Origin: Solwaraspora sp. WMMA2056
GTDB lineage: Bacteria; Actinomycetota; Actinomycetes; Mycobacteriales; Micromonosporaceae
Direction: 5' to 3'
DNA: 64,000 bases
Assembly (NCBI RefSeq): GCF_030345095.1
Contig: NZ_CP128360.1
Span: 5,580,001 to 5,644,000 of the forward strand
Part shown: positions 1 to 64,000 of the stretch, piece after piece
Layout: each line of letters opens with the position of its first letter
How positions within the stretch are numbered: position 1 is the first letter of the stretch
Notes under the pieces: model-generated
Seen by the model: only the letters and a program-made list of their open reading frames with translations
Told to the model about the DNA's origin: nothing
Databases searched by the model: none
Made by a program: the position numbers and the translations under genes

Positions 1-1
1 C

Positions 2-2617
2 GAATGCGGCGGCACCGTGGCGGACAACAACCTGGCCGGCGAGGGTCGGCTGGACGCGTACCAGGTGGTGGCGCAGGCGCCGCGGGCGCAGACCGGCCGG
101 CTGACCGGCACGGTGACCGACGCGGCGGACGGCTCCCCGGTCGCCGGGGTGACCGTGACGGTCGCCGGCCGCAGTGTGCAGACCGGACCCAGCGGCGGGT
201 ACGCGACGTACCTGCCGGCCGGAACGCACCCGCTGACCGTGTCCGGGTTCGGCTGGGCCACCCGGACGCTGACGGTGACGGTCGGCTCCGCGCCGGTGGT
301 CCAGGACGTCGCCCTCGACGCGGTGCCACACGTCACCCTCTCCGGTCGGGTCACCGACGGCTCCGGGCAGGGCTGGCCGCTGTACGCGCGGATCGAGATC
401 GCCGGCCGCCCCGGCCACCCGGTCTTCACCGACCCGACCAGCGGGCGGTACGCCGTACCGGTGCCCCGGCACGGCACGTACCAGTTGACGGTGACCCCGC
501 TGTACCCCGGCTACCGGACGGTGACCACCGAGGTGGCGGTCGGCGGCCAGGCCCGGACGGCGAACCTGGTGGTGGCGGCGCACATCGCCTGCACCGCCCC
601 CGGCTACACGGCCGACACCGGCGCTACGGTGTTCGCCGCCGACTTCGCCACCGAGCCGGCCGGATGGTCGATCGTGGACCGCACCGACGGCGGCGGCTGG
701 ACCTTCACCGACCACCACCAGCGGGGCAACCTGACCGGCGGTACCGGCGGGTTCGCCATCGTCGACAGCGACGGCCACGGCGTCGGGCGCAGCCAGGACA
801 CCCTGCTGCACACGCCGATGGTCGACATCTCGCAGATCGCGGCACCGGTGCTGCGGTTCCGCACCGACGCGCGGATCGCCGGCAACGGCGACGTCGCCGC
901 GATCGACGTCTCCACCGACGGCACCGAATGGGTCAACGTCTCCCAGGTGACCGAGAGCGTACGCGGGCCGCAGTTGGTGGAGATTCCGCTGGCCCCGGTG
1001 GCCGGTGCCGACCAGGTGCAGGTCCGGTTCCGCTACCGGGGCGGGTACAGCTGGTGGTGGCAGGTCGACGACGTGGCGATCGTCGACCGCACCTGCACGC
1101 CGGTCGACGGCGGGCTGATCGCCGGGTTCACCAGCGACGCGAACACCGGGACGCCGGTGGTCGGGGCGCGGGTCGCCGACCCGCAGCGCCCGGACGAGTA
1201 CGGGACGTCGGCGGCCACCCCGGCCGACGAGACGGTGCCGGACGGGTTCTACTGGTTCTTCGCCAGCGGGGCCGGGCAGCAACGGTCGTTCGTCGCCGAG
1301 GCCGCGCCGTACCAGCCGCGGAAGCGGACCGCGTCGGTGGTCGCCGGCGGTGCCCGGCGGGTCGACTTCGACCTGCGCAGCGGGCAGTTGGCGGTCTCCG
1401 GCGCACCGGTCGAGGCGGAGCTGACGCCCGGCGGCAGCGGCAGTGCCGAGTTCACCGTCCGCAACACCGGGTCCGCGCCGGTGACGGTGGAGGTGCTGGA
1501 ACGGCCCGCCGCGTCGGCGACGCCGCCGCTGACCGGGCAGCCGCCGTGGCAGCGGCTGGCCGACGCCCCGGACGGGCTGTCCGACAACGCCGCCGTGGTG
1601 CTCGACGGCGTCGTCTACTCGGTCGGCGGCGGCACCCATCTGGGCACCACCCGGCAGGCGTGGGCCTACGACCTGGCCGCCGACTCCTGGCAACGGCTGC
1701 CGGACCTGCCCCGCGACCGGGGCAAGCCGGCGGTCGCGGCGGTCGACGGCAAGGTGTACGTCTTCGGCGGCTGGGACACCGAGTTCCGCCCGCAGTCGGC
1801 GGTCGACGTGTTCGACCCGGCGACCGGGGCGTGGCACACGCTCGCCGGGGTGACCAACCCGGCACCTCGGGCGGCAGCGGCGGCAGTGGTCGTCGAAGGG
1901 CTGATCTACCTGGTCGGCGGCTGCCGGGACGACCTGTGCCGGGCGTCGGCCGACGTGCTGACGTTCGACCCGGCGACTGGCACGTTCCGGGCCCGCGTCG
2001 ACTACCCGCACGAGGTGGCGTGGCACGCCTGCGGGGCGATCGACCTGCGGATCTACTGCGCGGGCGGGTACAGCCACGACGGCGACTACGCCGACACCGT
2101 CGCCTACGACCCGGACACCGACCGCTGGGCGGCCCGCGCGGACATGCCGCATCACGTGACCGGCGCGGCGTACTCGGTGGCGGCCGGCCGGCTGGTGCTG
2201 GCCGGCGGGATGCTCGCCGCCGGCGAGATCACCGACCGGACCATCGGGTACGACCCGGTGGCCGACGCCTGGCAGGAGCTGGCCCCGACCGGGCAGGCCG
2301 CGTCCCGGGGTGCCGGTGCCTGCGGCGGGCTGGCGATCGGCGGCATGTCGCCGCAGTGGGCGGCGCTGCCGTCGATCTCCCGGTGGTCCGGGGCGGACGG
2401 CTGCACGCCGCCGGCCGAGGCGCCCTGGCTGCGGGTACGGCCGGCCAGCTTCACGCTGGCACCGGGCGCGTCGAAGGCCGTCACGCTGCGGTTCACCGCC
2501 GACGCCGCGACCGGGGTCGACGGACCCGGCCGGTACACCGCCACGTTGGCGCTGCGGGCGCAGACCCCGTACCCGGTGCCGACCGTGCCGGTGGAGTTGA
2601 CGGTACGGCAGCGGTAG
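2..2617 (+). CDS. Secreted S8 protease C-terminal part with regulatory-like and Kelch repeats (5' truncated)
   Basis: The frame is already open at base 2, so the start lies outside the window. The first residues (CGGT..DNN..GEGRLDAY) match the end of a subtilisin-like catalytic domain. Then come carboxypeptidase-regulatory-like beta-sandwich units (about residues 32-190), a jelly-roll segment typical of cell-surface proteins (205-355), another regulatory-like unit (365-455), a Kelch beta-propeller (about 515-800, with repeated GG and W-x-x-L motifs) and a C-terminal Ig-like segment. It is probably a large secreted or surface-bound protease; the catalytic triad is outside the window. The stop TAG is followed at once by a strong hairpin. 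The domain calls rest on motif recognition, and the protease assignment on only about 20 residues. Confidence 0.75.
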   Translation, partial: ECGGTVADNNLAGEGRLDAYQVVAQAPRAQTGRLTGTVTDAADGSPVAGVTVTVAGRSVQTGPSGGYATYLPAGTHPLTVSGFGWATRTLTVTVGSAPVVQDVALDAVPHVTLSGRVTDGSGQGWPLYARIEIAGRPGHPVFTDPTSGRYAVPVPRHGTYQLTVTPLYPGYRTVTTEVAVGGQARTANLVVAAHIACTAPGYTADTGATVFAADFATEPAGWSIVDRTDGGGWTFTDHHQRGNLTGGTGGFAIVDSDGHGVGRSQDTLLHTPMVDISQIAAPVLRFRTDARIAGNGDVAAIDVSTDGTEWVNVSQVTESVRGPQLVEIPLAPVAGADQVQVRFRYRGGYSWWWQVDDVAIVDRTCTPVDGGLIAGFTSDANTGTPVVGARVADPQRPDEYGTSAATPADETVPDGFYWFFASGAGQQRSFVAEAAPYQPRKRTASVVAGGARRVDFDLRSGQLAVSGAPVEAELTPGGSGSAEFTVRNTGSAPVTVEVLERPAASATPPLTGQPPWQRLADAPDGLSDNAAVVLDGVVYSVGGGTHLGTTRQAWAYDLAADSWQRLPDLPRDRGKPAVAAVDGKVYVFGGWDTEFRPQSAVDVFDPATGAWHTLAGVTNPAPRAAAAAVVVEGLIYLVGGCRDDLCRASADVLTFDPATGTFRARVDYPHEVAWHACGAIDLRIYCAGGYSHDGDYADTVAYDPDTDRWAARADMPHHVTGAAYSVAAGRLVLAGGMLAAGEITDRTIGYDPVADAWQELAPTGQAASRGAGACGGLAIGGMSPQWAALPSISRWSGADGCTPPAEAPWLRVRPASFTLAPGASKAVTLRFTADAATGVDGPGRYTATLALRAQTPYPVPTVPVELTVRQR

Positions 2618-2646
2618 GTCGTACCCCGGTGAGTTGTCCGGGGTAG

Positions 2647-2682
2647 CTGGTGCGGGGTGTCCGATCGGACACCCCGCACCAG
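2647..2682. terminator. Perfect 36-bp palindrome, terminator
   Basis: A perfect inverted repeat with 18-bp arms starts 30 bp after the protease stop codon. It has no T-tract, as is usual for actinobacterial terminators. It ends the upstream gene and insulates the acyltransferase. Confidence 0.75.
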
Positions 2683-2774
2683 CGGCCACCAACACGGCAC
2701 GATCCACCGCCGCCGTTAACCGAATCGTCGCCGTTGCGCAACCGCACGTTGCGGGAACACCCAGATTCCCGGGC

Positions 2775-2780
2775 TAGGTT
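2775..2780 (+). promoter_or_regulatory. Putative -10 element (TAGGTT) for a leaderless acyltransferase mRNA
   Basis: TAGGTT lies 8 bp before the ATG at 2789, and there is no purine-rich ribosome binding site between them. That spacing fits a leaderless transcript, which is common in actinobacteria. No convincing -35 element was found. The palindrome GTTGCGCAAC lies upstream at about 2734-2743. Confidence 0.35.
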
Positions 2781-2788
2781 CGGGCCCT

Positions 2789-3844
2789 ATGCGTGTCAGC
2801 GGGTCCCTGAGTGATCGTGCCGAGGGGACCGCCTCCTCGGCACGCACGCCGGCCGGGTCACGCGAGCGCAGCCCGTACATCGACGCGTTGCGGGCGTTGG
2901 CGATCGTGCGGGTCTACCTGCTGCACACCCTGTGGCTGACCTGGCTGCCGCTGGCGTTCCCGGCGATGCCGGTGATGTTCGCGCTGGCCGGCTATCTCAC
3001 CGCCGTGTCGCTGGACCGGGGCGCGCCGCTGCGGGTGGTCGGCTCCCGGCTGCGCCGGCTGCTGCCGCCGCTGTGGGCGCTCGCCGTGGTCGCCGTACCG
3101 CTGATGGTCCTGGTCGGCTGGCGGCCCAGCCTGCTGGACGTCACCTGGTGGGTGGCACCGCTGCGCAACCCGCCGTCCAGCGAGTGGGGCGGGCCGTTCT
3201 CCCTCGGGCTGTGGTACATCCGCGCCTACCTGTGGCTGGTGCTGCTCTCCCCGCTGCTGTGGTGGGCGTTCCGCCGCTGGCCGGTCGGCGCACTGCTGGG
3301 CCTGCCGGCGCTCGCCGTACTGCTGACGTCGCCGCTGGTCGACCTGCCGGTCAATCCGGTCACCGACGTGGTCTGGTCGGTGGCCGCGTACGGCAGTTGC
3401 TGGCTGATCGGGTACGCCCGGCACACCGGGCTGCTCGACCGGGTGCCGCTGAGGTGGTACGTGCTCGGCGTCGGCGTGCTGGCGCTCGGCGCGATGATGT
3501 GGCTGGCCGACCGGGGCGAGGACGACCAGCTCGGCGGGCTGGTCTGGGGCTGGGCGGTGGTGCTGCTGCTGATGCGGGCCCGACCCCGGCTGGGCTGGCT
3601 GGCCCAGGTGCCGTGGTTGGCCCGACTCATCCGCATGATCAACGCGCGGGCGGTGACCATCTACGTCTGGCACCTGCCGGTGCTGTACGCCGCCGGCGCG
3701 CTGCTCACCGTGGCCGGGCTCTACGCCGGCAAGGCGGCGATCCTCGGCGTGGGCACCGTGCTGCTGGTCGCGGTGGTGCTGGCGCTGGGCTGGGTCGAGG
3801 ACCTCGCCGCCCGCCGCCGCCCGTCGCTGCTGCCACCCAGTTGA
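2789..3844 (+). CDS. Acyltransferase 3 family integral membrane protein
   Basis: The 351-residue membrane protein has about ten hydrophobic segments. The N-terminal motif YIDALRALAIVRV followed by H is the hallmark of acyltransferase-3 proteins, which move acyl groups from the inner face of the membrane onto sugars or other hydroxyl acceptors. The acceptor cannot be read from sequence. The basic N-terminal 28 residues look cytoplasmic. The gene stands alone between a terminator and the convergent nucleotidyltransferase pair. The ATG at 2789 was chosen because the -10-like element fits it and no Shine-Dalgarno sequence is present. Confidence 0.8.
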   Translation: MRVSGSLSDRAEGTASSARTPAGSRERSPYIDALRALAIVRVYLLHTLWLTWLPLAFPAMPVMFALAGYLTAVSLDRGAPLRVVGSRLRRLLPPLWALAVVAVPLMVLVGWRPSLLDVTWWVAPLRNPPSSEWGGPFSLGLWYIRAYLWLVLLSPLLWWAFRRWPVGALLGLPALAVLLTSPLVDLPVNPVTDVVWSVAAYGSCWLIGYARHTGLLDRVPLRWYVLGVGVLALGAMMWLADRGEDDQLGGLVWGWAVVLLLMRARPRLGWLAQVPWLARLIRMINARAVTIYVWHLPVLYAAGALLTVAGLYAGKAAILGVGTVLLVAVVLALGWVEDLAARRRPSLLPPS

Positions 3845-3889
3845 GCCCACCTGCGAACAGTCCCTGACTGGCAACATCCTCGACGCCTG

Positions 3890-4552
3890 CTACGTGGGCT
3901 CCTGCGGCTCGGCGAGGAGTTGCTCCCGCCAGTCCGCGAATCGCCCGCGCATCGCTGCGATGTCCTGTGGTGCAGTGCCGTAGGCCGCAAAGCGGCGGTC
4001 CGGGTAGCGCGGCAGCATGTCGAACAGATCGGCGAGGATCCGTCTGTCGAATCCGGCATCGGCCTGCTCGGCAAGTTCGAGGATTCGCTCACGGGAGTAC
4101 CGACCAGTCTGCTGGGCAGCATCGACGTCGAGGAAATCTCTCGGTTCGGCGCGGGTGAAGAGGGCAGACATTTTTCCTGCGACGACGTCGTCGCTGTGCA
4201 GGACGGGACCGATGTCCATGGTCACGGGCGGCAACGCACGCCAGTTCGCGGCGAGTTCGACCTTGTACGGCCGGTCCGGTTCGACAGGTTCGGTGACCGC
4301 GAGCCGAGCGAAGGTCTCGAACCGCTGGGTGACCTCGACGGCGTAACCGCCCGAACGGTAGGCCGCGACAACGGCGTCCACCGCGACCTCGAAGTCATCG
4401 CGCCGTTCCCAGGCGGTGAACAGGTCGATGTCCTCGCTTGGTCGGACGAGAATCCCGTGTGCCTGCACGGCGTAACCGCCTGCCAGGGCAAATCCATAGC
4501 GGCCGGCGGCACGAAGCCCGATCTCCGCCAGCCGAAGGTGGACCTCTTCCAC
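3890..4552 (-). CDS. AbiEii/AbiGii-type nucleotidyltransferase, toxin-like
   Basis: The protein has about 220 residues. The motif GGYAVQAHGIL..RPSEDIDLF is the metal-binding GG...SxDxD signature of the DNA polymerase beta-like nucleotidyltransferases used by AbiE-type toxins, which modify tRNA or other targets. The GTG start at 4552 was preferred because it lies 2 bp after the upstream partner's stop (4555-4557), giving translational coupling. A longer reading frame would overlap the partner. It forms a two-gene unit with the protein at 4555-4908. Family membership is clear; toxicity is inferred from relatives, and many actinobacterial members are uncharacterised. Confidence 0.75.
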   Translation of the reverse strand: MEEVHLRLAEIGLRAAGRYGFALAGGYAVQAHGILVRPSEDIDLFTAWERRDDFEVAVDAVVAAYRSGGYAVEVTQRFETFARLAVTEPVEPDRPYKVELAANWRALPPVTMDIGPVLHSDDVVAGKMSALFTRAEPRDFLDVDAAQQTGRYSRERILELAEQADAGFDRRILADLFDMLPRYPDRRFAAYGTAPQDIAAMRGRFADWREQLLAEPQEPT

Positions 4553-4554
4553 GC

Positions 4555-4908
4555 TCAGCCGGCCAGCGTCCGCGGCGGGGCGGCGAGTTCCGGGAACCGC
4601 GCCTGCCACAGCGCACGCAGCCGAGCAGGCAGCCACAGACTCGGCCACAGTCGGCGTAGCGTATCCGCGTCGAGCCACCGGTTCAGATCAGCCACACTGG
4701 TGGCCTGATTGAGCACCGTCTGATACATCAGTTGGAGATCACCGGCATCGTCCAGGTCGTAGGCACTGTCACTGGACCAGTCCAGCCAGCGATCAAGCGT
4801 CACCACACCACCCACTGGTCCCCGCAGATCGGTCATGCGCGCGGGGACGAGGTAGTGCCGCTGGTCGACGTACCGCGAGCCAGCCGGCGCACCTTCTGCC
4901 CTCGCCAT
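4555..4908 (-). CDS. Conserved small protein paired with the AbiEii-type nucleotidyltransferase
   Basis: The protein has 117 residues. The ATG at 4908 sits 7 bp after an AGGAGG ribosome binding site; a GTG six bases further upstream would sit almost on that site. It is acidic with a helical C-terminus (LNRWLDADTLRRLWPSLWL) and has no obvious DNA-binding motif. Its stop is 2 bp before the nucleotidyltransferase start, so the two are almost certainly co-translated. By position it could be the antitoxin or a partner subunit, but no antitoxin domain is recognisable, so this is inference. Confidence 0.65.
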   Translation of the reverse strand: MARAEGAPAGSRYVDQRHYLVPARMTDLRGPVGGVVTLDRWLDWSSDSAYDLDDAGDLQLMYQTVLNQATSVADLNRWLDADTLRRLWPSLWLPARLRALWQARFPELAAPPRTLAG

Positions 4909-4959
4909 TGCCACACCTCCTGACCCGATACTACGGCCGGTCCGCCTGACAATGACGCT

Positions 4960-5928
4960 TCATCGACCGTACGTCGCCGCGACGACGGGGCGACGGAACG
5001 CGCCCCGGTAGGCGTACGGGCTGGTGCCGACGATCCGCTTGAAGCTGTCCCGGAACGCGGTCGGCGAGCCGAAGCCGACCCGGCGGCTGATCTGCTCCAC
5101 CCCGTCATCGGTGGCCTCCAGCAGGTGCTGGGCCTGCCGGATCCGGGCCTCCTGCAGCCAGCGCAGCGGCGCGACTCCGGTGTGTTCGCGGAAGCGCCGG
5201 TGCTGGGTCCGTGGGCTCATCCCGGCCCGGTCGGCGATCCGGGCCAGCGTCAACGGCTCGGCCGCCTGCTCACGCAGCCAGATCAGTAGCGGCTCGATCG
5301 CCGGCTCGGGCGGACCCGGCGGCGCCTGTGCGGGAATGAACTGGGCCTGCCCGCCGCTGCGTTCCAACGGCATCACCGACAGCCGGGCGGCGTCGGCGGC
5401 CGCCGCTGAGCCGTGGTCGCGCCGGACCAGGTGCAGGCAGAGGTCGAGGCCGGCGGCGGCCCCAGCGGAGGTCAGGATCTGCCCGTCGTCGACGTAGAGC
5501 ACGTCCGGGTCGACCCGTACGGCCGGGTAGCGGGCGGCCAGTTCGGCGGCGGCGCGCCAGTGGGTGGTGGCCGGTCGGCCGTCGAGCAGTCCGGCGGCGG
5601 CGAGCACGAACGCCCCGGAGCAGATCGAGGCGATCCGGGTCCCGGCGGCGGCTGCGGCGCGCAGCGCGGCCAGCACCGGTTGCGGTACGGGAGCCGACAG
5701 GTCGGCGCAGCCGGGGACGATCACCGTGTCGGCGGCGGCCAGCGCGGTCAGGTCGGCGGCCGGCCGCAGGGTGAACGCGCCGGCGTCCACCTCGGGTGTC
5801 GCGGCGCAGACCACCACCTGGTATGCCGCCCGCCCGTCGGGCAGCCGCAGCCGGCTGAACACTTCGACCGGGGTGGACAGGTCGAACGGGATCACCCCGT
5901 CGAAGGCGAGGATCGCGATCCGGTGCAT
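4960..5928 (-). CDS. GlxA-family transcriptional regulator (DJ-1/PfpI + AraC HTH)
   Basis: In this 322-residue protein the N-terminal half (1-190) is a DJ-1/PfpI class-I amidotransferase-like fold, with Cys in SICSGAFVLAAAGLLDG and the following TTHW. The C-terminal 100 residues hold two AraC-type helix-turn-helices (LTLARIADRAGMSPRTQHRRF and VEQISRRVGFGSPTAFRDSFKR). Such proteins activate or repress nearby catabolic genes in response to an unknown small molecule. It is divergent from the membrane-protein pair starting at 5993-6020, with only about 65-90 bp between, so those genes are plausible targets. Confidence 0.88.
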   Translation of the reverse strand: MHRIAILAFDGVIPFDLSTPVEVFSRLRLPDGRAAYQVVVCAATPEVDAGAFTLRPAADLTALAAADTVIVPGCADLSAPVPQPVLAALRAAAAAGTRIASICSGAFVLAAAGLLDGRPATTHWRAAAELAARYPAVRVDPDVLYVDDGQILTSAGAAAGLDLCLHLVRRDHGSAAAADAARLSVMPLERSGGQAQFIPAQAPPGPPEPAIEPLLIWLREQAAEPLTLARIADRAGMSPRTQHRRFREHTGVAPLRWLQEARIRQAQHLLEATDDGVEQISRRVGFGSPTAFRDSFKRIVGTSPYAYRGAFRRPVVAATYGR

Positions 5929-6019
5929 GCGACGACGGTACGCCGGCCGTGGCGAGAATCCGTTGACCTATGGCTTGCCAGCCACTCGTGGCATGACGAA
6001 CCGCCCATACCGTCGCGTC

Positions 6020-6523
6020 GTGACGAAATTTCTGCTCTCCGTACACGTGCTGGCGGCGATCGTGGCGATCGGCCCGGTCACCGTCGCGGCCAGCATGTTC
6101 CCGGCCGCCGCCCGGCGGGCGATTGCCGACCCGCAGGACGCCGCCGCCCGCACGACGCTGCGGACGCTGCACCGGATCTGCCGGGTGTACGCCGCCGTCG
6201 GGATCGTCGTGCCGGTGTTCGGCCTGGCCACCGCCACCAGCCTCGGAGTGCTCACCGACACCTGGCTGCTCGTGTCGATCACACTCACCGTGGTCGCCGC
6301 CGCGCTGCTGGTGCTGCGGGTGCTCCCCCGCCAGGCGGCGCTGCTGGCCGGACTCGACACTGCCGGCACAGAGCCGCAGCAGACGGCGACAGTGGCGGCG
6401 ACAGCGAGCACGCCGACCACGGCACCGGGGCGGCTGGCGGCGTACACCGGGGTGTTCAACCTGCTCTGGGCGACCGTCACCGTGCTGATGATCGTCCGGC
6501 CCGGCTCGACGACCGGGGTGTGA
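6020..6523 (+). CDS. DUF2269-like integral membrane protein
   Basis: The 167-residue protein has four hydrophobic segments and begins VTKFLLSVHVLAAIVAIGP, a pattern of DUF2269-type membrane proteins of unknown function. The GTG at 6020 gives a normal start directly before the first membrane helix. The in-frame ATG at 5993 would add nine polar residues and is the alternative. Its stop lies 2 bp before the ATG of the next small membrane protein, so the two form an operon divergent from the GlxA-type regulator. Confidence 0.65.
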   Translation: MTKFLLSVHVLAAIVAIGPVTVAASMFPAAARRAIADPQDAAARTTLRTLHRICRVYAAVGIVVPVFGLATATSLGVLTDTWLLVSITLTVVAAALLVLRVLPRQAALLAGLDTAGTEPQQTATVAATASTPTTAPGRLAAYTGVFNLLWATVTVLMIVRPGSTTGV

Positions 6524-6525
6524 GG

Positions 6526-6783
6526 ATGTCGGGCAGTCTGCGGCTGCTGCGGATCGCCGCCGGAGTCGAACTCGCAACCCTGATCATGATGCTGGCCAAT
6601 CTGGCGACGGTGCACTGGCCGGCGGTGTCGTCGCTGCTGGGCCCGACCCACGGGGCGGCGTACCTGCTTGTGGTCGTCGCGGCCGCGCAGCAGCCGGCCG
6701 CGCCGCGATCGGCCCGGCTGCTCAGCCTGCTGCCCGGCGTCGGTGGACTGCTCGCGCTCCGCGCGCTACCGACTCAGCGGTAA
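6526..6783 (+). CDS. DUF3817-like small membrane protein
   Basis: The protein has 85 residues and two or three hydrophobic helices. The pattern LRLLRIAAGVELATL, then GPTHGAAYLLVVV, resembles DUF3817 proteins, which usually show RxxxxxEG and GxxHG motifs in the same places. It starts just after the preceding stop (TGA, GG, ATG), so it is translationally coupled. Function is unknown. Confidence 0.65.
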   Translation: MSGSLRLLRIAAGVELATLIMMLANLATVHWPAVSSLLGPTHGAAYLLVVVAAAQQPAAPRSARLLSLLPGVGGLLALRALPTQR

Positions 6784-6798
6784 CCAGGGGCGGCGCGG

Positions 6799-7725
6799 TC
6801 AGCGGAGGGCGTCGTCGGCGAGCCGGGCGTGCACGCCGACGACGCCGTTGACGATCTGGGTGACCCGTACGTCGACGACGACGCTGGCCAGGGCGACCGC
6901 GTCACCCCGGGACAGTCCGTACCGGCGGGACATCAGCGTGATCATCGCGTCGAGCGCGTCGGCGGCGGCGGCGTCCAGGGTGTCGCCCAGGCCGAGGGTC
7001 AGCCAGGCACCGTCGACCCGGGCCACCGGCCCGGTCAGCGGCTGGTCGTCGACCAGGTCGAAGGTGAGCGCGACCCGGTCCATCGGGCATTCGATCGCCG
7101 TACCGCAGATCTCGCCGTCGCCCTGGGCGGCGTGTCCGTCGCCGACGGAGAGGAGCGCGCCGTCGACGGTGACCGGCAGCAGCAGGGTGCTGCCGACTAC
7201 CAGGTCCTTGCAGTCCAGGTTGCCGCCGCAGCGCCGGGGCGGGATCGTCGAGTGTTCACCGGGCTGCGCCGGTGGCATGCCGAGCACCCCGAGGAACGGC
7301 CGCAGCGTCACCGTGTGGCCGAGCTGGTTGCGCCCGGTGCCGGCGGCCGGGTCCAGTTGCCAGGTGTGCACGGTCTCGGTGCCGGCGATGCCGTACCGGT
7401 CGCTGTGCGGGGTCAACGCGCTGCCGGCGAGGGTGGTGCCCCACTCGGCCGGCAGCACCTCGTCGACGCGTACCGACAGGGTCGTCCCCGGCCGGGCACC
7501 GCGCACCGCCACCGGTCCGACCAGCGCGTGGCCGAACCCCGGCCGGTACGCGGCGTGCCGGGGCCGCTGGTCGTGCGGCCCACCGGCATACGGCCCGGCC
7601 GACCACCAGCAGTCGAGGGTACGGACGGTGACCGTGTCACCGGGGTCGATGGTGAGCACCGGTGGATAGTCGGGTGAGAAGTAGCCGTGCAGGGTCCGGG
7701 CGTCCGGCTCCAGGGTGTGCCGCAT
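6799..7725 (-). CDS. Acetamidase/formamidase family protein
   Basis: The 308-residue protein belongs to the FmdA/AmdA family of cytosolic enzymes that hydrolyse short amides such as formamide or acetamide to ammonia and the acid. Family features include the N-terminal beta-rich region, NLDCKDLVVGSTLLLPV followed by GALLSVGDGHAAQGDGEICG (metal and active-site region), and a C-terminal MSRRYGLSRGDAVAL segment. The start is an ATG with no close competitor. It is convergent with the small membrane protein (16 bp apart) and divergent from the NUDIX gene. Substrate is inferred only. Confidence 0.88.
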   Translation of the reverse strand: MRHTLEPDARTLHGYFSPDYPPVLTIDPGDTVTVRTLDCWWSAGPYAGGPHDQRPRHAAYRPGFGHALVGPVAVRGARPGTTLSVRVDEVLPAEWGTTLAGSALTPHSDRYGIAGTETVHTWQLDPAAGTGRNQLGHTVTLRPFLGVLGMPPAQPGEHSTIPPRRCGGNLDCKDLVVGSTLLLPVTVDGALLSVGDGHAAQGDGEICGTAIECPMDRVALTFDLVDDQPLTGPVARVDGAWLTLGLGDTLDAAAADALDAMITLMSRRYGLSRGDAVALASVVVDVRVTQIVNGVVGVHARLADDALR

Positions 7726-7819
7726 CGCGGCAGGTTACCGCCGACGGGCCAGGTAGCGCAGCGACCGGCCGCCGGCCGGCAGGGTCCACGGTGTCGCGGC
7801 AGGCGTATCGTCGGACGGC

Positions 7820-8359
7820 GTGACCGGTGTGCCGTACTCGTTCTGCTCGTCCTGCGGTGTCGGCTACCCGGCCGATGCCGGCTGGCCCCGTCAGTGTGGC
7901 CACTGTGGTCAGCTGGTGTGGCGCAATCCGACGCCGGTGGCGGTCGCGGTGGTCCCGGTCGTCACCGAGAAAGGGCTCGGCGTGGTGGTGCAGCGCCGTG
8001 ACATCGAGCCGGCGCGCGGCGAGTTGGCGCTGCCCGGCGGGTTCATCGAGTACGGCGAGGACTGGCGTACCGCAGTGGTCCGTGAGTTGCGCGAGGAGAC
8101 CGGATTGGACGGTGCGGCCGACCAGGTGCGGCTCTACGACGTACGGAGCGTGCCGAGCGGTGCCAGTCTGCTGATCTTCGGCATGCTTCCGCCCCGGCCC
8201 GCCAAGATGTTGCCGCCGTCGGCACCCACCGACGAGGCTACCGAGTGGCTGGTGACGACCGAGCCGGTCGAGTTGGCGTTCCCGTTGCACACCGAGGTGC
8301 TGACCCGGGTGCTCGACGAGGCGTCCGGGGTCGCGGCGGCCGGTACCCTGACGACGTGA
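7820..8359 (+). CDS. NUDIX hydrolase with N-terminal zinc ribbon
   Basis: The protein has 179 residues. Residues 8-32 carry two CxxC pairs (CSSCG and CGHCG), as in NudC-like or ADP-ribose pyrophosphatase-like proteins. The full Nudix box lies at about 73-96: G-x5-E-x7-REL-x-EETGL, the Mg-binding catalytic loop. It probably hydrolyses a nucleoside diphosphate derivative; the substrate is not visible. The GTG at 7820 follows TATCGT by 7 bp, which fits leaderless translation. Its stop overlaps the GTG start of the DUF1707 gene (GTGA), so the two are coupled. Confidence 0.85.
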   Translation: MTGVPYSFCSSCGVGYPADAGWPRQCGHCGQLVWRNPTPVAVAVVPVVTEKGLGVVVQRRDIEPARGELALPGGFIEYGEDWRTAVVRELREETGLDGAADQVRLYDVRSVPSGASLLIFGMLPPRPAKMLPPSAPTDEATEWLVTTEPVELAFPLHTEVLTRVLDEASGVAAAGTLTT

Positions 8360-8955
8360 ACGACGTTCCTGACCGGCTGCCGGCCGAGCGGCTGCGGGCC
8401 TCCGACGCCGACCGTGAGCGGGTGGCCGAGGTGCTGCGGACGGCGGCGGCCGAGGGGCGGATCGACCTGCCCGAGTTGGACGAGCGGCTCACCCAGGTGT
8501 ACGCGGCCCGTACCTACGCCGATCTGGAGCCGCTCACCCGGGACATCCCCCGCGCGGTCTCCGACGCGGTGGCGCGCCGGGGCGGTGGCGACGTCGCCGT
8601 GTCCCGCCCGGCGGGCTGGGCGGTCGCGGTGATGAGCGGGTTCGACCGGCGGGGCCGGTGGGTGGCGCCGGGCGTGCTGCGGGCGGTGGCCTTCTGGGGC
8701 GGCGGGCGGATCGACCTGCGCCAGGCGCAGTTCGACGCGAACGTGATCCGGATCCGGGCCTGGGCGATCATGGGCGGTATCGACATCGTGGTGCCCGACG
8801 ACGCGGAGGTGTCGGTCAACGGCCTGGGTCTGATGGGCGCCTTCGATCAGCGGGCCGCCGGGCTGGGCAGTCCGGGTGGGCCGAGGATCCAGATCAGCGG
8901 GTTGGCGTTCTGGGGCGGTGTCTCGATCAGACGGCGGGGCCGGCCGGGACGCTGA
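8356..8955 (+). CDS. DUF1707 (SHOCT-like) protein with LiaF-like C-terminal domain
   Basis: The protein has 199 residues. The N-terminus (LRASDADRERVAEVLRTAAAEGRI..ELDERL) is the DUF1707 helical domain widespread in actinobacteria. The second half (AFWGGGRIDLRQAQF and SGLAFWGGVSIRRR) is a LiaF/cell-wall-stress-like beta repeat region. It may take part in envelope-stress sensing, but function is unknown. The GTG at 8356 overlaps the NUDIX stop. The last 29 bp overlap the convergent phosphopantetheinyl transferase gene tail to tail. Confidence 0.82.
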   Translation: MNDVPDRLPAERLRASDADRERVAEVLRTAAAEGRIDLPELDERLTQVYAARTYADLEPLTRDIPRAVSDAVARRGGGDVAVSRPAGWAVAVMSGFDRRGRWVAPGVLRAVAFWGGGRIDLRQAQFDANVIRIRAWAIMGGIDIVVPDDAEVSVNGLGLMGAFDQRAAGLGSPGGPRIQISGLAFWGGVSIRRRGRPGR

Positions 8956-9616
8956 TCGCCGCCACGATCAGCCCGTTGCGGACGAGCCAGCGACCGGTGA
9001 ACGCGGTCAGCGGCGCACCGTCGGGCAGCACCGGTCCGGGCACCAGCAGCCGGGCGTCGAACCGCCCGGTTGCCGGGTCGGTCTGGTCGTCGGGTCGGGC
9101 GTCGACGTACGCCTGCTCGAAGCCGAGCCACCGCTGGGTCAGCGGGTACCAGGCTTTGTAGACGGCTTCCTTGGCGCAGAACAGCAGGCGTTCCCAGTGG
9201 ATCTGGGGATGAGTGGCGCGGCGGGCGGCCAACCAGGTCGACTCGTTGGGCGCGGTGATGCTGTCCAGCACGCCGGCCGGCAACGGCTCGTGCGGCTCGG
9301 CGTCGATGCCGACCGTGACGAGGTCGGTGGACCGGGCGACCACGGCCGCCCGGTAGCCGGCGCAGTGGGTGATGCTGCCGACGACGCCGGCCGGCCAGCG
9401 TGGCTCCCGGCGGGGTCCGGCTGGCACCCCGACTCCGGTGAAGCCCAGTTGGGCGAGGGCCTCGTGGGCGCACCGCCGGGCGGTGCCGAACTCACGGCGC
9501 CGCTTGTCGACCGGGTTGCCCAGCGCCGCCTCCTCCTCGGGATAGAGGGTGACCGGCACGCTGTCGTCGAACGCCTCGCGGGCGATGACCGTCGTCGGCA
9601 GCAGGTCTTCGATCAT
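8927..9616 (-). CDS. 4'-phosphopantetheinyl transferase (EntD/Sfp-like)
   Basis: The 229-residue enzyme transfers phosphopantetheine from CoA to carrier proteins of polyketide, peptide or siderophore synthases. Family motifs are GSITHC (about 80), VGIDAEPHEPL (Mg-binding Asp and Glu) and FCAKEAVYKAWYPL (the WxxKEAxxK-type motif). The ATG at 9616 follows GGAGGGCCAG. No carrier-protein gene is in the window, so it probably serves pathways elsewhere. It may be co-transcribed from the same side as the small protein at 9647. Confidence 0.9.
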   Translation of the reverse strand: MIEDLLPTTVIAREAFDDSVPVTLYPEEEAALGNPVDKRRREFGTARRCAHEALAQLGFTGVGVPAGPRREPRWPAGVVGSITHCAGYRAAVVARSTDLVTVGIDAEPHEPLPAGVLDSITAPNESTWLAARRATHPQIHWERLLFCAKEAVYKAWYPLTQRWLGFEQAYVDARPDDQTDPATGRFDARLLVPGPVLPDGAPLTAFTGRWLVRNGLIVAAISVPAGPAV

Positions 9617-9646
9617 CTGGCCCTCCGCGTCACCGGGTCGGGTCGA

Positions 9647-10108
9647 TCAGCACACCCGCCACTGGCCGTTCTCCTCGACCAGTGTGATCACTTGCTGGCG
9701 TTCGGTGCCACCGTCGTCGGTGATGTCCACGGTGACCACGCCGGTGGCCTGCCCGTTGGTGCTGGAAACGGTGGTGCCGACGATGTCGTACCCGGTGATC
9801 TGCGGGCCGGCCGATTCCCGGTCGACGAACTCGGCCTCGGTCAGCAGGGCCTGCTGCTCGGCGCAGAGCCGCTGGTACGCCCCGGCGTGGTCGCCGGCAC
9901 GCAGCGCGTCGAGGTGGTCGCTTGCCGCGTCCCGGACCGGGGTGGTGGCCGCCGAGATGGTCTGGTACAGCCAGAAGCCGACACCGGCGGCACCGAGGCA
10001 GCAGAGCAGGACGACAGCGAGCACGATCGCGACGACGATCATCGTGGTGCGCCGGCCCCGGCCGGGCTTCGGCTCGGGGGGCGGGGCGGGGGGCGGCGGA
10101 TAGCTCAT
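9647..10108 (-). CDS. Single-pass membrane protein with DUF4878-like extracellular domain
   Basis: The protein has 153 residues: a proline-rich cytoplasmic N-terminus, basic GRGRRTT, one strong membrane helix (about 22-45), then a folded extracellular part. That part has helix-rich NTF2/DUF4878-like character (ALRAGDHAGAYQRLC, VEENGQWRVC), with two cysteines that could pair. Proteins of this kind are common and uncharacterised in actinobacteria. The start at 10108 was chosen because the membrane anchor follows it directly; in-frame upstream codons add only an atypical basic extension. Confidence 0.7.
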   Translation of the reverse strand: MSYPPPPAPPPEPKPGRGRRTTMIVVAIVLAVVLLCCLGAAGVGFWLYQTISAATTPVRDAASDHLDALRAGDHAGAYQRLCAEQQALLTEAEFVDRESAGPQITGYDIVGTTVSSTNGQATGVVTVDITDDGGTERQQVITLVEENGQWRVC

Positions 10109-10648
10109 GACGCGGATGTTAGATGCCACGCGCCACCCGGCGGACAGCCCGACCAGCCTGCTCAGCCGCGTGCGACCAGCCGTACTCACCCGCGTGCGAC
10201 CAGCCGGAGCCAGCAGATCACTACGCCCCGGGCGCCGGCCGGACCGGACCGGTCGACCGAGTCACGGGGCAGGCCACCAACTCCTTCGTCCGCACACCCT
10301 GCGGTACGGATGTCCGAGGCCGATCAGTTGACCGATCTGGCCGCTCGATCGGTGGTCGGCGGCGGGTTCCGGGTCCCGCCCAGCCCTTGACGTCGAGGGT
10401 GCAGGCGGTTAACACTCTCGCAACCGCCGCGTGACAGCGACGAATCGGGCGAGGCCAGGACCGGCATCTCGGAGAGAGGCCGCCGGCAGCGCCGCCCGTC
10501 TGTCGCCCCTGACCGGACGGCCCAGCCCTGTGACCATTCGACGACCCGGTAGCACCGCACCCCGCAATGTTAACGCGAACATCCATCGAGCTCGGCGAGT
10601 TGGGACCGACGTCCACCGCCCGCCCGGACCGATCAGGAGGAACACCCG
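10109..10648. other. 540-bp intergenic region upstream of the GH43 gene
   Basis: No gene is seen. The left end holds a 16-bp direct repeat (CGCGTGCGACCAGCCG at 10167-10182 and 10191-10206), in the promoter area of the minus-strand gene. TTGACG at 10387 could be a -35 box. A 7-bp inverted repeat GGCGGTT...AACCGCC spans 10404-10428. The near-palindrome TGTTAACGCGAACA at 10568-10581 resembles a LacI-family operator. AGGAGG near 10636 is the GH43 ribosome binding site. Confidence 0.6.
10568..10581. promoter_or_regulatory. LacI-type operator candidate upstream of the GH43 gene
   Basis: TGTTAACGCGAACA is symmetric in its outer TGTT/AACA and central CG, the layout used by LacI-family regulators. 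It lies 68 bp before the start. No regulator sits next to it, and the assignment is inference. Confidence 0.35.
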
Positions 10649-13600
10649 ATGCCCCGACGTGCCCGACCGCCGGCCGTCAGACCGGCGCGAACAGCGCTGG
10701 CGTCCCTGGCCGCCCTCGCCCTCACCGCCGGCCTGCTGGCCGCCGGACCGACCGCCGCCACCGCTGCCGAGCTGACCGACGGTCTCGTGCTGTGGTACAA
10801 GCTGGACGCCGCAGCCGGTACGGTCGCCACCGACGCCTCCGGCAACGCCCGCCACGGCACCGTCCGCGGTGGCGCGGACTGGTCCGGCGACGACGGGCTC
10901 GGCTTCAACGGCACCGACACCTACGTACGGCTGCCCGACGACGTGCTGCGCGACCTGACCTCGGTGACCGTCGCGTTCGACGTGTACGTCGACCCGGCGC
11001 AGGCCACGCCGTACTTCATCTACGGGATCGGCAACACCAGCGGCGGCACCGGCGACGGCTACCTGTTCGCCACCGGCGACCAGTTGCGGACCGCGATCGC
11101 CAGCGGGAACTGGTCCACCGAGCAGAACACCCGGCCGACCCCCGCCCGTAACCTCGCCCGGGGCGTCTGGAAGCACCTCACCTACGCCCAGACCGGCACC
11201 ACCGGCGTGCTCTACGAGGACGGCGTCGAGATCGGCCGCAACACCGCGGTGACCATCACCCCCGCCTCGATCGGCGGCGGCACCACCACGGCCAACTACA
11301 TCGGACGATCCGTCTACACCGCCGACCGCTACCTCGACGGCCGGATCCGTGACTTCCGGATCTACGACCGGGCGGTCGACGCCGACGAGGCTGCCGCACT
11401 CGGTGCCCGCGCGGCCGCCGGGGTCGTCGCCCGGGACACCGCCGCGCTGGACCTCGGCGACACCAGCGCGGTCACCGGCGACCTGACCCTGCCGGCCGTC
11501 GGCGCCGCCGGTTCCACGATCACCTGGGCCAGCAGCGACCCCGACGTGGTCTCGACGACCGGGAAGGTGACCCGCCCGGCGCTGGGCCAGCCGGACGCCA
11601 CCGCCACCCTCACCGCCACCCTGGCCCGAGGGTCGGTCACCGACACGAAGACGTTCGAGGTGACCGTACTGGCGCAGTTCGACGACGCCCGGATCGTCGC
11701 CGCCGCCGCGGCCGCGCTGACCGTGCACGGCGTCGACGACGTACGCGGGAACCTGACCCTGCCCACGACGGGCGCCGACGGCACCACCGTGAACTGGGCG
11801 TCGGACGACCCGGCGGTGATCGCCACCGACGGGGTGGTCCACCGGCCGGCACCCGGCGACGCCACCGTCACCGTCACCCTGACCGCCACCGTCACCCGCA
11901 ACGCGGCCAGCGCCAGCCGCGAGTTCACCGCCACCGTGCCGGCGCTGCCGGCACCGGCCGACCGCACCGGCTACCTGTTCAGCTACTTCACCGGCGAAGG
12001 CACCGCCACCGGCGAGCAGGTCTACTTCGCGCTCAGCCAGGGCAACGACCCGCTGCACTGGCAGCAGCTCAACGACGGCCGGCCGGTGCTGACCTCGACG
12101 TTGGGCGAGCAGGGCCTGCGGGACCCGTTCATCATCCGCTCCCCGGAAGGTGACAAGTTCTACCAGATCGCCACCGACCTACGGATCCACGGCAACGGCA
12201 ACTGGGACGGCGCGCAGCGCCACGGCAGCAAGTCGATCATGGTCTGGGAGTCCACCGACCTGGTCAACTGGACCGACCAGCGCCTCGTGCAGGTATCCCC
12301 GGACACCGCCGGTAACACCTGGGCGCCGGAGACCTACTACGACCCGACGATCGGCGCGTACGTCGTCTTCTGGGCCTCGAAGCTCTACGCCGCCGACGAC
12401 CCGGACCACACCGGAAACACGTACAACAAGATGCTGTACGCCACCACCCGCGACTTCCACACGTTCTCCGAACCGCAGGTGTGGGTCGACCCCGGCTACT
12501 CGGTCATCGACTCGACCGTCATCGACCACGACGGTGTCTACTACCGGTTCACCAAGGACGAACGCAACAACTCGTCGTCCACGCCGTGCAGCAAGTTCAT
12601 CCTCGCCGAGACGTCGACGTCGCTGCGCAGTACCGACTGGGAGTTCCTGGCCGACTGCATCGGCCGGGGCGCGATGTCCCAGGGCGAGGGACCGACGATC
12701 TTCAAGTCGAACACCGAGGAGAAGTGGTACCTGTTCATCGACGAGTTCGGCGGGCGCGGCTACATCCCGTTCGAGACCACCGACCTCGCCTCCGGGGTGT
12801 GGACGCCGTCGAGTGACTACGCGCTGCCGACCAGCCCCCGGCACGGCACCGTCCTGCCGGTCACCCAGGCCGAGTACGACGCGCTGCTCGCCGCGTACGG
12901 ACCGGACCCCGGGCCGGAGCCGACCGACGGGCTGCTGCTGCACTACGAGTTCGACGAGACCGGCGGCAGCGTCGCCACCGACGCCTCCGGGCAGGGCCGG
13001 CACGGCACCTACCAGCGCACCCCCGCGTTCGGCACCGGCGTCGACGGTGGCTCGTTCAAGATGAGCGGCGGCGCCAGCAACTCCACCACCGCGCCGTACG
13101 TCACCATCCCCAACGGCGTGTTCGCCGGGGTCACCAGCACCACCGTGGCGACCTGGGTCAAGTGGGACGCCTCCAGCACCGCCAACCAGTGGATCTACGG
13201 GTTGGGGCCGGACCGCAACCGTTACCTGTTCAGCGGCCCGAACACCAACGGGGTGCTGTTCTCGGCGATCACCACCGGCAGCTGGCAGGCCGAGAAGCAA
13301 CTGCGGGCGTCGTCGGCGTTGACCGGCGGCGAGTGGAAACACGTCGCGGTGACCGTCGACTCGGCCACCCGTACCGCCGTGATGTATCTCGACGGCGTCG
13401 CGATCGCCCGGGCCACCGACGTGGCCGTGCGCCCGGCGGACCTGCACGACGCCACCGGCGGCAGTGCCGGCTACATCGGACGGTCGCTGTACGGCGAGGA
13501 TCCGTACTTCGCCGGTGAGGTCGACGACTTCCGGATCTACGGCCGGGCGTTGACCGCCGACGAGGTGTACGCCCTCGGCGGCGACCCGGCGGCGATCACC

Positions 13601-15457
13601 GGGGCGGCCCTGCCGCAGCTCAAGGTGGACGCGATCGTCGACGCCGAGCTCCATCGGGTGATCCTGCCGGTCCGCCCGGACACCGACCTGACCGCCCTGG
13701 CCCCGGAGTTCACCCTGGCCCCCGGCGCGAACGTCGCACCCGCGTCGGGCACCGTCCGGGACCTGAGCGCGCCGGTGACGTACACCGTCACCGGCGCCGA
13801 CGGTGCCACCGCGACCTGGACCGTCGAGGCCCGGCTGATGCGTTCCCCGGTCCTTCCCGGTCTGTACGCCGACCCGAACATCGCGGTCTTCGGCGACCGG
13901 TTCTACCTCTACGCCACCACCGACGGTTTCGCCGGCTGGAGCGGCACGAAGTTCTCGGTGTTCTCCTCGGCGGACCTGGTGAACTGGACCGACCACGGGG
14001 TCATCCTGGATCTGGAGACCGACGTCGACTGGGCGGACAACAGCGCCTGGGCGCCGACGATCGCCGAACGCGACGGCAAGTGGTACTTCTACTTCAGCGG
14101 TGGGAAGGCCACCGGGGACACCGGTAAGCACCTCGGGGTCGCCGTCGCCGACTCGCCGACCGGGCCGTTCCGCGACGCGCTCGGCGAGCCGCTGGTGCCG
14201 GCGGGCACGTACCCCGGTCAGATGATCGACCCGGCGGTCTTCACCGACGACGACGGCCGCTCCTACCTGTACTGGGGCAACGGCTACGCCTACCAGGTCG
14301 AGCTCAACGACGACATGGTGTCGTTCGACCCTGCGAAGGTCACCTCGCACCGGCCGGCCGGCTACAACGAGGGCGCGTTCGTCATCAAACGGGACGGCCG
14401 CTACTACTTCATGTGGTCGGAGAACGACACCCGCAGCGAGGACTACCAGGTGGCGTACGCCGTCGGTGACTCGCCGCTGGGGCCGTGGAGCGAGCGGCGC
14501 GGCACGATCCTGCGCAAGGACCTGTCGCTGGGGATCAAGGGCACCGGGCATCACTCGGTGGTGCGGGTGCCAGGCACCGACGACTGGTACATCGCGTACC
14601 ACCGGTTCGCCATCCCGGACGGCGACGGCACCCACCGGGAGACCACCATCGACCGGCTGGAGTTCGCCGCCGACGGCTCCATCGTGCCGGTGGTGCCGAC
14701 CCTGGAGAGCGTCACGCCGATCCGGCCGGTCAACACCGCCCCGGTGGTCACCGCCGCGACCGGGCCGGGCGGGCCGGTTCCGGCCGGCACACCCGTCGAG
14801 GTCACCGCGACCTTCACCGACTCCGGTGTCGACGACACCCACCGGTGTGTCCTGGTCTGGGGCGACGGTGCCACCGGCACCGGCACGGTCGACGGGTCGA
14901 CCTGTGTGGCCGGCCACACCTACACCGAGCCGGGCGTGTACCGGCCGACGGTCACGGTGATCGACGACCGGGGTGCCGCGCACACGCTGGCCGCCGGTTA
15001 CCTAACGGTGCACCGCGCCGACGGCGGGCACGTCGCCGGATCCGGCTGGTTCACCTCGCCGGCCGGGGCGTACGTCGCCGACGGGCAGCTGGCCGGACGG
15101 GCCGAGTTCGGCTTCGTCGCGGCGGCCGGGCCGGACGCGGCCGGGCCGGACGCGGTGGCGCTGCGGCTGCGGCTCGGGGACCGGGAGTTCACCGCCAGCC
15201 GCCACCGGGGGTACGTGGTCGACGGGCCGCAGGTGCGGTTCAACGGTCGGGGCACCATCAACGGTGCCGGTGACTACACGTACATGGTCGGGTTGAACGA
15301 CGAGGCGCTGCGGGAGCCCGCACCGGGCGACGGCGGCAGGGACCGGTTCTGGATCCGGATCACCGAGACGGCCACCGGGACGGTCGTCTACGACAGCCGG
15401 ACCAACGCCACCACCACCGCGCTCGGCGGTGGCGCGGTCGTCGTCACACTGGGTTGA
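10649..15457 (+). CDS. Secreted multimodular protein with two GH43 domains and two LamG domains
   Basis: The protein has 1602 residues: signal peptide (1-40, ending ATAA), LamG-like lectin fold (42-215), two atrophied bacterial Ig-like repeats (218-400), a first GH43-like five-bladed propeller (430-745), a second LamG (760-985), a linker domain, a second GH43 (1065-1350), a PKD-like domain (1360-1460) and a C-terminal beta domain. Putative GH43 base/acid pairs are D492 (GLRDPF) with E680 (QGEGPT), and D1075 (YADPNI) with E1241 (YNEGAF). GH43 enzymes are arabinofuranosidases, xylosidases or arabinanases, so a role in releasing arabinose or xylose from plant cell wall is likely. AGGAGG precedes the ATG. 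Two catalytic modules in one chain suggest complementary linkages, but specificity cannot be read. Confidence 0.88.
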   Translation: MPRRARPPAVRPARTALASLAALALTAGLLAAGPTAATAAELTDGLVLWYKLDAAAGTVATDASGNARHGTVRGGADWSGDDGLGFNGTDTYVRLPDDVLRDLTSVTVAFDVYVDPAQATPYFIYGIGNTSGGTGDGYLFATGDQLRTAIASGNWSTEQNTRPTPARNLARGVWKHLTYAQTGTTGVLYEDGVEIGRNTAVTITPASIGGGTTTANYIGRSVYTADRYLDGRIRDFRIYDRAVDADEAAALGARAAAGVVARDTAALDLGDTSAVTGDLTLPAVGAAGSTITWASSDPDVVSTTGKVTRPALGQPDATATLTATLARGSVTDTKTFEVTVLAQFDDARIVAAAAAALTVHGVDDVRGNLTLPTTGADGTTVNWASDDPAVIATDGVVHRPAPGDATVTVTLTATVTRNAASASREFTATVPALPAPADRTGYLFSYFTGEGTATGEQVYFALSQGNDPLHWQQLNDGRPVLTSTLGEQGLRDPFIIRSPEGDKFYQIATDLRIHGNGNWDGAQRHGSKSIMVWESTDLVNWTDQRLVQVSPDTAGNTWAPETYYDPTIGAYVVFWASKLYAADDPDHTGNTYNKMLYATTRDFHTFSEPQVWVDPGYSVIDSTVIDHDGVYYRFTKDERNNSSSTPCSKFILAETSTSLRSTDWEFLADCIGRGAMSQGEGPTIFKSNTEEKWYLFIDEFGGRGYIPFETTDLASGVWTPSSDYALPTSPRHGTVLPVTQAEYDALLAAYGPDPGPEPTDGLLLHYEFDETGGSVATDASGQGRHGTYQRTPAFGTGVDGGSFKMSGGASNSTTAPYVTIPNGVFAGVTSTTVATWVKWDASSTANQWIYGLGPDRNRYLFSGPNTNGVLFSAITTGSWQAEKQLRASSALTGGEWKHVAVTVDSATRTAVMYLDGVAIARATDVAVRPADLHDATGGSAGYIGRSLYGEDPYFAGEVDDFRIYGRALTADEVYALGGDPAAITGAALPQLKVDAIVDAELHRVILPVRPDTDLTALAPEFTLAPGANVAPASGTVRDLSAPVTYTVTGADGATATWTVEARLMRSPVLPGLYADPNIAVFGDRFYLYATTDGFAGWSGTKFSVFSSADLVNWTDHGVILDLETDVDWADNSAWAPTIAERDGKWYFYFSGGKATGDTGKHLGVAVADSPTGPFRDALGEPLVPAGTYPGQMIDPAVFTDDDGRSYLYWGNGYAYQVELNDDMVSFDPAKVTSHRPAGYNEGAFVIKRDGRYYFMWSENDTRSEDYQVAYAVGDSPLGPWSERRGTILRKDLSLGIKGTGHHSVVRVPGTDDWYIAYHRFAIPDGDGTHRETTIDRLEFAADGSIVPVVPTLESVTPIRPVNTAPVVTAATGPGGPVPAGTPVEVTATFTDSGVDDTHRCVLVWGDGATGTGTVDGSTCVAGHTYTEPGVYRPTVTVIDDRGAAHTLAAGYLTVHRADGGHVAGSGWFTSPAGAYVADGQLAGRAEFGFVAAAGPDAAGPDAVALRLRLGDREFTASRHRGYVVDGPQVRFNGRGTINGAGDYTYMVGLNDEALREPAPGDGGRDRFWIRITETATGTVVYDSRTNATTTALGGGAVVVTLG

Positions 15458-15466
15458 CGCACGACT

Positions 15467-15497
15467 GGGTCGCCTTCCCGTGACGGGGAGGCGACCC
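15467..15497. terminator. Hairpin after GH43 gene
   Basis: GGGTCGCC and GGCGACCC arms extend to a 14-bp stem with one T-G mismatch and a 3-base loop, 10 bp after the GH43 stop. Confidence 0.6.
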
Positions 15498-15520
15498 GGT
15501 CAGTTGACGAGTGTCGGGAA

Positions 15521-15560
15521 CGGGCCGACGCGCAGCCGGTAGCGCCTGCGCGTCGGCCCG
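15521..15560. terminator. Bidirectional terminator between GH43 and TM2 genes
   Basis: A perfect 15-bp stem (CGGGCCGACGCGCAG and its complement) with a 10-base loop lies between two convergent genes. It can stop transcription from both sides. Confidence 0.75.
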
Positions 15561-15574
15561 TTCACCGTCGTGGG

Positions 15575-15808
15575 TCACTTGGCGAGCGGCTGGCCCTGCT
15601 TGTCGCTGAACTTGCCGATCAGGATCATGATGAAGTCGATCAGCGCCCAGATTCCCAGCCCACCGAAGGTGACCAGCATCAGCACGCCGGTACCGATCTT
15701 GCCAACGTAGAACCGGTGGGCACCGAACCCGCCGAGGAAGAAGCTGAGCAGCAGCGCGACGAGCCAGGACTTCTGCTCGGTTGCCGGTCCTGCCATGGTC
15801 TGCGACAT
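15575..15808 (-). CDS. TM2 domain-containing small membrane protein
   Basis: The 77-residue protein is a classical TM2 protein: two membrane helices joined by [18 protein letters not shown], where the conserved xxFxGxHRFY motif sits between them, and the second helix [16 protein letters not shown] carries the family Asp. The ATG at 15808 was chosen because GGAAGGAAA lies directly upstream; a longer frame adds residues unlike the family. Function is unknown. Confidence 0.88.
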
Positions 15809-15967
15809 TGTGTTTCCTTCCAACAATGAACCCCGGCCGGCACGACCGCGGCCGAGGTGGGGGTGAGTCGCCGTCCCGACCATCGATCTGGACGACGACG
15901 GGGCAGGCTACCGCAGTTCGCCGTGCCGGGTGGCCCCCACCCGGCAACTGCCGGGTCCAGTGGGTGG

Positions 15968-17740
15968 TCACCGTCGCAGGTGGTGCTTCACCCCGGCACC
16001 GTACGGTGTCGGCCGGCCGTCGTAGTCACGGATCAACGGCGGTACGCCCGGGTAGCCGTCGGTGTGCCAGACCGAGCCGAGGAAGCCGATCCGGCGCGTG
16101 TCGAGCCAGTCGATCGCCGTACCGACGAACCGGTGCCCGCCGGTGTCCTCACTCACCTCGACCGCGACCAGCGGCACCTCGGCGGCGACCGGCGCGACCT
16201 GCTGCTGCCAGCAGGTCACGGTGGCGCAGGCCGCGTCGTCGTCGACCCGCCAGGCGGCGGCGAGGTTGCGGCCGGCCGGGTCGTCCGGCCGGTACGCCAG
16301 CCAGCCGGACAGGTCGTTGCCGCCGTCGAGGCCGCCGATCAGCAGGGTGTTGTGGCTGCCGGCGAAGTGCCGGATGTTGTAGATCAGGGTGTCCGCTCCG
16401 AACTCCGGCCAGTCGGAGGGCAGGCCGGCCGACGGACGGCCGTCGCGCCACGCCTGCCACGCCGCGTCGGGCGGCAACTCGCCGACCGCCGGGTACGCGT
16501 CGCCGTACAGATCGAACAGGATGCTGTTGTCGTCGTCGAAGTGGGCGGCGACGTCCACCCAGAACGTCCGTTGCAACGAGGTCGCCGGGCCGTGCCAGGC
16601 CAGGACCGGGGTGATCCCGTGCCGGACGAGCCGCTGCGCGTACCCGCTGATCGCGTCCCGGTAGGCGGCACCCCGGAAGGCCGGCGGGACGGTGTCCCGG
16701 CTCAGCCAGCATTCGGGGTCGACCAGAACCCGTACGGCGTTGATCCGCCACCGCCGCATCGCTTGCACCGAGTCGTCGTCGACCGGGCCGTGGAAGATTC
16801 CCGAGCCGTCGCGGCAGAGTGTCTCGGCGCCGGCCCGGACCACGCCGCGCAGCTGGTACGGCCGGGGTGGCTGGTCGACGGTGACCAGTTGGTTGCCGGC
16901 CATGGTCAGCGCCGGGGCGTGACCGGGCGGCGCGGGGCTCACCACCCGGACGCCACGGACCTCGGCGGTGGCGTGGGTGCCGGCGTCGTCGTAGGCGGTC
17001 GCCGTGATCCGCGTCCCGTTGGTCGGCTGGGCACCGTGCCAGGTGAAGGCGTACGGGGCGGTGGTGTCGGTGTGCAGCAGGGTGCCGGCGGAGCGGAACT
17101 CGACCCGGGTGATCCGACGCCCGGCGGCTGCGGTGGCATCGGCCGCCACCGGGATCGGCGCGGTCGTGGCGAAGATCTGGTTCATCTGCGGGCTGCGCAG
17201 CGCGACGACCGGTGGGAACGATTCGGTCGGCGGGACACTCGGGCTGGGCGGAATGCTCGGGCTGGGCGGCAGGTCGGGGTCCATGTTGCAGGCCTGGCCG
17301 TTGAAGTGGTAGCTCGTCGGTGGCGGGTTGGCCACGGAATAGCTGCCACTGAACTGCACCCGCACCGACTCGCCGGTGTCCAGGTGGTACGCCCCGGCGT
17401 CGGAGCGCAGCTCGTACGGCCAGGCGAGCGCGCTCAGGACGAGACCTGGCGGCACCTGCCGGTAGGCGGAGTTGATGGTCTGTCGGGCACCCGGAGTGAA
17501 GGTGAGTCGCCAGGTGGAGACCGGCGGACCCAGATTGGTCAGTGTCATCCTGGCGATGAACCCGGTCGACCATTCCCTGGTCACCTGGTAGTCGACCGTG
17601 CAGGCGGGCGCGGCGTACGCCGGGCGCAGGGCGAACCCGAACACCATGCCAGTGGCTGCCAGGACGGCAGCGATCAATGAGGCGATGATTCGTCGCAATT
17701 GAATTACCCCCGTTGCATTGATGAGCGTATTTGCTTTCAT
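15968..17740 (-). CDS. Secreted CBM2 protein with degenerate GH5-like domain
   Basis: The protein has up to 590 residues: signal peptide (to about 44), CBM2 cellulose/xylan-binding module (CTVDYQV...NGQAC, about 45-150), a PSP-type linker, a bacterial Ig-like domain (175-265) and a GH5-like barrel (about 280-590). The usual acid/base motif YNEP is replaced by YGDA (G413, D414), and the substrate-side VRVPLNE is VRVLVDP. A Glu at the nucleophile position (E528, VEVSED) remains. Catalysis is therefore doubtful, and it may act as a binding protein. ATG 17740 has GGAGGG upstream. TTG 17698, after GGGGGT, gives a shorter, more standard signal peptide and is a serious alternative. Confidence 0.78.
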   Translation of the reverse strand: MKANTLINATGVIQLRRIIASLIAAVLAATGMVFGFALRPAYAAPACTVDYQVTREWSTGFIARMTLTNLGPPVSTWRLTFTPGARQTINSAYRQVPPGLVLSALAWPYELRSDAGAYHLDTGESVRVQFSGSYSVANPPPTSYHFNGQACNMDPDLPPSPSIPPSPSVPPTESFPPVVALRSPQMNQIFATTAPIPVAADATAAAGRRITRVEFRSAGTLLHTDTTAPYAFTWHGAQPTNGTRITATAYDDAGTHATAEVRGVRVVSPAPPGHAPALTMAGNQLVTVDQPPRPYQLRGVVRAGAETLCRDGSGIFHGPVDDDSVQAMRRWRINAVRVLVDPECWLSRDTVPPAFRGAAYRDAISGYAQRLVRHGITPVLAWHGPATSLQRTFWVDVAAHFDDDNSILFDLYGDAYPAVGELPPDAAWQAWRDGRPSAGLPSDWPEFGADTLIYNIRHFAGSHNTLLIGGLDGGNDLSGWLAYRPDDPAGRNLAAAWRVDDDAACATVTCWQQQVAPVAAEVPLVAVEVSEDTGGHRFVGTAIDWLDTRRIGFLGSVWHTDGYPGVPPLIRDYDGRPTPYGAGVKHHLRR

Positions 17741-17842
17741 CGATGGTCGCCCTCCGCGTACCGCCCGTCAAGGCCACCGCCCACGACCGGGCAGATGGCG
17801 CAGGCCGCCCCGGGGTCGCACCGCCCACAGCCGAGTCGCTCC

Positions 17843-17872
17843 ACGTACGTGACGTACTTGACGTACGTGACG
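17843..17872. promoter_or_regulatory. 9-bp tandem repeat, putative antitoxin operator
   Basis: ACGTACGTG, ACGTACTTG and ACGTACGTG run head to tail and are followed by ACG, 37 bp before the antitoxin start. Each unit is part of a larger palindrome around ACGT. Tandem operator half-sites directly upstream are typical for autoregulated toxin-antitoxin operons. Confidence 0.5.
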
Positions 17873-17908
17873 ACCGGGTGGGACGATCCTTGCGGGAAGG
17901 GGGCAGGC

Positions 17909-18325
17909 ATGTCCGCGGTGCACTTCGACAGCTACTCGCAGGCTCGAGCCCACCTCAAGGATCTGCTGGACGCAGCCGATCGGGGCCAGGTGGCGACCGT
18001 CAGGCGGGACAATCGGACGGCCGCTATCGTCGATCGGGAGCGGCTGCGTTTCTTCCTTGCCTCGGTGACCCCGTCCGGGGCCCAGGTGGTCGCTGAGTCC
18101 GGTGGATGGTCGATCTTCGTCCCTGGACTACCGGTCGCCGCCGACGGGGAGAGCCTCGACGAGGCGGTGGACGAGCTGATTCTCGCCCTGCGCGAGTACG
18201 CCGAGGATTGGCAGGACCGGCTCCTCGACGCGCCCAACCACTCGAGCAACTGGGGGCTGGTCCAGCTGATCACCATCAGCAGCGACGATCAGCTTCGCGA
18301 GTGGCTGGTCGGGTCGTCCCGGTGA
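17909..18325 (+). CDS. Antitoxin-like protein (Phd/YefM-type N-terminus)
   Basis: The protein has 138 residues. The N-terminus (HFDSYSQARAHLKDLLDAADRGQVATVRRDNRTAAIVD) matches the prevent-host-death fold that binds both DNA and toxin. The middle (GLPVAADGESLDEAVDELILALREYAEDW) resembles HicB-like antitoxins. The ATG at 17909 is preceded by GGAAGGGGG. Its stop overlaps the toxin-like gene's GTG start (GTGA), so the two are translationally coupled. The 9-bp tandem repeat upstream is a plausible autoregulatory operator. Confidence 0.8.
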   Translation: MSAVHFDSYSQARAHLKDLLDAADRGQVATVRRDNRTAAIVDRERLRFFLASVTPSGAQVVAESGGWSIFVPGLPVAADGESLDEAVDELILALREYAEDWQDRLLDAPNHSSNWGLVQLITISSDDQLREWLVGSSR

Positions 18326-18747
18326 GGTGGCCTACGCCGAACCGTCAGGACCACGAGAAGTTCTGCCATACCGAACAGTGGGTTCGGGTCCGGGACTCGC
18401 GCGGACGTACCGGCACACATCACGTCACCTTTGAGCTCAGGTTGGCGGACGGACGCATCCTGCGGACCCGCATCTCCCACCCGGTCGACCGGACCGCGTA
18501 CGGGCCGAGCCTGTGGAGCCACATCCTGCGCGATCAACTGGACGTCGCCGAGGACGAGTTCTGGGCCTGCACCCGGGACGGGACGCTGCCCAAGCGGAGC
18601 GATCCGACGGTTCCCACCGCGTCACTTCCCGCCGAACTCGTTCATCTCCTCGTCCACCGGGTCGGCCTCACGGAACCCGAGGTCGCGGCGATGACCAAGG
18701 AACAAGCGGTCGCCCGGCTGAACCGGTACTGGGCTGACGGGTCCTGA
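18322..18747 (+). CDS. Cytotoxic translational repressor-type toxin partner
   Basis: The protein has 141 residues. The pattern WPTPNRQDHEKFC, GRTGTHHVTFEL, RISHPVDRTAYGPSLW and HILRDQLDV is that of actinobacterial proteins annotated as cytotoxic translational repressors of toxin-antitoxin stability systems. I recognise the family from memory, but its biochemical activity is poorly known. The GTG start overlaps the antitoxin stop, giving fixed stoichiometry. Conserved His, Arg and Asp residues would suit an RNA-acting enzyme, which is inference. Confidence 0.7.
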   Translation: MRWPTPNRQDHEKFCHTEQWVRVRDSRGRTGTHHVTFELRLADGRILRTRISHPVDRTAYGPSLWSHILRDQLDVAEDEFWACTRDGTLPKRSDPTVPTASLPAELVHLLVHRVGLTEPEVAAMTKEQAVARLNRYWADGS

Positions 18748-18844
18748 CGCCGGACCGCCGGGACGCGCCGGTTGATCACCGTTCGTCACCCTGCGTGTCC
18801 TGCGTATGGTTACCGGGGCCGGCCGGGACGACGAAGGGACGCCG

Positions 18845-19828
18845 ATGACACCGCGCGACCACGCGTTCTGGCTGCGCGCGCCCGGCGACGGCGAGATCAG
18901 ACCGGTCGAGGTCGGCCCGCCCGGCCCCGGTGAGGTACTGGTCCGCACCCTGTTCAGCGGGTTGAGCCGGGGCACCGAGACGCTGGTCTTCCGCGGTGAG
19001 GTGCCACCCAGCCAGTACGCGGTGATGCGCGCCCCGCACCAGGAGGGCGACTTTCCCGCCCCGGTCAAGTACGGCTACCTCAACGTCGGGCGGGTCGAGC
19101 AGGGCCCGGCCGCGCTCGTCGGGCGTACCGTCTTCTGTCTCTACCCGCACCAGACCCGCTACGTGGTGCCGGCCGACGCGGTCACCGTGGTGCCGGAGAC
19201 CGTGCCGGCCCGCCGCGCGGTGCTCGCCGGCACGGTGGAGACCGCAGTCAACGCGCTGTGGGACGCCGCTCCCCTGCTCGGCGACCGGATCGCCGTGGTC
19301 GGCGCCGGGATGGTCGGTGCCACGGTCGCCGCGCTCGCCGCCGGATTCCCCGGCGTCCGGGTCGAACTGGTCGACGTCGACCCTGACCGGGCGCGGGTCG
19401 CCGCCGCGCTCGGCGTCGGGTTCGCCCACCCGGACACCGCCACCGGCGACTGCGACCTGGTGCTGCACGCCAGCGCCACGGCTGCCGGGCTGGCCCGGTC
19501 GTTGGAGTTGCTCGCCGTCGAGGGCACGGTGGTCGACCTCAGCTGGTACGGCGACCGCCCGGTCACCGTACCGCTCGGCGAGCACTTCCACTCCCGCCGG
19601 TTGACCGTCCGCAGCAGCCAGGTCGGGCTGGTGTCGCCGGCCCGCCGCGACCGGCGCGGGTACGCCGGCCGGCTCGCCGTCGCCCTGGACCTGCTCGCCG
19701 ACGACCGGTTCGACGCCCTGCTGACCGGCGAGAGCGACTTCGCCGACCTGCCACGGGTGCTGCCCCGGCTCGCGGCCGGCGAGCTACCGGCGTCGTGCCA
19801 CGTGATCCGTTACCCGACTGGAGGATGA
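18845..19828 (+). CDS. MDR-superfamily oxidoreductase of a pterin-like cluster
   Basis: The 327-residue medium-chain dehydrogenase/reductase has a GroES-like N-terminal part (GPGEVLVRTLFSGLSRGTETLVF), then a Rossmann domain with GAGMVG and the acidic LVDVDPDR that prefers NAD(H). The usual catalytic-zinc Cys is replaced by Ser in LFSGLSRGTE, as in BchC-like members, so it may be zinc-independent at that site. It is the first gene of a same-strand run (pterin-synthase-like, glycosyltransferase, methyltransferase, YbhN). The next gene's Shine-Dalgarno overlaps its stop, so they are co-translated. Substrate is unknown; reduction or oxidation of a pteridine or sugar side chain is inferred from context. 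Confidence 0.82.
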   Translation: MTPRDHAFWLRAPGDGEIRPVEVGPPGPGEVLVRTLFSGLSRGTETLVFRGEVPPSQYAVMRAPHQEGDFPAPVKYGYLNVGRVEQGPAALVGRTVFCLYPHQTRYVVPADAVTVVPETVPARRAVLAGTVETAVNALWDAAPLLGDRIAVVGAGMVGATVAALAAGFPGVRVELVDVDPDRARVAAALGVGFAHPDTATGDCDLVLHASATAAGLARSLELLAVEGTVVDLSWYGDRPVTVPLGEHFHSRRLTVRSSQVGLVSPARRDRRGYAGRLAVALDLLADDRFDALLTGESDFADLPRVLPRLAAGELPASCHVIRYPTGG

Positions 19829-19831
19829 AAA

Positions 19832-20230
19832 ATGTTCAGCGTCACCGTCCGTGACCACATCATGGTCGCCCACAGTTTCACCGGTGACGTGTTCGGGCCG
19901 GCGCAACGACTGCACGGAGCGACCTTCGTCGTCGACGCGACGTTCAAGCGCACCGACCTCGACAGCGACAACATCGTCGTCGACATCGGCCTGGCCACCG
20001 AGCAGCTCAAGGCCGTACTGGCGGAGTTGAACTACCGCAACCTCGACGACGAGCCGGCATTCGCGGGGGTCAACACCTCCACCGAGTGGCTGGCCAAGCT
20101 GATCGCCGACCGACTGGCCGACCGGGTGCACGCCGGGGACCTCGGTGCCGGTGCCCACGGCCTGGCCGGGATCAGCGTCACGCTGCACGAGTCGCACGTC
20201 GCGTGGGCGAGCTACGAGCGGGCGCTCTGA
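19832..20230 (+). CDS. Divergent 6-pyruvoyl/6-carboxy-tetrahydropterin synthase homologue
   Basis: The 132-residue protein has the tunnelling T-fold of PTPS/QueD. Aligned by eye with QueD, the zinc His residues H14 and H28 are kept, as are the pterin-anchoring Glu (LHES) and NTSTEWLAK. However, the catalytic Cys is Ala (A24), the third zinc His of the HGH motif is Ala (HGA, A30), and the catalytic Asp-His pair is Asn-Tyr (N67, Y68). It therefore cannot work by the standard mechanism and must use another reaction or only bind the substrate. GGAGG overlaps the preceding stop, and the glycosyltransferase starts 5 bp after its own stop. Confidence 0.82.
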
Positions 20231-20235
20231 CCCGG

Positions 20236-21303
20236 ATGGTCGTCGTGGTCCTGCCCGCGAACGTGGACGATCCGGCGACGCCCAGCGGCGGCAACGTCTA
20301 CGACCGGCGGGTCTGCGCCGAACTGGTCGCCGCCGGCTGGCCGGTCCGCGAGGTGGCGCTGCCCGGTGCCTGGCCGCGCCCGGACGCGCCGGCCCGTGCC
20401 GCGCTCGGCGACACCCTCGCCGGGCTGCCGGACGCGACGGTGGTGCTGCTCGACGGGCTGGTCGCCTGCGGGGTGCCCGAGGTGGTCACGCCGCACGCCG
20501 ACCGGCTGCGGCTGGCGGTGCTGGTGCACCTGCCGCTGGCCGACGAGACCGGGCTGGACCCGGCCGATGCCGCCGACCTGGACCGGGCCGAACGCGCCGT
20601 GCTCGGCGCGGCGGCGGCGGTCATCGCCACCAGCGACTGGACCGCGCGGCAACTGGCCGATCGGCACGGGTTGCCCGCACACCGGGTCCGGGTGGCGGTG
20701 CCCGGCGTCGCCCGTGCTGAGCTGACCGCCGCGGATCCGGCCGGCCGCCGGCTGCTCTGCGTCGCGTCGGTCACCCCACGCAAGGGCCACGACGTGCTGG
20801 TCGACGCGCTGGCCACCGTCGCCGACCTGGACTGGAGCTGCCAGTGTGTGGGGGCGTTGGACGCCGCCGGGCACGTCGGGCGGGTCCGGGGCCGGATCGC
20901 CCACCACGGCCTCGACGACCGGGTCACGCTCACCGGCCCCCGCCACGGTGCGGCACTGATCGGCAGCTACGCCGACGCCGATCTGCTGATCCTCGCCTCG
21001 TACGCCGAGACGTACGGCATGGTGGTCACCGAGGCACTGGCCCGGGGCATCCCGGTGCTGGCCAGCGAGGTGGGTGGGGTGCCGCAGGCGCTCGGGCGCG
21101 GCGACGACGGAGTCCTGCCCGGGCTGCTGGTGCCACCGGGCGACCCGGCGACACTCGGCGCGGCGGTGCGTCGTTGGCTGACCGACGCCGACTGGCGGCA
21201 GCGGCTGCGGGCGGCGGCGGTGCAGCGGCGGGCGACGTTGCCCGACTGGGCGCGGACCGCCGCCGGGATCGGCGCGGTCCTGCACGACCTGCGACGGCGC
21301 TGA
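20236..21303 (+). CDS. Glycosyltransferase family 4 (GT-B)
   Basis: The protein has 355 residues in two Rossmann lobes: N-terminal PSGGNVYDRRVCAEL with its glycine loop, and C-terminal LLCVASVTPRKGHDVLVDAL and AETYGMVVTEALARGIPVLAS, the EX7E nucleotide-sugar motif of retaining GT4 enzymes. It probably transfers a sugar from a nucleotide sugar to the product of this cluster. The ATG at 20236 is 5 bp after the preceding stop. The 120 bp to the next gene contain CGGATCCGGC twice (about 21355 and 21370). Confidence 0.88.
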   Translation: MVVVVLPANVDDPATPSGGNVYDRRVCAELVAAGWPVREVALPGAWPRPDAPARAALGDTLAGLPDATVVLLDGLVACGVPEVVTPHADRLRLAVLVHLPLADETGLDPADAADLDRAERAVLGAAAAVIATSDWTARQLADRHGLPAHRVRVAVPGVARAELTAADPAGRRLLCVASVTPRKGHDVLVDALATVADLDWSCQCVGALDAAGHVGRVRGRIAHHGLDDRVTLTGPRHGAALIGSYADADLLILASYAETYGMVVTEALARGIPVLASEVGGVPQALGRGDDGVLPGLLVPPGDPATLGAAVRRWLTDADWRQRLRAAAVQRRATLPDWARTAAGIGAVLHDLRRR

Positions 21304-21423
21304 CGTCGGCCGCACCAGAGCAGGCACCAGAGCCGCACCACACACTCGGCGCGACGGATCCGGCACCGCACGGATCCGGCGCCACACCGGCACGGGGCCG
21401 CGTCAGCGGCGGAGGGAGCGCAC

Positions 21424-22251
21424 ATGGAGACGATCGAGTCGTCCGGGTACAGCCCGGCCTGGCTGGGGCTGCGGGAACCGGCGGACGCGCAGGCCCGGTC
21501 GACCGAACTGGTCGCCGAACTGGGCCGGTTGCTCGCCGGCGGCACCCGGACCGAGGTGCACGACCTCGGCTGCGGCACCGGATCGATGGGCCGGTGGCTG
21601 GCACCGCGCCTGGCCGGGCAGCAGCACTGGGTGCTGCACGACCGTGACCTCGAACTGCTGCGGTACGCGGAGGCCGCGATGGCCCCGGCCGCGGCCGACG
21701 GCGCACCGGTCACCGCGACGGTCCGCCGCGACGACGTCACGGCGCTCACCGCCGACGACCTCGCCGGTGCCGGGCTGGTCACCGCCTCCGCGTTGCTGGA
21801 CCTGCTCACCCGCGACGAGGTCGACACCCTGGCGGCAACCATCCTGGCGGTGGGCTGCCCGGCGCTGCTGACCCTGACGGTGGTCGGCGAGGTACGGATG
21901 CACCCGGCCGACCCGCTCGACGACGCGCTGTCCGCCGCGTTCAACGACCACCAACGGCGACACAGCGGCGGTCGGCCGCTGCTGGGCCCGGACGCCGTGG
22001 AGGCCGCCACCGAGGCGTTCACCCGACGCGGGGCGAGCGTGCTGGTACGGCCCAGTCCCTGGCGGCTCGGCCCCGAGCAGGCCGAGCTGACCACCCGCTG
22101 GCTGGACGGCTGGATCGCGGCGGCATACGAGCAGCAGCCGGAACTGGCCGGGCGGCCCGGCGGCTACCGGCAGCGCCGGCTCGCCGCCGCCGCAGCCGGC
22201 GAGCTGCAGGTCACCGTCGAGCACCGTGACCTGCTGGTGGTGCCGAGGTGA
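21424..22251 (+). CDS. Class I SAM-dependent methyltransferase
   Basis: The protein has 275 residues. Motif I is VHDLGCGTGSMGRWLA (about 40-56), followed by the acidic HDRDLELL that binds the SAM ribose. The middle (TASALLDLLTRDEVDTLA) and C-terminal part fit a small-molecule methyltransferase. GGAGGGAGC precedes the ATG. It sits between the glycosyltransferase and the YbhN-like protein and probably decorates the same compound. Target atom and substrate are not visible. Confidence 0.85.
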   Translation: METIESSGYSPAWLGLREPADAQARSTELVAELGRLLAGGTRTEVHDLGCGTGSMGRWLAPRLAGQQHWVLHDRDLELLRYAEAAMAPAAADGAPVTATVRRDDVTALTADDLAGAGLVTASALLDLLTRDEVDTLAATILAVGCPALLTLTVVGEVRMHPADPLDDALSAAFNDHQRRHSGGRPLLGPDAVEAATEAFTRRGASVLVRPSPWRLGPEQAELTTRWLDGWIAAAYEQQPELAGRPGGYRQRRLAAAAAGELQVTVEHRDLLVVPR

Positions 22252-22307
22252 ACCGCAGGGGTCGTCACCGCGTATCTGACAACGGAGGCTCACCAAGGAG
22301 GACAGGC

Positions 22308-22364
22308 ATGCACAGGGCGATCGGCCCGTGGCGTACGGTCGGCATCGGCCGTGGCGCGCCGTGA
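22308..22364 (+). CDS. Short upstream ORF (18 codons) coupled to the YbhN-like gene
   Basis: AAGGAGG lies 7 bp before the ATG at 22308, the best ribosome binding site nearby. The frame encodes only MHRAIGPWRTVGIGRGAP and ends with TGA whose last base is the first of the next gene's ATG (TGATG at 22362-22366). The layout fits a leader peptide that feeds ribosomes to the membrane-protein gene, which has no good site of its own. A sequencing frameshift joining the two is the alternative. Confidence 0.45.
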   Translation: MHRAIGPWRTVGIGRGAP

Positions 22365-23416
22365 TGGGCAGGATCTGGCCCTGGCTGCGGCTGGTCGGCG
22401 GCATCGCGATCCTGGCCGTACTGGTCTGGCGGCTCGGCACCGGGGCCTTCCTCGACGGGGTACGGGTGATCGAGGCCCAGACGCTGCTGCTCGCCGTCGG
22501 GATCGGCCTGCTCAGCACGGTCTGCAGCGCGGCCCGCTGGTGTCTGGTCGCCCGGGGCATGGGGCTGCGGCTGCCGGTGCGCACCGCCGTCGCCGACTAC
22601 TACCGGGCGATCTTCCTCAACGCGGCGCTGCCCGGTGGGGTGCTCGGTGACGTGCACCGGGCGGTCCGGCACGGCCGTACGGTCTCCGACGTCGGCGGCG
22701 GGGTCCGGGCGGTGGTGCTGGAACGCACCGCCGGTCAGATCGTGTTGTTCGCAGTCGCCGCAGGTGTCCTGCTGACCCTGCCGGTGCCGGTGCCGGCGGG
22801 TGTGGTCACCGGCGCACAGCTCACGGTGGCCGTGGTGGCGCTGGTCGCGGTGACGGTCGGCGTGGTCGCGGTGCTGCGGCGGCGGGTGACCGCGCGATCC
22901 GCACAGGCGGAGTCGTCCGTACCGGCGGGTCCGTCGAGGCCGGAGGGTCAGTCGAGGCCGGCGGGTCGGTCGACGCCGGCTGGCTGGTGGCGGCGGGCCC
23001 TGCGGCGTACCGCCACCGATCTACGCGGCGGGCTGCTGGCCCGACGGACCTGGCCGGGCGTGCTGCTGCTGTCCGTGGTGGCGCTCGCCGGTCACCTCGC
23101 CACCTTCCTGGTCGCCGCCCGAGCCGCCGGGGCGACCGCGCCGCTGCACCTGCTGCTGCCGTTGATGGTGCTGGCCTTTCTGGCGATGGCGGTGCCGCTC
23201 AACGTCGGCGGCTGGGGGCCACGCGAAGGGGCGACCGCGTGGGCGTTCGGCGCGGCCGGGCTCGGCGCGGAGCTGGGTCTGACGGTCGCCGTCGTCTACG
23301 GTCTGCTGGCGCTGACCGCGAGCCTGCCGGGGGCCGCCGTGCTGACCCTGCGTGGGCTGCGGAAGGTCCCGGTCGGACGGCTGCGGGTACGGCTGCGACC
23401 GCAGCCCGCGACGTGA
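22364..23416 (+). CDS. YbhN / lysylphosphatidylglycerol synthase TM-region family membrane protein
   Basis: The protein has 350 residues and about eight membrane helices. Family motifs include ARWCLVARGMGL, YYRAIFLNAALPGGVLGD and VLERTAGQIV, and near the end VPLNVGGWGPREGATAWAF. These proteins are flippase- or transport-like and usually accompany glycosyltransferases that make lipid- or sugar-linked products. A basic proline-rich loop (about 185-215) splits the two helix groups. The start was set at ATG 22364 within TGATG. GTG 22361 and GTG 22328 are in frame but lack better signals. Confidence 0.83.
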   Translation: MGRIWPWLRLVGGIAILAVLVWRLGTGAFLDGVRVIEAQTLLLAVGIGLLSTVCSAARWCLVARGMGLRLPVRTAVADYYRAIFLNAALPGGVLGDVHRAVRHGRTVSDVGGGVRAVVLERTAGQIVLFAVAAGVLLTLPVPVPAGVVTGAQLTVAVVALVAVTVGVVAVLRRRVTARSAQAESSVPAGPSRPEGQSRPAGRSTPAGWWRRALRRTATDLRGGLLARRTWPGVLLLSVVALAGHLATFLVAARAAGATAPLHLLLPLMVLAFLAMAVPLNVGGWGPREGATAWAFGAAGLGAELGLTVAVVYGLLALTASLPGAAVLTLRGLRKVPVGRLRVRLRPQPAT

Positions 23417-23454
23417 CGCGACCGGCGGCGGCAGTCGTGGCGGCGGCGCGCCGG

Positions 23455-24147
23455 CTACCGGTCGCCGAACCGGGGCGACATCGCGTAGCGCAGCAACGCC
23501 ACGTCGCCGATCTGCCGTACCTCGGCGAGGGTGGCCCGGGAGTCGGCGTGCCACGGGAACCGGCCGTCACCGACGAACCGGGGCGCCCGCGAGTCGCCGA
23601 CGAAGATCGGGGCGACCACCAGGTGCAGTTCGTCGACCAGCCCGGCGGTGAGGAACTGGGTGTGGATCCGGCCGCCGCCCTCGACCATCAGCCGCCCGAC
23701 GCCGCGCTCGTGCAGGTCGCCGACGACCCGGAGCAGGTCGACCGGGTCGCCGCAGTCGACGACCGTGGCGACGGCGGCCAGCCGTCGCCGGGCCCGGTCC
23801 AGGTGACCGGTCGCGCAGTAGACCAGCTTGTCCACGTCCCCGTGGGTGAAGAACCGCGACCCGGGGTCCAGGTCGCCGCGCCCGGTGACGGTGACCTTCA
23901 GCGGGCTGGGCCGCTGCCCCCGGGCCTGCCGCTGGCGGCGCCGGTCCGCCGAGCGGACCAGCAGCCGCGGATCGTCCTGCCGGATCGTGCCCGCCCCGAC
24001 CAGGATCGCGTCACAGTCGGCCCGGACCGCGTCGACCCGGTCGAAGTCGGCGTCGTTGGACAGCAGCAGCCGCTCGCCGGCGGCGTCGTCCAGGTACCCG
24101 TCGATCGACATGCCGCAGCTGAGCAGGACGTAGGGTCGCTCAACCAC
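23455..24147 (-). CDS. RibD C-terminal-like (pyrimidine/dihydrofolate) reductase
   Basis: The 230-residue protein is a single RibD_C/DHFR-like reductase domain without the deaminase half. Motifs are SIDGYLDD at the N-terminus, AILVGAGTIRQDDPRLLVR, and RLMVEGGGRIHTQFLTAGLVDELHL, the NADPH and substrate region of RibD and RIB7. It is divergent from the GTP cyclohydrolase II gene (136 bp apart), which suggests that it reduces the ribosylamino-pyrimidine made by that enzyme. GTG 24147 was chosen because GGAGGAG lies directly upstream. It is convergent with the YbhN gene. Confidence 0.85.
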   Translation of the reverse strand: MVERPYVLLSCGMSIDGYLDDAAGERLLLSNDADFDRVDAVRADCDAILVGAGTIRQDDPRLLVRSADRRRQRQARGQRPSPLKVTVTGRGDLDPGSRFFTHGDVDKLVYCATGHLDRARRRLAAVATVVDCGDPVDLLRVVGDLHERGVGRLMVEGGGRIHTQFLTAGLVDELHLVVAPIFVGDSRAPRFVGDGRFPWHADSRATLAEVRQIGDVALLRYAMSPRFGDR

Positions 24148-24283
24148 TGATGGCTCCTCCGCGTCGATCGACAGATAGCCTGCAGGTGAGGCCGGCACAC
24201 ATTCTTCCGTACCGCCCACGCGTCGACACCGGCCCTGCCGATGTCGACGTCGCCGCAGCCCCGTCACCGAAGAGGAAGTACCG

Positions 24284-24991
24284 ATGCTTGAACCGCCGCC
24301 CCACGCACCTGTCAACGGTAAGCTCGCCGCCGGTCCGACGGTCGCCGTACCGTCGCCCGCTGCGGTCCGTCGGCAGGTCACGGTGCCGCTGCGGTTCGCT
24401 GACGGCTACACCACCAAGGCCCGGGTGTTCACCTTCGACGGGTTGGCCGACCGACGCGAGCACGTCGCACTCGGGCTGGGCGACTGGCGTCAGGTGCTGG
24501 ACCGGGCCGCCGACGGTGGTGATCCACCCCTGGTACGCCCGCACAGCGAGTGCCTGACCGGTGACGCCTTCGGCAGTCAGCGGTGCGACTGCGGCCCCCA
24601 GCTGCGCGAGGCGGTGGAACGGATCGCCACCAGTGGTGGTTTCCTGCTCTACCTACGCCAGGAGGGACGCGGCATCGGGCTGTACGCCAAGCTGGACGCC
24701 TACGCGCTGCAGGACGCCGGGCTGGACACGTTCGAGGCCAACGTGGCGCTGGGCCGGGGCGAGGACGAGCGGGACTACACGGTCGCCGCGCAGATGCTGA
24801 TCGCGCTCGGCGTCCGACGGGTCGCGCTGCTGAGCAACAACCCCGACAAGGCGGCGCAACTCACCCAGCTCGGGGTCACCGTCAGCGAACAGATCCCGAC
24901 CGGTGTACACGTGTCGGCGGCGAACGTGCGGTACCTGGCGGCGAAGGCCAACCACGCGGCGCACACCATCGACCTGTCGGTGGCCGAGTGA
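24284..24991 (+). CDS. ribA: GTP cyclohydrolase II
   Basis: The 235-residue enzyme opens the guanine ring of GTP to give the 2,5-diamino-pyrimidinone of the flavin pathway. All landmark motifs are present: HSECLTGDAFGSQRCDCGPQL with the three zinc Cys, LRQEGRGIGLYAK, YALQDAGLDTFEAN and LSNNPDKAAQL. There is no DHBP synthase half. It lies with a reductase, a pterin-synthase homologue, a glycosyltransferase and a methyltransferase rather than with ribE/ribH, so it may feed a special pyrimidine or pteridine product instead of bulk riboflavin. That is inference. Confidence 0.92.
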   Translation: MLEPPPHAPVNGKLAAGPTVAVPSPAAVRRQVTVPLRFADGYTTKARVFTFDGLADRREHVALGLGDWRQVLDRAADGGDPPLVRPHSECLTGDAFGSQRCDCGPQLREAVERIATSGGFLLYLRQEGRGIGLYAKLDAYALQDAGLDTFEANVALGRGEDERDYTVAAQMLIALGVRRVALLSNNPDKAAQLTQLGVTVSEQIPTGVHVSAANVRYLAAKANHAAHTIDLSVAE

Positions 24992-25029
24992 TCCCGGCCC
25001 GCCCGCCGGGTCGGTATCGGTACCCGGTC

Positions 25030-25209
25030 GTAATCAGTGGAGGTACGGCCAGCCACGTACCACGTCGAGGTGTCGACGGTCGCGGCGTACGCGGCCGGCG
25101 CGGCGACGACGGGCGCGACGAGGACGGCGCCGGTCAGGGTCGCCGCCAGCGCCGCCAGAGCGCCGGTCAGCCGGGCGTGGCGGCGCCGGGGTGGGTGCGG
25201 TCGATGCAT
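25030..25209 (-). pseudogene. Orphan signal peptide, remnant of a secreted-protein gene
   Basis: GGAAGGAAG precedes ATG 25209, which encodes a perfect signal peptide: basic MHRPHPPRRRHARL, a hydrophobic core, and an AYA/ATV cleavage site. After about 20 mature residues (ATVDTSTWYV..) the frame runs into sequence antisense to the GTP cyclohydrolase gene and loses protein character. The upstream region has an AT-rich promoter-like stretch with ATCGAT. This looks like the 5' end of a secreted enzyme gene whose remainder was deleted. A very short secreted peptide is the alternative. Confidence 0.5.
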
Positions 25210-25383
25210 CGGTACGGCTTCCTTCCGGTCTGTGTCACCGCGCGGTCGACCGGCGTGGTGACGCCATGCCCGGACGTACCGGAAAGGTAGCGTCGACATC
25301 GATTAACGTCAAGATATCAACTAAGTTCGGCCTGGTCGGGGCGGTAGCCATGATCCGACCAGACCGATACTTGGCACCTCGGG
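25210..25383. promoter_or_regulatory. AT-rich promoter region between the orphan signal peptide and the PQQ dehydrogenase gene
   Basis: 25297-25325 (CATCGATTAACGTC, AGATATCAACTAAG) is markedly AT-rich for this genome. It reads as a promoter for the minus-strand remnant at 25209 and carries one copy of the recurring CATCGAT/ATCGATG motif. No gene is seen here. Confidence 0.4.
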
Positions 25384-26880
25384 TCAGCCGACCTGGCAGG
25401 GGGCACCGTTGAGTTGGAAGTCCGACGGACGCGGGTTGCTCGCGCTGTACGTCGCCTGGAAGCCGAAGCTCACCGTACCATTCGCCGGCAGGTTGCCGTT
25501 CCACGCGGCGTTGCGCGCCGTCACCCGCTGGCCGGACTGGCTGACCTGCGCGTTCCACCCGTTGGTGATCTGCTGGTTGCCGGGGAACGTCCAGGTCAGC
25601 GTCCAGCCGGTGACCGACGCGCCCCGGTTGGTGACGCGCACGTCGGCCGTGAAGCCGTTGCCCCACTGGTTGACCTGCCAGGACACGCTGCACCCACTGG
25701 CCGGCGGTGCGGTCGTGGGCGGTGCGGTGGTCGGCGGAGCCGTCGTGGGCGGAGCCGTCGTCGGCGGCGCGGTGGTGGGTGGGGCGTCGGCGGGCGGGAA
25801 CCGCAGGATCCGGTCGTCGGTGGCCGCTGGCGTCCCCCGGCCGTCGCGGTTGCTGGTCGTCACCCAGAGCCAGCCGTCCGGACCGTACTCGACGGTGCGC
25901 AGCCGACCGTAGGCACCGACCAGCTCCGGGGTCGGGGTGCCGACCCCGCCGGCGGCGTCGAGCGGTACGTTCCACAGCCGGTTGCCGCGCAGTGCGGCCA
26001 CGTACAGCCGGTTCCCGGCGATCGCGGCGCCGCTGGGCGACGCCTCGGCCGGGGTCCAGACCAGCAACGGGTCCCGGAACCGGGGATCGTTGGCCCGGCC
26101 CTCGACGGTCGGCCAGCCGTAGTTGCCGCCCGCGACGATCAGGTTCACCTCGTCCCAGGTGTTCTGTCCGAACTCGGTGGCGTACAGCCGACCCTGCGCG
26201 TCCCACGCTAGTCCCTGCACGTGGCGGTGCCCCAGGCTGTAGACCAGCGAGCCCGGCGTCGGATTGTCCGCCGGGACCGTACCGTCGGGGCGCATCCGCA
26301 GGATCTTGCCGTTGCGGCTCTGCGGGTTCTGCGCGGAGGCCGTCTGACCGGCGTCGCCCACCCCGGCGTAGAGCATTCCGTCCGGGCCGAACGCGATGCG
26401 GCCGCCGTTGTGGATGGTCGCCCGGGCGAGCCCGGTCAGGATCGGCTGCTGGTTCTGCGGGGCGCTGAGCCGGAACCGGGCGATCCGGTTGTCGGTGGCC
26501 GTGGTGAAGTAGACGTAGACGTAGTCGTCCTGCGCGAAGGTCGGCGAGACGGCGAGACCGAGCAGTCCGCCCTCACTGACCGGCGTGATGCCGGAGATCG
26601 TCACGACCGGCTGCGGCTGCGCGCCGGGCCTGACCCGGACCACCTGGCCGGTGCCGCGTTGGGCGACCAACGCACTGCCGTCCGGCAGGAAGTCCATCCC
26701 CCAGGGCACCGTCAGGCCGGTCGCGACCACCTCGGGCCGGGAGAAGTCGAAGTCGCCGAGGGCGAGCAGGCCGGTGGCGCGGTCGGCGGCGGGCACGGTG
26801 GCGGCCGTCGCCACTGCGGCGAGCCCGGTCGCCGCCAGCGCTGCGGCCAGGACGGCACCGACCACGGATCTGAGTTTCAT
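25384..26880 (-). CDS. Secreted PQQ-dependent sugar dehydrogenase with C-terminal CBM2
   Basis: The protein has 498 residues: signal peptide (1-28), a six-bladed glucose/sorbosone dehydrogenase propeller (about 45-365), five TTAPP linker repeats, and a CBM2 (about 395-498, CSVSWQV...NGAPC). Family signs are VPWGMDFLPDG, GLLGLAVSP, IHNGGRIAFGPDGMLYAGVGD with the catalytic His, and SLGHRHVQGLAW in the PQQ pocket. It oxidises a sugar at the polymer surface. The CBM2 and the LPMO gene 1.2 kb away suggest it may reduce that LPMO, like fungal AA12 enzymes. AGAGGTG precedes ATG 26880. Confidence 0.88.
   Translation of the reverse strand: MKLRSVVGAVLAAALAATGLAAVATAATVPAADRATGLLALGDFDFSRPEVVATGLTVPWGMDFLPDGSALVAQRGTGQVVRVRPGAQPQPVVTISGITPVSEGGLLGLAVSPTFAQDDYVYVYFTTATDNRIARFRLSAPQNQQPILTGLARATIHNGGRIAFGPDGMLYAGVGDAGQTASAQNPQSRNGKILRMRPDGTVPADNPTPGSLVYSLGHRHVQGLAWDAQGRLYATEFGQNTWDEVNLIVAGGNYGWPTVEGRANDPRFRDPLLVWTPAEASPSGAAIAGNRLYVAALRGNRLWNVPLDAAGGVGTPTPELVGAYGRLRTVEYGPDGWLWVTTSNRDGRGTPAATDDRILRFPPADAPPTTAPPTTAPPTTAPPTTAPPTTAPPASGCSVSWQVNQWGNGFTADVRVTNRGASVTGWTLTWTFPGNQQITNGWNAQVSQSGQRVTARNAAWNGNLPANGTVSFGFQATYSASNPRPSDFQLNGAPCQVG
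25703..25790. repeat. Tandem 15-bp repeat encoding the TTAPP linker
   Basis: About five copies of a 15-bp unit encode Thr-Thr-Ala-Pro-Pro between the dehydrogenase and CBM2 modules. It is coding, flexible-linker DNA. Confidence 0.7.
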
Positions 26881-27292
26881 GGGCACACCTCTCAGATCGA
26901 GCGATCTTCATCAATGTAGCAACGCTCGATGACTGACGCCTCACTCAGCCACGCGTACGCCGTCGACGGGCAAACGAGTCTACTATCGACGGCTCGCATC
27001 AGGTTCGTCAGATGTCGACAATCATCGATGTTGCGGGGTGGGCCGAGGCATGCTGAAATGGCTCATATCGCCGCAGCGCGGGGGCAACCGCGTTGAGCGA
27101 CGGCAGGCTCGGGAGCAGCCCAGGGCTCGGTGGCGATCCAGTGGCGCGGACGCGCACTCACCGACGTGGCGCGAGACGGCAGCACTCCCGAAGCGCTGCA
27201 CGGCTGTACCGCGCACCTCGACGGCCCGGCGCCACGACACCGACGCAGTTCATCACCGCACCACGACCGGCTACCAGGGTGAGGAGCAACCG
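26881..27292. other. 412-bp divergent intergenic region
   Basis: No gene is supported. It separates the PQQ dehydrogenase (minus) from the small membrane-anchored protein (plus). On the dehydrogenase side ACATTGATGAAG (minus strand, near 26912) is promoter-like. AATCATCGATGTTG (ATCGATG at 27024-27030) is another copy of the motif shared by several secreted-enzyme promoters. Confidence 0.5.
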
Positions 27293-27871
27293 ATGGCTTT
27301 CCAGAAGATCTTCGCGGGGTGGTACCGCAACCGCGTGGTGTGGGTGGCGGCGATCCTGCTGGCGACGGCGACCGGGGCGGTCACGTTGACCGGCGGCGCC
27401 GACCGGAACGCGGCACCGGCGGATCTGGTCGGCCAGCTCGAAACCCGGATGCGCGTCCTGCTCGAGCAGGCCGACCCGCAGCAGCACAACCACGCCGGCC
27501 ACACGGTCGAGCTGGCGGCCGCCACCCAGCAGCAGACGGTGATCTGCGGAGTCCGCATCTACGGCTACGAGCCGGCCGACGTCACCGCGCTCGCCGAGGT
27601 GCGGACGGTCTACGGCTTCCACCTCTGCGGGGTGGCCGAACCGCAGCGACCCTGGGACGTGGCGGTCAAGCTGGCCGGTCCGCTGATTCTGGACATGTCC
27701 ACCGAGCCACCGGGCATCGAGGTGGTCGAGGCCACCGCCGACGTCATGTTCGTCGACCGGCTGCGGCAGATGTTCCCGGACAAGTACGCGGAGCTGGCGA
27801 TCGCGGAGGCACTGACCGACTCCGAGGCCGCCGACCTCCGCCGTCGCTACGACGCCGCAGCCGGGATCTGA
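27293..27871 (+). CDS. Membrane-anchored or secreted protein of unknown function
   Basis: The 192-residue protein is not recognised. Residues 10-34 form one hydrophobic helix (VVWVAAILLATATGAVTLTGG) after FQKIFAGWYRNR, so it is anchored or secreted. The rest is a soluble alpha/beta domain with two cysteines (ICGVRIYGYEPADV and HLCGVAEPQRP) that may form a disulfide. The ATG at 27293 was chosen because GAGGAGCAACCG is upstream and the anchor follows at once. It sits in the biomass island between the PQQ dehydrogenase and the LPMO, but no functional link is visible. Confidence 0.65.
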   Translation: MAFQKIFAGWYRNRVVWVAAILLATATGAVTLTGGADRNAAPADLVGQLETRMRVLLEQADPQQHNHAGHTVELAAATQQQTVICGVRIYGYEPADVTALAEVRTVYGFHLCGVAEPQRPWDVAVKLAGPLILDMSTEPPGIEVVEATADVMFVDRLRQMFPDKYAELAIAEALTDSEAADLRRRYDAAAGI

Positions 27872-28001
27872 CCTGGTCCACCGGTACGGGCGCCGACCCT
27901 CACCGGCGGGCCGCAACACACCCGTCCACCGACCGGGCGAACCCGCCAAGATTAGACATAGATGATCATTGATATTTGAATCCCTGGATGTCATAGTTTG
28001 C

Positions 28002-28015
28002 TGGGAGCGCTCCCG
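28002..28015. promoter_or_regulatory. CebR-type operator upstream of the LPMO gene
   Basis: TGGGAGCGCTCCCG differs by one base from the perfect palindrome TGGGAGCGCTCCCA known as the CebR/CelR box in actinobacteria. It lies 33 bp before the LPMO start, within the expected promoter-to-start interval. Confidence 0.8.
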
Positions 28016-28048
28016 CCCGATCTCGCTCCGAGAAACGGAGGATCCACA

Positions 28049-28732
28049 GTGCGTCTACTCACGTCCGACCGGTCCGACGGACCCACCCGGACCCCCGCCC
28101 GCAAGTCCCTGCGAGTCCTCGTCCTCGTGTCGGCCCTGATGGTCGCCATGCTGCCCTGGACCGGCGCGGCCCAGGCCCACGGCACGATCATCAACCCGGC
28201 AAGCCGCGCCTACCAGTGCTGGAAGAGCTGGGGCAACCAGCACACCAACCCGGCGATGCAGCAGCAGGACCCGATGTGCTATCGCGCGTTCCAGGCCAAC
28301 CCCGACACCATGTGGAACTGGATGAGCGCGCTGCGCGACGGCCTCGGCGGCCAGTACCAGGCCCGCACCCCGGACGGGCAACTGTGCAGCAACGCCCTCT
28401 CCCGCAACGACAGCCTGAACCAGCCCGGAGCGTGGCGGACGACCACCGTCGGCCGTAACTTCACGGTTCAGCTCTACGACCAGGCCAGCCATGGTGCCGA
28501 CTACTTCCGGGCCTACGTCACCAAGCAGGGGTTCAACCCGGCCACCCAGCGGGTCGGGTGGGGCAACCTCGACCTGATCGCGACGACGGGCCGCTACGCG
28601 CCGTCGCAGAACATCTCGTTCAACGTCTCCGTCCCCAGCGGGCGCTCCGGAAACCACGTCCTCTTCGTGATCTGGAAGGCGTCGCACATGGACCAGGCGT
28701 ACATGTGGTGCAGCGACATCAACATCGTCTGA
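28049..28732 (+). CDS. AA10 lytic polysaccharide monooxygenase (single domain)
   Basis: The protein has 227 residues. The signal peptide ends GAAQA and the mature chain starts with H44 (HGTIINPASR), the first copper ligand of the histidine brace; H148 in YDQASHGADYF is the second. Paired cysteines (57 and 77; 113 and a late one in MWCSD) and the immunoglobulin-like ending are as in AA10 proteins. It cleaves crystalline cellulose or chitin oxidatively. The CebR box upstream points to cellulose. The GTG start at 28049 follows GGAGGATCC. It has no CBM, unlike many relatives. Confidence 0.93.
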   Translation: MRLLTSDRSDGPTRTPARKSLRVLVLVSALMVAMLPWTGAAQAHGTIINPASRAYQCWKSWGNQHTNPAMQQQDPMCYRAFQANPDTMWNWMSALRDGLGGQYQARTPDGQLCSNALSRNDSLNQPGAWRTTTVGRNFTVQLYDQASHGADYFRAYVTKQGFNPATQRVGWGNLDLIATTGRYAPSQNISFNVSVPSGRSGNHVLFVIWKASHMDQAYMWCSDINIV

Positions 28733-28758
28733 CCGACACCCGGCACCACGGCACCACT

Positions 28759-28788
28759 CCGGCCCAGGACCGCTGCGTCCTGGGCCGG
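28759..28788. terminator. Terminator after the LPMO gene
   Basis: A perfect 12-bp stem (CCGGCCCAGGAC and its complement) with a 6-base loop lies 27 bp downstream of the LPMO stop. Confidence 0.75.
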
Positions 28789-28942
28789 ATCGCGTCACCC
28801 GGGACCGGCACCGCCCGGGCAGGCGCCCAGTCGACCATTGACATCCCGCCGACACTCCGCCGACACTTGGCCGTACAGAAATCGATGTCTATCGATTGGA
28901 TTGCTGCGTCGTGCCTGATCGAGCGGAAAGCACGGTGACCCG

Positions 28943-29680
28943 ATGAGCGAGACACCCGTTACCAGCGCGACCCACAGCCGGCGCGGTCGCATCAGACGGC
29001 TGGTCAGCACCGCCTGCGCCGCCCTGCTGGCGGTCACGGTGACCGCACCGGCCAGCACCGCCCACGCCGACGCGGCCGGCACCCGCCCGGTCATCACCGC
29101 CAACCAGACCGGCACCCACGACGGCTACTTCTACGCCTACTGGAAGGACATGGGCGACAGCACCATGGTCCTCGGCCACCAGGGGCAGTACAGCGCCCGG
29201 TGGACCGGCATCAACAACTGGTTCGGCGGCAAGGGGTGGGCGACCGGCGGCCGGCGGACCTTCGACTACTGCGGCACCTTCCACCCGGGCGGCAACTCGT
29301 ACCTGGCCCTGTTCGGATACACGACCAACCCGCTGACCGAGTACTACATCGTGGAGAACTGGGGCACCTACCGACCGACCGGCACCCCGATGGGCACCGT
29401 CGTCAGCGAGGGCGGCACCTACGACATCTACCGCGCGCAACTCGGTGTCGGCAGCACGCCGTACTTCCGGTACTACAGCGTCCGCCAGCAGAAGCGCTCC
29501 GCCGGCACCATCGACACCGGCGACCACTTCGACGCGTGGGCGCAAGCCGGGATGCGCCTCGGTACCACCATGGGCTACATGATCATGGCAACCGAGGGGT
29601 ACCAGAGCAGCGGATGGTCCCAGGTCACGGTGGACGGCACCCCGACCGGCCCGGCGCGGTGCGCCCCCAGCCGTACCTGA
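28943..29680 (+). CDS. GH11 endo-1,4-beta-xylanase, secreted
   Basis: The protein has 245 residues. It has a long signal peptide (1-42, ending AHA) with twin arginines nearby, then one beta-jelly-roll GH11 domain. The nucleophile is E133 (PLTEYYIVENWGTY) and the acid/base is E218 (IMATEGYQSSG). The Asn beside the acid/base is in INNWFGGKGW, which usually goes with a near-neutral pH optimum. No CBM is attached. It cuts the xylan backbone outside the cell. The upstream region has two ATCGAT copies at 28881-28896 but no CebR box, so its control probably differs from the cellulase genes. Confidence 0.95.
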   Translation: MSETPVTSATHSRRGRIRRLVSTACAALLAVTVTAPASTAHADAAGTRPVITANQTGTHDGYFYAYWKDMGDSTMVLGHQGQYSARWTGINNWFGGKGWATGGRRTFDYCGTFHPGGNSYLALFGYTTNPLTEYYIVENWGTYRPTGTPMGTVVSEGGTYDIYRAQLGVGSTPYFRYYSVRQQKRSAGTIDTGDHFDAWAQAGMRLGTTMGYMIMATEGYQSSGWSQVTVDGTPTGPARCAPSRT

Positions 29681-29703
29681 CGAGCGCACCCCGGCAGCCT
29701 CCA

Positions 29704-31178
29704 CTATCGGCGTTCGTAGAAGGTGATGCTCACCCCGCCGGGTGCGAAGCCCGGATCGGAGCTCAGCCAGGTGTTGGCGTTCAGGAAGGCGTACGGGCCG
29801 CCAGTGCGGGTCTCGAAGGTCGGCACCAGCCGGCCGAACTGCCCGCAGTTGCGGACCAGAATCAGCTCACCGTCACTGGTCGACAGGTGTACCGGGCGTC
29901 CAGGGTCGTGGTCGAGCCGCTGAGCTGGTAGTCCGCGCCGCCGGCGAGGATCGACCCGGTCACCCGACCACTGAGTGTCCCACCAGTGATGGGAATGATG
30001 GTACGGGTACCGCGCTTGCTGGCACCGACAGCGAGGGTCGAGCCGAGGGTGACCGACGCGGTGAACACGCTGGCGCCCCGCGTACCGCTGCCCGTCGCGC
30101 AGTTCCAACTCTGGTGGGGCAGACCGACGGGATCCGTGAGCTGGACCCGCGGTTCGGTCGTGGTGACACCGGCGACGTCGTAGATGGCGAGAACGAGGGT
30201 GTTGGTCGCGGTGTCGACCGTCCGGGTACCGACGAACGTGCCGGTATTCAGCCAGGCGTACGGGCTGGAGTTCGGTGCCTCGAAATCGGGCACGATCCGG
30301 ACCGGGGCGGCGCCGGCGGGGGCGACACCGCAGCTGCGCAGATAGATGAGGGTGCCGTCACTGGCGCGCAGCACGTTGATCTGCTCGACCTCCAGCGCTC
30401 CGTTGGTCAGGGTGAGCTCCAGGTCGAGCCCGCCGGTGAGCACGCTGCCGCTGAGCCGCTCCCCGACGAACGATCCGCCCGTCACGTCGAGGATGCGGCG
30501 CTGGCCGTACGGGGTGGTGCCCACCTCGTGGACGGCGCCCAGCTGGCCTGTCACGCGCAGCACCAGGCGCCCCCGCGTCGGCGACACGATGCCAGTGGGC
30601 ATGTTGCACGTCCAAGATGGGTCGGGCACGATCGTCGGCTCCGTGCCACCGGGCGGCGTACTCGGGGTGGGCGAGGTCGACGGCGACGGCGTGCTGCTCG
30701 GCGTGGGTGTAGGGCTCGGTGTGGGCGATTGCGGCGCGGACGGTGAACCCGACGGGGTCACGCTACCCGTGCACGGCGTGCCGTTGAGCGCGAAATCGGT
30801 CGGAGCCGGATTGCTGGCGTTGTTCCACGACCCGTTGAAGCCGATCGCCGTTCCCGCTCCGGTGGCGAGGCTGCCGTTCCACCCCGCGTCGACGACGGTG
30901 ACCTGGGTGCCGGCCTGACTCACGGAGCCGTTCCAGAGCTGGGTGACCTGTTGCCCGGCGACGAACGACCAGGTCAGCCGCCAACCGCTGATCGGGTCAC
31001 CGAGGTTGGTCACGGCGACGTTGGCACCGAATCCGCCCGGCCACTGGCTGGTGACCGTGTAGGTCACCCGGCACCCGGTGGCGGCGTACGCCGAGGTGGC
31101 GATGCCACCGACGGCGACGGTGACGGCGACTGCGATCGCCGCGACGAGCAGGCGCCTACCGTGGGCGACGATCCTCAT
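29704..31178 (-). pseudogene. Secreted CBM2-DUF3237-DUF3237 protein, frameshifted in the last domain
   Basis: ATG 31178 follows GGGAGGG and encodes a signal peptide (to SAYA), a CBM2 (CRVTYTV...NGTPC, about 35-135), a long Ser/Pro/Thr linker (138-185) and a DUF3237-like domain (about 190-320). A second copy begins at about 345 (GASVFTASVTLGSTLAVG). At about 29880 the frame is lost and stops at 29862, but another frame continues the domain (TSDGELILVRNCGQF to ITFYERR, ending 29704). One inserted base would restore a unit aligning with the first domain (RASDGTLIYLRSCG). So this is a 1-bp deletion, real or a sequencing error. Confidence 0.78.
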
Positions 31179-31420
31179 CCGACCCTCCCGCAACGACCAC
31201 CCGACGCCAGGCACGAAGGGTTACGTTGCAGAAAGTGTCCCGACCGGACAAGAATCTGTCAATCGATGGTTCACGATCTATGCGAGTGCGGCGACCAGCA
31301 GGCAGGCCCGGTCCGATCAGGTACCGGGGATCGAGAAGGTGCCACACCTCGGGTCGGGCCGTTCCAGTCGTACCCGACGGCTACATTCAGGTCTCCTCGA
31401 CACTCCCCAAAGGAGACCAG

Positions 31421-32035
31421 ATGACCCTGCTCCGCCGTGTCCTCCTGCCGATCGGTGCCACTCTCCTCGCGGCAGCCATCGCCACACCCGCGACGGCCGC
31501 GACCGCCCCGACGCTCCTCGAGAGCGCGCACGTCGGCTTCGACGATCCGAACACCAGCCGGACCCTGACCGTCGACCTCAGCCGCATCGACGGGGTGGCC
31601 CAACTGGATGTCGAATACTGGTCCCGCTCCTGCACCGAATCCGCTGGCCTGGAGACCTGCGAGACGATTTTCCGGCAGGCGTACGACCAGACGCCGTCAC
31701 GGGCCAGGATGTCGCTGCAGGGTGCCTCGGCCGCCGGGGTGGTGACCTACTCGCAGACCGTGCGGACATGCACGTACGGACCGGTCGACGAAGCGGGCGA
31801 ACGCCCGGAGTCGTGCACGGATGCCCCGGAGACCATGGGCACGACCAGCGTGAAGATCACCTGGACCGGGACCGGCGAGGTGGTTCAGGAATTCCGGACT
31901 GACGAGGAGGGCACCCGCTACGTCACGCAGCGGCGGACTGCCGCCGTAGTGGGCACCGCGTTCGGCGAGTCGTTCCCGGTCGAGCAGTCACTGATCACGT
32001 CGCTGGGCCGCACCTGGAAATTCCCGGCGGCCTGA
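31421..32035 (+). CDS. Secreted protein of unknown function
   Basis: The 204-residue protein is not recognised. It has a clear signal peptide (LLPIGATLLAAAIATPATA, ending about 27). The mature part is predicted beta-rich, with Cys residues in SRSCTES, LETCETI, VRTCTYGP and ESCTDAP that could form two disulfides, and a central acidic loop. AAAGGAGA lies 6 bp before the ATG. It is divergent from the CBM2-DUF3237 gene across 242 bp that hold an ATCGATG motif at 31262-31268, so the two may share regulation. The mature part resembles secreted beta-sandwich proteins of actinomycetes, but no family is assigned. Confidence 0.75.
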   Translation: MTLLRRVLLPIGATLLAAAIATPATAATAPTLLESAHVGFDDPNTSRTLTVDLSRIDGVAQLDVEYWSRSCTESAGLETCETIFRQAYDQTPSRARMSLQGASAAGVVTYSQTVRTCTYGPVDEAGERPESCTDAPETMGTTSVKITWTGTGEVVQEFRTDEEGTRYVTQRRTAAVVGTAFGESFPVEQSLITSLGRTWKFPAA

Positions 32036-32142
32036 CCGGCACTGCCAGCAGGCCCAGGCCATGCCGAGGAGACAAGTCACCGATCTTGGCCTGGGTCTGC
32101 AGGACGGCCTGCTGGGTGTAACCAGCCGCTGGGTAACCCCCC

Positions 32143-32162
32143 GGGGAGCGGGCCCGCTCCCC
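32143..32162. terminator. 20-bp GC palindrome downstream of the secreted-protein gene
   Basis: GGGGAGCGGGCCCGCTCCCC is a perfect palindrome. An additional arm pair CCCAGGCCA/TGGCCTGGG (32053-32095) lies between it and the stop. It may end transcription both of the gene at 31421 and of the minus-strand tRNAs. Confidence 0.5.
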
Positions 32163-32244
32163 GACCCTCCCCGGTAAGGGCCGCGACAGCGACAGGCCCG
32201 TTACCGAATGTCCGGCAACGGGCCACGTGACGTGCTCGTACAGC

Positions 32245-32319
32245 TGGTGGGCGATACTGGGTTTGAACCAGTGACCTCTTCCGTGTCAAGGAAGCGCGCT
32301 CCCACTGCGCCAATCGCCC
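32245..32319 (-). tRNA. tRNA-Val (anticodon GAC)
   Basis: Read on the minus strand, the acceptor arms GGGCGAT/ATCGCCC pair perfectly. The anticodon loop CTTGACACG carries GAC, and the T loop GGTTCAAACC is normal. Discriminator A and an encoded CCA are present. It is the last of three tRNA genes on this strand. Confidence 0.95.
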
Positions 32320-32331
32320 TCGTTGTTGACG

Positions 32332-32402
32332 AGGTGGAGACGGGATTTGAACCCGTGTACACGGCTTTGCAGGCCGTTGCCTCGCCTCTCGGCCACTCCA
32401 CC
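32332..32402 (-). tRNA. tRNA-Cys (anticodon GCA)
   Basis: On the minus strand the acceptor arms GGTGGAG/CTCCACC pair. The anticodon loop CTGCAAA carries GCA, and the discriminator is U, as required for tRNA-Cys. CCA is not encoded. It lies 12 bp upstream of tRNA-Val. Confidence 0.95.
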
Positions 32403-32437
32403 GAGGTTGCCCCCGACGTGTCGTGGTGGCATCTCCG

Positions 32438-32510
32438 AGCGGACGACGGGACTCGAACCCGCGACCCTCACCTTGGCAAGGTGATGCGCTACCAACTGCG
32501 CTACGTCCGC
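32438..32510 (-). tRNA. tRNA-Gly (anticodon GCC)
   Basis: On the minus strand the acceptor arms GCGGACG/CGTCCGC pair. The anticodon loop TTGCCAA carries GCC, and the discriminator is U as in tRNA-Gly. It is first in the order Gly-Cys-Val, a trio common in actinobacteria, probably processed from one transcript. Confidence 0.95.
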
Positions 32511-32739
32511 ATATGCTCGGCTTTCCCGCCCCGCCGGGGCGCTCCTGCCGACGAATGAGAACTCTAGCCGAGCCGTCGCGCCGTTGCCAACTCGGGGTCA
32601 CCTCGGCGCGCCCGACGCCGATGCGCTGGACAAACCCCCCATCGCGGCACGGACGGGCTCCCGCCGGAACCCGTCATGCGAGGCGGGTTCGGGTTAGCCG
32701 ATCTCCGCCCCGACGTGAGTCAGGAAATTGACTGGTAAC

Positions 32740-32754
32740 TCATCGTATCGATGA
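32740..32754. promoter_or_regulatory. Palindromic operator in the TetR promoter
   Basis: TCATCG-TAT-CGATGA is a perfect 15-bp palindrome placed between TTGACT (32728-32733, -35-like) and the GTG at 32767. A repressor bound here would block its own promoter, as expected for TetR-type autorepression. Confidence 0.6.
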
Positions 32755-32766
32755 TAGTGCGTTACC

Positions 32767-33378
32767 GTGTTCGCCGTGACAAGACGTTCGGCCGAGATAC
32801 GCCTTGACTCGCTGCTGCGGACCGCCTGCGAGGTGATCGTGCAACGCGGGCTGGCGAACACCCGTACCGCTGATGTCGCCGAAGCGGCGGGAGTCAGTCA
32901 GGCGCTGGTGTTCTACCATTTCTCGACCAAGGACAGGCTGCTCGCCGAGGCGTTCGCGTACGCCGCCGAACAGGACCTGGCCAGGCTCGACGCCGTCGTG
33001 CGGTCGACAGCCGGGCCACTGGAAAAGATCAAGAAGATCATTCGGTTGTACGCGCCGACCGGCCGCACCAAGTCGTGGGCACTCTGGATCGACGGCTGGT
33101 CGGAATCGATGCGTACCCCCGCGTTGAACCGGGTGTGCCGCAATCTCGACCTGCGGTGGAAGGAGGCGCTGACCGGGGTGATCGCCACCGGATGCGCCGA
33201 CGGCACCTTCACCTGCCCGGATCCCAAGGGCGCGGCGTGGCGGATCAACGCGCTGATCGACGGACTCGCGGTGCAGGCGACGATGCACGACCGGGTCGTC
33301 TCCCGGCGACAGCTCACCGAGTGGATCCGGTTGGCGGTCGCCCGGGAGATCGGATGCACACCGAACGAACTGGCCTGA
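32767..33378 (+). CDS. TetR/AcrR-family transcriptional regulator
   Basis: The protein has 203 residues. The helix-turn-helix is at about 28-55 (TADVAEAAGVSQALVFYHFSTKDRLLAEAF). The ligand domain (APTGRTKSWALWIDGWSESMRTPAL) resembles BetI-like TetR_C_6 regulators. The GTG at 32767 lies close to the presumed transcription start, so it may be leaderless; GTG 32776 is an alternative. It faces the DUF6807 gene convergently (22 bp apart). No divergent target is present on the tRNA side, so autoregulation or a distant target is likely. Confidence 0.88.
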   Translation: MFAVTRRSAEIRLDSLLRTACEVIVQRGLANTRTADVAEAAGVSQALVFYHFSTKDRLLAEAFAYAAEQDLARLDAVVRSTAGPLEKIKKIIRLYAPTGRTKSWALWIDGWSESMRTPALNRVCRNLDLRWKEALTGVIATGCADGTFTCPDPKGAAWRINALIDGLAVQATMHDRVVSRRQLTEWIRLAVAREIGCTPNELA

Positions 33379-33400
33379 CCATCGCGTCTATCGAAGCGGT

Positions 33401-34246
33401 TCAATCAGCGTCGGCGAGCAGCGTGACGACGTCCGGGCGCCGCAGGGTCCCGTCGACCACGTACACCCGGTGCCGTCGGGCGAGCTGTCCGCCGGCCGGC
33501 ACCGGCACCGGGGTGTCGAACGCCAACGCCGCGCAGACCCCTGGGTAGCCGCCGGCACGCACGAACCAGTGGTCGCCGTCGCCGAGGCCGGTGAAGATCA
33601 CGGTGTACGGCGACCCATCGGCGCCCTGACCGGTCAGCGCGACCCACGGCGCGGTGCTGCCGTTGACCGTCTCCTCTCCGTCGGCGTCGACGGTGAACAC
33701 GGTGGGTGTGCCGGGGGCCAGCCGCCAGAAGAAGCCGCCGTACCCGGCTCCGCCGGGGCGTCCGTTGGTCGCCGGGCTGCCGAGGATGATCTCCCGGTCG
33801 GCGGGGGCGGTCAAGGAGTACCCGATCTCGAAGCGCCAGGCGGTGGTGTCCCCGGCGACCTCGCCGACGGTCACCGCACGCTCCTCGGTCAGCAGGGTGG
33901 CGCCCGCCGGATCGCACCACCGTAGCCGCTGCCGGAACCCGTCCGGGGCGCGGTCGAGCCAGCTGTCGTGGACGATCCGACCGTGGTCGTCGCGCCAGGT
34001 GTAGCCGGTGTCGCGGACGTAGGTCCGCCCGCCCCAGAGGTTGGTCCCGGAGACGTCCTGCATGGTGACGGAGACGCCGAGGTGCCAGCGGTGGTCCTCC
34101 GGCAGGGTGTCGGTCACCGGCACCCCGGCGAGCGTACGCACGGGGTGCAGGTACGGCCGGGGCGAGTACCGGGGGTCGACGTCGGGGTGGACCACGTACT
34201 CGGCGACGGGGCGTCCCGCCACGCGCAGGACCAGGTTGTCGGTCAT
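33401..34246 (-). CDS. DUF6807 / PmoA-like protein
   Basis: The protein has 281 residues, is beta-rich and has no signal peptide. The features LVLRVAGRPVAEYVVHP, SPRPYLHPVRTLAGVPVT, DHRWHLGVSV and LWGGRTYVR are those of DUF6807 proteins, sometimes named PmoA by similarity only. They are usually found beside LacI regulators and sugar-catabolism genes. Here it diverges from a LacI regulator, with an AAGCGCTT-centred operator between. GGAAGGAGC precedes the ATG. A role in sugar acid or polyol metabolism is inferred from context, not demonstrated. Confidence 0.82.
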   Translation of the reverse strand: MTDNLVLRVAGRPVAEYVVHPDVDPRYSPRPYLHPVRTLAGVPVTDTLPEDHRWHLGVSVTMQDVSGTNLWGGRTYVRDTGYTWRDDHGRIVHDSWLDRAPDGFRQRLRWCDPAGATLLTEERAVTVGEVAGDTTAWRFEIGYSLTAPADREIILGSPATNGRPGGAGYGGFFWRLAPGTPTVFTVDADGEETVNGSTAPWVALTGQGADGSPYTVIFTGLGDGDHWFVRAGGYPGVCAALAFDTPVPVPAGGQLARRHRVYVVDGTLRRPDVVTLLADAD

Positions 34247-34277
34247 CGTGCTCCTTCCGTACGCCTTTCCCCCATTA

Positions 34278-34291
34278 GGAAAGCGCTTGCC
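34278..34291. promoter_or_regulatory. LacI-family operator between the DUF6807 and lacI-type genes
   Basis: GGAAAGCGCTTGCC is a near-perfect palindrome with central CG, the standard LacI-family form. It lies 32 bp upstream of the DUF6807 start and in front of the divergent LacI-type gene, so it could control both. Confidence 0.6.
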
Positions 34292-34434
34292 GATTGTGCC
34301 AGGTCGAGCGCCGTGACGGTGGCCGGCAGCCGACGTCGGCACCACTGCCCGACGGCCAGCGCCGGGACGGATAATCAACCGCAGGCGGCGACGTGGCATG
34401 CGGCGTCAGAGGGCCGCCGTCGAGGGGAGACCAG

Positions 34435-35478
34435 GTGCCGGGACCAGCGATCAGCATCCGGGACGTCGCCTTCCGCGCCGGCGTCTCCGTGGGCACCGTG
34501 TCCAACGTGCTCAACCGGCCGGACATCGTCGCCGCCGGCACCCGGTCGCGGGTGCTCGCCGCGATCAGTGAACTCGGCTTCGTCCCGAACGACGCGGCCC
34601 GGCAGTTGCGCCGGGGCCGGGGGCGCACCCTGGGCCTGGTGGTCCTCGACGTGGCCAACCCGTTCTTCACCGACGTGGCCCGTGGCGTCGAGGAGGCCAC
34701 CAGCACCGCCGGGATGCCGGTGATCTTCTGCAACAGCGACGGCGACGCCGCCAAGGAGAACGCCTACCTCGACCTGCTCGAGGAGCAGCGGGTGCAGGGC
34801 GTTCTGATCACCCCGGTCGACGACGCCAGCGAACGCCTGCTGCAGCTGCGGGAACGGGGCGTACTGGTGGTCCTGCTGGACCGCCGATCCCGCCGGCCGG
34901 ACCTGTGCTCGGTGTCGGTCAACGACCGGCTCGGCGGCGAACTGGCGGTACGGCACCTGATCGACGCCGGGCACCGGCGGATCGCCTTCGTCGGCGGCCC
35001 GACCCATCTGGAGCAGGTCCGGGATCGGTACGCCGGAGCGGCGGCGGCGCTCGTCGACGCGGGGCTCAGTGAGCGGGCACTGCGCCGGTTCGACACGCCG
35101 AGCCTGACGGTGGCCGCCGGTCGCGACGCCGCCGCCCGGGTGCTCGGGGTGCCCCGCAGCTCCCGGGTGACCGCCGTCTTCTGCGCCAACGACCTGCTCG
35201 CGCTCGGCGTTCTGCAAGGGTTGACCCGTCAGCAGGTCCGGGTCCCCGAGAACATCGCCCTGGTCGGCTACGACGACATCGACTTCGCCGCGGCCGCCGC
35301 GGTGCCGCTGTCGTCGGTACGTCAGCCCCGGCAGCGCCTCGGCCACACCGCCGCGACGCTGCTGCTCGACGAGGCGGCCAGTCCCGGCACCCACCGCCAC
35401 GAACAGGTGGTCTTCGACCCGGAGCTGGTCGTGCGGGAGTCCAGCCAGGACGTCCGAGCACCACGTCCGGAGCCCTGA
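34435..35478 (+). CDS. LacI-family transcriptional regulator of the rhamnose locus
   Basis: The protein has 347 residues. The N-terminal helix-turn-helix and hinge (ISIRDVAFRAGVSVGTVSNVL, then LRRGRGRTLGLV) are followed by a periplasmic-binding-protein-like ligand domain (VANPFFTDVARGVEEA, LVGYDDIDFA). The GTG at 34435 has GGGGAGACC upstream and places the helix-turn-helix in the usual position. Candidate operators are GGAAAGCGCTTGCC (34278) and TGAAACGGTTCA (35562), which bracket its gene. Rhamnose or a derivative is the likely inducer because rhaM and rhaI follow; that is inference. Confidence 0.88.
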   Translation: MPGPAISIRDVAFRAGVSVGTVSNVLNRPDIVAAGTRSRVLAAISELGFVPNDAARQLRRGRGRTLGLVVLDVANPFFTDVARGVEEATSTAGMPVIFCNSDGDAAKENAYLDLLEEQRVQGVLITPVDDASERLLQLRERGVLVVLLDRRSRRPDLCSVSVNDRLGGELAVRHLIDAGHRRIAFVGGPTHLEQVRDRYAGAAAALVDAGLSERALRRFDTPSLTVAAGRDAAARVLGVPRSSRVTAVFCANDLLALGVLQGLTRQQVRVPENIALVGYDDIDFAAAAAVPLSSVRQPRQRLGHTAATLLLDEAASPGTHRHEQVVFDPELVVRESSQDVRAPRPEP

Positions 35479-35561
35479 CTCCCCTGGCGCAGGGTCGGTG
35501 GTCCGCCGGCGGCCCGACCTTGACAGTCACATCGGCGCACTCGTATGTTTGGAGCCCGCAT

Positions 35562-35573
35562 TGAAACGGTTCA
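35562..35573. promoter_or_regulatory. LacI-type operator upstream of rhaM
   Basis: TGAAACGGTTCA is a palindrome (one central mismatch) 13 bp before the rhaM start codon. Similar TTGAAnCG..TTCAA sites control rhamnose genes in several bacteria. Confidence 0.55.
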
Positions 35574-35586
35574 TACAGGAGGCGAC

Positions 35587-35934
35587 GTGCGGCGGTACTG
35601 CTTCCTGCTGCGGGTCCGCCCGGACCGGATCGACGAGTACCGGGCCCGGCACGCCGCGGTCTGGCCGCAGCTGCTGCACGCGCTGCGCGACGCCGGCTGG
35701 CACGACTATTCACTCTTCCTGCATCCCGACGGCCTGCTGGTCGGCCATGTCCGCGCCACCGACCTCGCCTCGGCCCAGGCCGCGATGGCCGCGACCGAGG
35801 TCAACGCTCGGTGGCAGGCCGAGATGGCGCCGTACTTCACCGATCTCGACGGCCGCCGACCCGACGAGGGCTTCGTCCTGCTCGACGAGATCTTCAACCT
35901 TGACGACCAGCTCGCCGCGACCGGCGACGCGTGA
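35587..35934 (+). CDS. rhaM: L-rhamnose mutarotase
   Basis: The 115-residue protein interconverts alpha- and beta-L-rhamnose. Family features are the ferredoxin-like fold with RIDEYRARHAAVWPQLLHAL (Tyr and His of the active site), SLFLHPDGLLVGHV, NARWQAEMAPYFTDLDG and the C-terminal EIFNLD. The GTG at 35587 follows AGGAGGCGAC. Using the upstream codon at 35545 would put the operator inside the gene and add residues unlike the family. It sits 21 bp before rhaI, so the two form an operon. Confidence 0.88.
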   Translation: MRRYCFLLRVRPDRIDEYRARHAAVWPQLLHALRDAGWHDYSLFLHPDGLLVGHVRATDLASAQAAMAATEVNARWQAEMAPYFTDLDGRRPDEGFVLLDEIFNLDDQLAATGDA

Positions 35935-35955
35935 CCTGGGACGGCGGGGCAGCAG

Positions 35956-37125
35956 ATGCCTGAGGTGACCGCACGGATCAAGGCCGTACTGCGCACGCAG
36001 CGGATCGAGGTGCCGTCCTGGGCGTACGGCAACTCCGGCACCCGGTTCAAGGTCTTCACCCAGCCCGGGATTCCCCGGACCCCGTAGGAGTAGATCGCCG
36101 ACGCCGCCCAGGTGCACGCGGTTACCGGGATCGCCCCGATCGTGTCGCTGCACATCCCGTGGGACCGGGTCGAGGACTACCCACAGCTCGCCCGGTACGC
36201 CGTCGACCTCGGTGTACGGATCGGCACCATCAACGCCAACGTCTTCTCCGACGACGACTACCGCCTCGGCAGCGTCACCAACCCCGACCCACGCGTCCGC
36301 CGCAAGGCCGTGGCACACCTGCTGGACTGCGTCGACGTGATGGACGCCACCGGGTCGACGGATCTGAAGCTGTGGTTCGCCGACGGGACCAACTACCCCG
36401 GCCAGGACAGCATCCGGGCCCGGCAGGACCGGCTCGCCGAGGCCCTGGACACCACGTACGCCCGGCTCGGGGCGCAGCAGCGGCTGCTGCTGGAGTGCAA
36501 GCTGTTCGAGCCGGCGTTCTACACCACCGACGTGCCGGACTGGGGTACGGCGTACGCGCACTGCCTGCGCCTGGGCGACCGCGCGCAGGTGGTCATCGAC
36601 ACCGGACACCACGCCCCCGGCACCAACATCGAGTTCATCGTGGCGTTCCTGCTGCGGGCCGGCCGGCTCGGGGCGTTCGACTTCAACTCCCGGTTCTACG
36701 CCGACGACGACCTGATGGCCGGTGCCGCCGACCCGTTCCAGCTGTTCCGGATCATGTTCGAGATCGTCGCCGCCGACGCGCTGGACCCGGCGGCCGGCAT
36801 CAACTTCATGCTCGACCAGTGCCACAACATCGAGCCGAAGATCCCCGGCCAGATCCGGTCGGTGCTCAACGTGCAGGAGGCCACCGCCAAGGCGCTGCTG
36901 GTCGACGCCGAGGCCCTGGCCGACGCGCAGGCCGCCGGCGACGTGCTGGGCGCCAACGCCGTACTGATGGACGCCTTCCACACCGACGTCCGCCCGATGC
37001 TGCGCGAGCTGCGGACCGAGCAGGGCCTCGACCCGGACCCGATGGCGGCCTACGCCCGCAGCGGCTACCCGCAGCGCATCGTCGCCGAACGTCGCGGCGG
37101 GCAGCAGGCCGGCTGGGGAGCCTGA
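35956..37125 (+). pseudogene. rhaI: L-rhamnose isomerase with two in-frame amber codons
   Basis: In frame from ATG 35956 the product is a RhaI-type isomerase: [25 protein letters not shown], then stop-E-stop, then IADAAQVHAVTGIAPIVSLHIPWDR to the normal C-terminus, 390 codons in total. Codons 44 (36085-36087) and 46 (36091-36093) are TAG where relatives usually have Tyr and Lys, each one base from the sense codon (TAC, AAG). The remainder is intact, including NANVFSDDDYRLGS, LWFADGTNYPGQ, ECKLFEPAFY, DTGHHAPGTNIE and DFNSRFYADDD. A restart at GTG 36112 would lack 52 residues and has no clear ribosome site. It may be a recent pseudogene, a sequence error or readthrough. Confidence 0.85.
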
Positions 37126-37179
37126 CCCGGCCGGCGCTCCGTCGAGGATTGCGCTGGGCACTGGCGGGTAGGTCGGCAC

Positions 37180-38376
37180 GTGCCCGACGACCGCACCCGG
37201 CCCGCTCAGCGCACCAGCCGCGAGAGCTGGACGCGGCTGGTGCGCCACGGTTGGACGCGGCTGGCCAGAGAGAGCCGCGCCCGGCTCCGGCACCTGCGCG
37301 GCAACATGATCATCCCGGTGCAGGCCGGCCTCGCGGCCGCGCTCGCCTGGCTGCTCGCCGACGATGTACTGCGCAACCCGGACCCGGTGTTCGCCCCGGC
37401 GGTCGCGGTCGGCACCATCGTGTCGGCCCTCGGCAACCGCCTACGCCGCACCCTGGAGACCGTCATCGGGGTGGCCGTCGGTATCGGTGCCGGTGACGTC
37501 CTGATCGCCCTGATCGGCAGCGGTCCGTGGCAGACCGGGATGATCGTGGCGATCGCCGTGGCGCTGGCGCTGCTGCTGCGCGGCGGCAGCACGCTGCTCG
37601 TGCAGGCCGGCGGCACGGCGGTGCTGATCGCCACGCTGGCCCCGGCCAATCCGGACATCGTCGTACCCCGGTTCGTCAACGCGGTGGTCGGTGGCCTGGT
37701 CGGGCTCGCCGTGGTGCTGGTGCTGCTGCCGCTCAACCCGCTGCGACTCGTGCAGCGTGCGGTCGGGCCGGCGCTTGACCGGCTGGCCACGCTGTTGGAC
37801 GATGCGGCGGCGGCGCTGACCGCCGGCGACGCCGCCCGGGCGCAGCGGGCGCTGGACCGGGTGCGGGACTTCGACGAACGCCTGGCCACGCTGCAGGACG
37901 CACTCGCGGCGGCGAACGAGGTGGTGACGTTGGCACCGCAGCGGTGGTCGAACCGGCACGTACTGGCCAAGCTGACCAGCAGCGGCGAGCACCTGGAACG
38001 CGCGGCCCGCAACTGCCGGTCGATGCTGCGCCGGATCGTCTCGGTGCTCGAGGACGACGAACCGGTGCCGGGTCAACTGCCGACGGCGGTCCGCCAACTC
38101 GGCGAGGCGCTGCGCACGATGCACCACGAACTCGACCGGGGTCGGGAGTTCCACCGGACCCGGGAGCAGACGCTCGGGGCGGTCGACCAGTCCGGGGCGG
38201 CGTACACCGAAGGGCTCGGCTACTCCGGCAACGTCGTGGTGGCGCAGGTCCGCACGGCCGGCAGCGATCTGCTACGGGCTACCGGGACCGGGCGGCGGGC
38301 CGCGAACCGGATGGTCCGCCGCGCCGCCGGGCACAGCCGACCACCGTCACCGCCACCGGCTCCGCCCCGGCCGTGA
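37180..38376 (+). CDS. FUSC / aromatic acid exporter family membrane protein
   Basis: The protein has 398 residues: a basic N-terminus, six hydrophobic helices (about 45-190; NPDPVFAPAVAVGTIVSALGNRLRRTLETVIGVAVG is the FUSC signature), then a long cytoplasmic helical region (200-350) and a proline-rich tail. Such proteins export aromatic acids or other small acids. The GTG start at 37180 precedes 40 basic residues; a later start would be possible. It is convergent with the anchored protein at 38347, overlapping it by 30 bp at the 3' end. Confidence 0.8.
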   Translation: MPDDRTRPAQRTSRESWTRLVRHGWTRLARESRARLRHLRGNMIIPVQAGLAAALAWLLADDVLRNPDPVFAPAVAVGTIVSALGNRLRRTLETVIGVAVGIGAGDVLIALIGSGPWQTGMIVAIAVALALLLRGGSTLLVQAGGTAVLIATLAPANPDIVVPRFVNAVVGGLVGLAVVLVLLPLNPLRLVQRAVGPALDRLATLLDDAAAALTAGDAARAQRALDRVRDFDERLATLQDALAAANEVVTLAPQRWSNRHVLAKLTSSGEHLERAARNCRSMLRRIVSVLEDDEPVPGQLPTAVRQLGEALRTMHHELDRGREFHRTREQTLGAVDQSGAAYTEGLGYSGNVVVAQVRTAGSDLLRATGTGRRAANRMVRRAAGHSRPPSPPPAPPRP

Positions 38377-39243
38377 CCGGCCCCAGCCGGTGGCCGGCGA
38401 CGGTGCCGCCGCCGACTGCCACACATCAGCCGCCGACCGCCACCCGTCACCTGACGGGCCCACCGGTATGGCACCGGTGGCGGGCAGCGGGCCGTCCGGG
38501 TCCGCCGTCGACCGCAGCAGCTGGGCCCGGACCCGCATCAGCAGGCCGAAGCCGACGAAGACCATCGCGCCGCCGACGATGAACCAGGCCACCGGGATCC
38601 CGAAGGTGTCGCCGGCGGGAATCGCGTCGACCGGCTGTGGACCCCCACCACCGGTGCCGGCCGGGGCGTCGGCGATGACCGCAGGGTCCTCGACGACCGG
38701 CGGCACCGACTCGGTCGGCTCCGGGTCGGACTCGCCAGGTTCGGTGACCACCGGCAGGGTGACTGCGGTGTCGGCGAGCAGGTTGACGTCCTCGTCGTAT
38801 GCCTCGGCGGTGAGGGTCACCCGGCCTTCGGCGTCGTCGGTGAAGCTGAACTGGTACTGCGCCGTGACGGTCCGGTCCTGGCAGAGGGTGCCCGGGTCGA
38901 GCGCAACGTCGGTGAGGCGGGCGGTGTCGTCGTCGATCTGCACGTCGACTGCGAACGCCTGGCCCTGTTCCACCCGGGCGGCCCGGATCTGGTCGAACTC
39001 GACGCCGTCGACGCGCAGCAGCAGCGACCACCGGACCTTTTCGCAGTCCCCACCGAGGTCCCGGCTGACCACCACGGTCATGCCCACCGGGCCCTCACCG
39101 GCGACGGCCTCGTCGGGCAACTCGGTGATCTGGGCCTGGTATCCGCCCTGCGCCGCCGCCGGTGTGGCGGCGAACAGCAGTCCGGCAACTCCGGCCAGCC
39201 CGACCGCGACTCCGGTCGCGATTCGCCCCACCGAGCCCACCAC
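38347..39243 (-). CDS. Secreted, C-terminally membrane-anchored protein
   Basis: The protein has about 298 residues. It has a signal peptide ending AAAAQ, then a beta-sandwich ectodomain (about 28-180) with Cys in GGDCEKV and TLCQDR. A Pro/Glu linker and one strong membrane helix (VAWFIVGGAMVFVGFGLLMRV) follow, with a cytoplasmic tail. The form is that of a surface-displayed protein with a binding domain; no family is assigned. The GTG at 39243 after AAGGACGAAG was chosen. The ATG at 39309 is also in frame and would lengthen the signal peptide by 22 residues. Confidence 0.65.
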   Translation of the reverse strand: MVGSVGRIATGVAVGLAGVAGLLFAATPAAAQGGYQAQITELPDEAVAGEGPVGMTVVVSRDLGGDCEKVRWSLLLRVDGVEFDQIRAARVEQGQAFAVDVQIDDDTARLTDVALDPGTLCQDRTVTAQYQFSFTDDAEGRVTLTAEAYDEDVNLLADTAVTLPVVTEPGESDPEPTESVPPVVEDPAVIADAPAGTGGGGPQPVDAIPAGDTFGIPVAWFIVGGAMVFVGFGLLMRVRAQLLRSTADPDGPLPATGAIPVGPSGDGWRSAADVWQSAAAPSPATGWGRSRPGRSRWR

Positions 39244-39464
39244 CTTCGTCCTTGTCCCACCGATCGTCTCCACCGGCCAGAGGAGGTGCGTACCGGATGG
39301 ACCGATCATGTCCACCGGCAACGGTACGTGCGTACCGGTTGGTCGGACAGGGCCCAACTTGTCACCCAGCGCAAAGTAAAACGGGCAATTTAACCACCCG
39401 TGGTGAACCGGTGACCCCGCGACAAGGTTGGCGACAGTCGGTCGACCCGGCACAATCCGCAGAC

Positions 39465-40142
39465 GTGTCTGCCGACCTGTCGGACTTCGTCCGCGCCCAC
39501 ACCCGCCTCACCCCGGTGGCTCACGTACCCGAACTGCGGCTGCACCAGGCGGCCGAGCCGATCGGGCTGTGGGAGCTGACCGAGGGCGAGTTCCGCAGCG
39601 AACAACCGCCACCGTTCTGGGCGTTCGCCTGGGCCGGCGGCCAGGCGCTCGCCCGGTACCTGCTGGACCGGCCGGAGACCGTCGCCGGGCTACGGGTGCT
39701 GGACCTGGCCACCGGTTCCGGGCTGGTGGCCGTCGCGGCGGCCCGGGCCGGCGCGGCCGTGGTCCGCGCGGTGGATCTGGACCCGGTCGCGGGTGCCGCC
39801 ACCCGGCTCAACGCCGCCGCCAACGACGTACGGCTGGACGTCACCGTCGGTGACCTGCTCGACGGTGACCACGGTGACGCCGAGGTGGTGCTCGCCGGTG
39901 ACGTCTTCTACAGCGCGGCGATGGCGGCCCGGGTGCTGCGGTTCCTGCTGACCGCCGCCGCCGACGGGGCCCGGGTGCTGGTCGGCGACCCGGACCGGGC
40001 GTTCCTGCCGCGCGAGCGGTTCACCGAGCTCGGCAGCTACGACGTGCCGGTGCCGCCGGCGCTGGAGAGCGTCCGGGTGCGGCACACCCGGGTCTGGCAG
40101 CTACGCCCGCCGGTACGCCGACCGACCCGGACGCTAGCGTGA
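39465..40142 (+). CDS. Class I SAM-dependent methyltransferase
   Basis: The 225-residue protein carries VLDLATGSGLVAVAAARAGA (motif I), VRAVDLDPVAGAA and VVLAGDVFYSAAMAARVL (motif IV/post-IV), as in the actinobacterial proteins related to METTL/nicotinamide- or protein-lysine methyltransferases. The N-terminal FVRAHTRLTPVAHVPELRLH is family-typical, which favours GTG 39465. GTG 39411 in the same frame would add 18 residues. CACAAT just upstream could be a -10 for a leaderless mRNA. The P450 gene starts 4 bp after its stop. Confidence 0.8.
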   Translation: MSADLSDFVRAHTRLTPVAHVPELRLHQAAEPIGLWELTEGEFRSEQPPPFWAFAWAGGQALARYLLDRPETVAGLRVLDLATGSGLVAVAAARAGAAVVRAVDLDPVAGAATRLNAAANDVRLDVTVGDLLDGDHGDAEVVLAGDVFYSAAMAARVLRFLLTAAADGARVLVGDPDRAFLPRERFTELGSYDVPVPPALESVRVRHTRVWQLRPPVRRPTRTLA

Positions 40143-40146
40143 CCGG

Positions 40147-41379
40147 GTGCTGTTCCGTAACTGGGAAAGGGTCGACGACCGGTGGCCGCCGGTGGCCCGG
40201 GTCACCGACCACGTCGGCGTCGACCATCTGCTGGTGACCCGGCACGCCCTGGTCCGGCAGGTGTTGACCGACCCGGGCACGTACCGGCCGGACAACGCCC
40301 TGGACGCGGTCACCCCGATCCCCGTCGCGGCGCTGCGGATCCTCGCCTCGTACGGCTTCCGGCTGCCGCCGACGCTGGCGAACAACGGCAGCTCGACCCA
40401 CCCGGCGATCCGGGCCGCAGTCGCGGAGGTGCTGCACCCGACGCGGGTCACCGCCCAGGTCGGCTGGCTGACCGGGCTGGTCCGCGACCGGGTGGCGGCG
40501 CTGGACGCCGCGTTGGCCGCCGGCCGGCCGGTCGATCTGTACGCCGACCTCGCCGCCGACCTGCCGCTGCTGGTCCTGGCCCGGCTGGTCCAGCTGCCGC
40601 CGGCGGCCACGGCGACGGTCAAGCGGTTCGCCCGCGCCGCGCTGGAGCTGTTCTGGGCCCCGGTGGACGCGGACCGGCAGATCGAACTGGCGCACACGGT
40701 CGGGCGGTTCCACACCGTGCTGCGCGACTTCGCGGTCACCGGCGACGGGTTGGCCGCGACGCTGCGTGCGGCCGGGCAGTCGCCGGACACCGTCGTCGGG
40801 GCGCTGTTCTTCCTGCTGGTCGCCGGGCAGGAGACCACCTCGCAGTTCCTGACCCTGCTGCTGCACCGGTTGGTCGGCGAGCCGACGGTGCTCGCCGGGC
40901 TGCGCGACGGATCGGTCCGGGTAGACGACGTGGTGGAGGAAGGGCTGCGGCTGGTGCCACCGATCGTCACCTGGCGGCGTCGGGCGGCGGTGGACACCAC
41001 GCTGGCCGACGTACCGGTGCCGGCCGGCGCGAGCGTGGTGCTCTGGCTCGCCGCCGCCGGCCGCGACCCGGCGCTGGTGGCCGGGACCGACCAGTTCGTG
41101 CCCGGTCAGCGGGGGTCCCGTCGGCATCTGGCCTTCGGCGCCGGGGCCCATCGGTGCGTCGGGGCGCAGCTGGCCCGGATGGAGACGGCGGTGGTGGTCG
41201 AGCAGGCGCTGCCGCTGCTGGTCGGCGCCGACGTGGTCCGGGCACCGTGGTCGCCGGACAACCTGTCGTTCCGGATGCCCGACACGTTGCTGATCCGCCG
41301 TCCGACGGCGGCCGGCGGACCAACTGACGGGGCAGACCAACTGACGGGGCAGATCGGCAGGCGGAGGCCGGTCAGCTGA
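40147..41379 (+). CDS. Cytochrome P450
   Basis: The 410-residue soluble bacterial P450 has its I-helix at FFLLVAGQETTSQFLTLLL (acid-Thr pair), an ExxR region in VVEEGLRLVPPIVTWRRRA, and the heme loop HLAFGAGAHRCVGAQLARME with the axial Cys. It inserts oxygen into an organic substrate using electrons from ferredoxin, which is not encoded nearby. It starts 4 bp after the methyltransferase, so they are co-transcribed. It is convergent with bioD (8 bp overlap). The closeness to biotin genes recalls Bacillus BioI, which makes the pimeloyl group, but nothing in the sequence proves that role. Confidence 0.9.
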   Translation: MLFRNWERVDDRWPPVARVTDHVGVDHLLVTRHALVRQVLTDPGTYRPDNALDAVTPIPVAALRILASYGFRLPPTLANNGSSTHPAIRAAVAEVLHPTRVTAQVGWLTGLVRDRVAALDAALAAGRPVDLYADLAADLPLLVLARLVQLPPAATATVKRFARAALELFWAPVDADRQIELAHTVGRFHTVLRDFAVTGDGLAATLRAAGQSPDTVVGALFFLLVAGQETTSQFLTLLLHRLVGEPTVLAGLRDGSVRVDDVVEEGLRLVPPIVTWRRRAAVDTTLADVPVPAGASVVLWLAAAGRDPALVAGTDQFVPGQRGSRRHLAFGAGAHRCVGAQLARMETAVVVEQALPLLVGADVVRAPWSPDNLSFRMPDTLLIRRPTAAGGPTDGADQLTGQIGRRRPVS

Positions 41380-42106
41380 CGTCGTCGGCCCAGGCCCGCC
41401 AGTCGTCCAGGACGCCGTAGAGCGCCGGCGTCAGCCAGCCCGACGCGGAGCGGCGGAACACCCCCGGCTCCATGCCGCCGGCACCGTCGGGGACCGCCCC
41501 GACCATGGTCGGCACCAGCTCGCTGAGGTTGGCCCAGTGCACCAGCTCCGGCTCGGCCGGCCAGGCACCGAGGACCACCCCGGCCGGGACCGCCCGGCGC
41601 TCCAGCGCCTCGAGAGTCAACGCGGTGTGGTTGAGCGTGCCGAGCCCGGCCCGGGACACCACCACGGCCGGCGCGCCCAGCGAGACCGCCAGGTCGGCCA
41701 CCGTCCAGGGCTCGCCGGAGGGTCGCAGCCCCATCGGCACCAGCAACCCGCCCGCGCCCTCGACGAGCACCAGGTCGTGTTTGTCGGCCTCCGCGCGTAC
41801 CGCGTCGACGGCGGCGTACAGCTCCAGCGGTTCGGCGCCGGCGACCCGGGCGGCGGCAAGTGGCGCGAGCGGCTCCGGATAGCTGACGAGGGTGCGTACG
41901 GCCGCCGGATCGGCGAGGCGGGCCACGACGTCGGCGTCCGGCGGCTCACCGGTCGCCGTACCGGTCTGGCCGGGTTTGACCATCGCCACCCGCAACCCGG
42001 CGGCCTGCGCCGCGACCGCGATCGCCGAGGTCACCACGGTCTTGCCGACACCGGTGTCGGTGCCGGTGACCACGACCGGCCCCTGCCAGCCGGTCACGGC
42101 GCGCAC
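41372..42106 (-). CDS. bioD: Dethiobiotin synthetase
   Basis: The 244-residue enzyme makes the ureido ring of dethiobiotin from 7,8-diaminopelargonic acid, CO2 and ATP. The N-terminal P-loop is VTGTDTGVGKTVVTSAI. MVKPGQTGT, VLVEGAGGLLVPMG and the late GVVLGAWPAE are as in BioD. It overlaps the bioF end by 13 bp, so the two are co-translated. The operon reads bioF-bioD and is divergent from bioB. bioA is not in the window. Confidence 0.94.
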   Translation of the reverse strand: MRAVTGWQGPVVVTGTDTGVGKTVVTSAIAVAAQAAGLRVAMVKPGQTGTATGEPPDADVVARLADPAAVRTLVSYPEPLAPLAAARVAGAEPLELYAAVDAVRAEADKHDLVLVEGAGGLLVPMGLRPSGEPWTVADLAVSLGAPAVVVSRAGLGTLNHTALTLEALERRAVPAGVVLGAWPAEPELVHWANLSELVPTMVGAVPDGAGGMEPGVFRRSASGWLTPALYGVLDDWRAWADDVS

Positions 42107-43233
42107 TCCACGATCACGTCCAGCGCGTGGTCGAAGTCGGCCCGGGGCACCCCGACGTTCACGGTGATCCGCAGCCGGGCCCGTTGGTCCGGGGTGGACG
42201 GCGGCCGGAAACAGCCGACCGCCACCCCCTTGTCGTGACAGGCCCGCGCCCAGGCCACCGCGGCCTGCGGGTCGGGCGCACCGACCGAGACCACCCCGGC
42301 CGCCGGTGGGCCGCCGACGGTCGCCCCGGCGGCGGTGAACCGGCGTACCGCCGCCGACACCCGGTCGGCCAGCTCGGTGCGCAACCGGTCGCCGGCACGG
42401 GCGTGCCGCAGCGCCACCAGCGCCCCGGCGGCCACCGCCGGCGGCAGCGCGGTGTCGAAGATGAACGTCCGTCCGGTGTCGATCACGTGCCGGATCAGCG
42501 GCTCGGGGCCGGCCAGCACTCCCCCGGCACCGCCGAGCGCCTTGGACAGGGTCGCGGTGACCAGGACGTCGGGCGCGCCGGTGAGCCCGGCGGCCGCGAC
42601 GCCGCCGGCACCGCCGGGTCCGATCACGCCGAGGGCGTGCGCGTCGTCGACCAGCAGCAGCGCCGCATGCCGGCGGGTGACGGCGTGCAGGGCGGCCAAC
42701 GGTGCCAGGTCACCGTCGACGGAGAAGACCGATTCGGTGACGACCACCGCCGGCCGGCCGGGGTACGCGGCGAGCAGGGCGTCCACCGCGGCCGGGTCGG
42801 CATGCCCGACGACCTCGGTCTGCGCACCGGTGAGGCGGCAGCCGTCGATCAGCGAGGCGTGGTTGTGCGCGTCGGACACCAGCAGGGTACGCGGCTGCGT
42901 CACCGCCCGGATCGCACCCAGGTTCGCCAGGTAGCCGGAGGAGAAGACCAGGCTGCGTTCGGTGCCGAGCCAGTCGGCGAGCTCCGCCTCCAGCGCGGTG
43001 TGCGCGTCGGTGGATCCGCGCACCAGTCGGGAGCCGGTCGCGCCCAGTCCGTACCGGTGCAGTGCGGTGGCCGCCGCCGCGACCACCTCGCGGTGGGTCG
43101 TCAGGCCGAGGTAGTCGTTGCCGGCCAGATCGACCTGCCCGTCGCCGGCCGCCCGGGGGCGCAGCTCCCGGGTCAGCCCGGCCGTGGCCCGCAGGGCGGC
43201 GCGCCGCCGCAGGCCGTCCCACCAGTCCGCCAC
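42094..43233 (-). CDS. bioF: 8-amino-7-oxononanoate synthase
   Basis: The 379-residue PLP enzyme of the alpha-oxoamine synthase family condenses pimeloyl-thioester with alanine. Landmarks are DLAGNDYLGLTTH, GATGSRLVRGSTDAH, SDAHNHASLIDGC, LLLVDDAHALGVIGPGG and the PLP-lysine loop VTATLSKALGGAGG. The GTG start at 43233 follows GAGGGGGAG. Only 41 bp separate it from bioB, so both promoters and any operator share that space. Confidence 0.94.
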   Translation of the reverse strand: MADWWDGLRRRAALRATAGLTRELRPRAAGDGQVDLAGNDYLGLTTHREVVAAAATALHRYGLGATGSRLVRGSTDAHTALEAELADWLGTERSLVFSSGYLANLGAIRAVTQPRTLLVSDAHNHASLIDGCRLTGAQTEVVGHADPAAVDALLAAYPGRPAVVVTESVFSVDGDLAPLAALHAVTRRHAALLLVDDAHALGVIGPGGAGGVAAAGLTGAPDVLVTATLSKALGGAGGVLAGPEPLIRHVIDTGRTFIFDTALPPAVAAGALVALRHARAGDRLRTELADRVSAAVRRFTAAGATVGGPPAAGVVSVGAPDPQAAVAWARACHDKGVAVGCFRPPSTPDQRARLRITVNVGVPRADFDHALDVIVECAP

Positions 43234-43274
43234 GGCTCCCCCTCGTCACTCGCGCCGCCTTGTAGGGTACGACC

Positions 43275-44270
43275 ATGTCGCAGATCCTCGACCTAGCCCG
43301 CGCCCAGGTTCTGGAACGTGGCGTCGGCCTCGACGAAGCCGGTGTCCTGGCCGTGCTGCGGCTGCCCGACGAGCAGTTGCCGGCGCTGCTGCAGCTCGCG
43401 CACGAGACGCGGATGCGCTGGTGCGGGCCGGAGGTCGAGGTCGAGGGGATCGTCTCGCTGAAGACTGGCGGTTGCCCGGAGGACTGCCACTTCTGCTCCC
43501 AGTCGGGGTTGTTCACCTCCCCGGTGCGGGCGGTGTGGCTGGACATCCCCTCGCTGGTCGAGGCGGCGAAGCAGACCGCGGCGACCGGGGCGAGCGAGTT
43601 CTGCATCGTGGCCGCTGTGCGGGGTCCGGACGCGCGCCTGATGAAGCAGCTCCGCGAGGGTGTCGCGGCGATCCGGGCCGAAGTGGACATCCAGGTCGCG
43701 GCGTCGGTGGGAATGCTGACCCAGGAGCAGGTCGACGAGCTGGTCGAGATGGGTGTGCACCGGTACAACCACAACCTGGAGACCTGCCGCTCCTACTTTC
43801 CGAACGTGGTGACGACGCACACCTTCGAGGAGCGTTGGGAGACGCTGCGGATGGTCCGCGACTCCGGCATGGAGGTGTGCTGCGGCGGCATCCTCGGCCT
43901 GGGTGAGACCATCGAGCAGCGGGCCGAGTTCGCCGCGCAGCTGGCCGAGCTGGACCCGCACGAGGTGCCGCTGAACTTCCTGAACCCGAGGCCGGGAACG
44001 CCGCTGGGTGACCGGCCGGTGGTCGACGCGCGGGACGCGCTGCGGGCGATCGCCGGGTTCCGGTTGGCGATGCCCCGCACGATCCTGCGGTACGCCGGTG
44101 GCCGGGAGATCACCCTTGGCGACCTGGGTACCCGCGACGGGCTGCTCGGCGGGATCAACGCGGTGATCGTCGGCAACTACCTGACCACGTTGGGTCGTCC
44201 CGCGACCGAGGATCTGGCGCTGTTGGCCGATCTGAAGATGCCGGTCAAGGCCCTGTCGGCGACGATCTGA
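43275..44270 (+). CDS. bioB: Biotin synthase (radical SAM)
   Basis: The 331-residue enzyme inserts sulfur into dethiobiotin. The radical-SAM cysteines are in [13 protein letters not shown] (CxxxCxxC). [37 protein letters not shown] and [14 protein letters not shown] are BioB motifs, and the auxiliary-cluster ligands (Cys, Cys, Cys, Arg) are present. It is followed by bsaP and a GNAT gene in one transcript. In actinobacteria BioB depends on BsaP, which fits the order here. Confidence 0.96.
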
Positions 44271-44277
44271 GACCGCC

Positions 44278-44487
44278 GTGCAGGACGCGATCTGGTGTGA
44301 CCGCTGCGGTACGCCGGCCGACACCGGCCGGCACGCCGACTGCGTCGCCGCCCGCACCTTCGAGCCGCCGCGCTACTGCACCCGGTGCCGCCGCCGGATG
44401 ACGGTGCAGGTGCTGCCGGCCGGCTGGTCCGCACGCTGCGTCGAGCACGGCGTGGTCGACCCGTCGACGGTGTCGGCCGATGACTGA
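44278..44487 (+). CDS. bsaP: Biotin synthase auxiliary protein
   Basis: The 69-residue protein has the motif CDRCG, HADC, PPRYCTRCRRRMTVQVLPAGW and RCVEHG, which matches the small Cys-rich proteins found downstream of bioB in actinobacteria and shown to assist biotin synthase. The two CxxC pairs and extra Cys/His residues can bind a metal or an iron-sulfur cluster. The GTG start is 8 bp after the bioB stop. The end overlaps the GNAT gene by 8 bp. The assignment is from remembered family patterns. Confidence 0.88.
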   Translation: MQDAIWCDRCGTPADTGRHADCVAARTFEPPRYCTRCRRRMTVQVLPAGWSARCVEHGVVDPSTVSADD

Positions 44488-44992
44488 CCCGGCCACGGAG
44501 GTGGCCGTGCGGGCGGCGACGGAGGCGGACTGGCCGGGCATCTGGCGGTGCCTGGCCCCGGTCGTGGCCGCCGGGGAGACCCTCACGGTGGATCCGACGG
44601 CGCCGGAGGAGTCGGTAAGGCGGTACTGGATGTCGCTGCCGCACCGGGGCCGTCTGGTGGTGGCGGTCGATCCGGCCGGCGCGGTGCTGGGCTCCGCGCG
44701 CAGTCAGCCGAACCAGGGTGGCGCCGGCGACCATGTGGCGAACGCGTCCTTCGTGGTCGACCCGGCCGCGTCGGGGCGGGGTGTCGGCCGGCGACTTGGT
44801 ACGTACATGGTGGAGTTGGCCCGGTCGGACGGTTACCGGGCGATGCAGTTCAACGCGGTGGTGGAGACGAACGTGCGGGCGGTGGCGCTGTGGCGCTCGC
44901 TCGGCTTCGACATCCTGGCCACGGTGCCGGCGGCGTTCCGGCACCCCCGGCACTCCTACGTCGGCCTGCACGTGATGTACCGGCGATTGTGA
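44480..44992 (+). CDS. GNAT-family N-acetyltransferase
   Basis: The protein has 170 residues. It has the GNAT fold with HVANASFVVDPAASGRGVGRRLGTYMVELA, where the RGVGRRL loop binds acetyl-CoA, and VETNVRAVALWRSLGFDIL, the C-terminal signature. The start overlaps bsaP by 8 bp. It is probably co-expressed with the biotin genes by position only; its substrate is unknown. It may be a small-molecule or protein acetyltransferase. Confidence 0.85.
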   Translation: MTDPATEVAVRAATEADWPGIWRCLAPVVAAGETLTVDPTAPEESVRRYWMSLPHRGRLVVAVDPAGAVLGSARSQPNQGGAGDHVANASFVVDPAASGRGVGRRLGTYMVELARSDGYRAMQFNAVVETNVRAVALWRSLGFDILATVPAAFRHPRHSYVGLHVMYRRL

Positions 44993-45129
44993 ACCCGGAC
45001 AGACCGTCACCACGTCGACACCGCTCTATCGCATTTCCGACACGAAGAGTTATTGGGCGATAATTCTGCGTAAGCCTGCTCCTCGGCGGTCCCGCCCGAC
45101 CGCCGGATCAGCAGGAGGAGACGTGACAC

Positions 45130-46413
45130 GTGGCAGCTGACCCAGGCCCGGCCAGCACCAGCGCCCGCACCGGCACCGCCGTACTCGTCATGACGTTGCT
45201 CGCCGCAGCCGGTCTGGCCGGCGCCGCCCCGGCGGTGGCCACCCCGGCCGACGGGGTGAGCGCCCCCGCCGCCCGCGACACCGGCGAGGCCACCACCGAG
45301 GCGATGATCCAGGCGTACCTGACCAGCTACCCGGGGATGACCGCCGACACCGCCGCAGCCGCCGTCGCCGCCCAGGCCCGGGGCGACCTGCTCAAGGCCG
45401 ACCTCGTCGCCCGGTCGGCCACCGTCGGCGGGGCCTGGTTCGATCCGCACGCGGCGACCTACCGGGTCGCGGTCACCAACCCCACCGCCGCCGCCGGGAT
45501 CACCGCCGTCGGCCGCCGACACGGGATACCGGTCCGCACCCACCAGGTCACCCGCACCTATGCCGAACTGGAACGGCAGGCCGAGGCGTTGCGTACCGGC
45601 CGGGACCCGCTCGGCGCGGCCGCCGCCGGACGGGTCGGCATCGACGTGACGGACAACAGCGTCGTGGTCGCCGTCGCGCGACAGCGACAGGCCGCGCTCG
45701 CCGGGCGCGCCCCCGCCGGAGTACGGGTGGTCGCCGCCGACAGCCACGTCGTCGACCTCGACGCCTGCGTCTCCCGGGCCGACTGCACCGACAGCCTGCG
45801 CTCGGGGCTGGTGATCCGCCGACCGGGCGCGACCTGTTCCGCAGGCTTCACCGCCCGGGGCAGCACCGGCATCCGCTGGCTGCTGACGTCCGGCCACTGC
45901 GCCGGGCTCGACGCCGCCTGGTCCACCGGCACCACGACCCCCACCGTCGTCGGCACGATGACCGACGCGATCGACTCCGGCCGGGTCGACGCCGGCGCCA
46001 TCCAGGTCACCGACGCCGGCTACCACGGCGACACCGTCGGACGGATCTACCTGCACGGCGTACCCGGCCGATCGGTGCCGGTCGACGGCGCGGCCGCGAC
46101 CATGGGCTTCATCCTGCAGGGCGAGACCGTCTGCCTGGCCGCCCGGGTCACCCAACCCGCCAGCCCGGGCAACCCGTGCGGCACCATCACCTCGGTCAGC
46201 GACCCGCAACGGCGCGGCATGGTCCGGGTCGACGGGTACGACGCCTGCCCGGGCGACAGCGGCGGCGGCTGGTACTGGCTCGGCTCCAGCGGCACCCGCT
46301 GGGCGTACGGCCTGCACAGCCGGAGCACCAGTGGCTGCAACTCGGCCCCGCACACCTCGTGGTTCAGCCCGCTGCCGTCGTTCTGGAGCGGGCTGACCTA
46401 CGAACGGGGCTGA
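45130..46413 (+). CDS. Secreted S1-family (chymotrypsin-like) serine protease with pro-region
   Basis: The 427-residue protein has an N-terminal signal peptide, an alpha-lytic-protease-type pro-region (about 55-215, with a second-half Y-x-x-LE motif), and a C-terminal protease domain. The triad is H256 (LLTSGHCAG), D287 (SGRVDAGAI) and S377 (CPGDSGGGWYW). Streptogrisin-like cysteines are present. It is probably auto-processed outside the cell. The GTG at 45130 follows AGGAGGAG; another GTG at 45123 is out of frame. The upstream region has TTATTGGGCGATAA, possibly an operator. It is the first of three adjacent secreted hydrolases. Confidence 0.85.
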   Translation: MAADPGPASTSARTGTAVLVMTLLAAAGLAGAAPAVATPADGVSAPAARDTGEATTEAMIQAYLTSYPGMTADTAAAAVAAQARGDLLKADLVARSATVGGAWFDPHAATYRVAVTNPTAAAGITAVGRRHGIPVRTHQVTRTYAELERQAEALRTGRDPLGAAAAGRVGIDVTDNSVVVAVARQRQAALAGRAPAGVRVVAADSHVVDLDACVSRADCTDSLRSGLVIRRPGATCSAGFTARGSTGIRWLLTSGHCAGLDAAWSTGTTTPTVVGTMTDAIDSGRVDAGAIQVTDAGYHGDTVGRIYLHGVPGRSVPVDGAAATMGFILQGETVCLAARVTQPASPGNPCGTITSVSDPQRRGMVRVDGYDACPGDSGGGWYWLGSSGTRWAYGLHSRSTSGCNSAPHTSWFSPLPSFWSGLTYERG

Positions 46414-46437
46414 CCGGGTTGGCCATAACACCCGGAC

Positions 46438-46459
46438 GATATCCATGATGATGGGTATC
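46438..46459. promoter_or_regulatory. Inverted repeat upstream of the subtilase gene
   Basis: GATATCCAT-GATG-ATGGGTATC is an interrupted palindrome with one mismatch per arm, placed before TACATA (about 46468, -10-like). It is a candidate operator for the protease gene. Confidence 0.4.
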
Positions 46460-46546
46460 CAGAAAACTACATAGAGCGACAAGATGAGGGCTGAGTGTGC
46501 CCAGGAACCATCGAGGGCACCGGACGACTCGCCGAAGGGATCCCCC

Positions 46547-47740
46547 GTGACAGTCTCCGCGATCCGGAAAGTGTTCACCACCGGCCTGCTCGCCCTGCTG
46601 GTGGCGGTCGGACAACCGGCCCCGGCGCAGGCCGCCGGCCCGCTCGGCGAGATCCGCCGGGCCGGTGGTGCCACCGCCGTGGCGGACAGCTACGTCGTCG
46701 TCCTGCACGCCGACCCCGCCGCCGACCCCGCGACGACCGCCCACCGGCTCACCGCCCGCTACGGCGGCACTGTGCACCACGTCCTGCGCGCCGCGCTCAC
46801 CGGATTCACCGTCTCGATGTCCGCTCGGGCGGCCCGCCGCCTCGCCGCCGATCCGGCGGTCGCCCACGTCGAACAGGACCACGTCGTCACCCCGCTGAAC
46901 GCCGGCGTACAGCTGAATCCGCCGTCCTGGGGCCTGGACCGCATCGACCAGCGCTATCTGCCGCTCGACGGCCGGTACGCCTACCCGTCGACCGCGCCGA
47001 ACGTTCGGGCCTACGTGATCGACACCGGGGTACGGCGGTCCCACACCGACTTCGGCGGCCGGGTGGCCACCGGATTCGACGTTATCGACGGTGGACCCGC
47101 CGACGACTGCAACGGCCACGGCACGCACGTCGCCGGGATCATCGGCGGCCGGGCACACGGGGTGGCCAAGGCCGTCCAGCTGGTGCCGGTACGGGTACTC
47201 AACTGCGCCGGGTCGGGCACCACCGCCGGGGTCATCGCCGGAATCGACTGGGTCACCGCCAACGCGGTCCGGCCAGCGGTCGCCAGCCTCGCCCTCGGTG
47301 GCGGGGCGAGCACCGCGCTGGACACCGCCGTGACCGCCTCGATCCGTTCCGGGATCAGCTACGCGGTTCCCGGCGGCAGTTCCGCCACCAGCGCCTGCAA
47401 CACCTCCCCCGCCCGGGTGCCCGCCGCGCTCACCGTCGCCGGCACCACGATCACCGACGCCCGGATGAGCTCGGCGAGCTACGGGTCGTGCATCGACCTG
47501 TTCGCCCCCGGCGCGGGCATCACGTCGACCTGGCACACGACCGACACCGCCACGGTGACGATCAGCGGCAGCTCGATGGCCTCGGCGCACGTCGCCGGCT
47601 GCGCCGCGCTGGTGCTGGCGGCCAACCCGACGTGGAGTCCGGCCCAGGTCGCCAACCGGCTGGTGTCGACGGCGACCCCCGGTGTGGTCACCAACCCCGG
47701 CACCGGCACCCCCAACCGGCTCGTCCACTGCATCGGCTGA
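46547..47740 (+). CDS. Secreted S8 (subtilisin-like) protease with altered oxyanion position
   Basis: The protein has 397 residues: signal peptide (to about 27), an I9-type inhibitor pro-domain (about 45-115, DSYVVVLHADP..AHVEQDHVV) and the protease domain. The triad is D159 (YVIDTGV), H191 (CNGHGTHVAG) and S343 (SGSSMASAH). The oxyanion-hole Asn, expected in AAGN, is replaced by Ser278 (PGGSSATSACN), and GTSMAxPH reads GSSMASAH. Activity may be low, but the pro-domain and triad are intact. The GTG at 46547 follows GAAGGGA. Confidence 0.85.
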   Translation: MTVSAIRKVFTTGLLALLVAVGQPAPAQAAGPLGEIRRAGGATAVADSYVVVLHADPAADPATTAHRLTARYGGTVHHVLRAALTGFTVSMSARAARRLAADPAVAHVEQDHVVTPLNAGVQLNPPSWGLDRIDQRYLPLDGRYAYPSTAPNVRAYVIDTGVRRSHTDFGGRVATGFDVIDGGPADDCNGHGTHVAGIIGGRAHGVAKAVQLVPVRVLNCAGSGTTAGVIAGIDWVTANAVRPAVASLALGGGASTALDTAVTASIRSGISYAVPGGSSATSACNTSPARVPAALTVAGTTITDARMSSASYGSCIDLFAPGAGITSTWHTTDTATVTISGSSMASAHVAGCAALVLAANPTWSPAQVANRLVSTATPGVVTNPGTGTPNRLVHCIG

Positions 47741-47796
47741 CCAGCTCGGACCCGGTCCGGCACGCCGGCACGACCCTGCCCAGAGGAAGGAAACGG

Positions 47797-48564
47797 ATGC
47801 CCACCACCGTCACTTTCGACAATCTTCCGCACACTTCGAGTCGACTGCTCGCCGCAGCGCTCACCCTGCTGAGTGTCACCGCGATGCTGCTGATCACCAC
47901 CGCCGTACCGGCGCGGGCGGCGACCACCCCCGGTATCGATGTCTCACACTGGCAGGGCGCGATCAACTGGACCAGCGTGCGCAACAGCGGAATCGAGTTC
48001 GCCTACATCAAGGCCACCGAGGGCACCAGCTACAAGGATCCCCGGTTCAACACCAACTACGTGGCGGCGTACAACGCCGGGGTGATCCGGGGCGCTTACC
48101 ATTTCGCGCTCCCGGACCGCTCCTCCGGTGCCGTCCAGGCCAACTACCTGGCCAGCAACGGTGGCGCGTGGTCGGCGGACAGCCGTACGCTGCCGGCGGC
48201 CCTGGACATCGAGCACAACCCGTACGGCGCGATGTGCTACGGGCTCAGCCAGTCGGCGATGCGCAGCTGGATCAACGATTTCCTGGCCACCTACCGGTCG
48301 CGGACCGGCCGGTACGCGGTCATCTACACGACCACCAGCTGGTGGACCAGCTGCACCGGCAACTGGACCGGGCCGTGGAGCAACCACCCGTTGTGGATCG
48401 CCCGATGGTCGTCGAGCCCGGGAACGCTGCCGGCCGGCGCCCCGTACTGGTCGTTCTGGCAGTACACCGCGAGCGGCAGCGTCGCCGGTGTCGCCGGGGC
48501 GGTCGACCGCAACCACTGGAACGGTACGCGGGCCCGGCTGGTCGCCCTGGCCAACAACACCTGA
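47797..48564 (+). CDS. Secreted GH25 lysozyme
   Basis: The protein has 255 residues with a signal peptide ending ARA (about 41). The GH25 muramidase fold is shown by GIDVSHWQGAINWTSV (catalytic Asp-adjacent), AYIKATEGTSYKDP, GAYHFALPD and the catalytic DIEHN motif. WTGPWSNHPLWIARW and SFWQYTASGSVAGV are family-typical. It cleaves peptidoglycan between MurNAc and GlcNAc outside the cell. AGAGGAAGGAAA precedes the ATG. It may act in competition or wall turnover together with the two proteases upstream. Confidence 0.9.
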   Translation: MPTTVTFDNLPHTSSRLLAAALTLLSVTAMLLITTAVPARAATTPGIDVSHWQGAINWTSVRNSGIEFAYIKATEGTSYKDPRFNTNYVAAYNAGVIRGAYHFALPDRSSGAVQANYLASNGGAWSADSRTLPAALDIEHNPYGAMCYGLSQSAMRSWINDFLATYRSRTGRYAVIYTTTSWWTSCTGNWTGPWSNHPLWIARWSSSPGTLPAGAPYWSFWQYTASGSVAGVAGAVDRNHWNGTRARLVALANNT

Positions 48565-48618
48565 GTCGGCGACCGGTGGACCCGCTGACGGACCGCAACG
48601 GCCAGCGCCGGTCGGCGG

Positions 48619-49800
48619 TCACAACGGCGGGTCCACCGGCACCGGGTTGCGCCGACCGCGCAGCGCCAGGTCGAACACGACGATCGTCAGCAGCACCAGG
48701 TTGACGCAGCCGGCGACCCACACCGGCGGCAGGTGCGGCAACGCCGGGGCGAGCAGCACCAACGCCCCGGTGCCGGCCAGCAGCGGCCAGCCGAACCGGC
48801 CGAAGACCTCGTACTCGAACCGGCTGCGACCGAGCAGGAAGACCACCGCACCCCCGACGATCACGATCGACCAGCTGGCCGGAATGGTGCCGGTCGGCTG
48901 GTCGATGACCAGCTTCGCGCTGGTGGCGGTCGCCACCACACCGGCGATCATCAGCAGGTGGGTGAACGGTGCCGCCCGGGTGAACTGGCCCGGTGTGCGG
49001 GCGGCCTCGATGGCGTTGGTCAGTTGGGCACCGGCACAGTGCACGTAGATCCGGAACAGGATCGCGGCGCTGGCGAACGCCACGACGAACCCGATCGTCC
49101 GACCGGGCGTGACGGCGTCACGGCTGAACGCCAGCCCGGCCACCAGGATGATGTCGCCGAGGGCGATGATGAAGAACTGGTGGTACCGCTCGGCCAGATG
49201 CTCGGCCGTCGGGTTGAACTGGCTCGCCGGGACCGACCGGCGGCCGGGCACCGGGTAGCCGGCAGCGAACACGGCGTACTCGAGCGCCAACGCGACCGCC
49301 CAGAGCAGCAGCTGCGCGGTGCCGCCGAGGACGGCGCCGACCAGCCACGGCACCGCGGAGACACCGAACCAGGCCCAGATCCGCAGCGCCCGCTGGCGCG
49401 CCATCTGCTCGTGCAGCAGCAGAAAGAAGAACAGACCTCGACCGAGGTGGATGGCCACGTACGCGCCGGCGAACAGCAGGGCGCGGTCGCCGAAGGCCGC
49501 CGGCAGCGCCGCCGCCATCAGCAGCGCCCCGAACATGACGCCGACCGTCACGGCCTTGATCGCGGTGCTGTCCGGGTTGTAGAGGTCGGTGACCAGGGTG
49601 GTGATCACCCAGACCCACCAGATCGCGAGCAGCAGGATCGCCGATTCGACGGCACCGACCAGGCTGAGCCGGTTCACCAGGGTCTCCGACAGCAGCGCGA
49701 GGGCGACGACGAAGACCAGGTCGAAGAAGAGCTCCAGGAACGTGGCCCGGCGCGGTGCCTGCTCGCCGCGCAGCAGTCCGAGCCGGTTGTCAGCGGTCAC
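48619..49800 (-). CDS. Low temperature requirement protein A (LtrA) family membrane protein
   Basis: The protein has 393 residues and at least ten hydrophobic helices. The family start FLELFFDLVFVVALALLSETL and the middle EHLAERYHQFFIIALGDIILVAGLAFS are diagnostic of LtrA proteins. Function is unknown; the name comes from a Listeria mutant. The GTG start at 49800 matches the family N-terminus. It is convergent with the GH25 gene and divergent from nothing obvious, lying 131 bp from the end of the GH9 gene behind a strong hairpin. Confidence 0.87.
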   Translation of the reverse strand: MTADNRLGLLRGEQAPRRATFLELFFDLVFVVALALLSETLVNRLSLVGAVESAILLLAIWWVWVITTLVTDLYNPDSTAIKAVTVGVMFGALLMAAALPAAFGDRALLFAGAYVAIHLGRGLFFFLLLHEQMARQRALRIWAWFGVSAVPWLVGAVLGGTAQLLLWAVALALEYAVFAAGYPVPGRRSVPASQFNPTAEHLAERYHQFFIIALGDIILVAGLAFSRDAVTPGRTIGFVVAFASAAILFRIYVHCAGAQLTNAIEAARTPGQFTRAAPFTHLLMIAGVVATATSAKLVIDQPTGTIPASWSIVIVGGAVVFLLGRSRFEYEVFGRFGWPLLAGTGALVLLAPALPHLPPVWVAGCVNLVLLTIVVFDLALRGRRNPVPVDPPL

Positions 49801-49881
49801 GACGGCGCCACCGGAGTCGACCGTCGACTCCGTTGATGGTAGGCGAAGAAGACCGGCATATCGGTCTTATCGTACGGGTCT

Positions 49882-49923
49882 CCGGCCGGTCGGCGCTGAG
49901 GATCGCCAGCGCCGACCGGCCGG
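49882..49923. terminator. Terminator after the GH9 cellulase gene
   Basis: 17-bp perfect arms (49882-49898 and 49907-49923) with an 8-base loop start 9 bp after the GH9 stop on the minus strand. Confidence 0.8.
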
Positions 49924-49931
49924 TCCGGGCG

Positions 49932-52463
<2,532 letters not shown>

Positions 52464-52552
52464 TCATCGCCGCGGAGGCTACGGCCGGCCGTACGGTGAC
52501 CGGGCACGGCCGATCGCCACTGGCAGTCCGAAGTCGGGAGACACCAGACGCC

Positions 52553-52566
52553 TGGGAGCGCTCCCA
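52553..52566. promoter_or_regulatory. Perfect CebR/CelR operator upstream of GH9
   Basis: TGGGAGCGCTCCCA matches the known actinobacterial CebR/CelR box exactly. It lies 192 bp before the GH9 ATG, so a long leader or a downstream promoter is implied. Confidence 0.9.
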
Positions 52567-52668
52567 TCGATGAGTGGCGATCGCCTGGCGTACCGATGAT
52601 TTAACCGCCTCGCCCCGCGTTTGGGAAGGCCCCACCGCCGACAGAACCACGCCGGGCACGAATGGAGG

Positions 52669-52708
52669 CGGGGTCTCCTCCTGCCGTCCTACAGGAGGAG
52701 ACCCCGCA
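52669..52708. terminator. Strong terminator after the ACT/GNAT gene
   Basis: A perfect 16-bp stem (52669-52684 with 52693-52708) and an 8-base loop. It lies downstream of the minus-strand gene ending at 52776. Confidence 0.85.
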
Positions 52709-52775
52709 TGCCGCCGTCGACCCAGTCGTCCGACGTACCGGCCCCGCACCAGGACCGGGACGTCGGGGCAACCGC

Positions 52776-53843
52776 CTAGGTCGTGGCGGCGGGAGTCGGT
52801 GCCGCGACGTCGACCGGCCGATCGACCAACGGCACCGTTACGCTCATCAGTTCCCCGTCCTGCTCGACCGGCCCGGGACGGTGCAGCCGGGCCAGCGTCC
52901 GGAGCATGCCGAGATCGCTGGCGGCGACATGCGCCACCAGCGCCAGTTGGCCGGCGCGGCCGGCGGCCGCGGCGAGCCGACGCAGCAGCGCGGTACCGAC
53001 TCCACGCCGCCGCCAGGTCGGCTCCACCAGCAGTGACACCTCGCCGAGTGCGCCCTCGACGACCAACTGCCCGACGCCGACGATCTGATCGCCAGCCGCG
53101 CTGCCCTCGACGGCGACCAGCAGCAGACCACGGGGCTGCTCCAACATCCGCTGCAACCGGGCGGTGACCGTCGCGACCGGGCGACCGGGCAGACCCGGCG
53201 TACCGCTGGACACCGGGCAGTGGGAGATCATCGCCCGCAGGGCGGGCAGATCGTCGGTGACGGCGGACCGCACGGTCAGCTCGGTGCCGTCGGCCAGCAT
53301 CAGGTTGACCTGGTCACCGGTCCGACGGTTGACCGCTGCCGCCAGCTCCACCAGCGCCTGGGCCCGAGCGAACTCGGCCGGGGTGAAGCTGGGCTCCCGG
53401 CGTACGACGTCGTAGCAGCCGCCGGCCGGATCGGGCAGCCGCATGGTGTCGGACAGTCGGGCGGCCGGCTCCGGCACCGGGGCCGGACGCCAGGTCACCG
53501 TACTGGCACCCAGCAACGCCCGCAGGACGTCACCGAGCGCCTCCGGATCCCGGACCAGCCGGTTGGCCAGCGCCAGCGACCGGGTCGGCTGATCGGCCAG
53601 GCCGCGGGCCTCGGCCCGGGCGACCCACGGGTCGCGGCCCCGGCCGCGCTCCACCGCGGCGATCAGGTCAGCCTCGGTCAGCGTCTCCGGGGCGTCGACC
53701 AGGAAGTCGTCGACCGCGCCCGCCTCGGTGGTGTGCACCTGGACGGCGAGGATGTTCACCGCACGCAACGCCAGGCTGGCGGTGAGCACGGCCAGGTACC
53801 CCGGCCGGTCGTCCACCGTCGCTCTGATCCGCCACAGCGCCAT
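52776..53843 (-). CDS. ACT domain-GNAT acetyltransferase fusion protein
   Basis: The protein has 355 residues. The N-terminal ACT domain (about 1-75, RIRATVDDRPGYLAVLTASLALRAVNILAVQVH) is a small-molecule-binding fold. A middle helical part follows, then a C-terminal GNAT domain (about 200-330) with VEPTWRRRGVGTALLRRLAAAAG as the acetyl-CoA loop. Ligand-gated acetylation is a reasonable idea, as in actinobacterial ACT-regulated protein acetyltransferases, but this is inference. ATG 53843 follows GAGGAGCAGCCG. A related ACT-only gene lies upstream on the same strand. Confidence 0.8.
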   Translation of the reverse strand: MALWRIRATVDDRPGYLAVLTASLALRAVNILAVQVHTTEAGAVDDFLVDAPETLTEADLIAAVERGRGRDPWVARAEARGLADQPTRSLALANRLVRDPEALGDVLRALLGASTVTWRPAPVPEPAARLSDTMRLPDPAGGCYDVVRREPSFTPAEFARAQALVELAAAVNRRTGDQVNLMLADGTELTVRSAVTDDLPALRAMISHCPVSSGTPGLPGRPVATVTARLQRMLEQPRGLLLVAVEGSAAGDQIVGVGQLVVEGALGEVSLLVEPTWRRRGVGTALLRRLAAAAGRAGQLALVAHVAASDLGMLRTLARLHRPGPVEQDGELMSVTVPLVDRPVDVAAPTPAATT

Positions 53844-53984
53844 CGGCTGCTCCTCTCCCACCTGGTGCCCGGTGCCCGCTGACCTCAGCGCCGCACTGCG
53901 CCCACATCCCAGCTTGCCGCGATGCTGTTTCCCTCAGATTGCCCGGCGATGACTTCTCGCGGTGGACCGGCCGTCCGGGTCCGG

Positions 53985-54818
53985 TCAGCGCCGGACCACG
54001 ACCGGGTCGGCACCGACCAGGTCGAGCCGGTCGCCGAGAATCACCGTGGCGGCCCGGACCAGTTGGGCGATCCGGTCCACCTCGGTGATGTGGAAGGCGG
54101 CAGCCGGCAGCCCGTCGCCGTCGGACCGCGCCACGATCAGCACCAGGCCGGCGCGGCCGAACGGCACCGAGGCGTAGCGGACCCCGTCGGGCCCGTCCAT
54201 CGGGCGGGCACGCAGCGGAGTGACCTCGGGCAGCCGCAGCGGCACCGGGGCCCGCCAGCTGGCGTACGCCACCGCTGGCGCGCCAGCGGACGGTGGCTCG
54301 TCGACCGGCACGCTCAGCCCGGCGACGAAGCCCTCGCGGGAGTGGCCCGGCCCGTCCGGACCGGACAGGTCGAACGAGGTCAAGGTCGCGGGCGCGGCGG
54401 CGCCGGACGACTGCCGGGCGCCGCTACGGATCGCCCAGTCGGCCGGCACCACGGCGGCGGCGGCCCAGTCGGCGGCGAGCAGACCGGGTACGGCATCGAC
54501 CAGGGTGGCCAACCCGTCGACCGGGTTGCCGGCCACCTGGGCCAGCAGCTCGGCGTCCTGTCCACCGGTGACGGGCGTACCGATCGCGCGCCACACCCCG
54601 TCGACCTGGACGCCGGGAATGGCGGCCAGTCCGGCGAGCAGCCGGTCGACCCGGGCCGCTCCGGGCCAGACGACGGTGAAGTCGTCCACCGCCCGGCCAC
54701 CGAGCCGCTCCAGTACGGTCACCTGGACGATGTCGGCGCCGGCGACACCGAGTGTGCGGGCCACCTGGCCGAGTGCGCCGGGCCGGTCCGGCAGGGTCAC
54801 GCGAACCCTCAGCAACAT
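53985..54818 (-). CDS. ACT domain-containing protein
   Basis: The protein has 277 residues. It begins MLLRVRVTLPDRPGALGQVARTLGVAGADIVQVTVLERLGG, a typical ACT domain. A second ACT-like half (about 75-130) and a larger C-terminal region follow with GAF-like character (FGRAGLVLIVARSDGDGLPAAAFHITEVDRIAQLVRAA). It probably senses an amino acid or related ligand. GGAGGACTGAC precedes ATG 54818. It lies 141 bp before the ACT-GNAT gene on the same strand and may form a signalling pair with it. Confidence 0.78.
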   Translation of the reverse strand: MLLRVRVTLPDRPGALGQVARTLGVAGADIVQVTVLERLGGRAVDDFTVVWPGAARVDRLLAGLAAIPGVQVDGVWRAIGTPVTGGQDAELLAQVAGNPVDGLATLVDAVPGLLAADWAAAAVVPADWAIRSGARQSSGAAAPATLTSFDLSGPDGPGHSREGFVAGLSVPVDEPPSAGAPAVAYASWRAPVPLRLPEVTPLRARPMDGPDGVRYASVPFGRAGLVLIVARSDGDGLPAAAFHITEVDRIAQLVRAATVILGDRLDLVGADPVVVRR

Positions 54819-54964
54819 GTCAGTCCTCCCGTAGCGCAGGCCGGCCCTCCCCCGGTCGTCAACCAGCTTGCCCGATGACCATTTCATCCCTGTTGCGATG
54901 GCATGACCCGAGCGGAAATCACCCGCCGGATCACCTGCCGCCACGACGGAAAGGGTGGTTCCGG

Positions 54965-56011
54965 TCAGGCCGATGCGCGCGGGACCAGATGGGTCTCCAA
55001 CAGAACGTACGGGACCTGCAGCTCGTCACGGCGGATCCGGCTCAGCAGCAGCCGGGCCATCTGTCGGCCCATCTCCTCCACCGGCTGGTACACGGTGGTC
55101 AACGGCGGGTCCGACTGGCGCGCGATCGGGGCGTCCTCGAAGCCGACCACCGCCACGTCCTCGGGCACCCGGCGACCGGCCTCCCGCAGCGCCCGCAGGG
55201 CACCGCAGGCCATCAGATCCGAGGCGACGAAGACGGCGTCCAGGTCGGGGTGGCGTTCGAGCAGTTGGCGCATTGCCGCAGTCCCGCTGCCCTCGCTGAA
55301 GTCGCCGTAGGCGACCAGCGACGGCGCGTCCACCCGACCGCTGTGCCGGATAGCCTCGTGGTAGCCGGCGAGCCTGGCCACGCCGACGCCCATGTCCTGC
55401 GGACCGGCGATGGTCGCGACCCGGCGGCGCCCGGCGGCCAGCAGATACTCGACGGCCAGGCGCGCGCCGCCGGCGTTGTCGACGTCGACGAAGTAGGCCG
55501 GGCGGGCGTCCGGATGCAGCATCCGGGCCGGTCGACCGCCCAGCACGCTGGGCAGCCCACGCTGCTCCAGCAGGGTCGGCAACGGATCGGAGTCGTGCAG
55601 CGACAGCAGCAGCACCCCGTCGACGTGCTGGTTGGTCAGGTGGTGCTCGACGCGCTCCCGCTCGGCCGGCGACTGTGCCATCGCCAGCCACAGCTGCATC
55701 GAGGTGTCGAGCAGTCCGGAGCTGATCCCCCGGACGATCCCGGCGAAGAACGGCTCCCCGAAGACCCGCTCCTCGGACTCGGAGACCACCAACGCCACCG
55801 AGTCGGTCCGTTGGGTGACCAGCGCCCGGGCGGCCCGGTTCGGCACGTACCCCAGCTCCGCGATCGCCTGTTGGACCGCAGCCCTGGCCTCGGGGCTGAC
55901 CTGCGGTGACCCATTGACGACACGGGACACTGTGCCCCGCCCGACCCCCGCCCGCGCGGCGACCGCATCGAGAGTGGGCCGCCCGAGTGACCGGGTGCGC
56001 TGGGTTGTCAT
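54965..56011 (-). CDS. cebR: CebR-type LacI-family repressor of cellulose utilisation
   Basis: The protein has 348 residues. The helix-turn-helix PTLDAVAARAGVGRGTVSRVVNG is close to CebR/CelR, and the ligand domain (FGEPFFAGIVRGISSGLLDTSMQLWLAMAQS) fits. Known CebR proteins bind TGGGAGCGCTCCCA and are released by cellobiose. Such boxes are in front of cebE, GH9 and the LPMO here. It is the last gene of the cebEFG-bglC operon, 84 bp after bglC, and so could form a feedback loop. A hairpin separates it from bglC. No box lies directly before it, so it may depend on the operon promoter or an unseen one. Confidence 0.9.
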   Translation of the reverse strand: MTTQRTRSLGRPTLDAVAARAGVGRGTVSRVVNGSPQVSPEARAAVQQAIAELGYVPNRAARALVTQRTDSVALVVSESEERVFGEPFFAGIVRGISSGLLDTSMQLWLAMAQSPAERERVEHHLTNQHVDGVLLLSLHDSDPLPTLLEQRGLPSVLGGRPARMLHPDARPAYFVDVDNAGGARLAVEYLLAAGRRRVATIAGPQDMGVGVARLAGYHEAIRHSGRVDAPSLVAYGDFSEGSGTAAMRQLLERHPDLDAVFVASDLMACGALRALREAGRRVPEDVAVVGFEDAPIARQSDPPLTTVYQPVEEMGRQMARLLLSRIRRDELQVPYVLLETHLVPRASA

Positions 56012-56038
56012 CGTCTGTTCCTCCGACCCTGGGTCGAC

Positions 56039-56065
56039 GGCGCCGGTCCCGGCGGGACCGGCGCC
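56039..56065. terminator. Intercistronic hairpin between bglC and cebR
   Basis: 12-bp perfect arms (56039-56050, 56054-56065) and a 3-base loop between bglC and cebR. It may lower repressor expression relative to the enzyme. Confidence 0.55.
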
Positions 56066-56095
56066 GCGCGGCCCGTTATTGCTGGTTGACCACGC

Positions 56096-57514
56096 CTATT
56101 GTGCGGCCAGACCGTTACGTCGGATCACATCGGCGTACCACCTGGCGCTCGACTTGGGGATCCGAAGCTGGGTGTCGTAGTCGACGTGGATCATGCCGAA
56201 GCGCTTCGAATAGCCCCAGGCCCATTCGAAATTATCCATCAAAGACCACGCGAAGTAGCCCCGCACCGGCACCCCGGCCGAGATTGCTTCGTGACATGCC
56301 CGCAGGTGGGCGTCGAAATAGGCCAACCTGTCCGGATCATCGACTTTGTCGTTGACGACCTCGTCGACGTACGCCGAGCCGTTCTCGGTGATGTAGATCG
56401 GCACCTCCGGGTACTCGGCGTGCACCCGGCGCAGCACCTCGACCAGCCCGGGAGCGTCCACCTCCCAGCCCATGTCGGTCACCGGCAGCCCCCGGTCGAC
56501 GAACCGTACGGTGTCGCTGCCCGGCCAGCAGGACGGCTCCGGCGGGGCGTCCGGCGCCGGCGCGGCCACCACGTGACGGGTGTAGTAGTTGATCCCGAGC
56601 ACGTTCAACGGGGTCGAGATGACGTCGAGGTCGCCGTCGCGCACGTGCGCCATGTCCGTCAGCGGCTGCAGATCCGCCACGACGTCGACCGGGTACTCAC
56701 CACGCAGCACCGGATCCAGGAAGATCCGGTTCGCCAGACCGTCGATGCGTCGGGCGGCGTCGACGTCGGCCGCCGAGTCCGACTGCGGCGAGACCGCGTA
56801 CAGGTTGAGCGTGACGCCGAACTCGTGGTCGGGCCGCGCCGCCCGCATCGCCTGTACGGCGAGACCGTGGCCGAGCATCAGGTGGTGGGCGGCCCGCACC
56901 GACGCGGCGCCGTCGGTGACGCCAGGGGCGTGCACCCCGGAGCCGTAGCCGAGAAACGCCGAGCACCACGGCTCGTTGAGGGTCGTCCAGTACCGCACCC
57001 GGTCGCCCAACGCGGCGTGCACCAGCTCCGCGTAGTCGGCGAACCGCGCCGCGGTGTCCCGGGCGGGCCAACCGCCCGCGTCCTCCAACGGCTGGGGCAG
57101 GTCCCAGTGGTAGAGCGTGAGCCAGGGTTCGATCCCCTGGCCGAGCAGCTCGTCGACCAGCCGACGGTAGAAGTCCAGTCCGGCCTGATTGGCCACGCCG
57201 GAACCGCCGGGCTGGACCCGGGGCCAGGACACCGAGAAGCGGTAGGACTTCAGCCCGAGTTCGGCCATCAGGCCGACATCGTCACGGTAGCGGTGGTAGT
57301 GGTCGCAGGCCACGTCCCCGCTGTCGCCGCCGAGCACCTTCCCGGGGGTGTGGCTGAACGTGTCCCAGATCGACGGGGTCCGTCCGTCGACGGTCGCCGC
57401 GCCCTCGATCTGGTACGCCGCCGTGGCGGCACCCCAGAGGAAACCCGGTGGAAACTGCAGCTGTCCGGAACTCTCCGGCAGCCCAGCGGCCTGCGGACCT
57501 ACTGCTTTTGTCAC
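56096..57514 (-). CDS. bglC: GH1 beta-glucosidase (intracellular)
   Basis: The 472-residue enzyme has no signal peptide, so it works in the cytoplasm on imported cellobiose and cello-oligosaccharides. GH1 motifs are [44 protein letters not shown] (acid/base Glu), [24 protein letters not shown] (nucleophile Glu) and a late [13 protein letters not shown]. The GTG start overlaps the cebG stop (GTGA), giving tight coupling. In relatives BglC degrades the inducer and thus also sets CebR activity. Confidence 0.94.
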
Positions 57515-58410
57515 GACTTGACGGCGCCTTCCATGATGCCGCCGATGATCTGGCGGCCGAAGATGATGAACACAACGAACAGCGGGAGCGTCGCGATCAG
57601 CGTGCCCGCGAAAATCTGGGAATTATCGGCGAAGTACGCCGAGTTCAGACTCCGCAGTGAAATCTGGACCGTCGGGTTGGTCGGATCGGCAAGGACGACG
57701 AACGGCCAGAAGAACTGGTTCCACTGCTCCATGAAGGTCAGCAGGCCGAGCACGGCCGCAGCGGGACGCAGCGCCGGCACGACCACGGACCAGAAGACGC
57801 GCCAGGTGGAACAGCCGTCCACCCGGGCGGCCTCGATCAACTCGTTGGGTACCGCCTGTTCGGCGTACTGGCGCATCATGAAAATGCCGAACCCGCCGAT
57901 GAGGAACGGCACGATGACCGACGGCATCCGATTGAGCCAGCCGAGCTCGGACATCAGGATGTACAGCGGGAGCACGCCGAGCTGAATCGGGATCATCATC
58001 GAGGCGAGCACGATCAGCAGCATGGCGTTCTTGCCCCGGAACCGCAGCTTGGCGAAGGCGAAGCCGGCGAGGGAGCCGAAGAAGACCGTGGCGATCGTGA
58101 TCGTGCCCGACACCAGGACCGAGTTCATCAGGCCCTTGAGGATGTTGGCGTCCTGATTGGCCAGCACCCGGCCGATGTTCTCACCCAGATTGCCACCGGG
58201 CAGGAACGGCGGCGGCCAGGCGTTGGCCGCGTCGTTGGTCCGCGAGGCGATGACGATCATCCAGTAGAACGGGAACAGCGACAGGATCACGCCCAGCACA
58301 AGCCCGATCCAGGTCAGCGGGCTGGCCTTGAACAGCCGCTCAGAGGTCGACGACGGGCCCTTGCCGCGTTTTGGCTTGCCCGCCACGGGTTGCAGGGTTG
58401 CGGTGCTCAT
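57511..58410 (-). CDS. cebG: ABC transporter permease (MalG-type), cello-oligosaccharide
   Basis: The 299-residue membrane protein has six helices. The EAA motif is [25 protein letters not shown] in the cytoplasmic loop. Its partner is CebF (starting 58417), and both need an ATPase such as MsiK that is encoded elsewhere, as in Streptomyces. ATG 58410 lies 6 bp after the cebF stop. Sugar class is inferred from the operon and the CebR boxes upstream of cebE. Confidence 0.9.
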
Positions 58411-58416
58411 CGTGCC

Positions 58417-59406
58417 TCACTTGTCCGAGCTGATTCGACGGGCCAGCAGATAGTTGACGAGCGACATGCCCGCGATCAGCAGGAACAACAGCAGCGACAC
58501 CGCGCCCGCGTAACCCCACTGGAAGCGCTGGTTCATGACGTCGAGCAGGTACATCGTGATCGTCTGGAACTGCCCCTGGGAGCCACCGGAGATTCCGCCC
58601 GGCCCGCTGGTGAACAGCAAGGGCTCGGTGAACAGCTGCAGGCCGCCGATCGTCGAGATGATCAGGGTGAAGATGATGGTGGGGCGCAGCTGCGGCACGG
58701 TGATCGACCAGAACTGCCGCATCCGGGACGCGCCGTCGAGCGCGGCGGCCTCGTACATGTCCTTGGGGATGGCCTGCATCCCGGCGAGGTAGATCAGTGC
58801 GTTGTAGCCGACCCACCGCCAGTCGACCATCGTGGAGATGGCGAACCAGGAGGCGAGCTTGCTGGCCCGGAAGTCGATCGGATCGACGCCGAACACCGAC
58901 AGCAGCCAGTTGACCAGGCCGAAGTCGCGAGCGTAGATCATCGAAAAGATCAGCGCGACGACCGCGGTCGAGGTGATGATCGGCATGGCGATGGCCATCC
59001 GGAAGAAGGTTTGTCCCCTGATCCGCCGGTTCAACGCGTTGGCGAGCATCATCGCGATCACCAGCTGCGGCACGGAGGCCATCACGAACATGCCGAAGGT
59101 GTTGTAGACCGCGTTCCAGAACTGGGGGTCGTCGGTGATCAGCCGGACGAAGTTCTCCAGGCCGACGAAGCTGATCTCGGCGTTCAGCGGCGACCGGTCG
59201 GTCAGCGCGATCCAGACGGTGTAGACGATCGGGTAGACGCCGAAGATCGCGAAAATGACGAAGAACGGCAGGACGTACAGGTAGGGGGAGAATCTGAGGT
59301 CCAGGCGGGTGAGCGAGAGGCGCCGGGCCTTCTCGCCGCCGCCGGCCGGACCCGCCCGGTGACCGCGCGGCTGTGCCGGCGCGGGGGTGTCAAGCTCCAG
59401 GCTCAT
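58417..59406 (-). CDS. cebF: ABC transporter permease (MalF-type), cello-oligosaccharide
   Basis: The 329-residue membrane protein has six helices after a proline-rich cytoplasmic start. The EAA motif is YEAAALDGASRMRQFWSITVPQLRPT. It forms the channel with CebG. AAGGAC precedes ATG 59406. A long hairpin separates it from cebE, so binding protein and permeases may be made in unequal amounts, which is common for sugar ABC systems. Confidence 0.9.
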   Translation of the reverse strand: MSLELDTPAPAQPRGHRAGPAGGGEKARRLSLTRLDLRFSPYLYVLPFFVIFAIFGVYPIVYTVWIALTDRSPLNAEISFVGLENFVRLITDDPQFWNAVYNTFGMFVMASVPQLVIAMMLANALNRRIRGQTFFRMAIAMPIITSTAVVALIFSMIYARDFGLVNWLLSVFGVDPIDFRASKLASWFAISTMVDWRWVGYNALIYLAGMQAIPKDMYEAAALDGASRMRQFWSITVPQLRPTIIFTLIISTIGGLQLFTEPLLFTSGPGGISGGSQGQFQTITMYLLDVMNQRFQWGYAGAVSLLLFLLIAGMSLVNYLLARRISSDK

Positions 59407-59486
59407 CGGGAAGTCCTTCAGTTGTACGGCGGCCGACCGCCGTTGGCCAGGGGGGTCCACGCGCCGCTGGCACCGCGACGCGGCGG

Positions 59487-59525
59487 GAGAAGTGGCGTCG
59501 GCAGGTCCTGCCGACGCCACTTCTC
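59487..59525. terminator. Intercistronic hairpin between cebE and cebF
   Basis: 19-bp perfect arms (59487-59505 and 59507-59525) meet with a single unpaired base. It can be a partial terminator or an mRNA stabiliser that lets cebE mRNA exceed cebFG mRNA. Confidence 0.7.
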
Positions 59526-59545
59526 ACACGGGGTGCCGCACCGCT

Positions 59546-60847
59546 CTATCGGCCGGCGGCCGTACCGTTCGTGACGGCGTCCTGCCAACCCGCCTCCGGC
59601 GACTGGCCCTGCTCGACCGCACGCAGCGCGTTCTCCACCGCCGTACGGACCGCCTGGTTCTTCGGGCCGAGGTAGACCGGCTTGAGCTCGCTGGCACCGG
59701 CGGCGAAGATCTCACCGGTCGGGGCGTCGGAGAAGTAGTCGTTGACCGCCTCGGCGACCTTCGGGTCCGCCAGCGCCTGCGGCGACGACGGCAGGTTGCC
59801 GACCGCCTCGAAGGCAGCAATGTGGCCCTCCGGGCTGGTCAGGTACTTGACCAGCTCAGCGGCGGCAGCCTGGTGCTTGCTGGAGGTCGGCACCGCGAGG
59901 AACGAGCCGCCCCAGTTGCCACCGTTGCCCGGCGCCTTGGCGATGTCCCACTTGCCGGCGGCCTCCGGACCGGCCTGGCCCTCGATGACACCGGTCATCC
60001 AGGCCGGGCAGGCGATGGTGGCGAAGCTGGCGTTCTTGAAGCCGGCGTTCCACTCGTTGGAGAACGACTGCAGGTTGTTCGACAGGTCGGCACCGATCAT
60101 GTCGGTGGTCAGGTCGAACGCCGCCCGTACGTCCGGGTTGCTCTCCAGGACGAACTCGTTGCTGGTGTCGTAGTAGGTGTGCCCGCTGCCTGCACCGGCG
60201 ATCTGGCTCAGCACCAGGTTGTAGAAGCTGGTCGCCGAGTCGACGAACGCCTTGTCCGGGGTGGCGGCCTTGAACTGCTTGCCGACCTCGATGAACTCTT
60301 CCCAGCTGGACCACAGCGCGCCGACCTCGTCACGCTCGGTCGGCAGGCCGGCGGCCTCGAAGTGGTCCTTGCGGTAGCACAGCGCCATCCCGCCGACGTC
60401 GGTGCCGAGCCCAAGCACCTTGCCGTCGGGCAGCACGCCGGCCTCCCACTTCCAGGGCAGGAAGTTGTCCTTCAGGTCGTTGGCGCCGTGCTCACCGAGG
60501 TCGACAAACTTGTCGGCCTGGGCGAAGAACTGCGACATCGTGCCCTCTTCGATCGCCACCACGTCTCCGGCACCGGAGCCGGCGGTGATCTGCTGAGTGA
60601 GACGGGTGTTGTAGTCGCCCAGGCCAAGGCCCTTGCCCCGCTGCTGCACGGTGACGTTCGGGTTGTCCTGCTGGTACTTCTCGATCAGTTCGTCGTATCC
60701 GAAGCCTGCGTCGCCGAAGATGTCGACGACCAGGGTGATCGGGCCGTCCGGATCCGATTCGGCGTCGTCAGAGCCGCAGGCCGCCGCCGTCACGAGGACG
60801 GCGGAGGCGAGTGCGACTGCGGCGTACCGCCGGAGCGTGACGCTCAT
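59546..60847 (-). CDS. cebE: Cello-oligosaccharide-binding lipoprotein of ABC transporter
   Basis: The 433-residue protein is the solute-binding protein that captures sugars outside the membrane. The lipobox is VTAAACGS (Cys about 24). Family-1 extracellular solute-binding signs are present (DELIEKYQQDNPNVTV, GMALCYRKDHFEAAGLP). GAGAGGGG precedes ATG 60847. Two CebR boxes lie 165-231 bp upstream. The operon layout equals the Streptomyces cebEFG-bglC locus, and the substrate is inferred from that. Confidence 0.92.
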   Translation of the reverse strand: MSVTLRRYAAVALASAVLVTAAACGSDDAESDPDGPITLVVDIFGDAGFGYDELIEKYQQDNPNVTVQQRGKGLGLGDYNTRLTQQITAGSGAGDVVAIEEGTMSQFFAQADKFVDLGEHGANDLKDNFLPWKWEAGVLPDGKVLGLGTDVGGMALCYRKDHFEAAGLPTERDEVGALWSSWEEFIEVGKQFKAATPDKAFVDSATSFYNLVLSQIAGAGSGHTYYDTSNEFVLESNPDVRAAFDLTTDMIGADLSNNLQSFSNEWNAGFKNASFATIACPAWMTGVIEGQAGPEAAGKWDIAKAPGNGGNWGGSFLAVPTSSKHQAAAAELVKYLTSPEGHIAAFEAVGNLPSSPQALADPKVAEAVNDYFSDAPTGEIFAAGASELKPVYLGPKNQAVRTAVENALRAVEQGQSPEAGWQDAVTNGTAAGR

Positions 60848-61011
60848 CCTGACCCCTCTCAAGGTCGCTTTCTGTGGTGGGGGGTGATCACGTGGTGTCC
60901 GCTCCGGCGGGGACAGCGTGGGTCGAAAGGGGTCCGTCGACCGGGAGCGGGCACTGCGCGACCACGCTCCGCGGAGCACAAGCAAGTGATGTCAGTCTCA
61001 CTCACCCCGGC

Positions 61012-61025
61012 CGGGAGCGCTCCCA
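61012..61025. promoter_or_regulatory. CebR-type operator 1 upstream of cebE
   Basis: CGGGAGCGCTCCCA differs from the consensus palindrome in the first base only. Confidence 0.85.
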
Positions 61026-61064
61026 TGAGATTGCCGGCAGGTTTCGGAGGTGTCAAGGGGCCGA

Positions 61065-61078
61065 TGGGAGCGTTCCCA
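61065..61078. promoter_or_regulatory. CebR-type operator 2 upstream of cebE
   Basis: TGGGAGCGTTCCCA differs from the consensus in one central base. It is 53 bp from operator 1. Confidence 0.8.
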
Positions 61079-61142
61079 TTTCGTTACGGCCGACCAGGCA
61101 CCCTTCTGCGGTCAGCGCAACGGCCACCCACACCCTGCGTAG

Positions 61143-61223
61143 TCGGCAGGCGGCGCAGGCGGGCTCAGGTCGGCAGGCGGTGCAGACGGGCTCAGGTCAG
61201 CAGGCGGCGCAGACGCGCTCAGG
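61143..61223. repeat. 27-bp tandem repeat (3 copies) covering the 3' end of the pRiA4b-like gene
   Basis: Three 27-bp units start TC(G/A)GCAGGCGG and end GGCTCAGG or CGCTCAGG. A fourth, shorter unit begins at 61224. On the minus strand each unit encodes (R)LxRLxT followed by an in-frame TGA (61219, 61192, 61165). The last codons and stop of the gene have thus been copied downstream. Confidence 0.8.
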
Positions 61224-61764
61224 TCAGCCGGCGCAGCAACGTCGTGGCGCGGCACGGGTCGAAAGCAGCCGGATCGAACCGACGGTCCACCCAGTCCAGC
61301 ATCTCGCCATGCCGGGGATGTGCCGGATCGGCGATCGCGGACAGGAACTCGACGTAACCGAAGGCACCGCCGACGTCCTCAGGTGGGCAGGCCCGCTCCC
61401 CGTCGGCGCAGTACGGGTAGCGCAGATCCGGCTCGGGCGCCCCGACGTCCTCCACCACGACGTCGTGCTCCCACCAGTCACCGAAGTCGTAGGTGTAGCG
61501 CAACCGGGTGCCCTTGCCGGCGACCGCGTCCAACCGGGTGTCCAGTTCGTCGCGCAGCAGTAGTTCGCCGTCCGGATCCGGCTCGCCGTACTGCGCGCCG
61601 TTGATCTCGAAGGAGTGCAGGTGACAGTCCTGCCAGCCCATGGCGTGCTGGATCACCCGGTGCACCCGGTCGAGGGTGTACCCACCCGGCACCTGGACCC
61701 GGCGCCAGACCGGCGGCACCACCTCGGCGAGGGTGACCAGCAGATGGAAGATCTGACGAGGCAT
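61219..61764 (-). CDS. Plasmid pRiA4b ORF-3-like family protein
   Basis: The protein has 181 residues. Family features are IFHLLVTLAEVVPPVWRRVQVPGGYTLDRVHRVIQHAMGW, HLHSFEINGAQYG, RLRYTYDFGDWWEHDVVVED and CPPEDVGGAFGYVEFL. Such proteins often occur near mobile DNA, yet no transposase is nearby. Function is unknown. The ATG at 61764 fits the family start. Its 3' end lies in a 27-bp tandem repeat, so a readthrough product would gain LRRLLT-like units. It is divergent from the Cys-rich mini-protein. Confidence 0.82.
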   Translation of the reverse strand: MPRQIFHLLVTLAEVVPPVWRRVQVPGGYTLDRVHRVIQHAMGWQDCHLHSFEINGAQYGEPDPDGELLLRDELDTRLDAVAGKGTRLRYTYDFGDWWEHDVVVEDVGAPEPDLRYPYCADGERACPPEDVGGAFGYVEFLSAIADPAHPRHGEMLDWVDRRFDPAAFDPCRATTLLRRLT

Positions 61765-61796
61765 ACCGGCCCTTTCTCTGGCCTAGGCTCGGACTC

Positions 61797-61916
61797 ATGA
61801 TCTGCCGTGCGTGCCGGGAACACCAGCACGAAAAGTGTCGAGGCGGTAACTGGTGCGATTGTCAGCACCGTACCCCCGCCCCGGTCCCCCCGGTCACCGG
61901 TCCGGCCGGCGAATGA
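61797..61916 (+). CDS. Cys-rich 39-residue mini-protein coupled to a RibD-like reductase
   Basis: ATG 61797 encodes MICRACREHQHEKC, then GGNWCDCQHR and a proline-rich tail. The Cys/His spacing (CxxC, HxH, C, CxC, H) suggests a zinc-binding knuckle. The stop overlaps the next ATG (ATGA at 61913-61916), which strongly supports translation. No family is assigned. It may deliver a metal, bind RNA or be a small regulator of the reductase gene. Confidence 0.6.
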   Translation: MICRACREHQHEKCRGGNWCDCQHRTPAPVPPVTGPAGE

Positions 61917-62677
61917 GCACCGCCACGACGAGGTCGGCTATCCGCCGGCTCTCTCCCGGGCCCGCCAGCGACCCGCTCGACGACGCACGGCTCGTCGACG
62001 CGTACACCGTCACCGCCGACGTACACCTGCGCGCCAACTTCGTGACCAGCACCGACGGCGCGGTGGCGGTCGACGGTCGCTCGGCCGGCCTGTCCGGTGA
62101 CGCCGACAAGCGGGTCTTCGGCATCCTGCGGATGCTCTGCGACGCGCTGCTGGTCGGCGCCGGCACGCTGCGCCAGGAGCAGTACCGGGCGCTGCGCCTC
62201 GACGAACGGCGACGCGACTGGCGTCGCCGACAGGGTCGCCCGGCGCAGCCCACCCTGGTGGTGGTCTCCGGTTCGCTCGATCTGGATCCCGCACTGCCGG
62301 CCCTGGCCGACGCGCCGGTCCGGCCGATCGTGCTGACCACCTCCGACGCGCCGACGCACCGACGGAGGAGGCTGGCACCGGTGGCCGACCTGGTCGTCGC
62401 CGGCGAGCGCACCGTCGACCTGGCCGCCGGGCTGGACGCGCTGCGCGAGCGCGGCATGCGCCACCTGCTCTGCGAGGGTGGCCCGCTGCTGCTCGGTACG
62501 CTGACCGCCGTCGACGCGGTCGACGAACTCTGCCTGACCGTCGCGCCGCTGCTCGCCGGCGCCGGGGCCGGCCGGATCACCGCCGGGCCGTCCGGACCGG
62601 TCCGCCCGATGCGGCTGCACCAGGTGCTGGCCGCCGACGACGGCATGCTGCTGCTGCGCTACACCCGACCCGACTGA
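61913..62677 (+). CDS. RibD C-terminal-like (pyrimidine) reductase
   Basis: The 254-residue protein is a single RibD_C domain. Motifs are LRANFVTSTDGAVAVDGRSAGLS, LCDALLVGAGTLRQEQYRALR, GMRHLLCEGGPLLLGTL and VDELCLTVAPLLAG, which bind NADPH and a ribosyl-pyrimidine-like substrate. It lacks a deaminase domain and is a distant relative of the reductase at 23455. ATG 61913 overlaps the mini-protein stop. Context does not reveal a pathway. Confidence 0.88.
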   Translation: MSTATTRSAIRRLSPGPASDPLDDARLVDAYTVTADVHLRANFVTSTDGAVAVDGRSAGLSGDADKRVFGILRMLCDALLVGAGTLRQEQYRALRLDERRRDWRRRQGRPAQPTLVVVSGSLDLDPALPALADAPVRPIVLTTSDAPTHRRRRLAPVADLVVAGERTVDLAAGLDALRERGMRHLLCEGGPLLLGTLTAVDAVDELCLTVAPLLAGAGAGRITAGPSGPVRPMRLHQVLAADDGMLLLRYTRPD

Positions 62678-62779
62678 CGCGCCCGACCCCGGGTCGGATG
62701 CGGCCGGAGTCGTACCGGTGGGGCAGGATGCAACCCGTGGGAACGAAGCGACGCGAGATGCAGCGATCAGGACATCACG

Positions 62780-64000
62780 ATGAGTGATGCGACGCCGGAG
62801 GGCATCCCGGTCGGCCGGGTGCTCGGCACCGCCGACGCCACCCCGCTGCAGTTCTGGACGGCGGTCGACGAGCACAACTACCTGCAGCTCGACGACGTCG
62901 TGGTGACCCGCCGCGAGCTGCCGGGAGCCGAGCCGGTGACGATCGCCGGGGTGGTCACCCAGGTGCGCGCCCGGCACGAGGGCGCGCAGTTCGACTCCGA
63001 CGTGTTCGCCATCGCCGACGGCACCCTGCCCGCCCAGGTGCAGGAGGCCGCCGAGGTCACCGCCACCCGGGTCGACCCGGAGATCTACGTACCGCCGTCG
63101 CCGGGCGCGCCGGTCTGGCGGGCCCAGGGCGACGCCCGGGCCCGCGCCCTGCACTTCGACCGGATGGAGCGCCGGATCCCGATGGGTACCGGCCGCGACG
63201 GGGTGCCGGTCTACCTGAACGCCGACTTCCTCGACGGTCAGCGCGGCGCGCACGTCTCCATCTCCGGCATCTCCGGCGTCGCCACCAAGACCAGCTTCGC
63301 CACGTTCCTGCTCTACTCGGTGTTCCGCTCCGGCCAACTCGGCGGTGACGCGGTCAACGCCAAGGCGCTGATCTTCAACGTCAAGGGCGAGGACCTGCTC
63401 TTCCTCGACCATCCCAACATCCGGCTGGACGAGGCCACCACCGCCGCGTACGCCAAGCTGGGCCTGCCCGCCGGGGCCTTCCCGGACGTACGGGTCTACG
63501 CCCCGCCCCGGGCCGGCGACGCCTCCGGCACCCCCGACGTACAGAGCCGGCTCACCGGCGTGGACAGCTTCTACTGGACCGTCGCCGAGTTCTGCGACAA
63601 GCAGCTGCTGCCGTACGTGTTCGCCGACGCCGACGACGAACGCCAGCAGTACACGATGGTGGTGCACGCGGTCACCGCGTACCTGCGCCGGCACGCGCAA
63701 CCCGCCGACGGCGGCATCAGCATCGACGGCCGGCGGATCGGCTCGTACGGGGATCTGGTCGACCACGTCGTCGACCAGCTCGGCGACGAGGAGACCCGGT
63801 CGGCATGGGCCGGGTCGGCGGTCGGCATGGGTACGGTGAACGCGTTCGCCCGCCGGCTGATCGGCAGCAAACGCGACCTGGCCCGGCTGATCCGCGGCGA
63901 CCTGGCCAGCCGACGGCCGCACCAGATCAGCACCGACGACAGTGCCCAGGTGACCGTGGTCGACCTGCACAACCTGCCGGACCGGGCGCAGCGGTTCGTG
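62780..64000 (+). CDS. HerA-like ATP-binding protein (3' end outside the window)
   Basis: The frame is open from ATG 62780 to the window end; 407 residues are visible. It begins GIPVGRVLGTADATPLQFWTAV, a HAS-barrel-like N-terminal domain. The P-loop is at about residues 161-172 (SGISGVATKTSFATF). A RecA-like part follows with LIFNVKGEDLLFLD and QVTVVDLHNLPDRAQRFV, the last probably the Walker B region. Such DUF87/HerA ATPases work with NurA nucleases at DNA ends. The partner, if any, would be further downstream. Confidence 0.78.
   Translation, partial: MSDATPEGIPVGRVLGTADATPLQFWTAVDEHNYLQLDDVVVTRRELPGAEPVTIAGVVTQVRARHEGAQFDSDVFAIADGTLPAQVQEAAEVTATRVDPEIYVPPSPGAPVWRAQGDARARALHFDRMERRIPMGTGRDGVPVYLNADFLDGQRGAHVSISGISGVATKTSFATFLLYSVFRSGQLGGDAVNAKALIFNVKGEDLLFLDHPNIRLDEATTAAYAKLGLPAGAFPDVRVYAPPRAGDASGTPDVQSRLTGVDSFYWTVAEFCDKQLLPYVFADADDERQQYTMVVHAVTAYLRRHAQPADGGISIDGRRIGSYGDLVDHVVDQLGDEETRSAWAGSAVGMGTVNAFARRLIGSKRDLARLIRGDLASRRPHQISTDDSAQVTVVDLHNLPDRAQRFV

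Follow-up and report, generated by a model that had tools for sequence, protein, structure and literature searches.

The window, a 64,000-nucleotide stretch of the genome of Solwaraspora sp. WMMA2056, contains a compact group of seven genes. Five of them lie in tandem on the plus strand and are followed by a RibD_C reductase gene divergent from a GTP cyclohydrolase II gene, an order and orientation that the preliminary description of this DNA had given correctly:

18845 to 19828, plus strand: medium-chain dehydrogenase-like protein (MDR), below the zinc-ADH cut-off and distantly BchC-like
19832 to 20230, plus strand: PTPS-IV, a T-fold protein of the SCO6650 type with the FGPAQ signature, a degenerate PTPS active site and a match to PDB 3d7j
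20236 to 21303, plus strand: GT4 family glycosyltransferase (PF13692, 88.7 bits)
21424 to 22251, plus strand: class I SAM-dependent methyltransferase (MT; PF13649, 29.3 bits)
22328 to 23416, plus strand: YbhN / LPG_synthase_TM flippase-like membrane protein (PF03706, 109.7 bits)
23455 to 24198 (about), minus strand: RibD_C reductase, archaeal ArfC-like (PF01872, 145.4 bits; TIGR01508, 139.3 of 186.45 bits)
24284 (or 24383) to 24991, plus strand: Tyr-type GTP cyclohydrolase II (GCHII; PF00925) with the zinc Cys motif and an equivalent of E. coli Tyr105

Open reading frames were called by codon log-odds; GC3 alone yielded false minus-strand frames. On refinement, MDR probably starts at 18845, GT4 at the ATG at 20236 and GCHII at one of the two positions listed. 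Pfam matches exceeded the cut-offs for PTPS (PF01242, 82.0 bits), GT4, MT, the YbhN protein, the reductase (cut-off 24.1 bits) and GCHII (185.1 bits). MDR gave only a sub-threshold Pfam match (ADH_zinc_N, 20.4 of 31.8 bits) and 52.5 of 291.25 bits with the BchC-type NCBIfam model TIGR01202. Its predicted structure has the medium-chain dehydrogenase fold, and its columns are on average 80% identical across a 27-row alignment. Fold searches with the MT and MDR models returned general folds only and indicated no substrate.

The PTPS homologue matches the structure of SCO6650 from Streptomyces coelicolor (PDB 3d7j) over its full length (E 1.3e-68). The FGPAQ signature occupies residues 21–25 and is found in 79 of 81 loci of a first set and 57 of 60 of a second set (both defined below), and the window has PF00925 and PF01872 genes adjacent to it. 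Judged by signature and neighbours, the protein is of the SCO6650/PTPS-IV type. The preliminary description called it a PTPS/QueD homologue; by sequence, it is not a working enzyme of that kind. The zinc motif HGH is replaced by HGA in all 81 first-set loci and in 59 of 60 second-set loci. The catalytic pair is Asn-Tyr in 68, Thr-Tyr in 10, Ser-Tyr in 2 and Asp-Tyr in 1 of the 81 loci, and Asp-His was seen neither there nor among the 58 readable loci of the 60 in the second set. PTPS/QueD chemistry is unlikely because the zinc ligand and the catalytic Asp-His are missing. A standard PTPS/QueD enzyme serving an ordinary pterin pathway of the tetrahydrobiopterin, queuosine or folate type is accordingly highly improbable: the Pfam domain score is in its favour, but the scores with the NCBIfam models for QueD (TIGR03367, 35.6 of 89.25 bits) and 6PTHBS (TIGR00039, 22.7 of 125.5 bits) fall far below their cut-offs, the active-site substitutions speak against it, and SCO6650 itself reportedly has neither zinc nor PTPS activity.

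The distribution of the gene set was examined by a PTPS scan of 420 relatives, from which the best 80 loci formed the first set (81 with the window) and 60 more the second, giving 140 further loci (141 with the window). Because the phylum sample was thin (9/296), sampling was done at the level of class and family. The preliminary description held that the genes belong together, and the neighbourhood search with PTPS as bait bore this out: far from never co-occurring, they form a conserved block at the 140 further loci, where the stretch around PTPS also contains MDR in 139, GT4 in 137, YbhN in 132 and GCHII in 116 cases. Among the best 80 loci, the counts were 80 for MDR and MT, 78 for GT4, 77 for YbhN, 69 for GCHII and 29 for a reductase of the window type; the 60 second-set loci contained MDR and GT4 in 59 each, YbhN in 55, GCHII in 47 and a CDP-alcohol transferase in 46. 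In 79 of the 81 loci that include the window, MDR directly precedes PTPS, at a distance of no more than 300 bases. This co-location is far beyond chance. GCHII is present in 117 of 141 loci and absent from the stretch examined in 24 (11/81 and 13/60), and the order and strand of GCHII and the reductase differ from locus to locus. The MT gene, behind the proposed methyl decoration, is present in the window but looks like an optional member of the set: 16 of the 60 loci in the second set gave no match to it at a threshold of E 1e-12. Many Streptomyces, Micromonosporaceae and other related soil actinobacteria carry the set, and the earlier suggestion of similar sets in Streptomyces proved sound in that SCO6650 of S. 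coelicolor is a close relative of the PTPS homologue.

A CDP-alcohol phosphotransferase, which the preliminary description did not include, belongs to the set as well. Among 121 family genomes, 77 have both this gene and PTPS-IV, 3 have PTPS-IV only, 8 the transferase only and 33 neither (77 of 80 PTPS-IV genomes vs 8 of 41 others). The transferase lies more than 10 kb away from PTPS-IV in 13 of the 77, and in the genus of the window it has been relocated but retained. The motif D..DG..AR...G...D...D is present in a 16-row alignment and in the unlinked copy of the window genome; skimming the open reading frames around the relocated gene by eye showed nothing pointing to a GTP-derived pathway.

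The window GCHII has Tyr at the position of E. coli Tyr105, the switch position. The 117 loci with a local GCHII divide into 58 with Tyr and 59 with Met, His or Leu at this position. A creatininase-family neighbour accompanies none of the former (0/19 in the first set and 0/39 in the second) and all of the latter (51/51 with Met/His and 8/8 with Met/His/Leu, respectively), as well as 12 of 12 further Met-type loci; the reductase is present in 57 of the 58 Tyr-type loci. This split suggests two routes to one diaminopyrimidine. In a four-gene tree, the residue and the neighbour change together only twice, a number that cannot reach significance; the seven co-changes in an MDR-only tree were discarded, as only one pair lay on well-supported branches. 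Two of the creatininase-family proteins scanned gave 211.3 and 205.5 bits with PF02633, and 47 of 52 have all four metal-ligand motifs; three scanned against the ArfB model gave 29.4 to 36.4 of 180 bits, and scores for the neighbour fell short of that cut-off as well as of those for creatininase and MftE. Two creatininase-family genes lie in the window genome away from the cluster, so that a cluster without such a gene does not imply a genome without one. A strong reductase match turned up in each of the 20 creatininase-type genomes examined, inside the cluster in 2 of them and outside it in 18. However, a search of three genomes that lack PTPS-IV found in one (G246) a match of 194.7 bits, equal to the lower scores of the creatininase-type genomes, and thus an unlinked reductase need not belong to the pathway. 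The creatininase-family gene is a further partner in the sister cluster type, again beyond the preliminary description.

The best NCBIfam match of the reductase is the ArfC model TIGR01508, although below its cut-off. In two Pseudonocardia loci (L036 and L088), GCHII is fused to the RibD_C reductase, and these fusions back the earlier proposal that the two enzymes would together give a ribitylaminopyrimidine. A complete riboflavin operon, RibD-RibE-RibBA-RibH, lies elsewhere in the genome (L216); bulk riboflavin supply by the cluster is therefore unlikely, and the cluster does not hold the only RibA of the genome. Pfam found no RibB, RibE or RibH among the cluster genes, in line with the earlier remark that bulk riboflavin genes are not nearby; a second RibD_C gene lies in the window at 61853–62677.

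From the observed gene content, linkage, residue patterns, fusion and co-occurrence, we infer, and somewhat favour, a dedicated non-riboflavin pathway that would lead from GTP through a ribitylaminopyrimidine to a pteridine-like product, glycosylated, optionally methylated and completed at the membrane. GCHII would act first, opening GTP to give diaminopyrimidine ribosyl phosphate (APy-P). The GCHII of the sister clusters, which lacks the switch Tyr, probably halts at formylated FAPy-P, which the creatininase-family neighbour may deformylate, by analogy with the unrelated GCHIII and ArfB in archaea. The reductase would then yield 2,5-diamino-6-ribitylamino-pyrimidinone phosphate. The cluster has no deaminase gene, so the product should retain the 2-amino group. 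For the later steps, whose order is tentative, PTPS-IV may bind the ribitylamino-pyrimidinone or a derived pterin and, together with MDR, build or reshape the second ring or a side chain by a reaction other than that of PTPS/QueD. GT4 would attach a sugar and MT, where present, a methyl group, while the CDP-alcohol phosphotransferase (unlinked in the genus of the window) and YbhN would have their place at the membrane, where they may couple the product to a lipid or polyol phosphate, carry it across, or do both.

It is unlikely, though worth weighing, that two modules are merely adjacent, with MDR, PTPS-IV, GT4, MT, YbhN and the CDP-alcohol transferase making an unrelated membrane glycoconjugate and GCHII with the reductase or creatininase forming a spare flavin branch. 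The loci without GCHII and the varying order and strand of GCHII and the reductase fit such an arrangement, but GCHII is retained in most loci despite the rearrangements, and relatives of PTPS are known pterin binders. We consider it improbable that the role of the set is to supply FO synthase with extra ribitylaminopyrimidine for cofactor F420 (or for flavins). A review does name PTPS-IV, in a remark given as unpublished, as taking part in F420 synthesis in archaea, and FO synthase (CofH model above cut-off) occurs in 77 of 80 PTPS-IV family genomes vs 20 of 41 others. This skew may nevertheless reflect clade inheritance; those 20 genomes have FO synthase without PTPS-IV, and PTPS-IV was found in none of 19 sampled genomes of the same order outside the family, where F420 production is presumed. 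We know of no role in F420 for GT4, the methyltransferase, YbhN or the CDP-alcohol transferase. Both a riboflavin feeder and an F420 requirement have been downgraded as explanations.

Within the dedicated pathway, we give only a small chance to a lipid-anchored pteridine, in which CDP-diacylglycerol would be joined to the phosphorylated ribityl chain, GT4 would add the sugar and YbhN would flip the resulting glyco-pterolipid. The acceptor of the CDP-alcohol phosphotransferase would then be the phosphorylated polyol of a GTP-derived pyrimidine or pterin, comparable to what PgsA and PIP synthase use as acceptors. SCO6652, by gene order presumably the methyltransferase, is upregulated in the second mycelium (log2 4.3 at 48 h and 4.1 at 72 h); such a lipid, if real, would be made in Streptomyces at differentiation.

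A full-text literature search, which leaves out most subscription papers and is thus weak evidence of absence, returned no paper describing the whole set. SCO6650, SCO6655 and the PTPS-IV neighbourhood are already in print, while the switch/creatininase split, the GCHII–reductase fusion and the membership of the CDP-alcohol phosphotransferase are new. The analysis yields a first step that can be tested and extends the list of parts, one of them a relocated gene, behind a predicted widespread metabolite.

Toxoflavin-type pathways also draw on GCHII and RibD-like enzymes to make a secondary product but, to our knowledge, involve neither a PTPS fold nor GT4 nor enzymes of the membrane. The AGeNNT study describes PTPS-IV as a subfamily of COG0720 with the FGPAQ signature and PF00925 and PF01872 neighbours, all shared by the window; its section on this subfamily reads PF00925 as FolE/FolE2, offers no pathway and names no creatininase, CDP-alcohol transferase, MDR, GT4, MT or YbhN (PMC5445326). 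BrbF, a creatininase-family deformylase, acts on FAPy-P in S. meliloti (PMC9478397). Like the sister clusters as we read them, the archaeal GCHIII–ArfB route and BrbF separate GTP opening from deformylation, but the archaeal opener is GCHIII rather than a GCHII homologue, and these routes serve riboflavin, unlike the present set; the main text of that paper does not mention Streptomyces (PMC9478397).

Streptomyces loci such as L022 have the order PTPS-GT4-MT-YbhN-creatininase-GCHII, which would correspond to SCO6650–SCO6655 of S. coelicolor, where SCO6655 is annotated as GTP cyclohydrolase II. In work from 2006 by Spoonamore, SCO6655 is said to have Met120 and to make FAPy. The PTPS homologue of the window matches SCO6650 along its whole length, whereas the window GCHII, with its switch Tyr, linked reductase and no creatininase neighbour, is unlike that of SCO6650–SCO6655. 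The comparison would bring SCO6650, the PTPS homologue, and SCO6655, the odd GCHII, both of them orphan results, into one pathway, and the adjacent putative deformylase would give SCO6655 a rationale.

All seven genes of the preliminary description were found in the window as it had given them, with five in tandem (MDR, PTPS, GT4, methyltransferase and YbhN) and the RibD_C reductase gene divergent from that of GTP cyclohydrolase II (GCHII). The source genome (window G000:C1:5580001-5644000) is one contig of 7.01 Mb, and the G+C content of the window is 71.6%. The following genes were also noted in the window.

10649-15457 (+), multidomain GH43 glycoside hydrolase of 1602 residues, bearing aBig_2, Laminin_G_3 and PKD domains
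15968-17740 (-), CBM2 protein flanking the cluster
17867-18325 (+), weak PHD_like antitoxin-type match, slightly under the cut-off (25.3 vs 27 bits)
25384-26886 (-), CBM2 protein flanking the cluster
61853-62677 (+), further RibD_C reductase gene (112.7 bits)

One of the two CBM2 proteins carries a glucose/sorbosone dehydrogenase domain, and RibD_C matches number eight across the source genome.

A PTPS scan gave at least 420 relatives, with Micromonospora forming the majority of the nearest ones listed, and the best 80 were taken as a first set. Among these 80 loci, the partners were MDR (80), methyltransferase (80), GT4 (78), YbhN (77), GCHII (69) and the window-type reductase (29); MDR lies less than 300 bases directly upstream of PTPS in 79 of 81 loci, the window counted. 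A second set of 60 loci was picked from PTPS profile matches, spread across genera, before their neighbourhoods were seen. At the E limits used, it contained MDR and GT4 (59 each), YbhN (55), GCHII (47), CDP-alcohol phosphotransferase (46), methyltransferase (44), reductase (43) and creatininase (8), although the sets are not strictly independent because they come from different genome collections that possibly share species. The co-occurrence that the preliminary description had proposed to examine with PTPS as bait is thus borne out (MDR in 80/80 and 59/60). At E 1e-20, the PTPS profile was positive in 9/296 phylum, 37/246 class and 80/121 family (Micromonosporaceae) genomes. As a unit, the cluster is well supported as a conserved, dedicated GTP-derived pathway, and its first step is well supported by pattern; the later steps and the product are what we infer.

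A PDB search with the single PTPS sequence matched solely SCO6650 (3d7j). The structure paper on SCO6650 reportedly found it to lack zinc, the catalytic triad and PTPS activity. Aligned with other PTPS chains, the window protein has HGA in place of the zinc motif HGH, and the catalytic Asp-His is replaced. Ala30, Tyr68 and Glu120 are invariant across 81 loci. The catalytic pair of the first set is Asn-Tyr in 68/81 loci, Thr-Tyr in 10, Ser-Tyr in two and Asp-Tyr in one, and that of the second set is Asn-Tyr in 28, another pair in 30 and unread in two; Asp-His was absent from all 81 first-set loci and every readable second-set locus. The FGPAQ signature (79/81 and 57/60 loci) places the window protein in PTPS-IV, in the sense of PMC5445326. 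Two PTPS-IV loci (L156 and L157) lie on separate contigs of one genome, G302. A diverged PTPS-IV locus, L155 (G008), has MDR and two GT4-like genes with no other partner in the stretch, and perhaps represents a different or ancestral pathway.

YbhN and GT4 are kept nearly always. The methyltransferase, found in all 80 best first-set loci, had no match in 16 of the 60 second-set loci, some of whose stretches stop at a contig edge; among the 12 of these 16 that were checked, several have GT4 directly beside YbhN. Judging from how the genes are arranged in Streptomyces loci, the methyltransferase should correspond to SCO6652, which PMC3610822 gives as up in second versus first mycelium (log2 0.8, 4.3 and 4.1 at 24, 48 and 72 h). 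Two Amycolatopsis loci (L018 and L023, about 8250-11130) have only CDP-alcohol transferase, MDR, PTPS and methyltransferase, with GT4, YbhN and GCHII not in the stretch. L042, the one locus tested with Pfam for this, carries an inositol-monophosphatase-family gene (14666-15466); related genes sit close to the cluster in L031, L061, L072, L084 and L089.

The preliminary description's separation of the cluster from riboflavin synthesis presupposed another GCHII, and the source genome indeed has two, the second in a complete riboflavin operon (RibD, 336.1; riboflavin synthase, 222.6; RibBA, 713.2; lumazine synthase, 119.9 bits) whose four proteins all exceed the cut-off of their own equivalog. 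The cluster is unlikely to serve bulk riboflavin supply. In PMC2853524, the S. coelicolor GCHII homologue SCO6655 opposes the predicted riboflavin flux (r -0.61), in a table where most genes are up in stationary phase.

The clusters divide by the GCHII residue at the position of E. coli Tyr105. Among 70 first-set GCHIIs (Tyr 19, Met 44, His 7), a creatininase-family gene was nearby in 0/19 Tyr loci versus 51/51 Met/His loci, and the reductase in 19/19 versus 8/51; in 11 of 81 loci the stretch contained no GCHII, and these had neither gene (7), only reductase (3) or only creatininase (1). The second set served as a test after this pattern had appeared: 39 Tyr-type loci had creatininase in none and reductase in 38, eight Met/His/Leu-type loci had creatininase in eight and reductase in one, and 13 loci without GCHII had reductase in four and creatininase in none. 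Pooled, 58 Tyr loci had creatininase in 0 and reductase in 57, against 59 and 9 in 59 non-Tyr loci. Twelve extra loci from the single genus g8, excluded from these totals, all combined Met with creatininase, with reductase in one. Kinship bears on this pattern: on a four-gene tree (116 rows; L176, having no MDR, left out), switch and creatininase each changed twice, in the same direction in two pairs on well-supported branches, and with just two paired changes a sign test cannot reach significance; an MDR-only tree needs seven changes, with one supported pair. The second co-change falls within Pseudonocardia: its loci L036 and L088, with Tyr and without creatininase, nest in a creatininase clade. 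In both, GCHII and RibD_C form a single chain, laid out in L036 as follows.

11-170, PF00925
226-430, PF01872

This fusion suggests that one enzyme's product is likely the other's substrate. The local reductase is missing from most creatininase-type clusters; of 20 genomes with this cluster type, 18 had their best reductase match outside the cluster (193.9 to 229.1 bits) and two inside it (257.9 and 242.0). The reductase may possibly be supplied from elsewhere in the genome. Three PTPS-IV-negative genomes scored 145.2, 149.1 and 194.7 bits, and the last of these values disfavours a strict tie of the unlinked reductase to the pathway.

A CDP-alcohol phosphotransferase homologue, in varying gene order, is in the stretch in 78/81 first-set and 46/60 second-set loci, and was not found in the window locus or six other loci of its genus (L208-L213). 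The source genome has one homologue, with Pfam domain and catalytic motif, 1.5 Mb from the cluster. Among 121 family genomes, 77 have both PTPS-IV and the transferase, three PTPS-IV alone (including two genomes of 69% and 77% completeness), eight the transferase alone (five from one genus) and 33 neither (Fisher p 1e-18, kinship uncorrected). The two lie within 10 kb in 64 of the 77 and farther apart in 13, including all seven of the window's genus.

A less likely alternative is that the gene set feeds F420 synthesis; a review names PTPS-IV, in an unpublished remark, as taking part in archaeal F420 synthesis. FO synthase exceeds its cut-off in 97/121 family genomes (77/80 with PTPS-IV versus 20/41 without), and of the three PTPS-IV genomes below it, one gave a partial match while another is 69% complete. 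In those 20 genomes FO synthase is present without the gene set, and the skew possibly comes from clade inheritance.

For the dedicated GTP-derived pathway, SCO6650, SCO6655 and the PTPS-IV/GCHII/RibD_C neighbourhood are previously published; the literature searched, which covered few subscription papers, gave no match for the switch-deformylase coupling, the GCHII-RibD_C fusion or the relocated phosphotransferase. SCO6655 reportedly carries Met at the switch position and makes the formylated product FAPy in the work of Spoonamore (2006), and is said to form the deformylated APy once Tyr is introduced. According to the authors of PMC9478397, the partner cyclohydrolase of the S. meliloti and Brucella deformylase had yet to be found, and this creatininase-family FAPy-P deformylase is itself proven for riboflavin synthesis in these bacteria.
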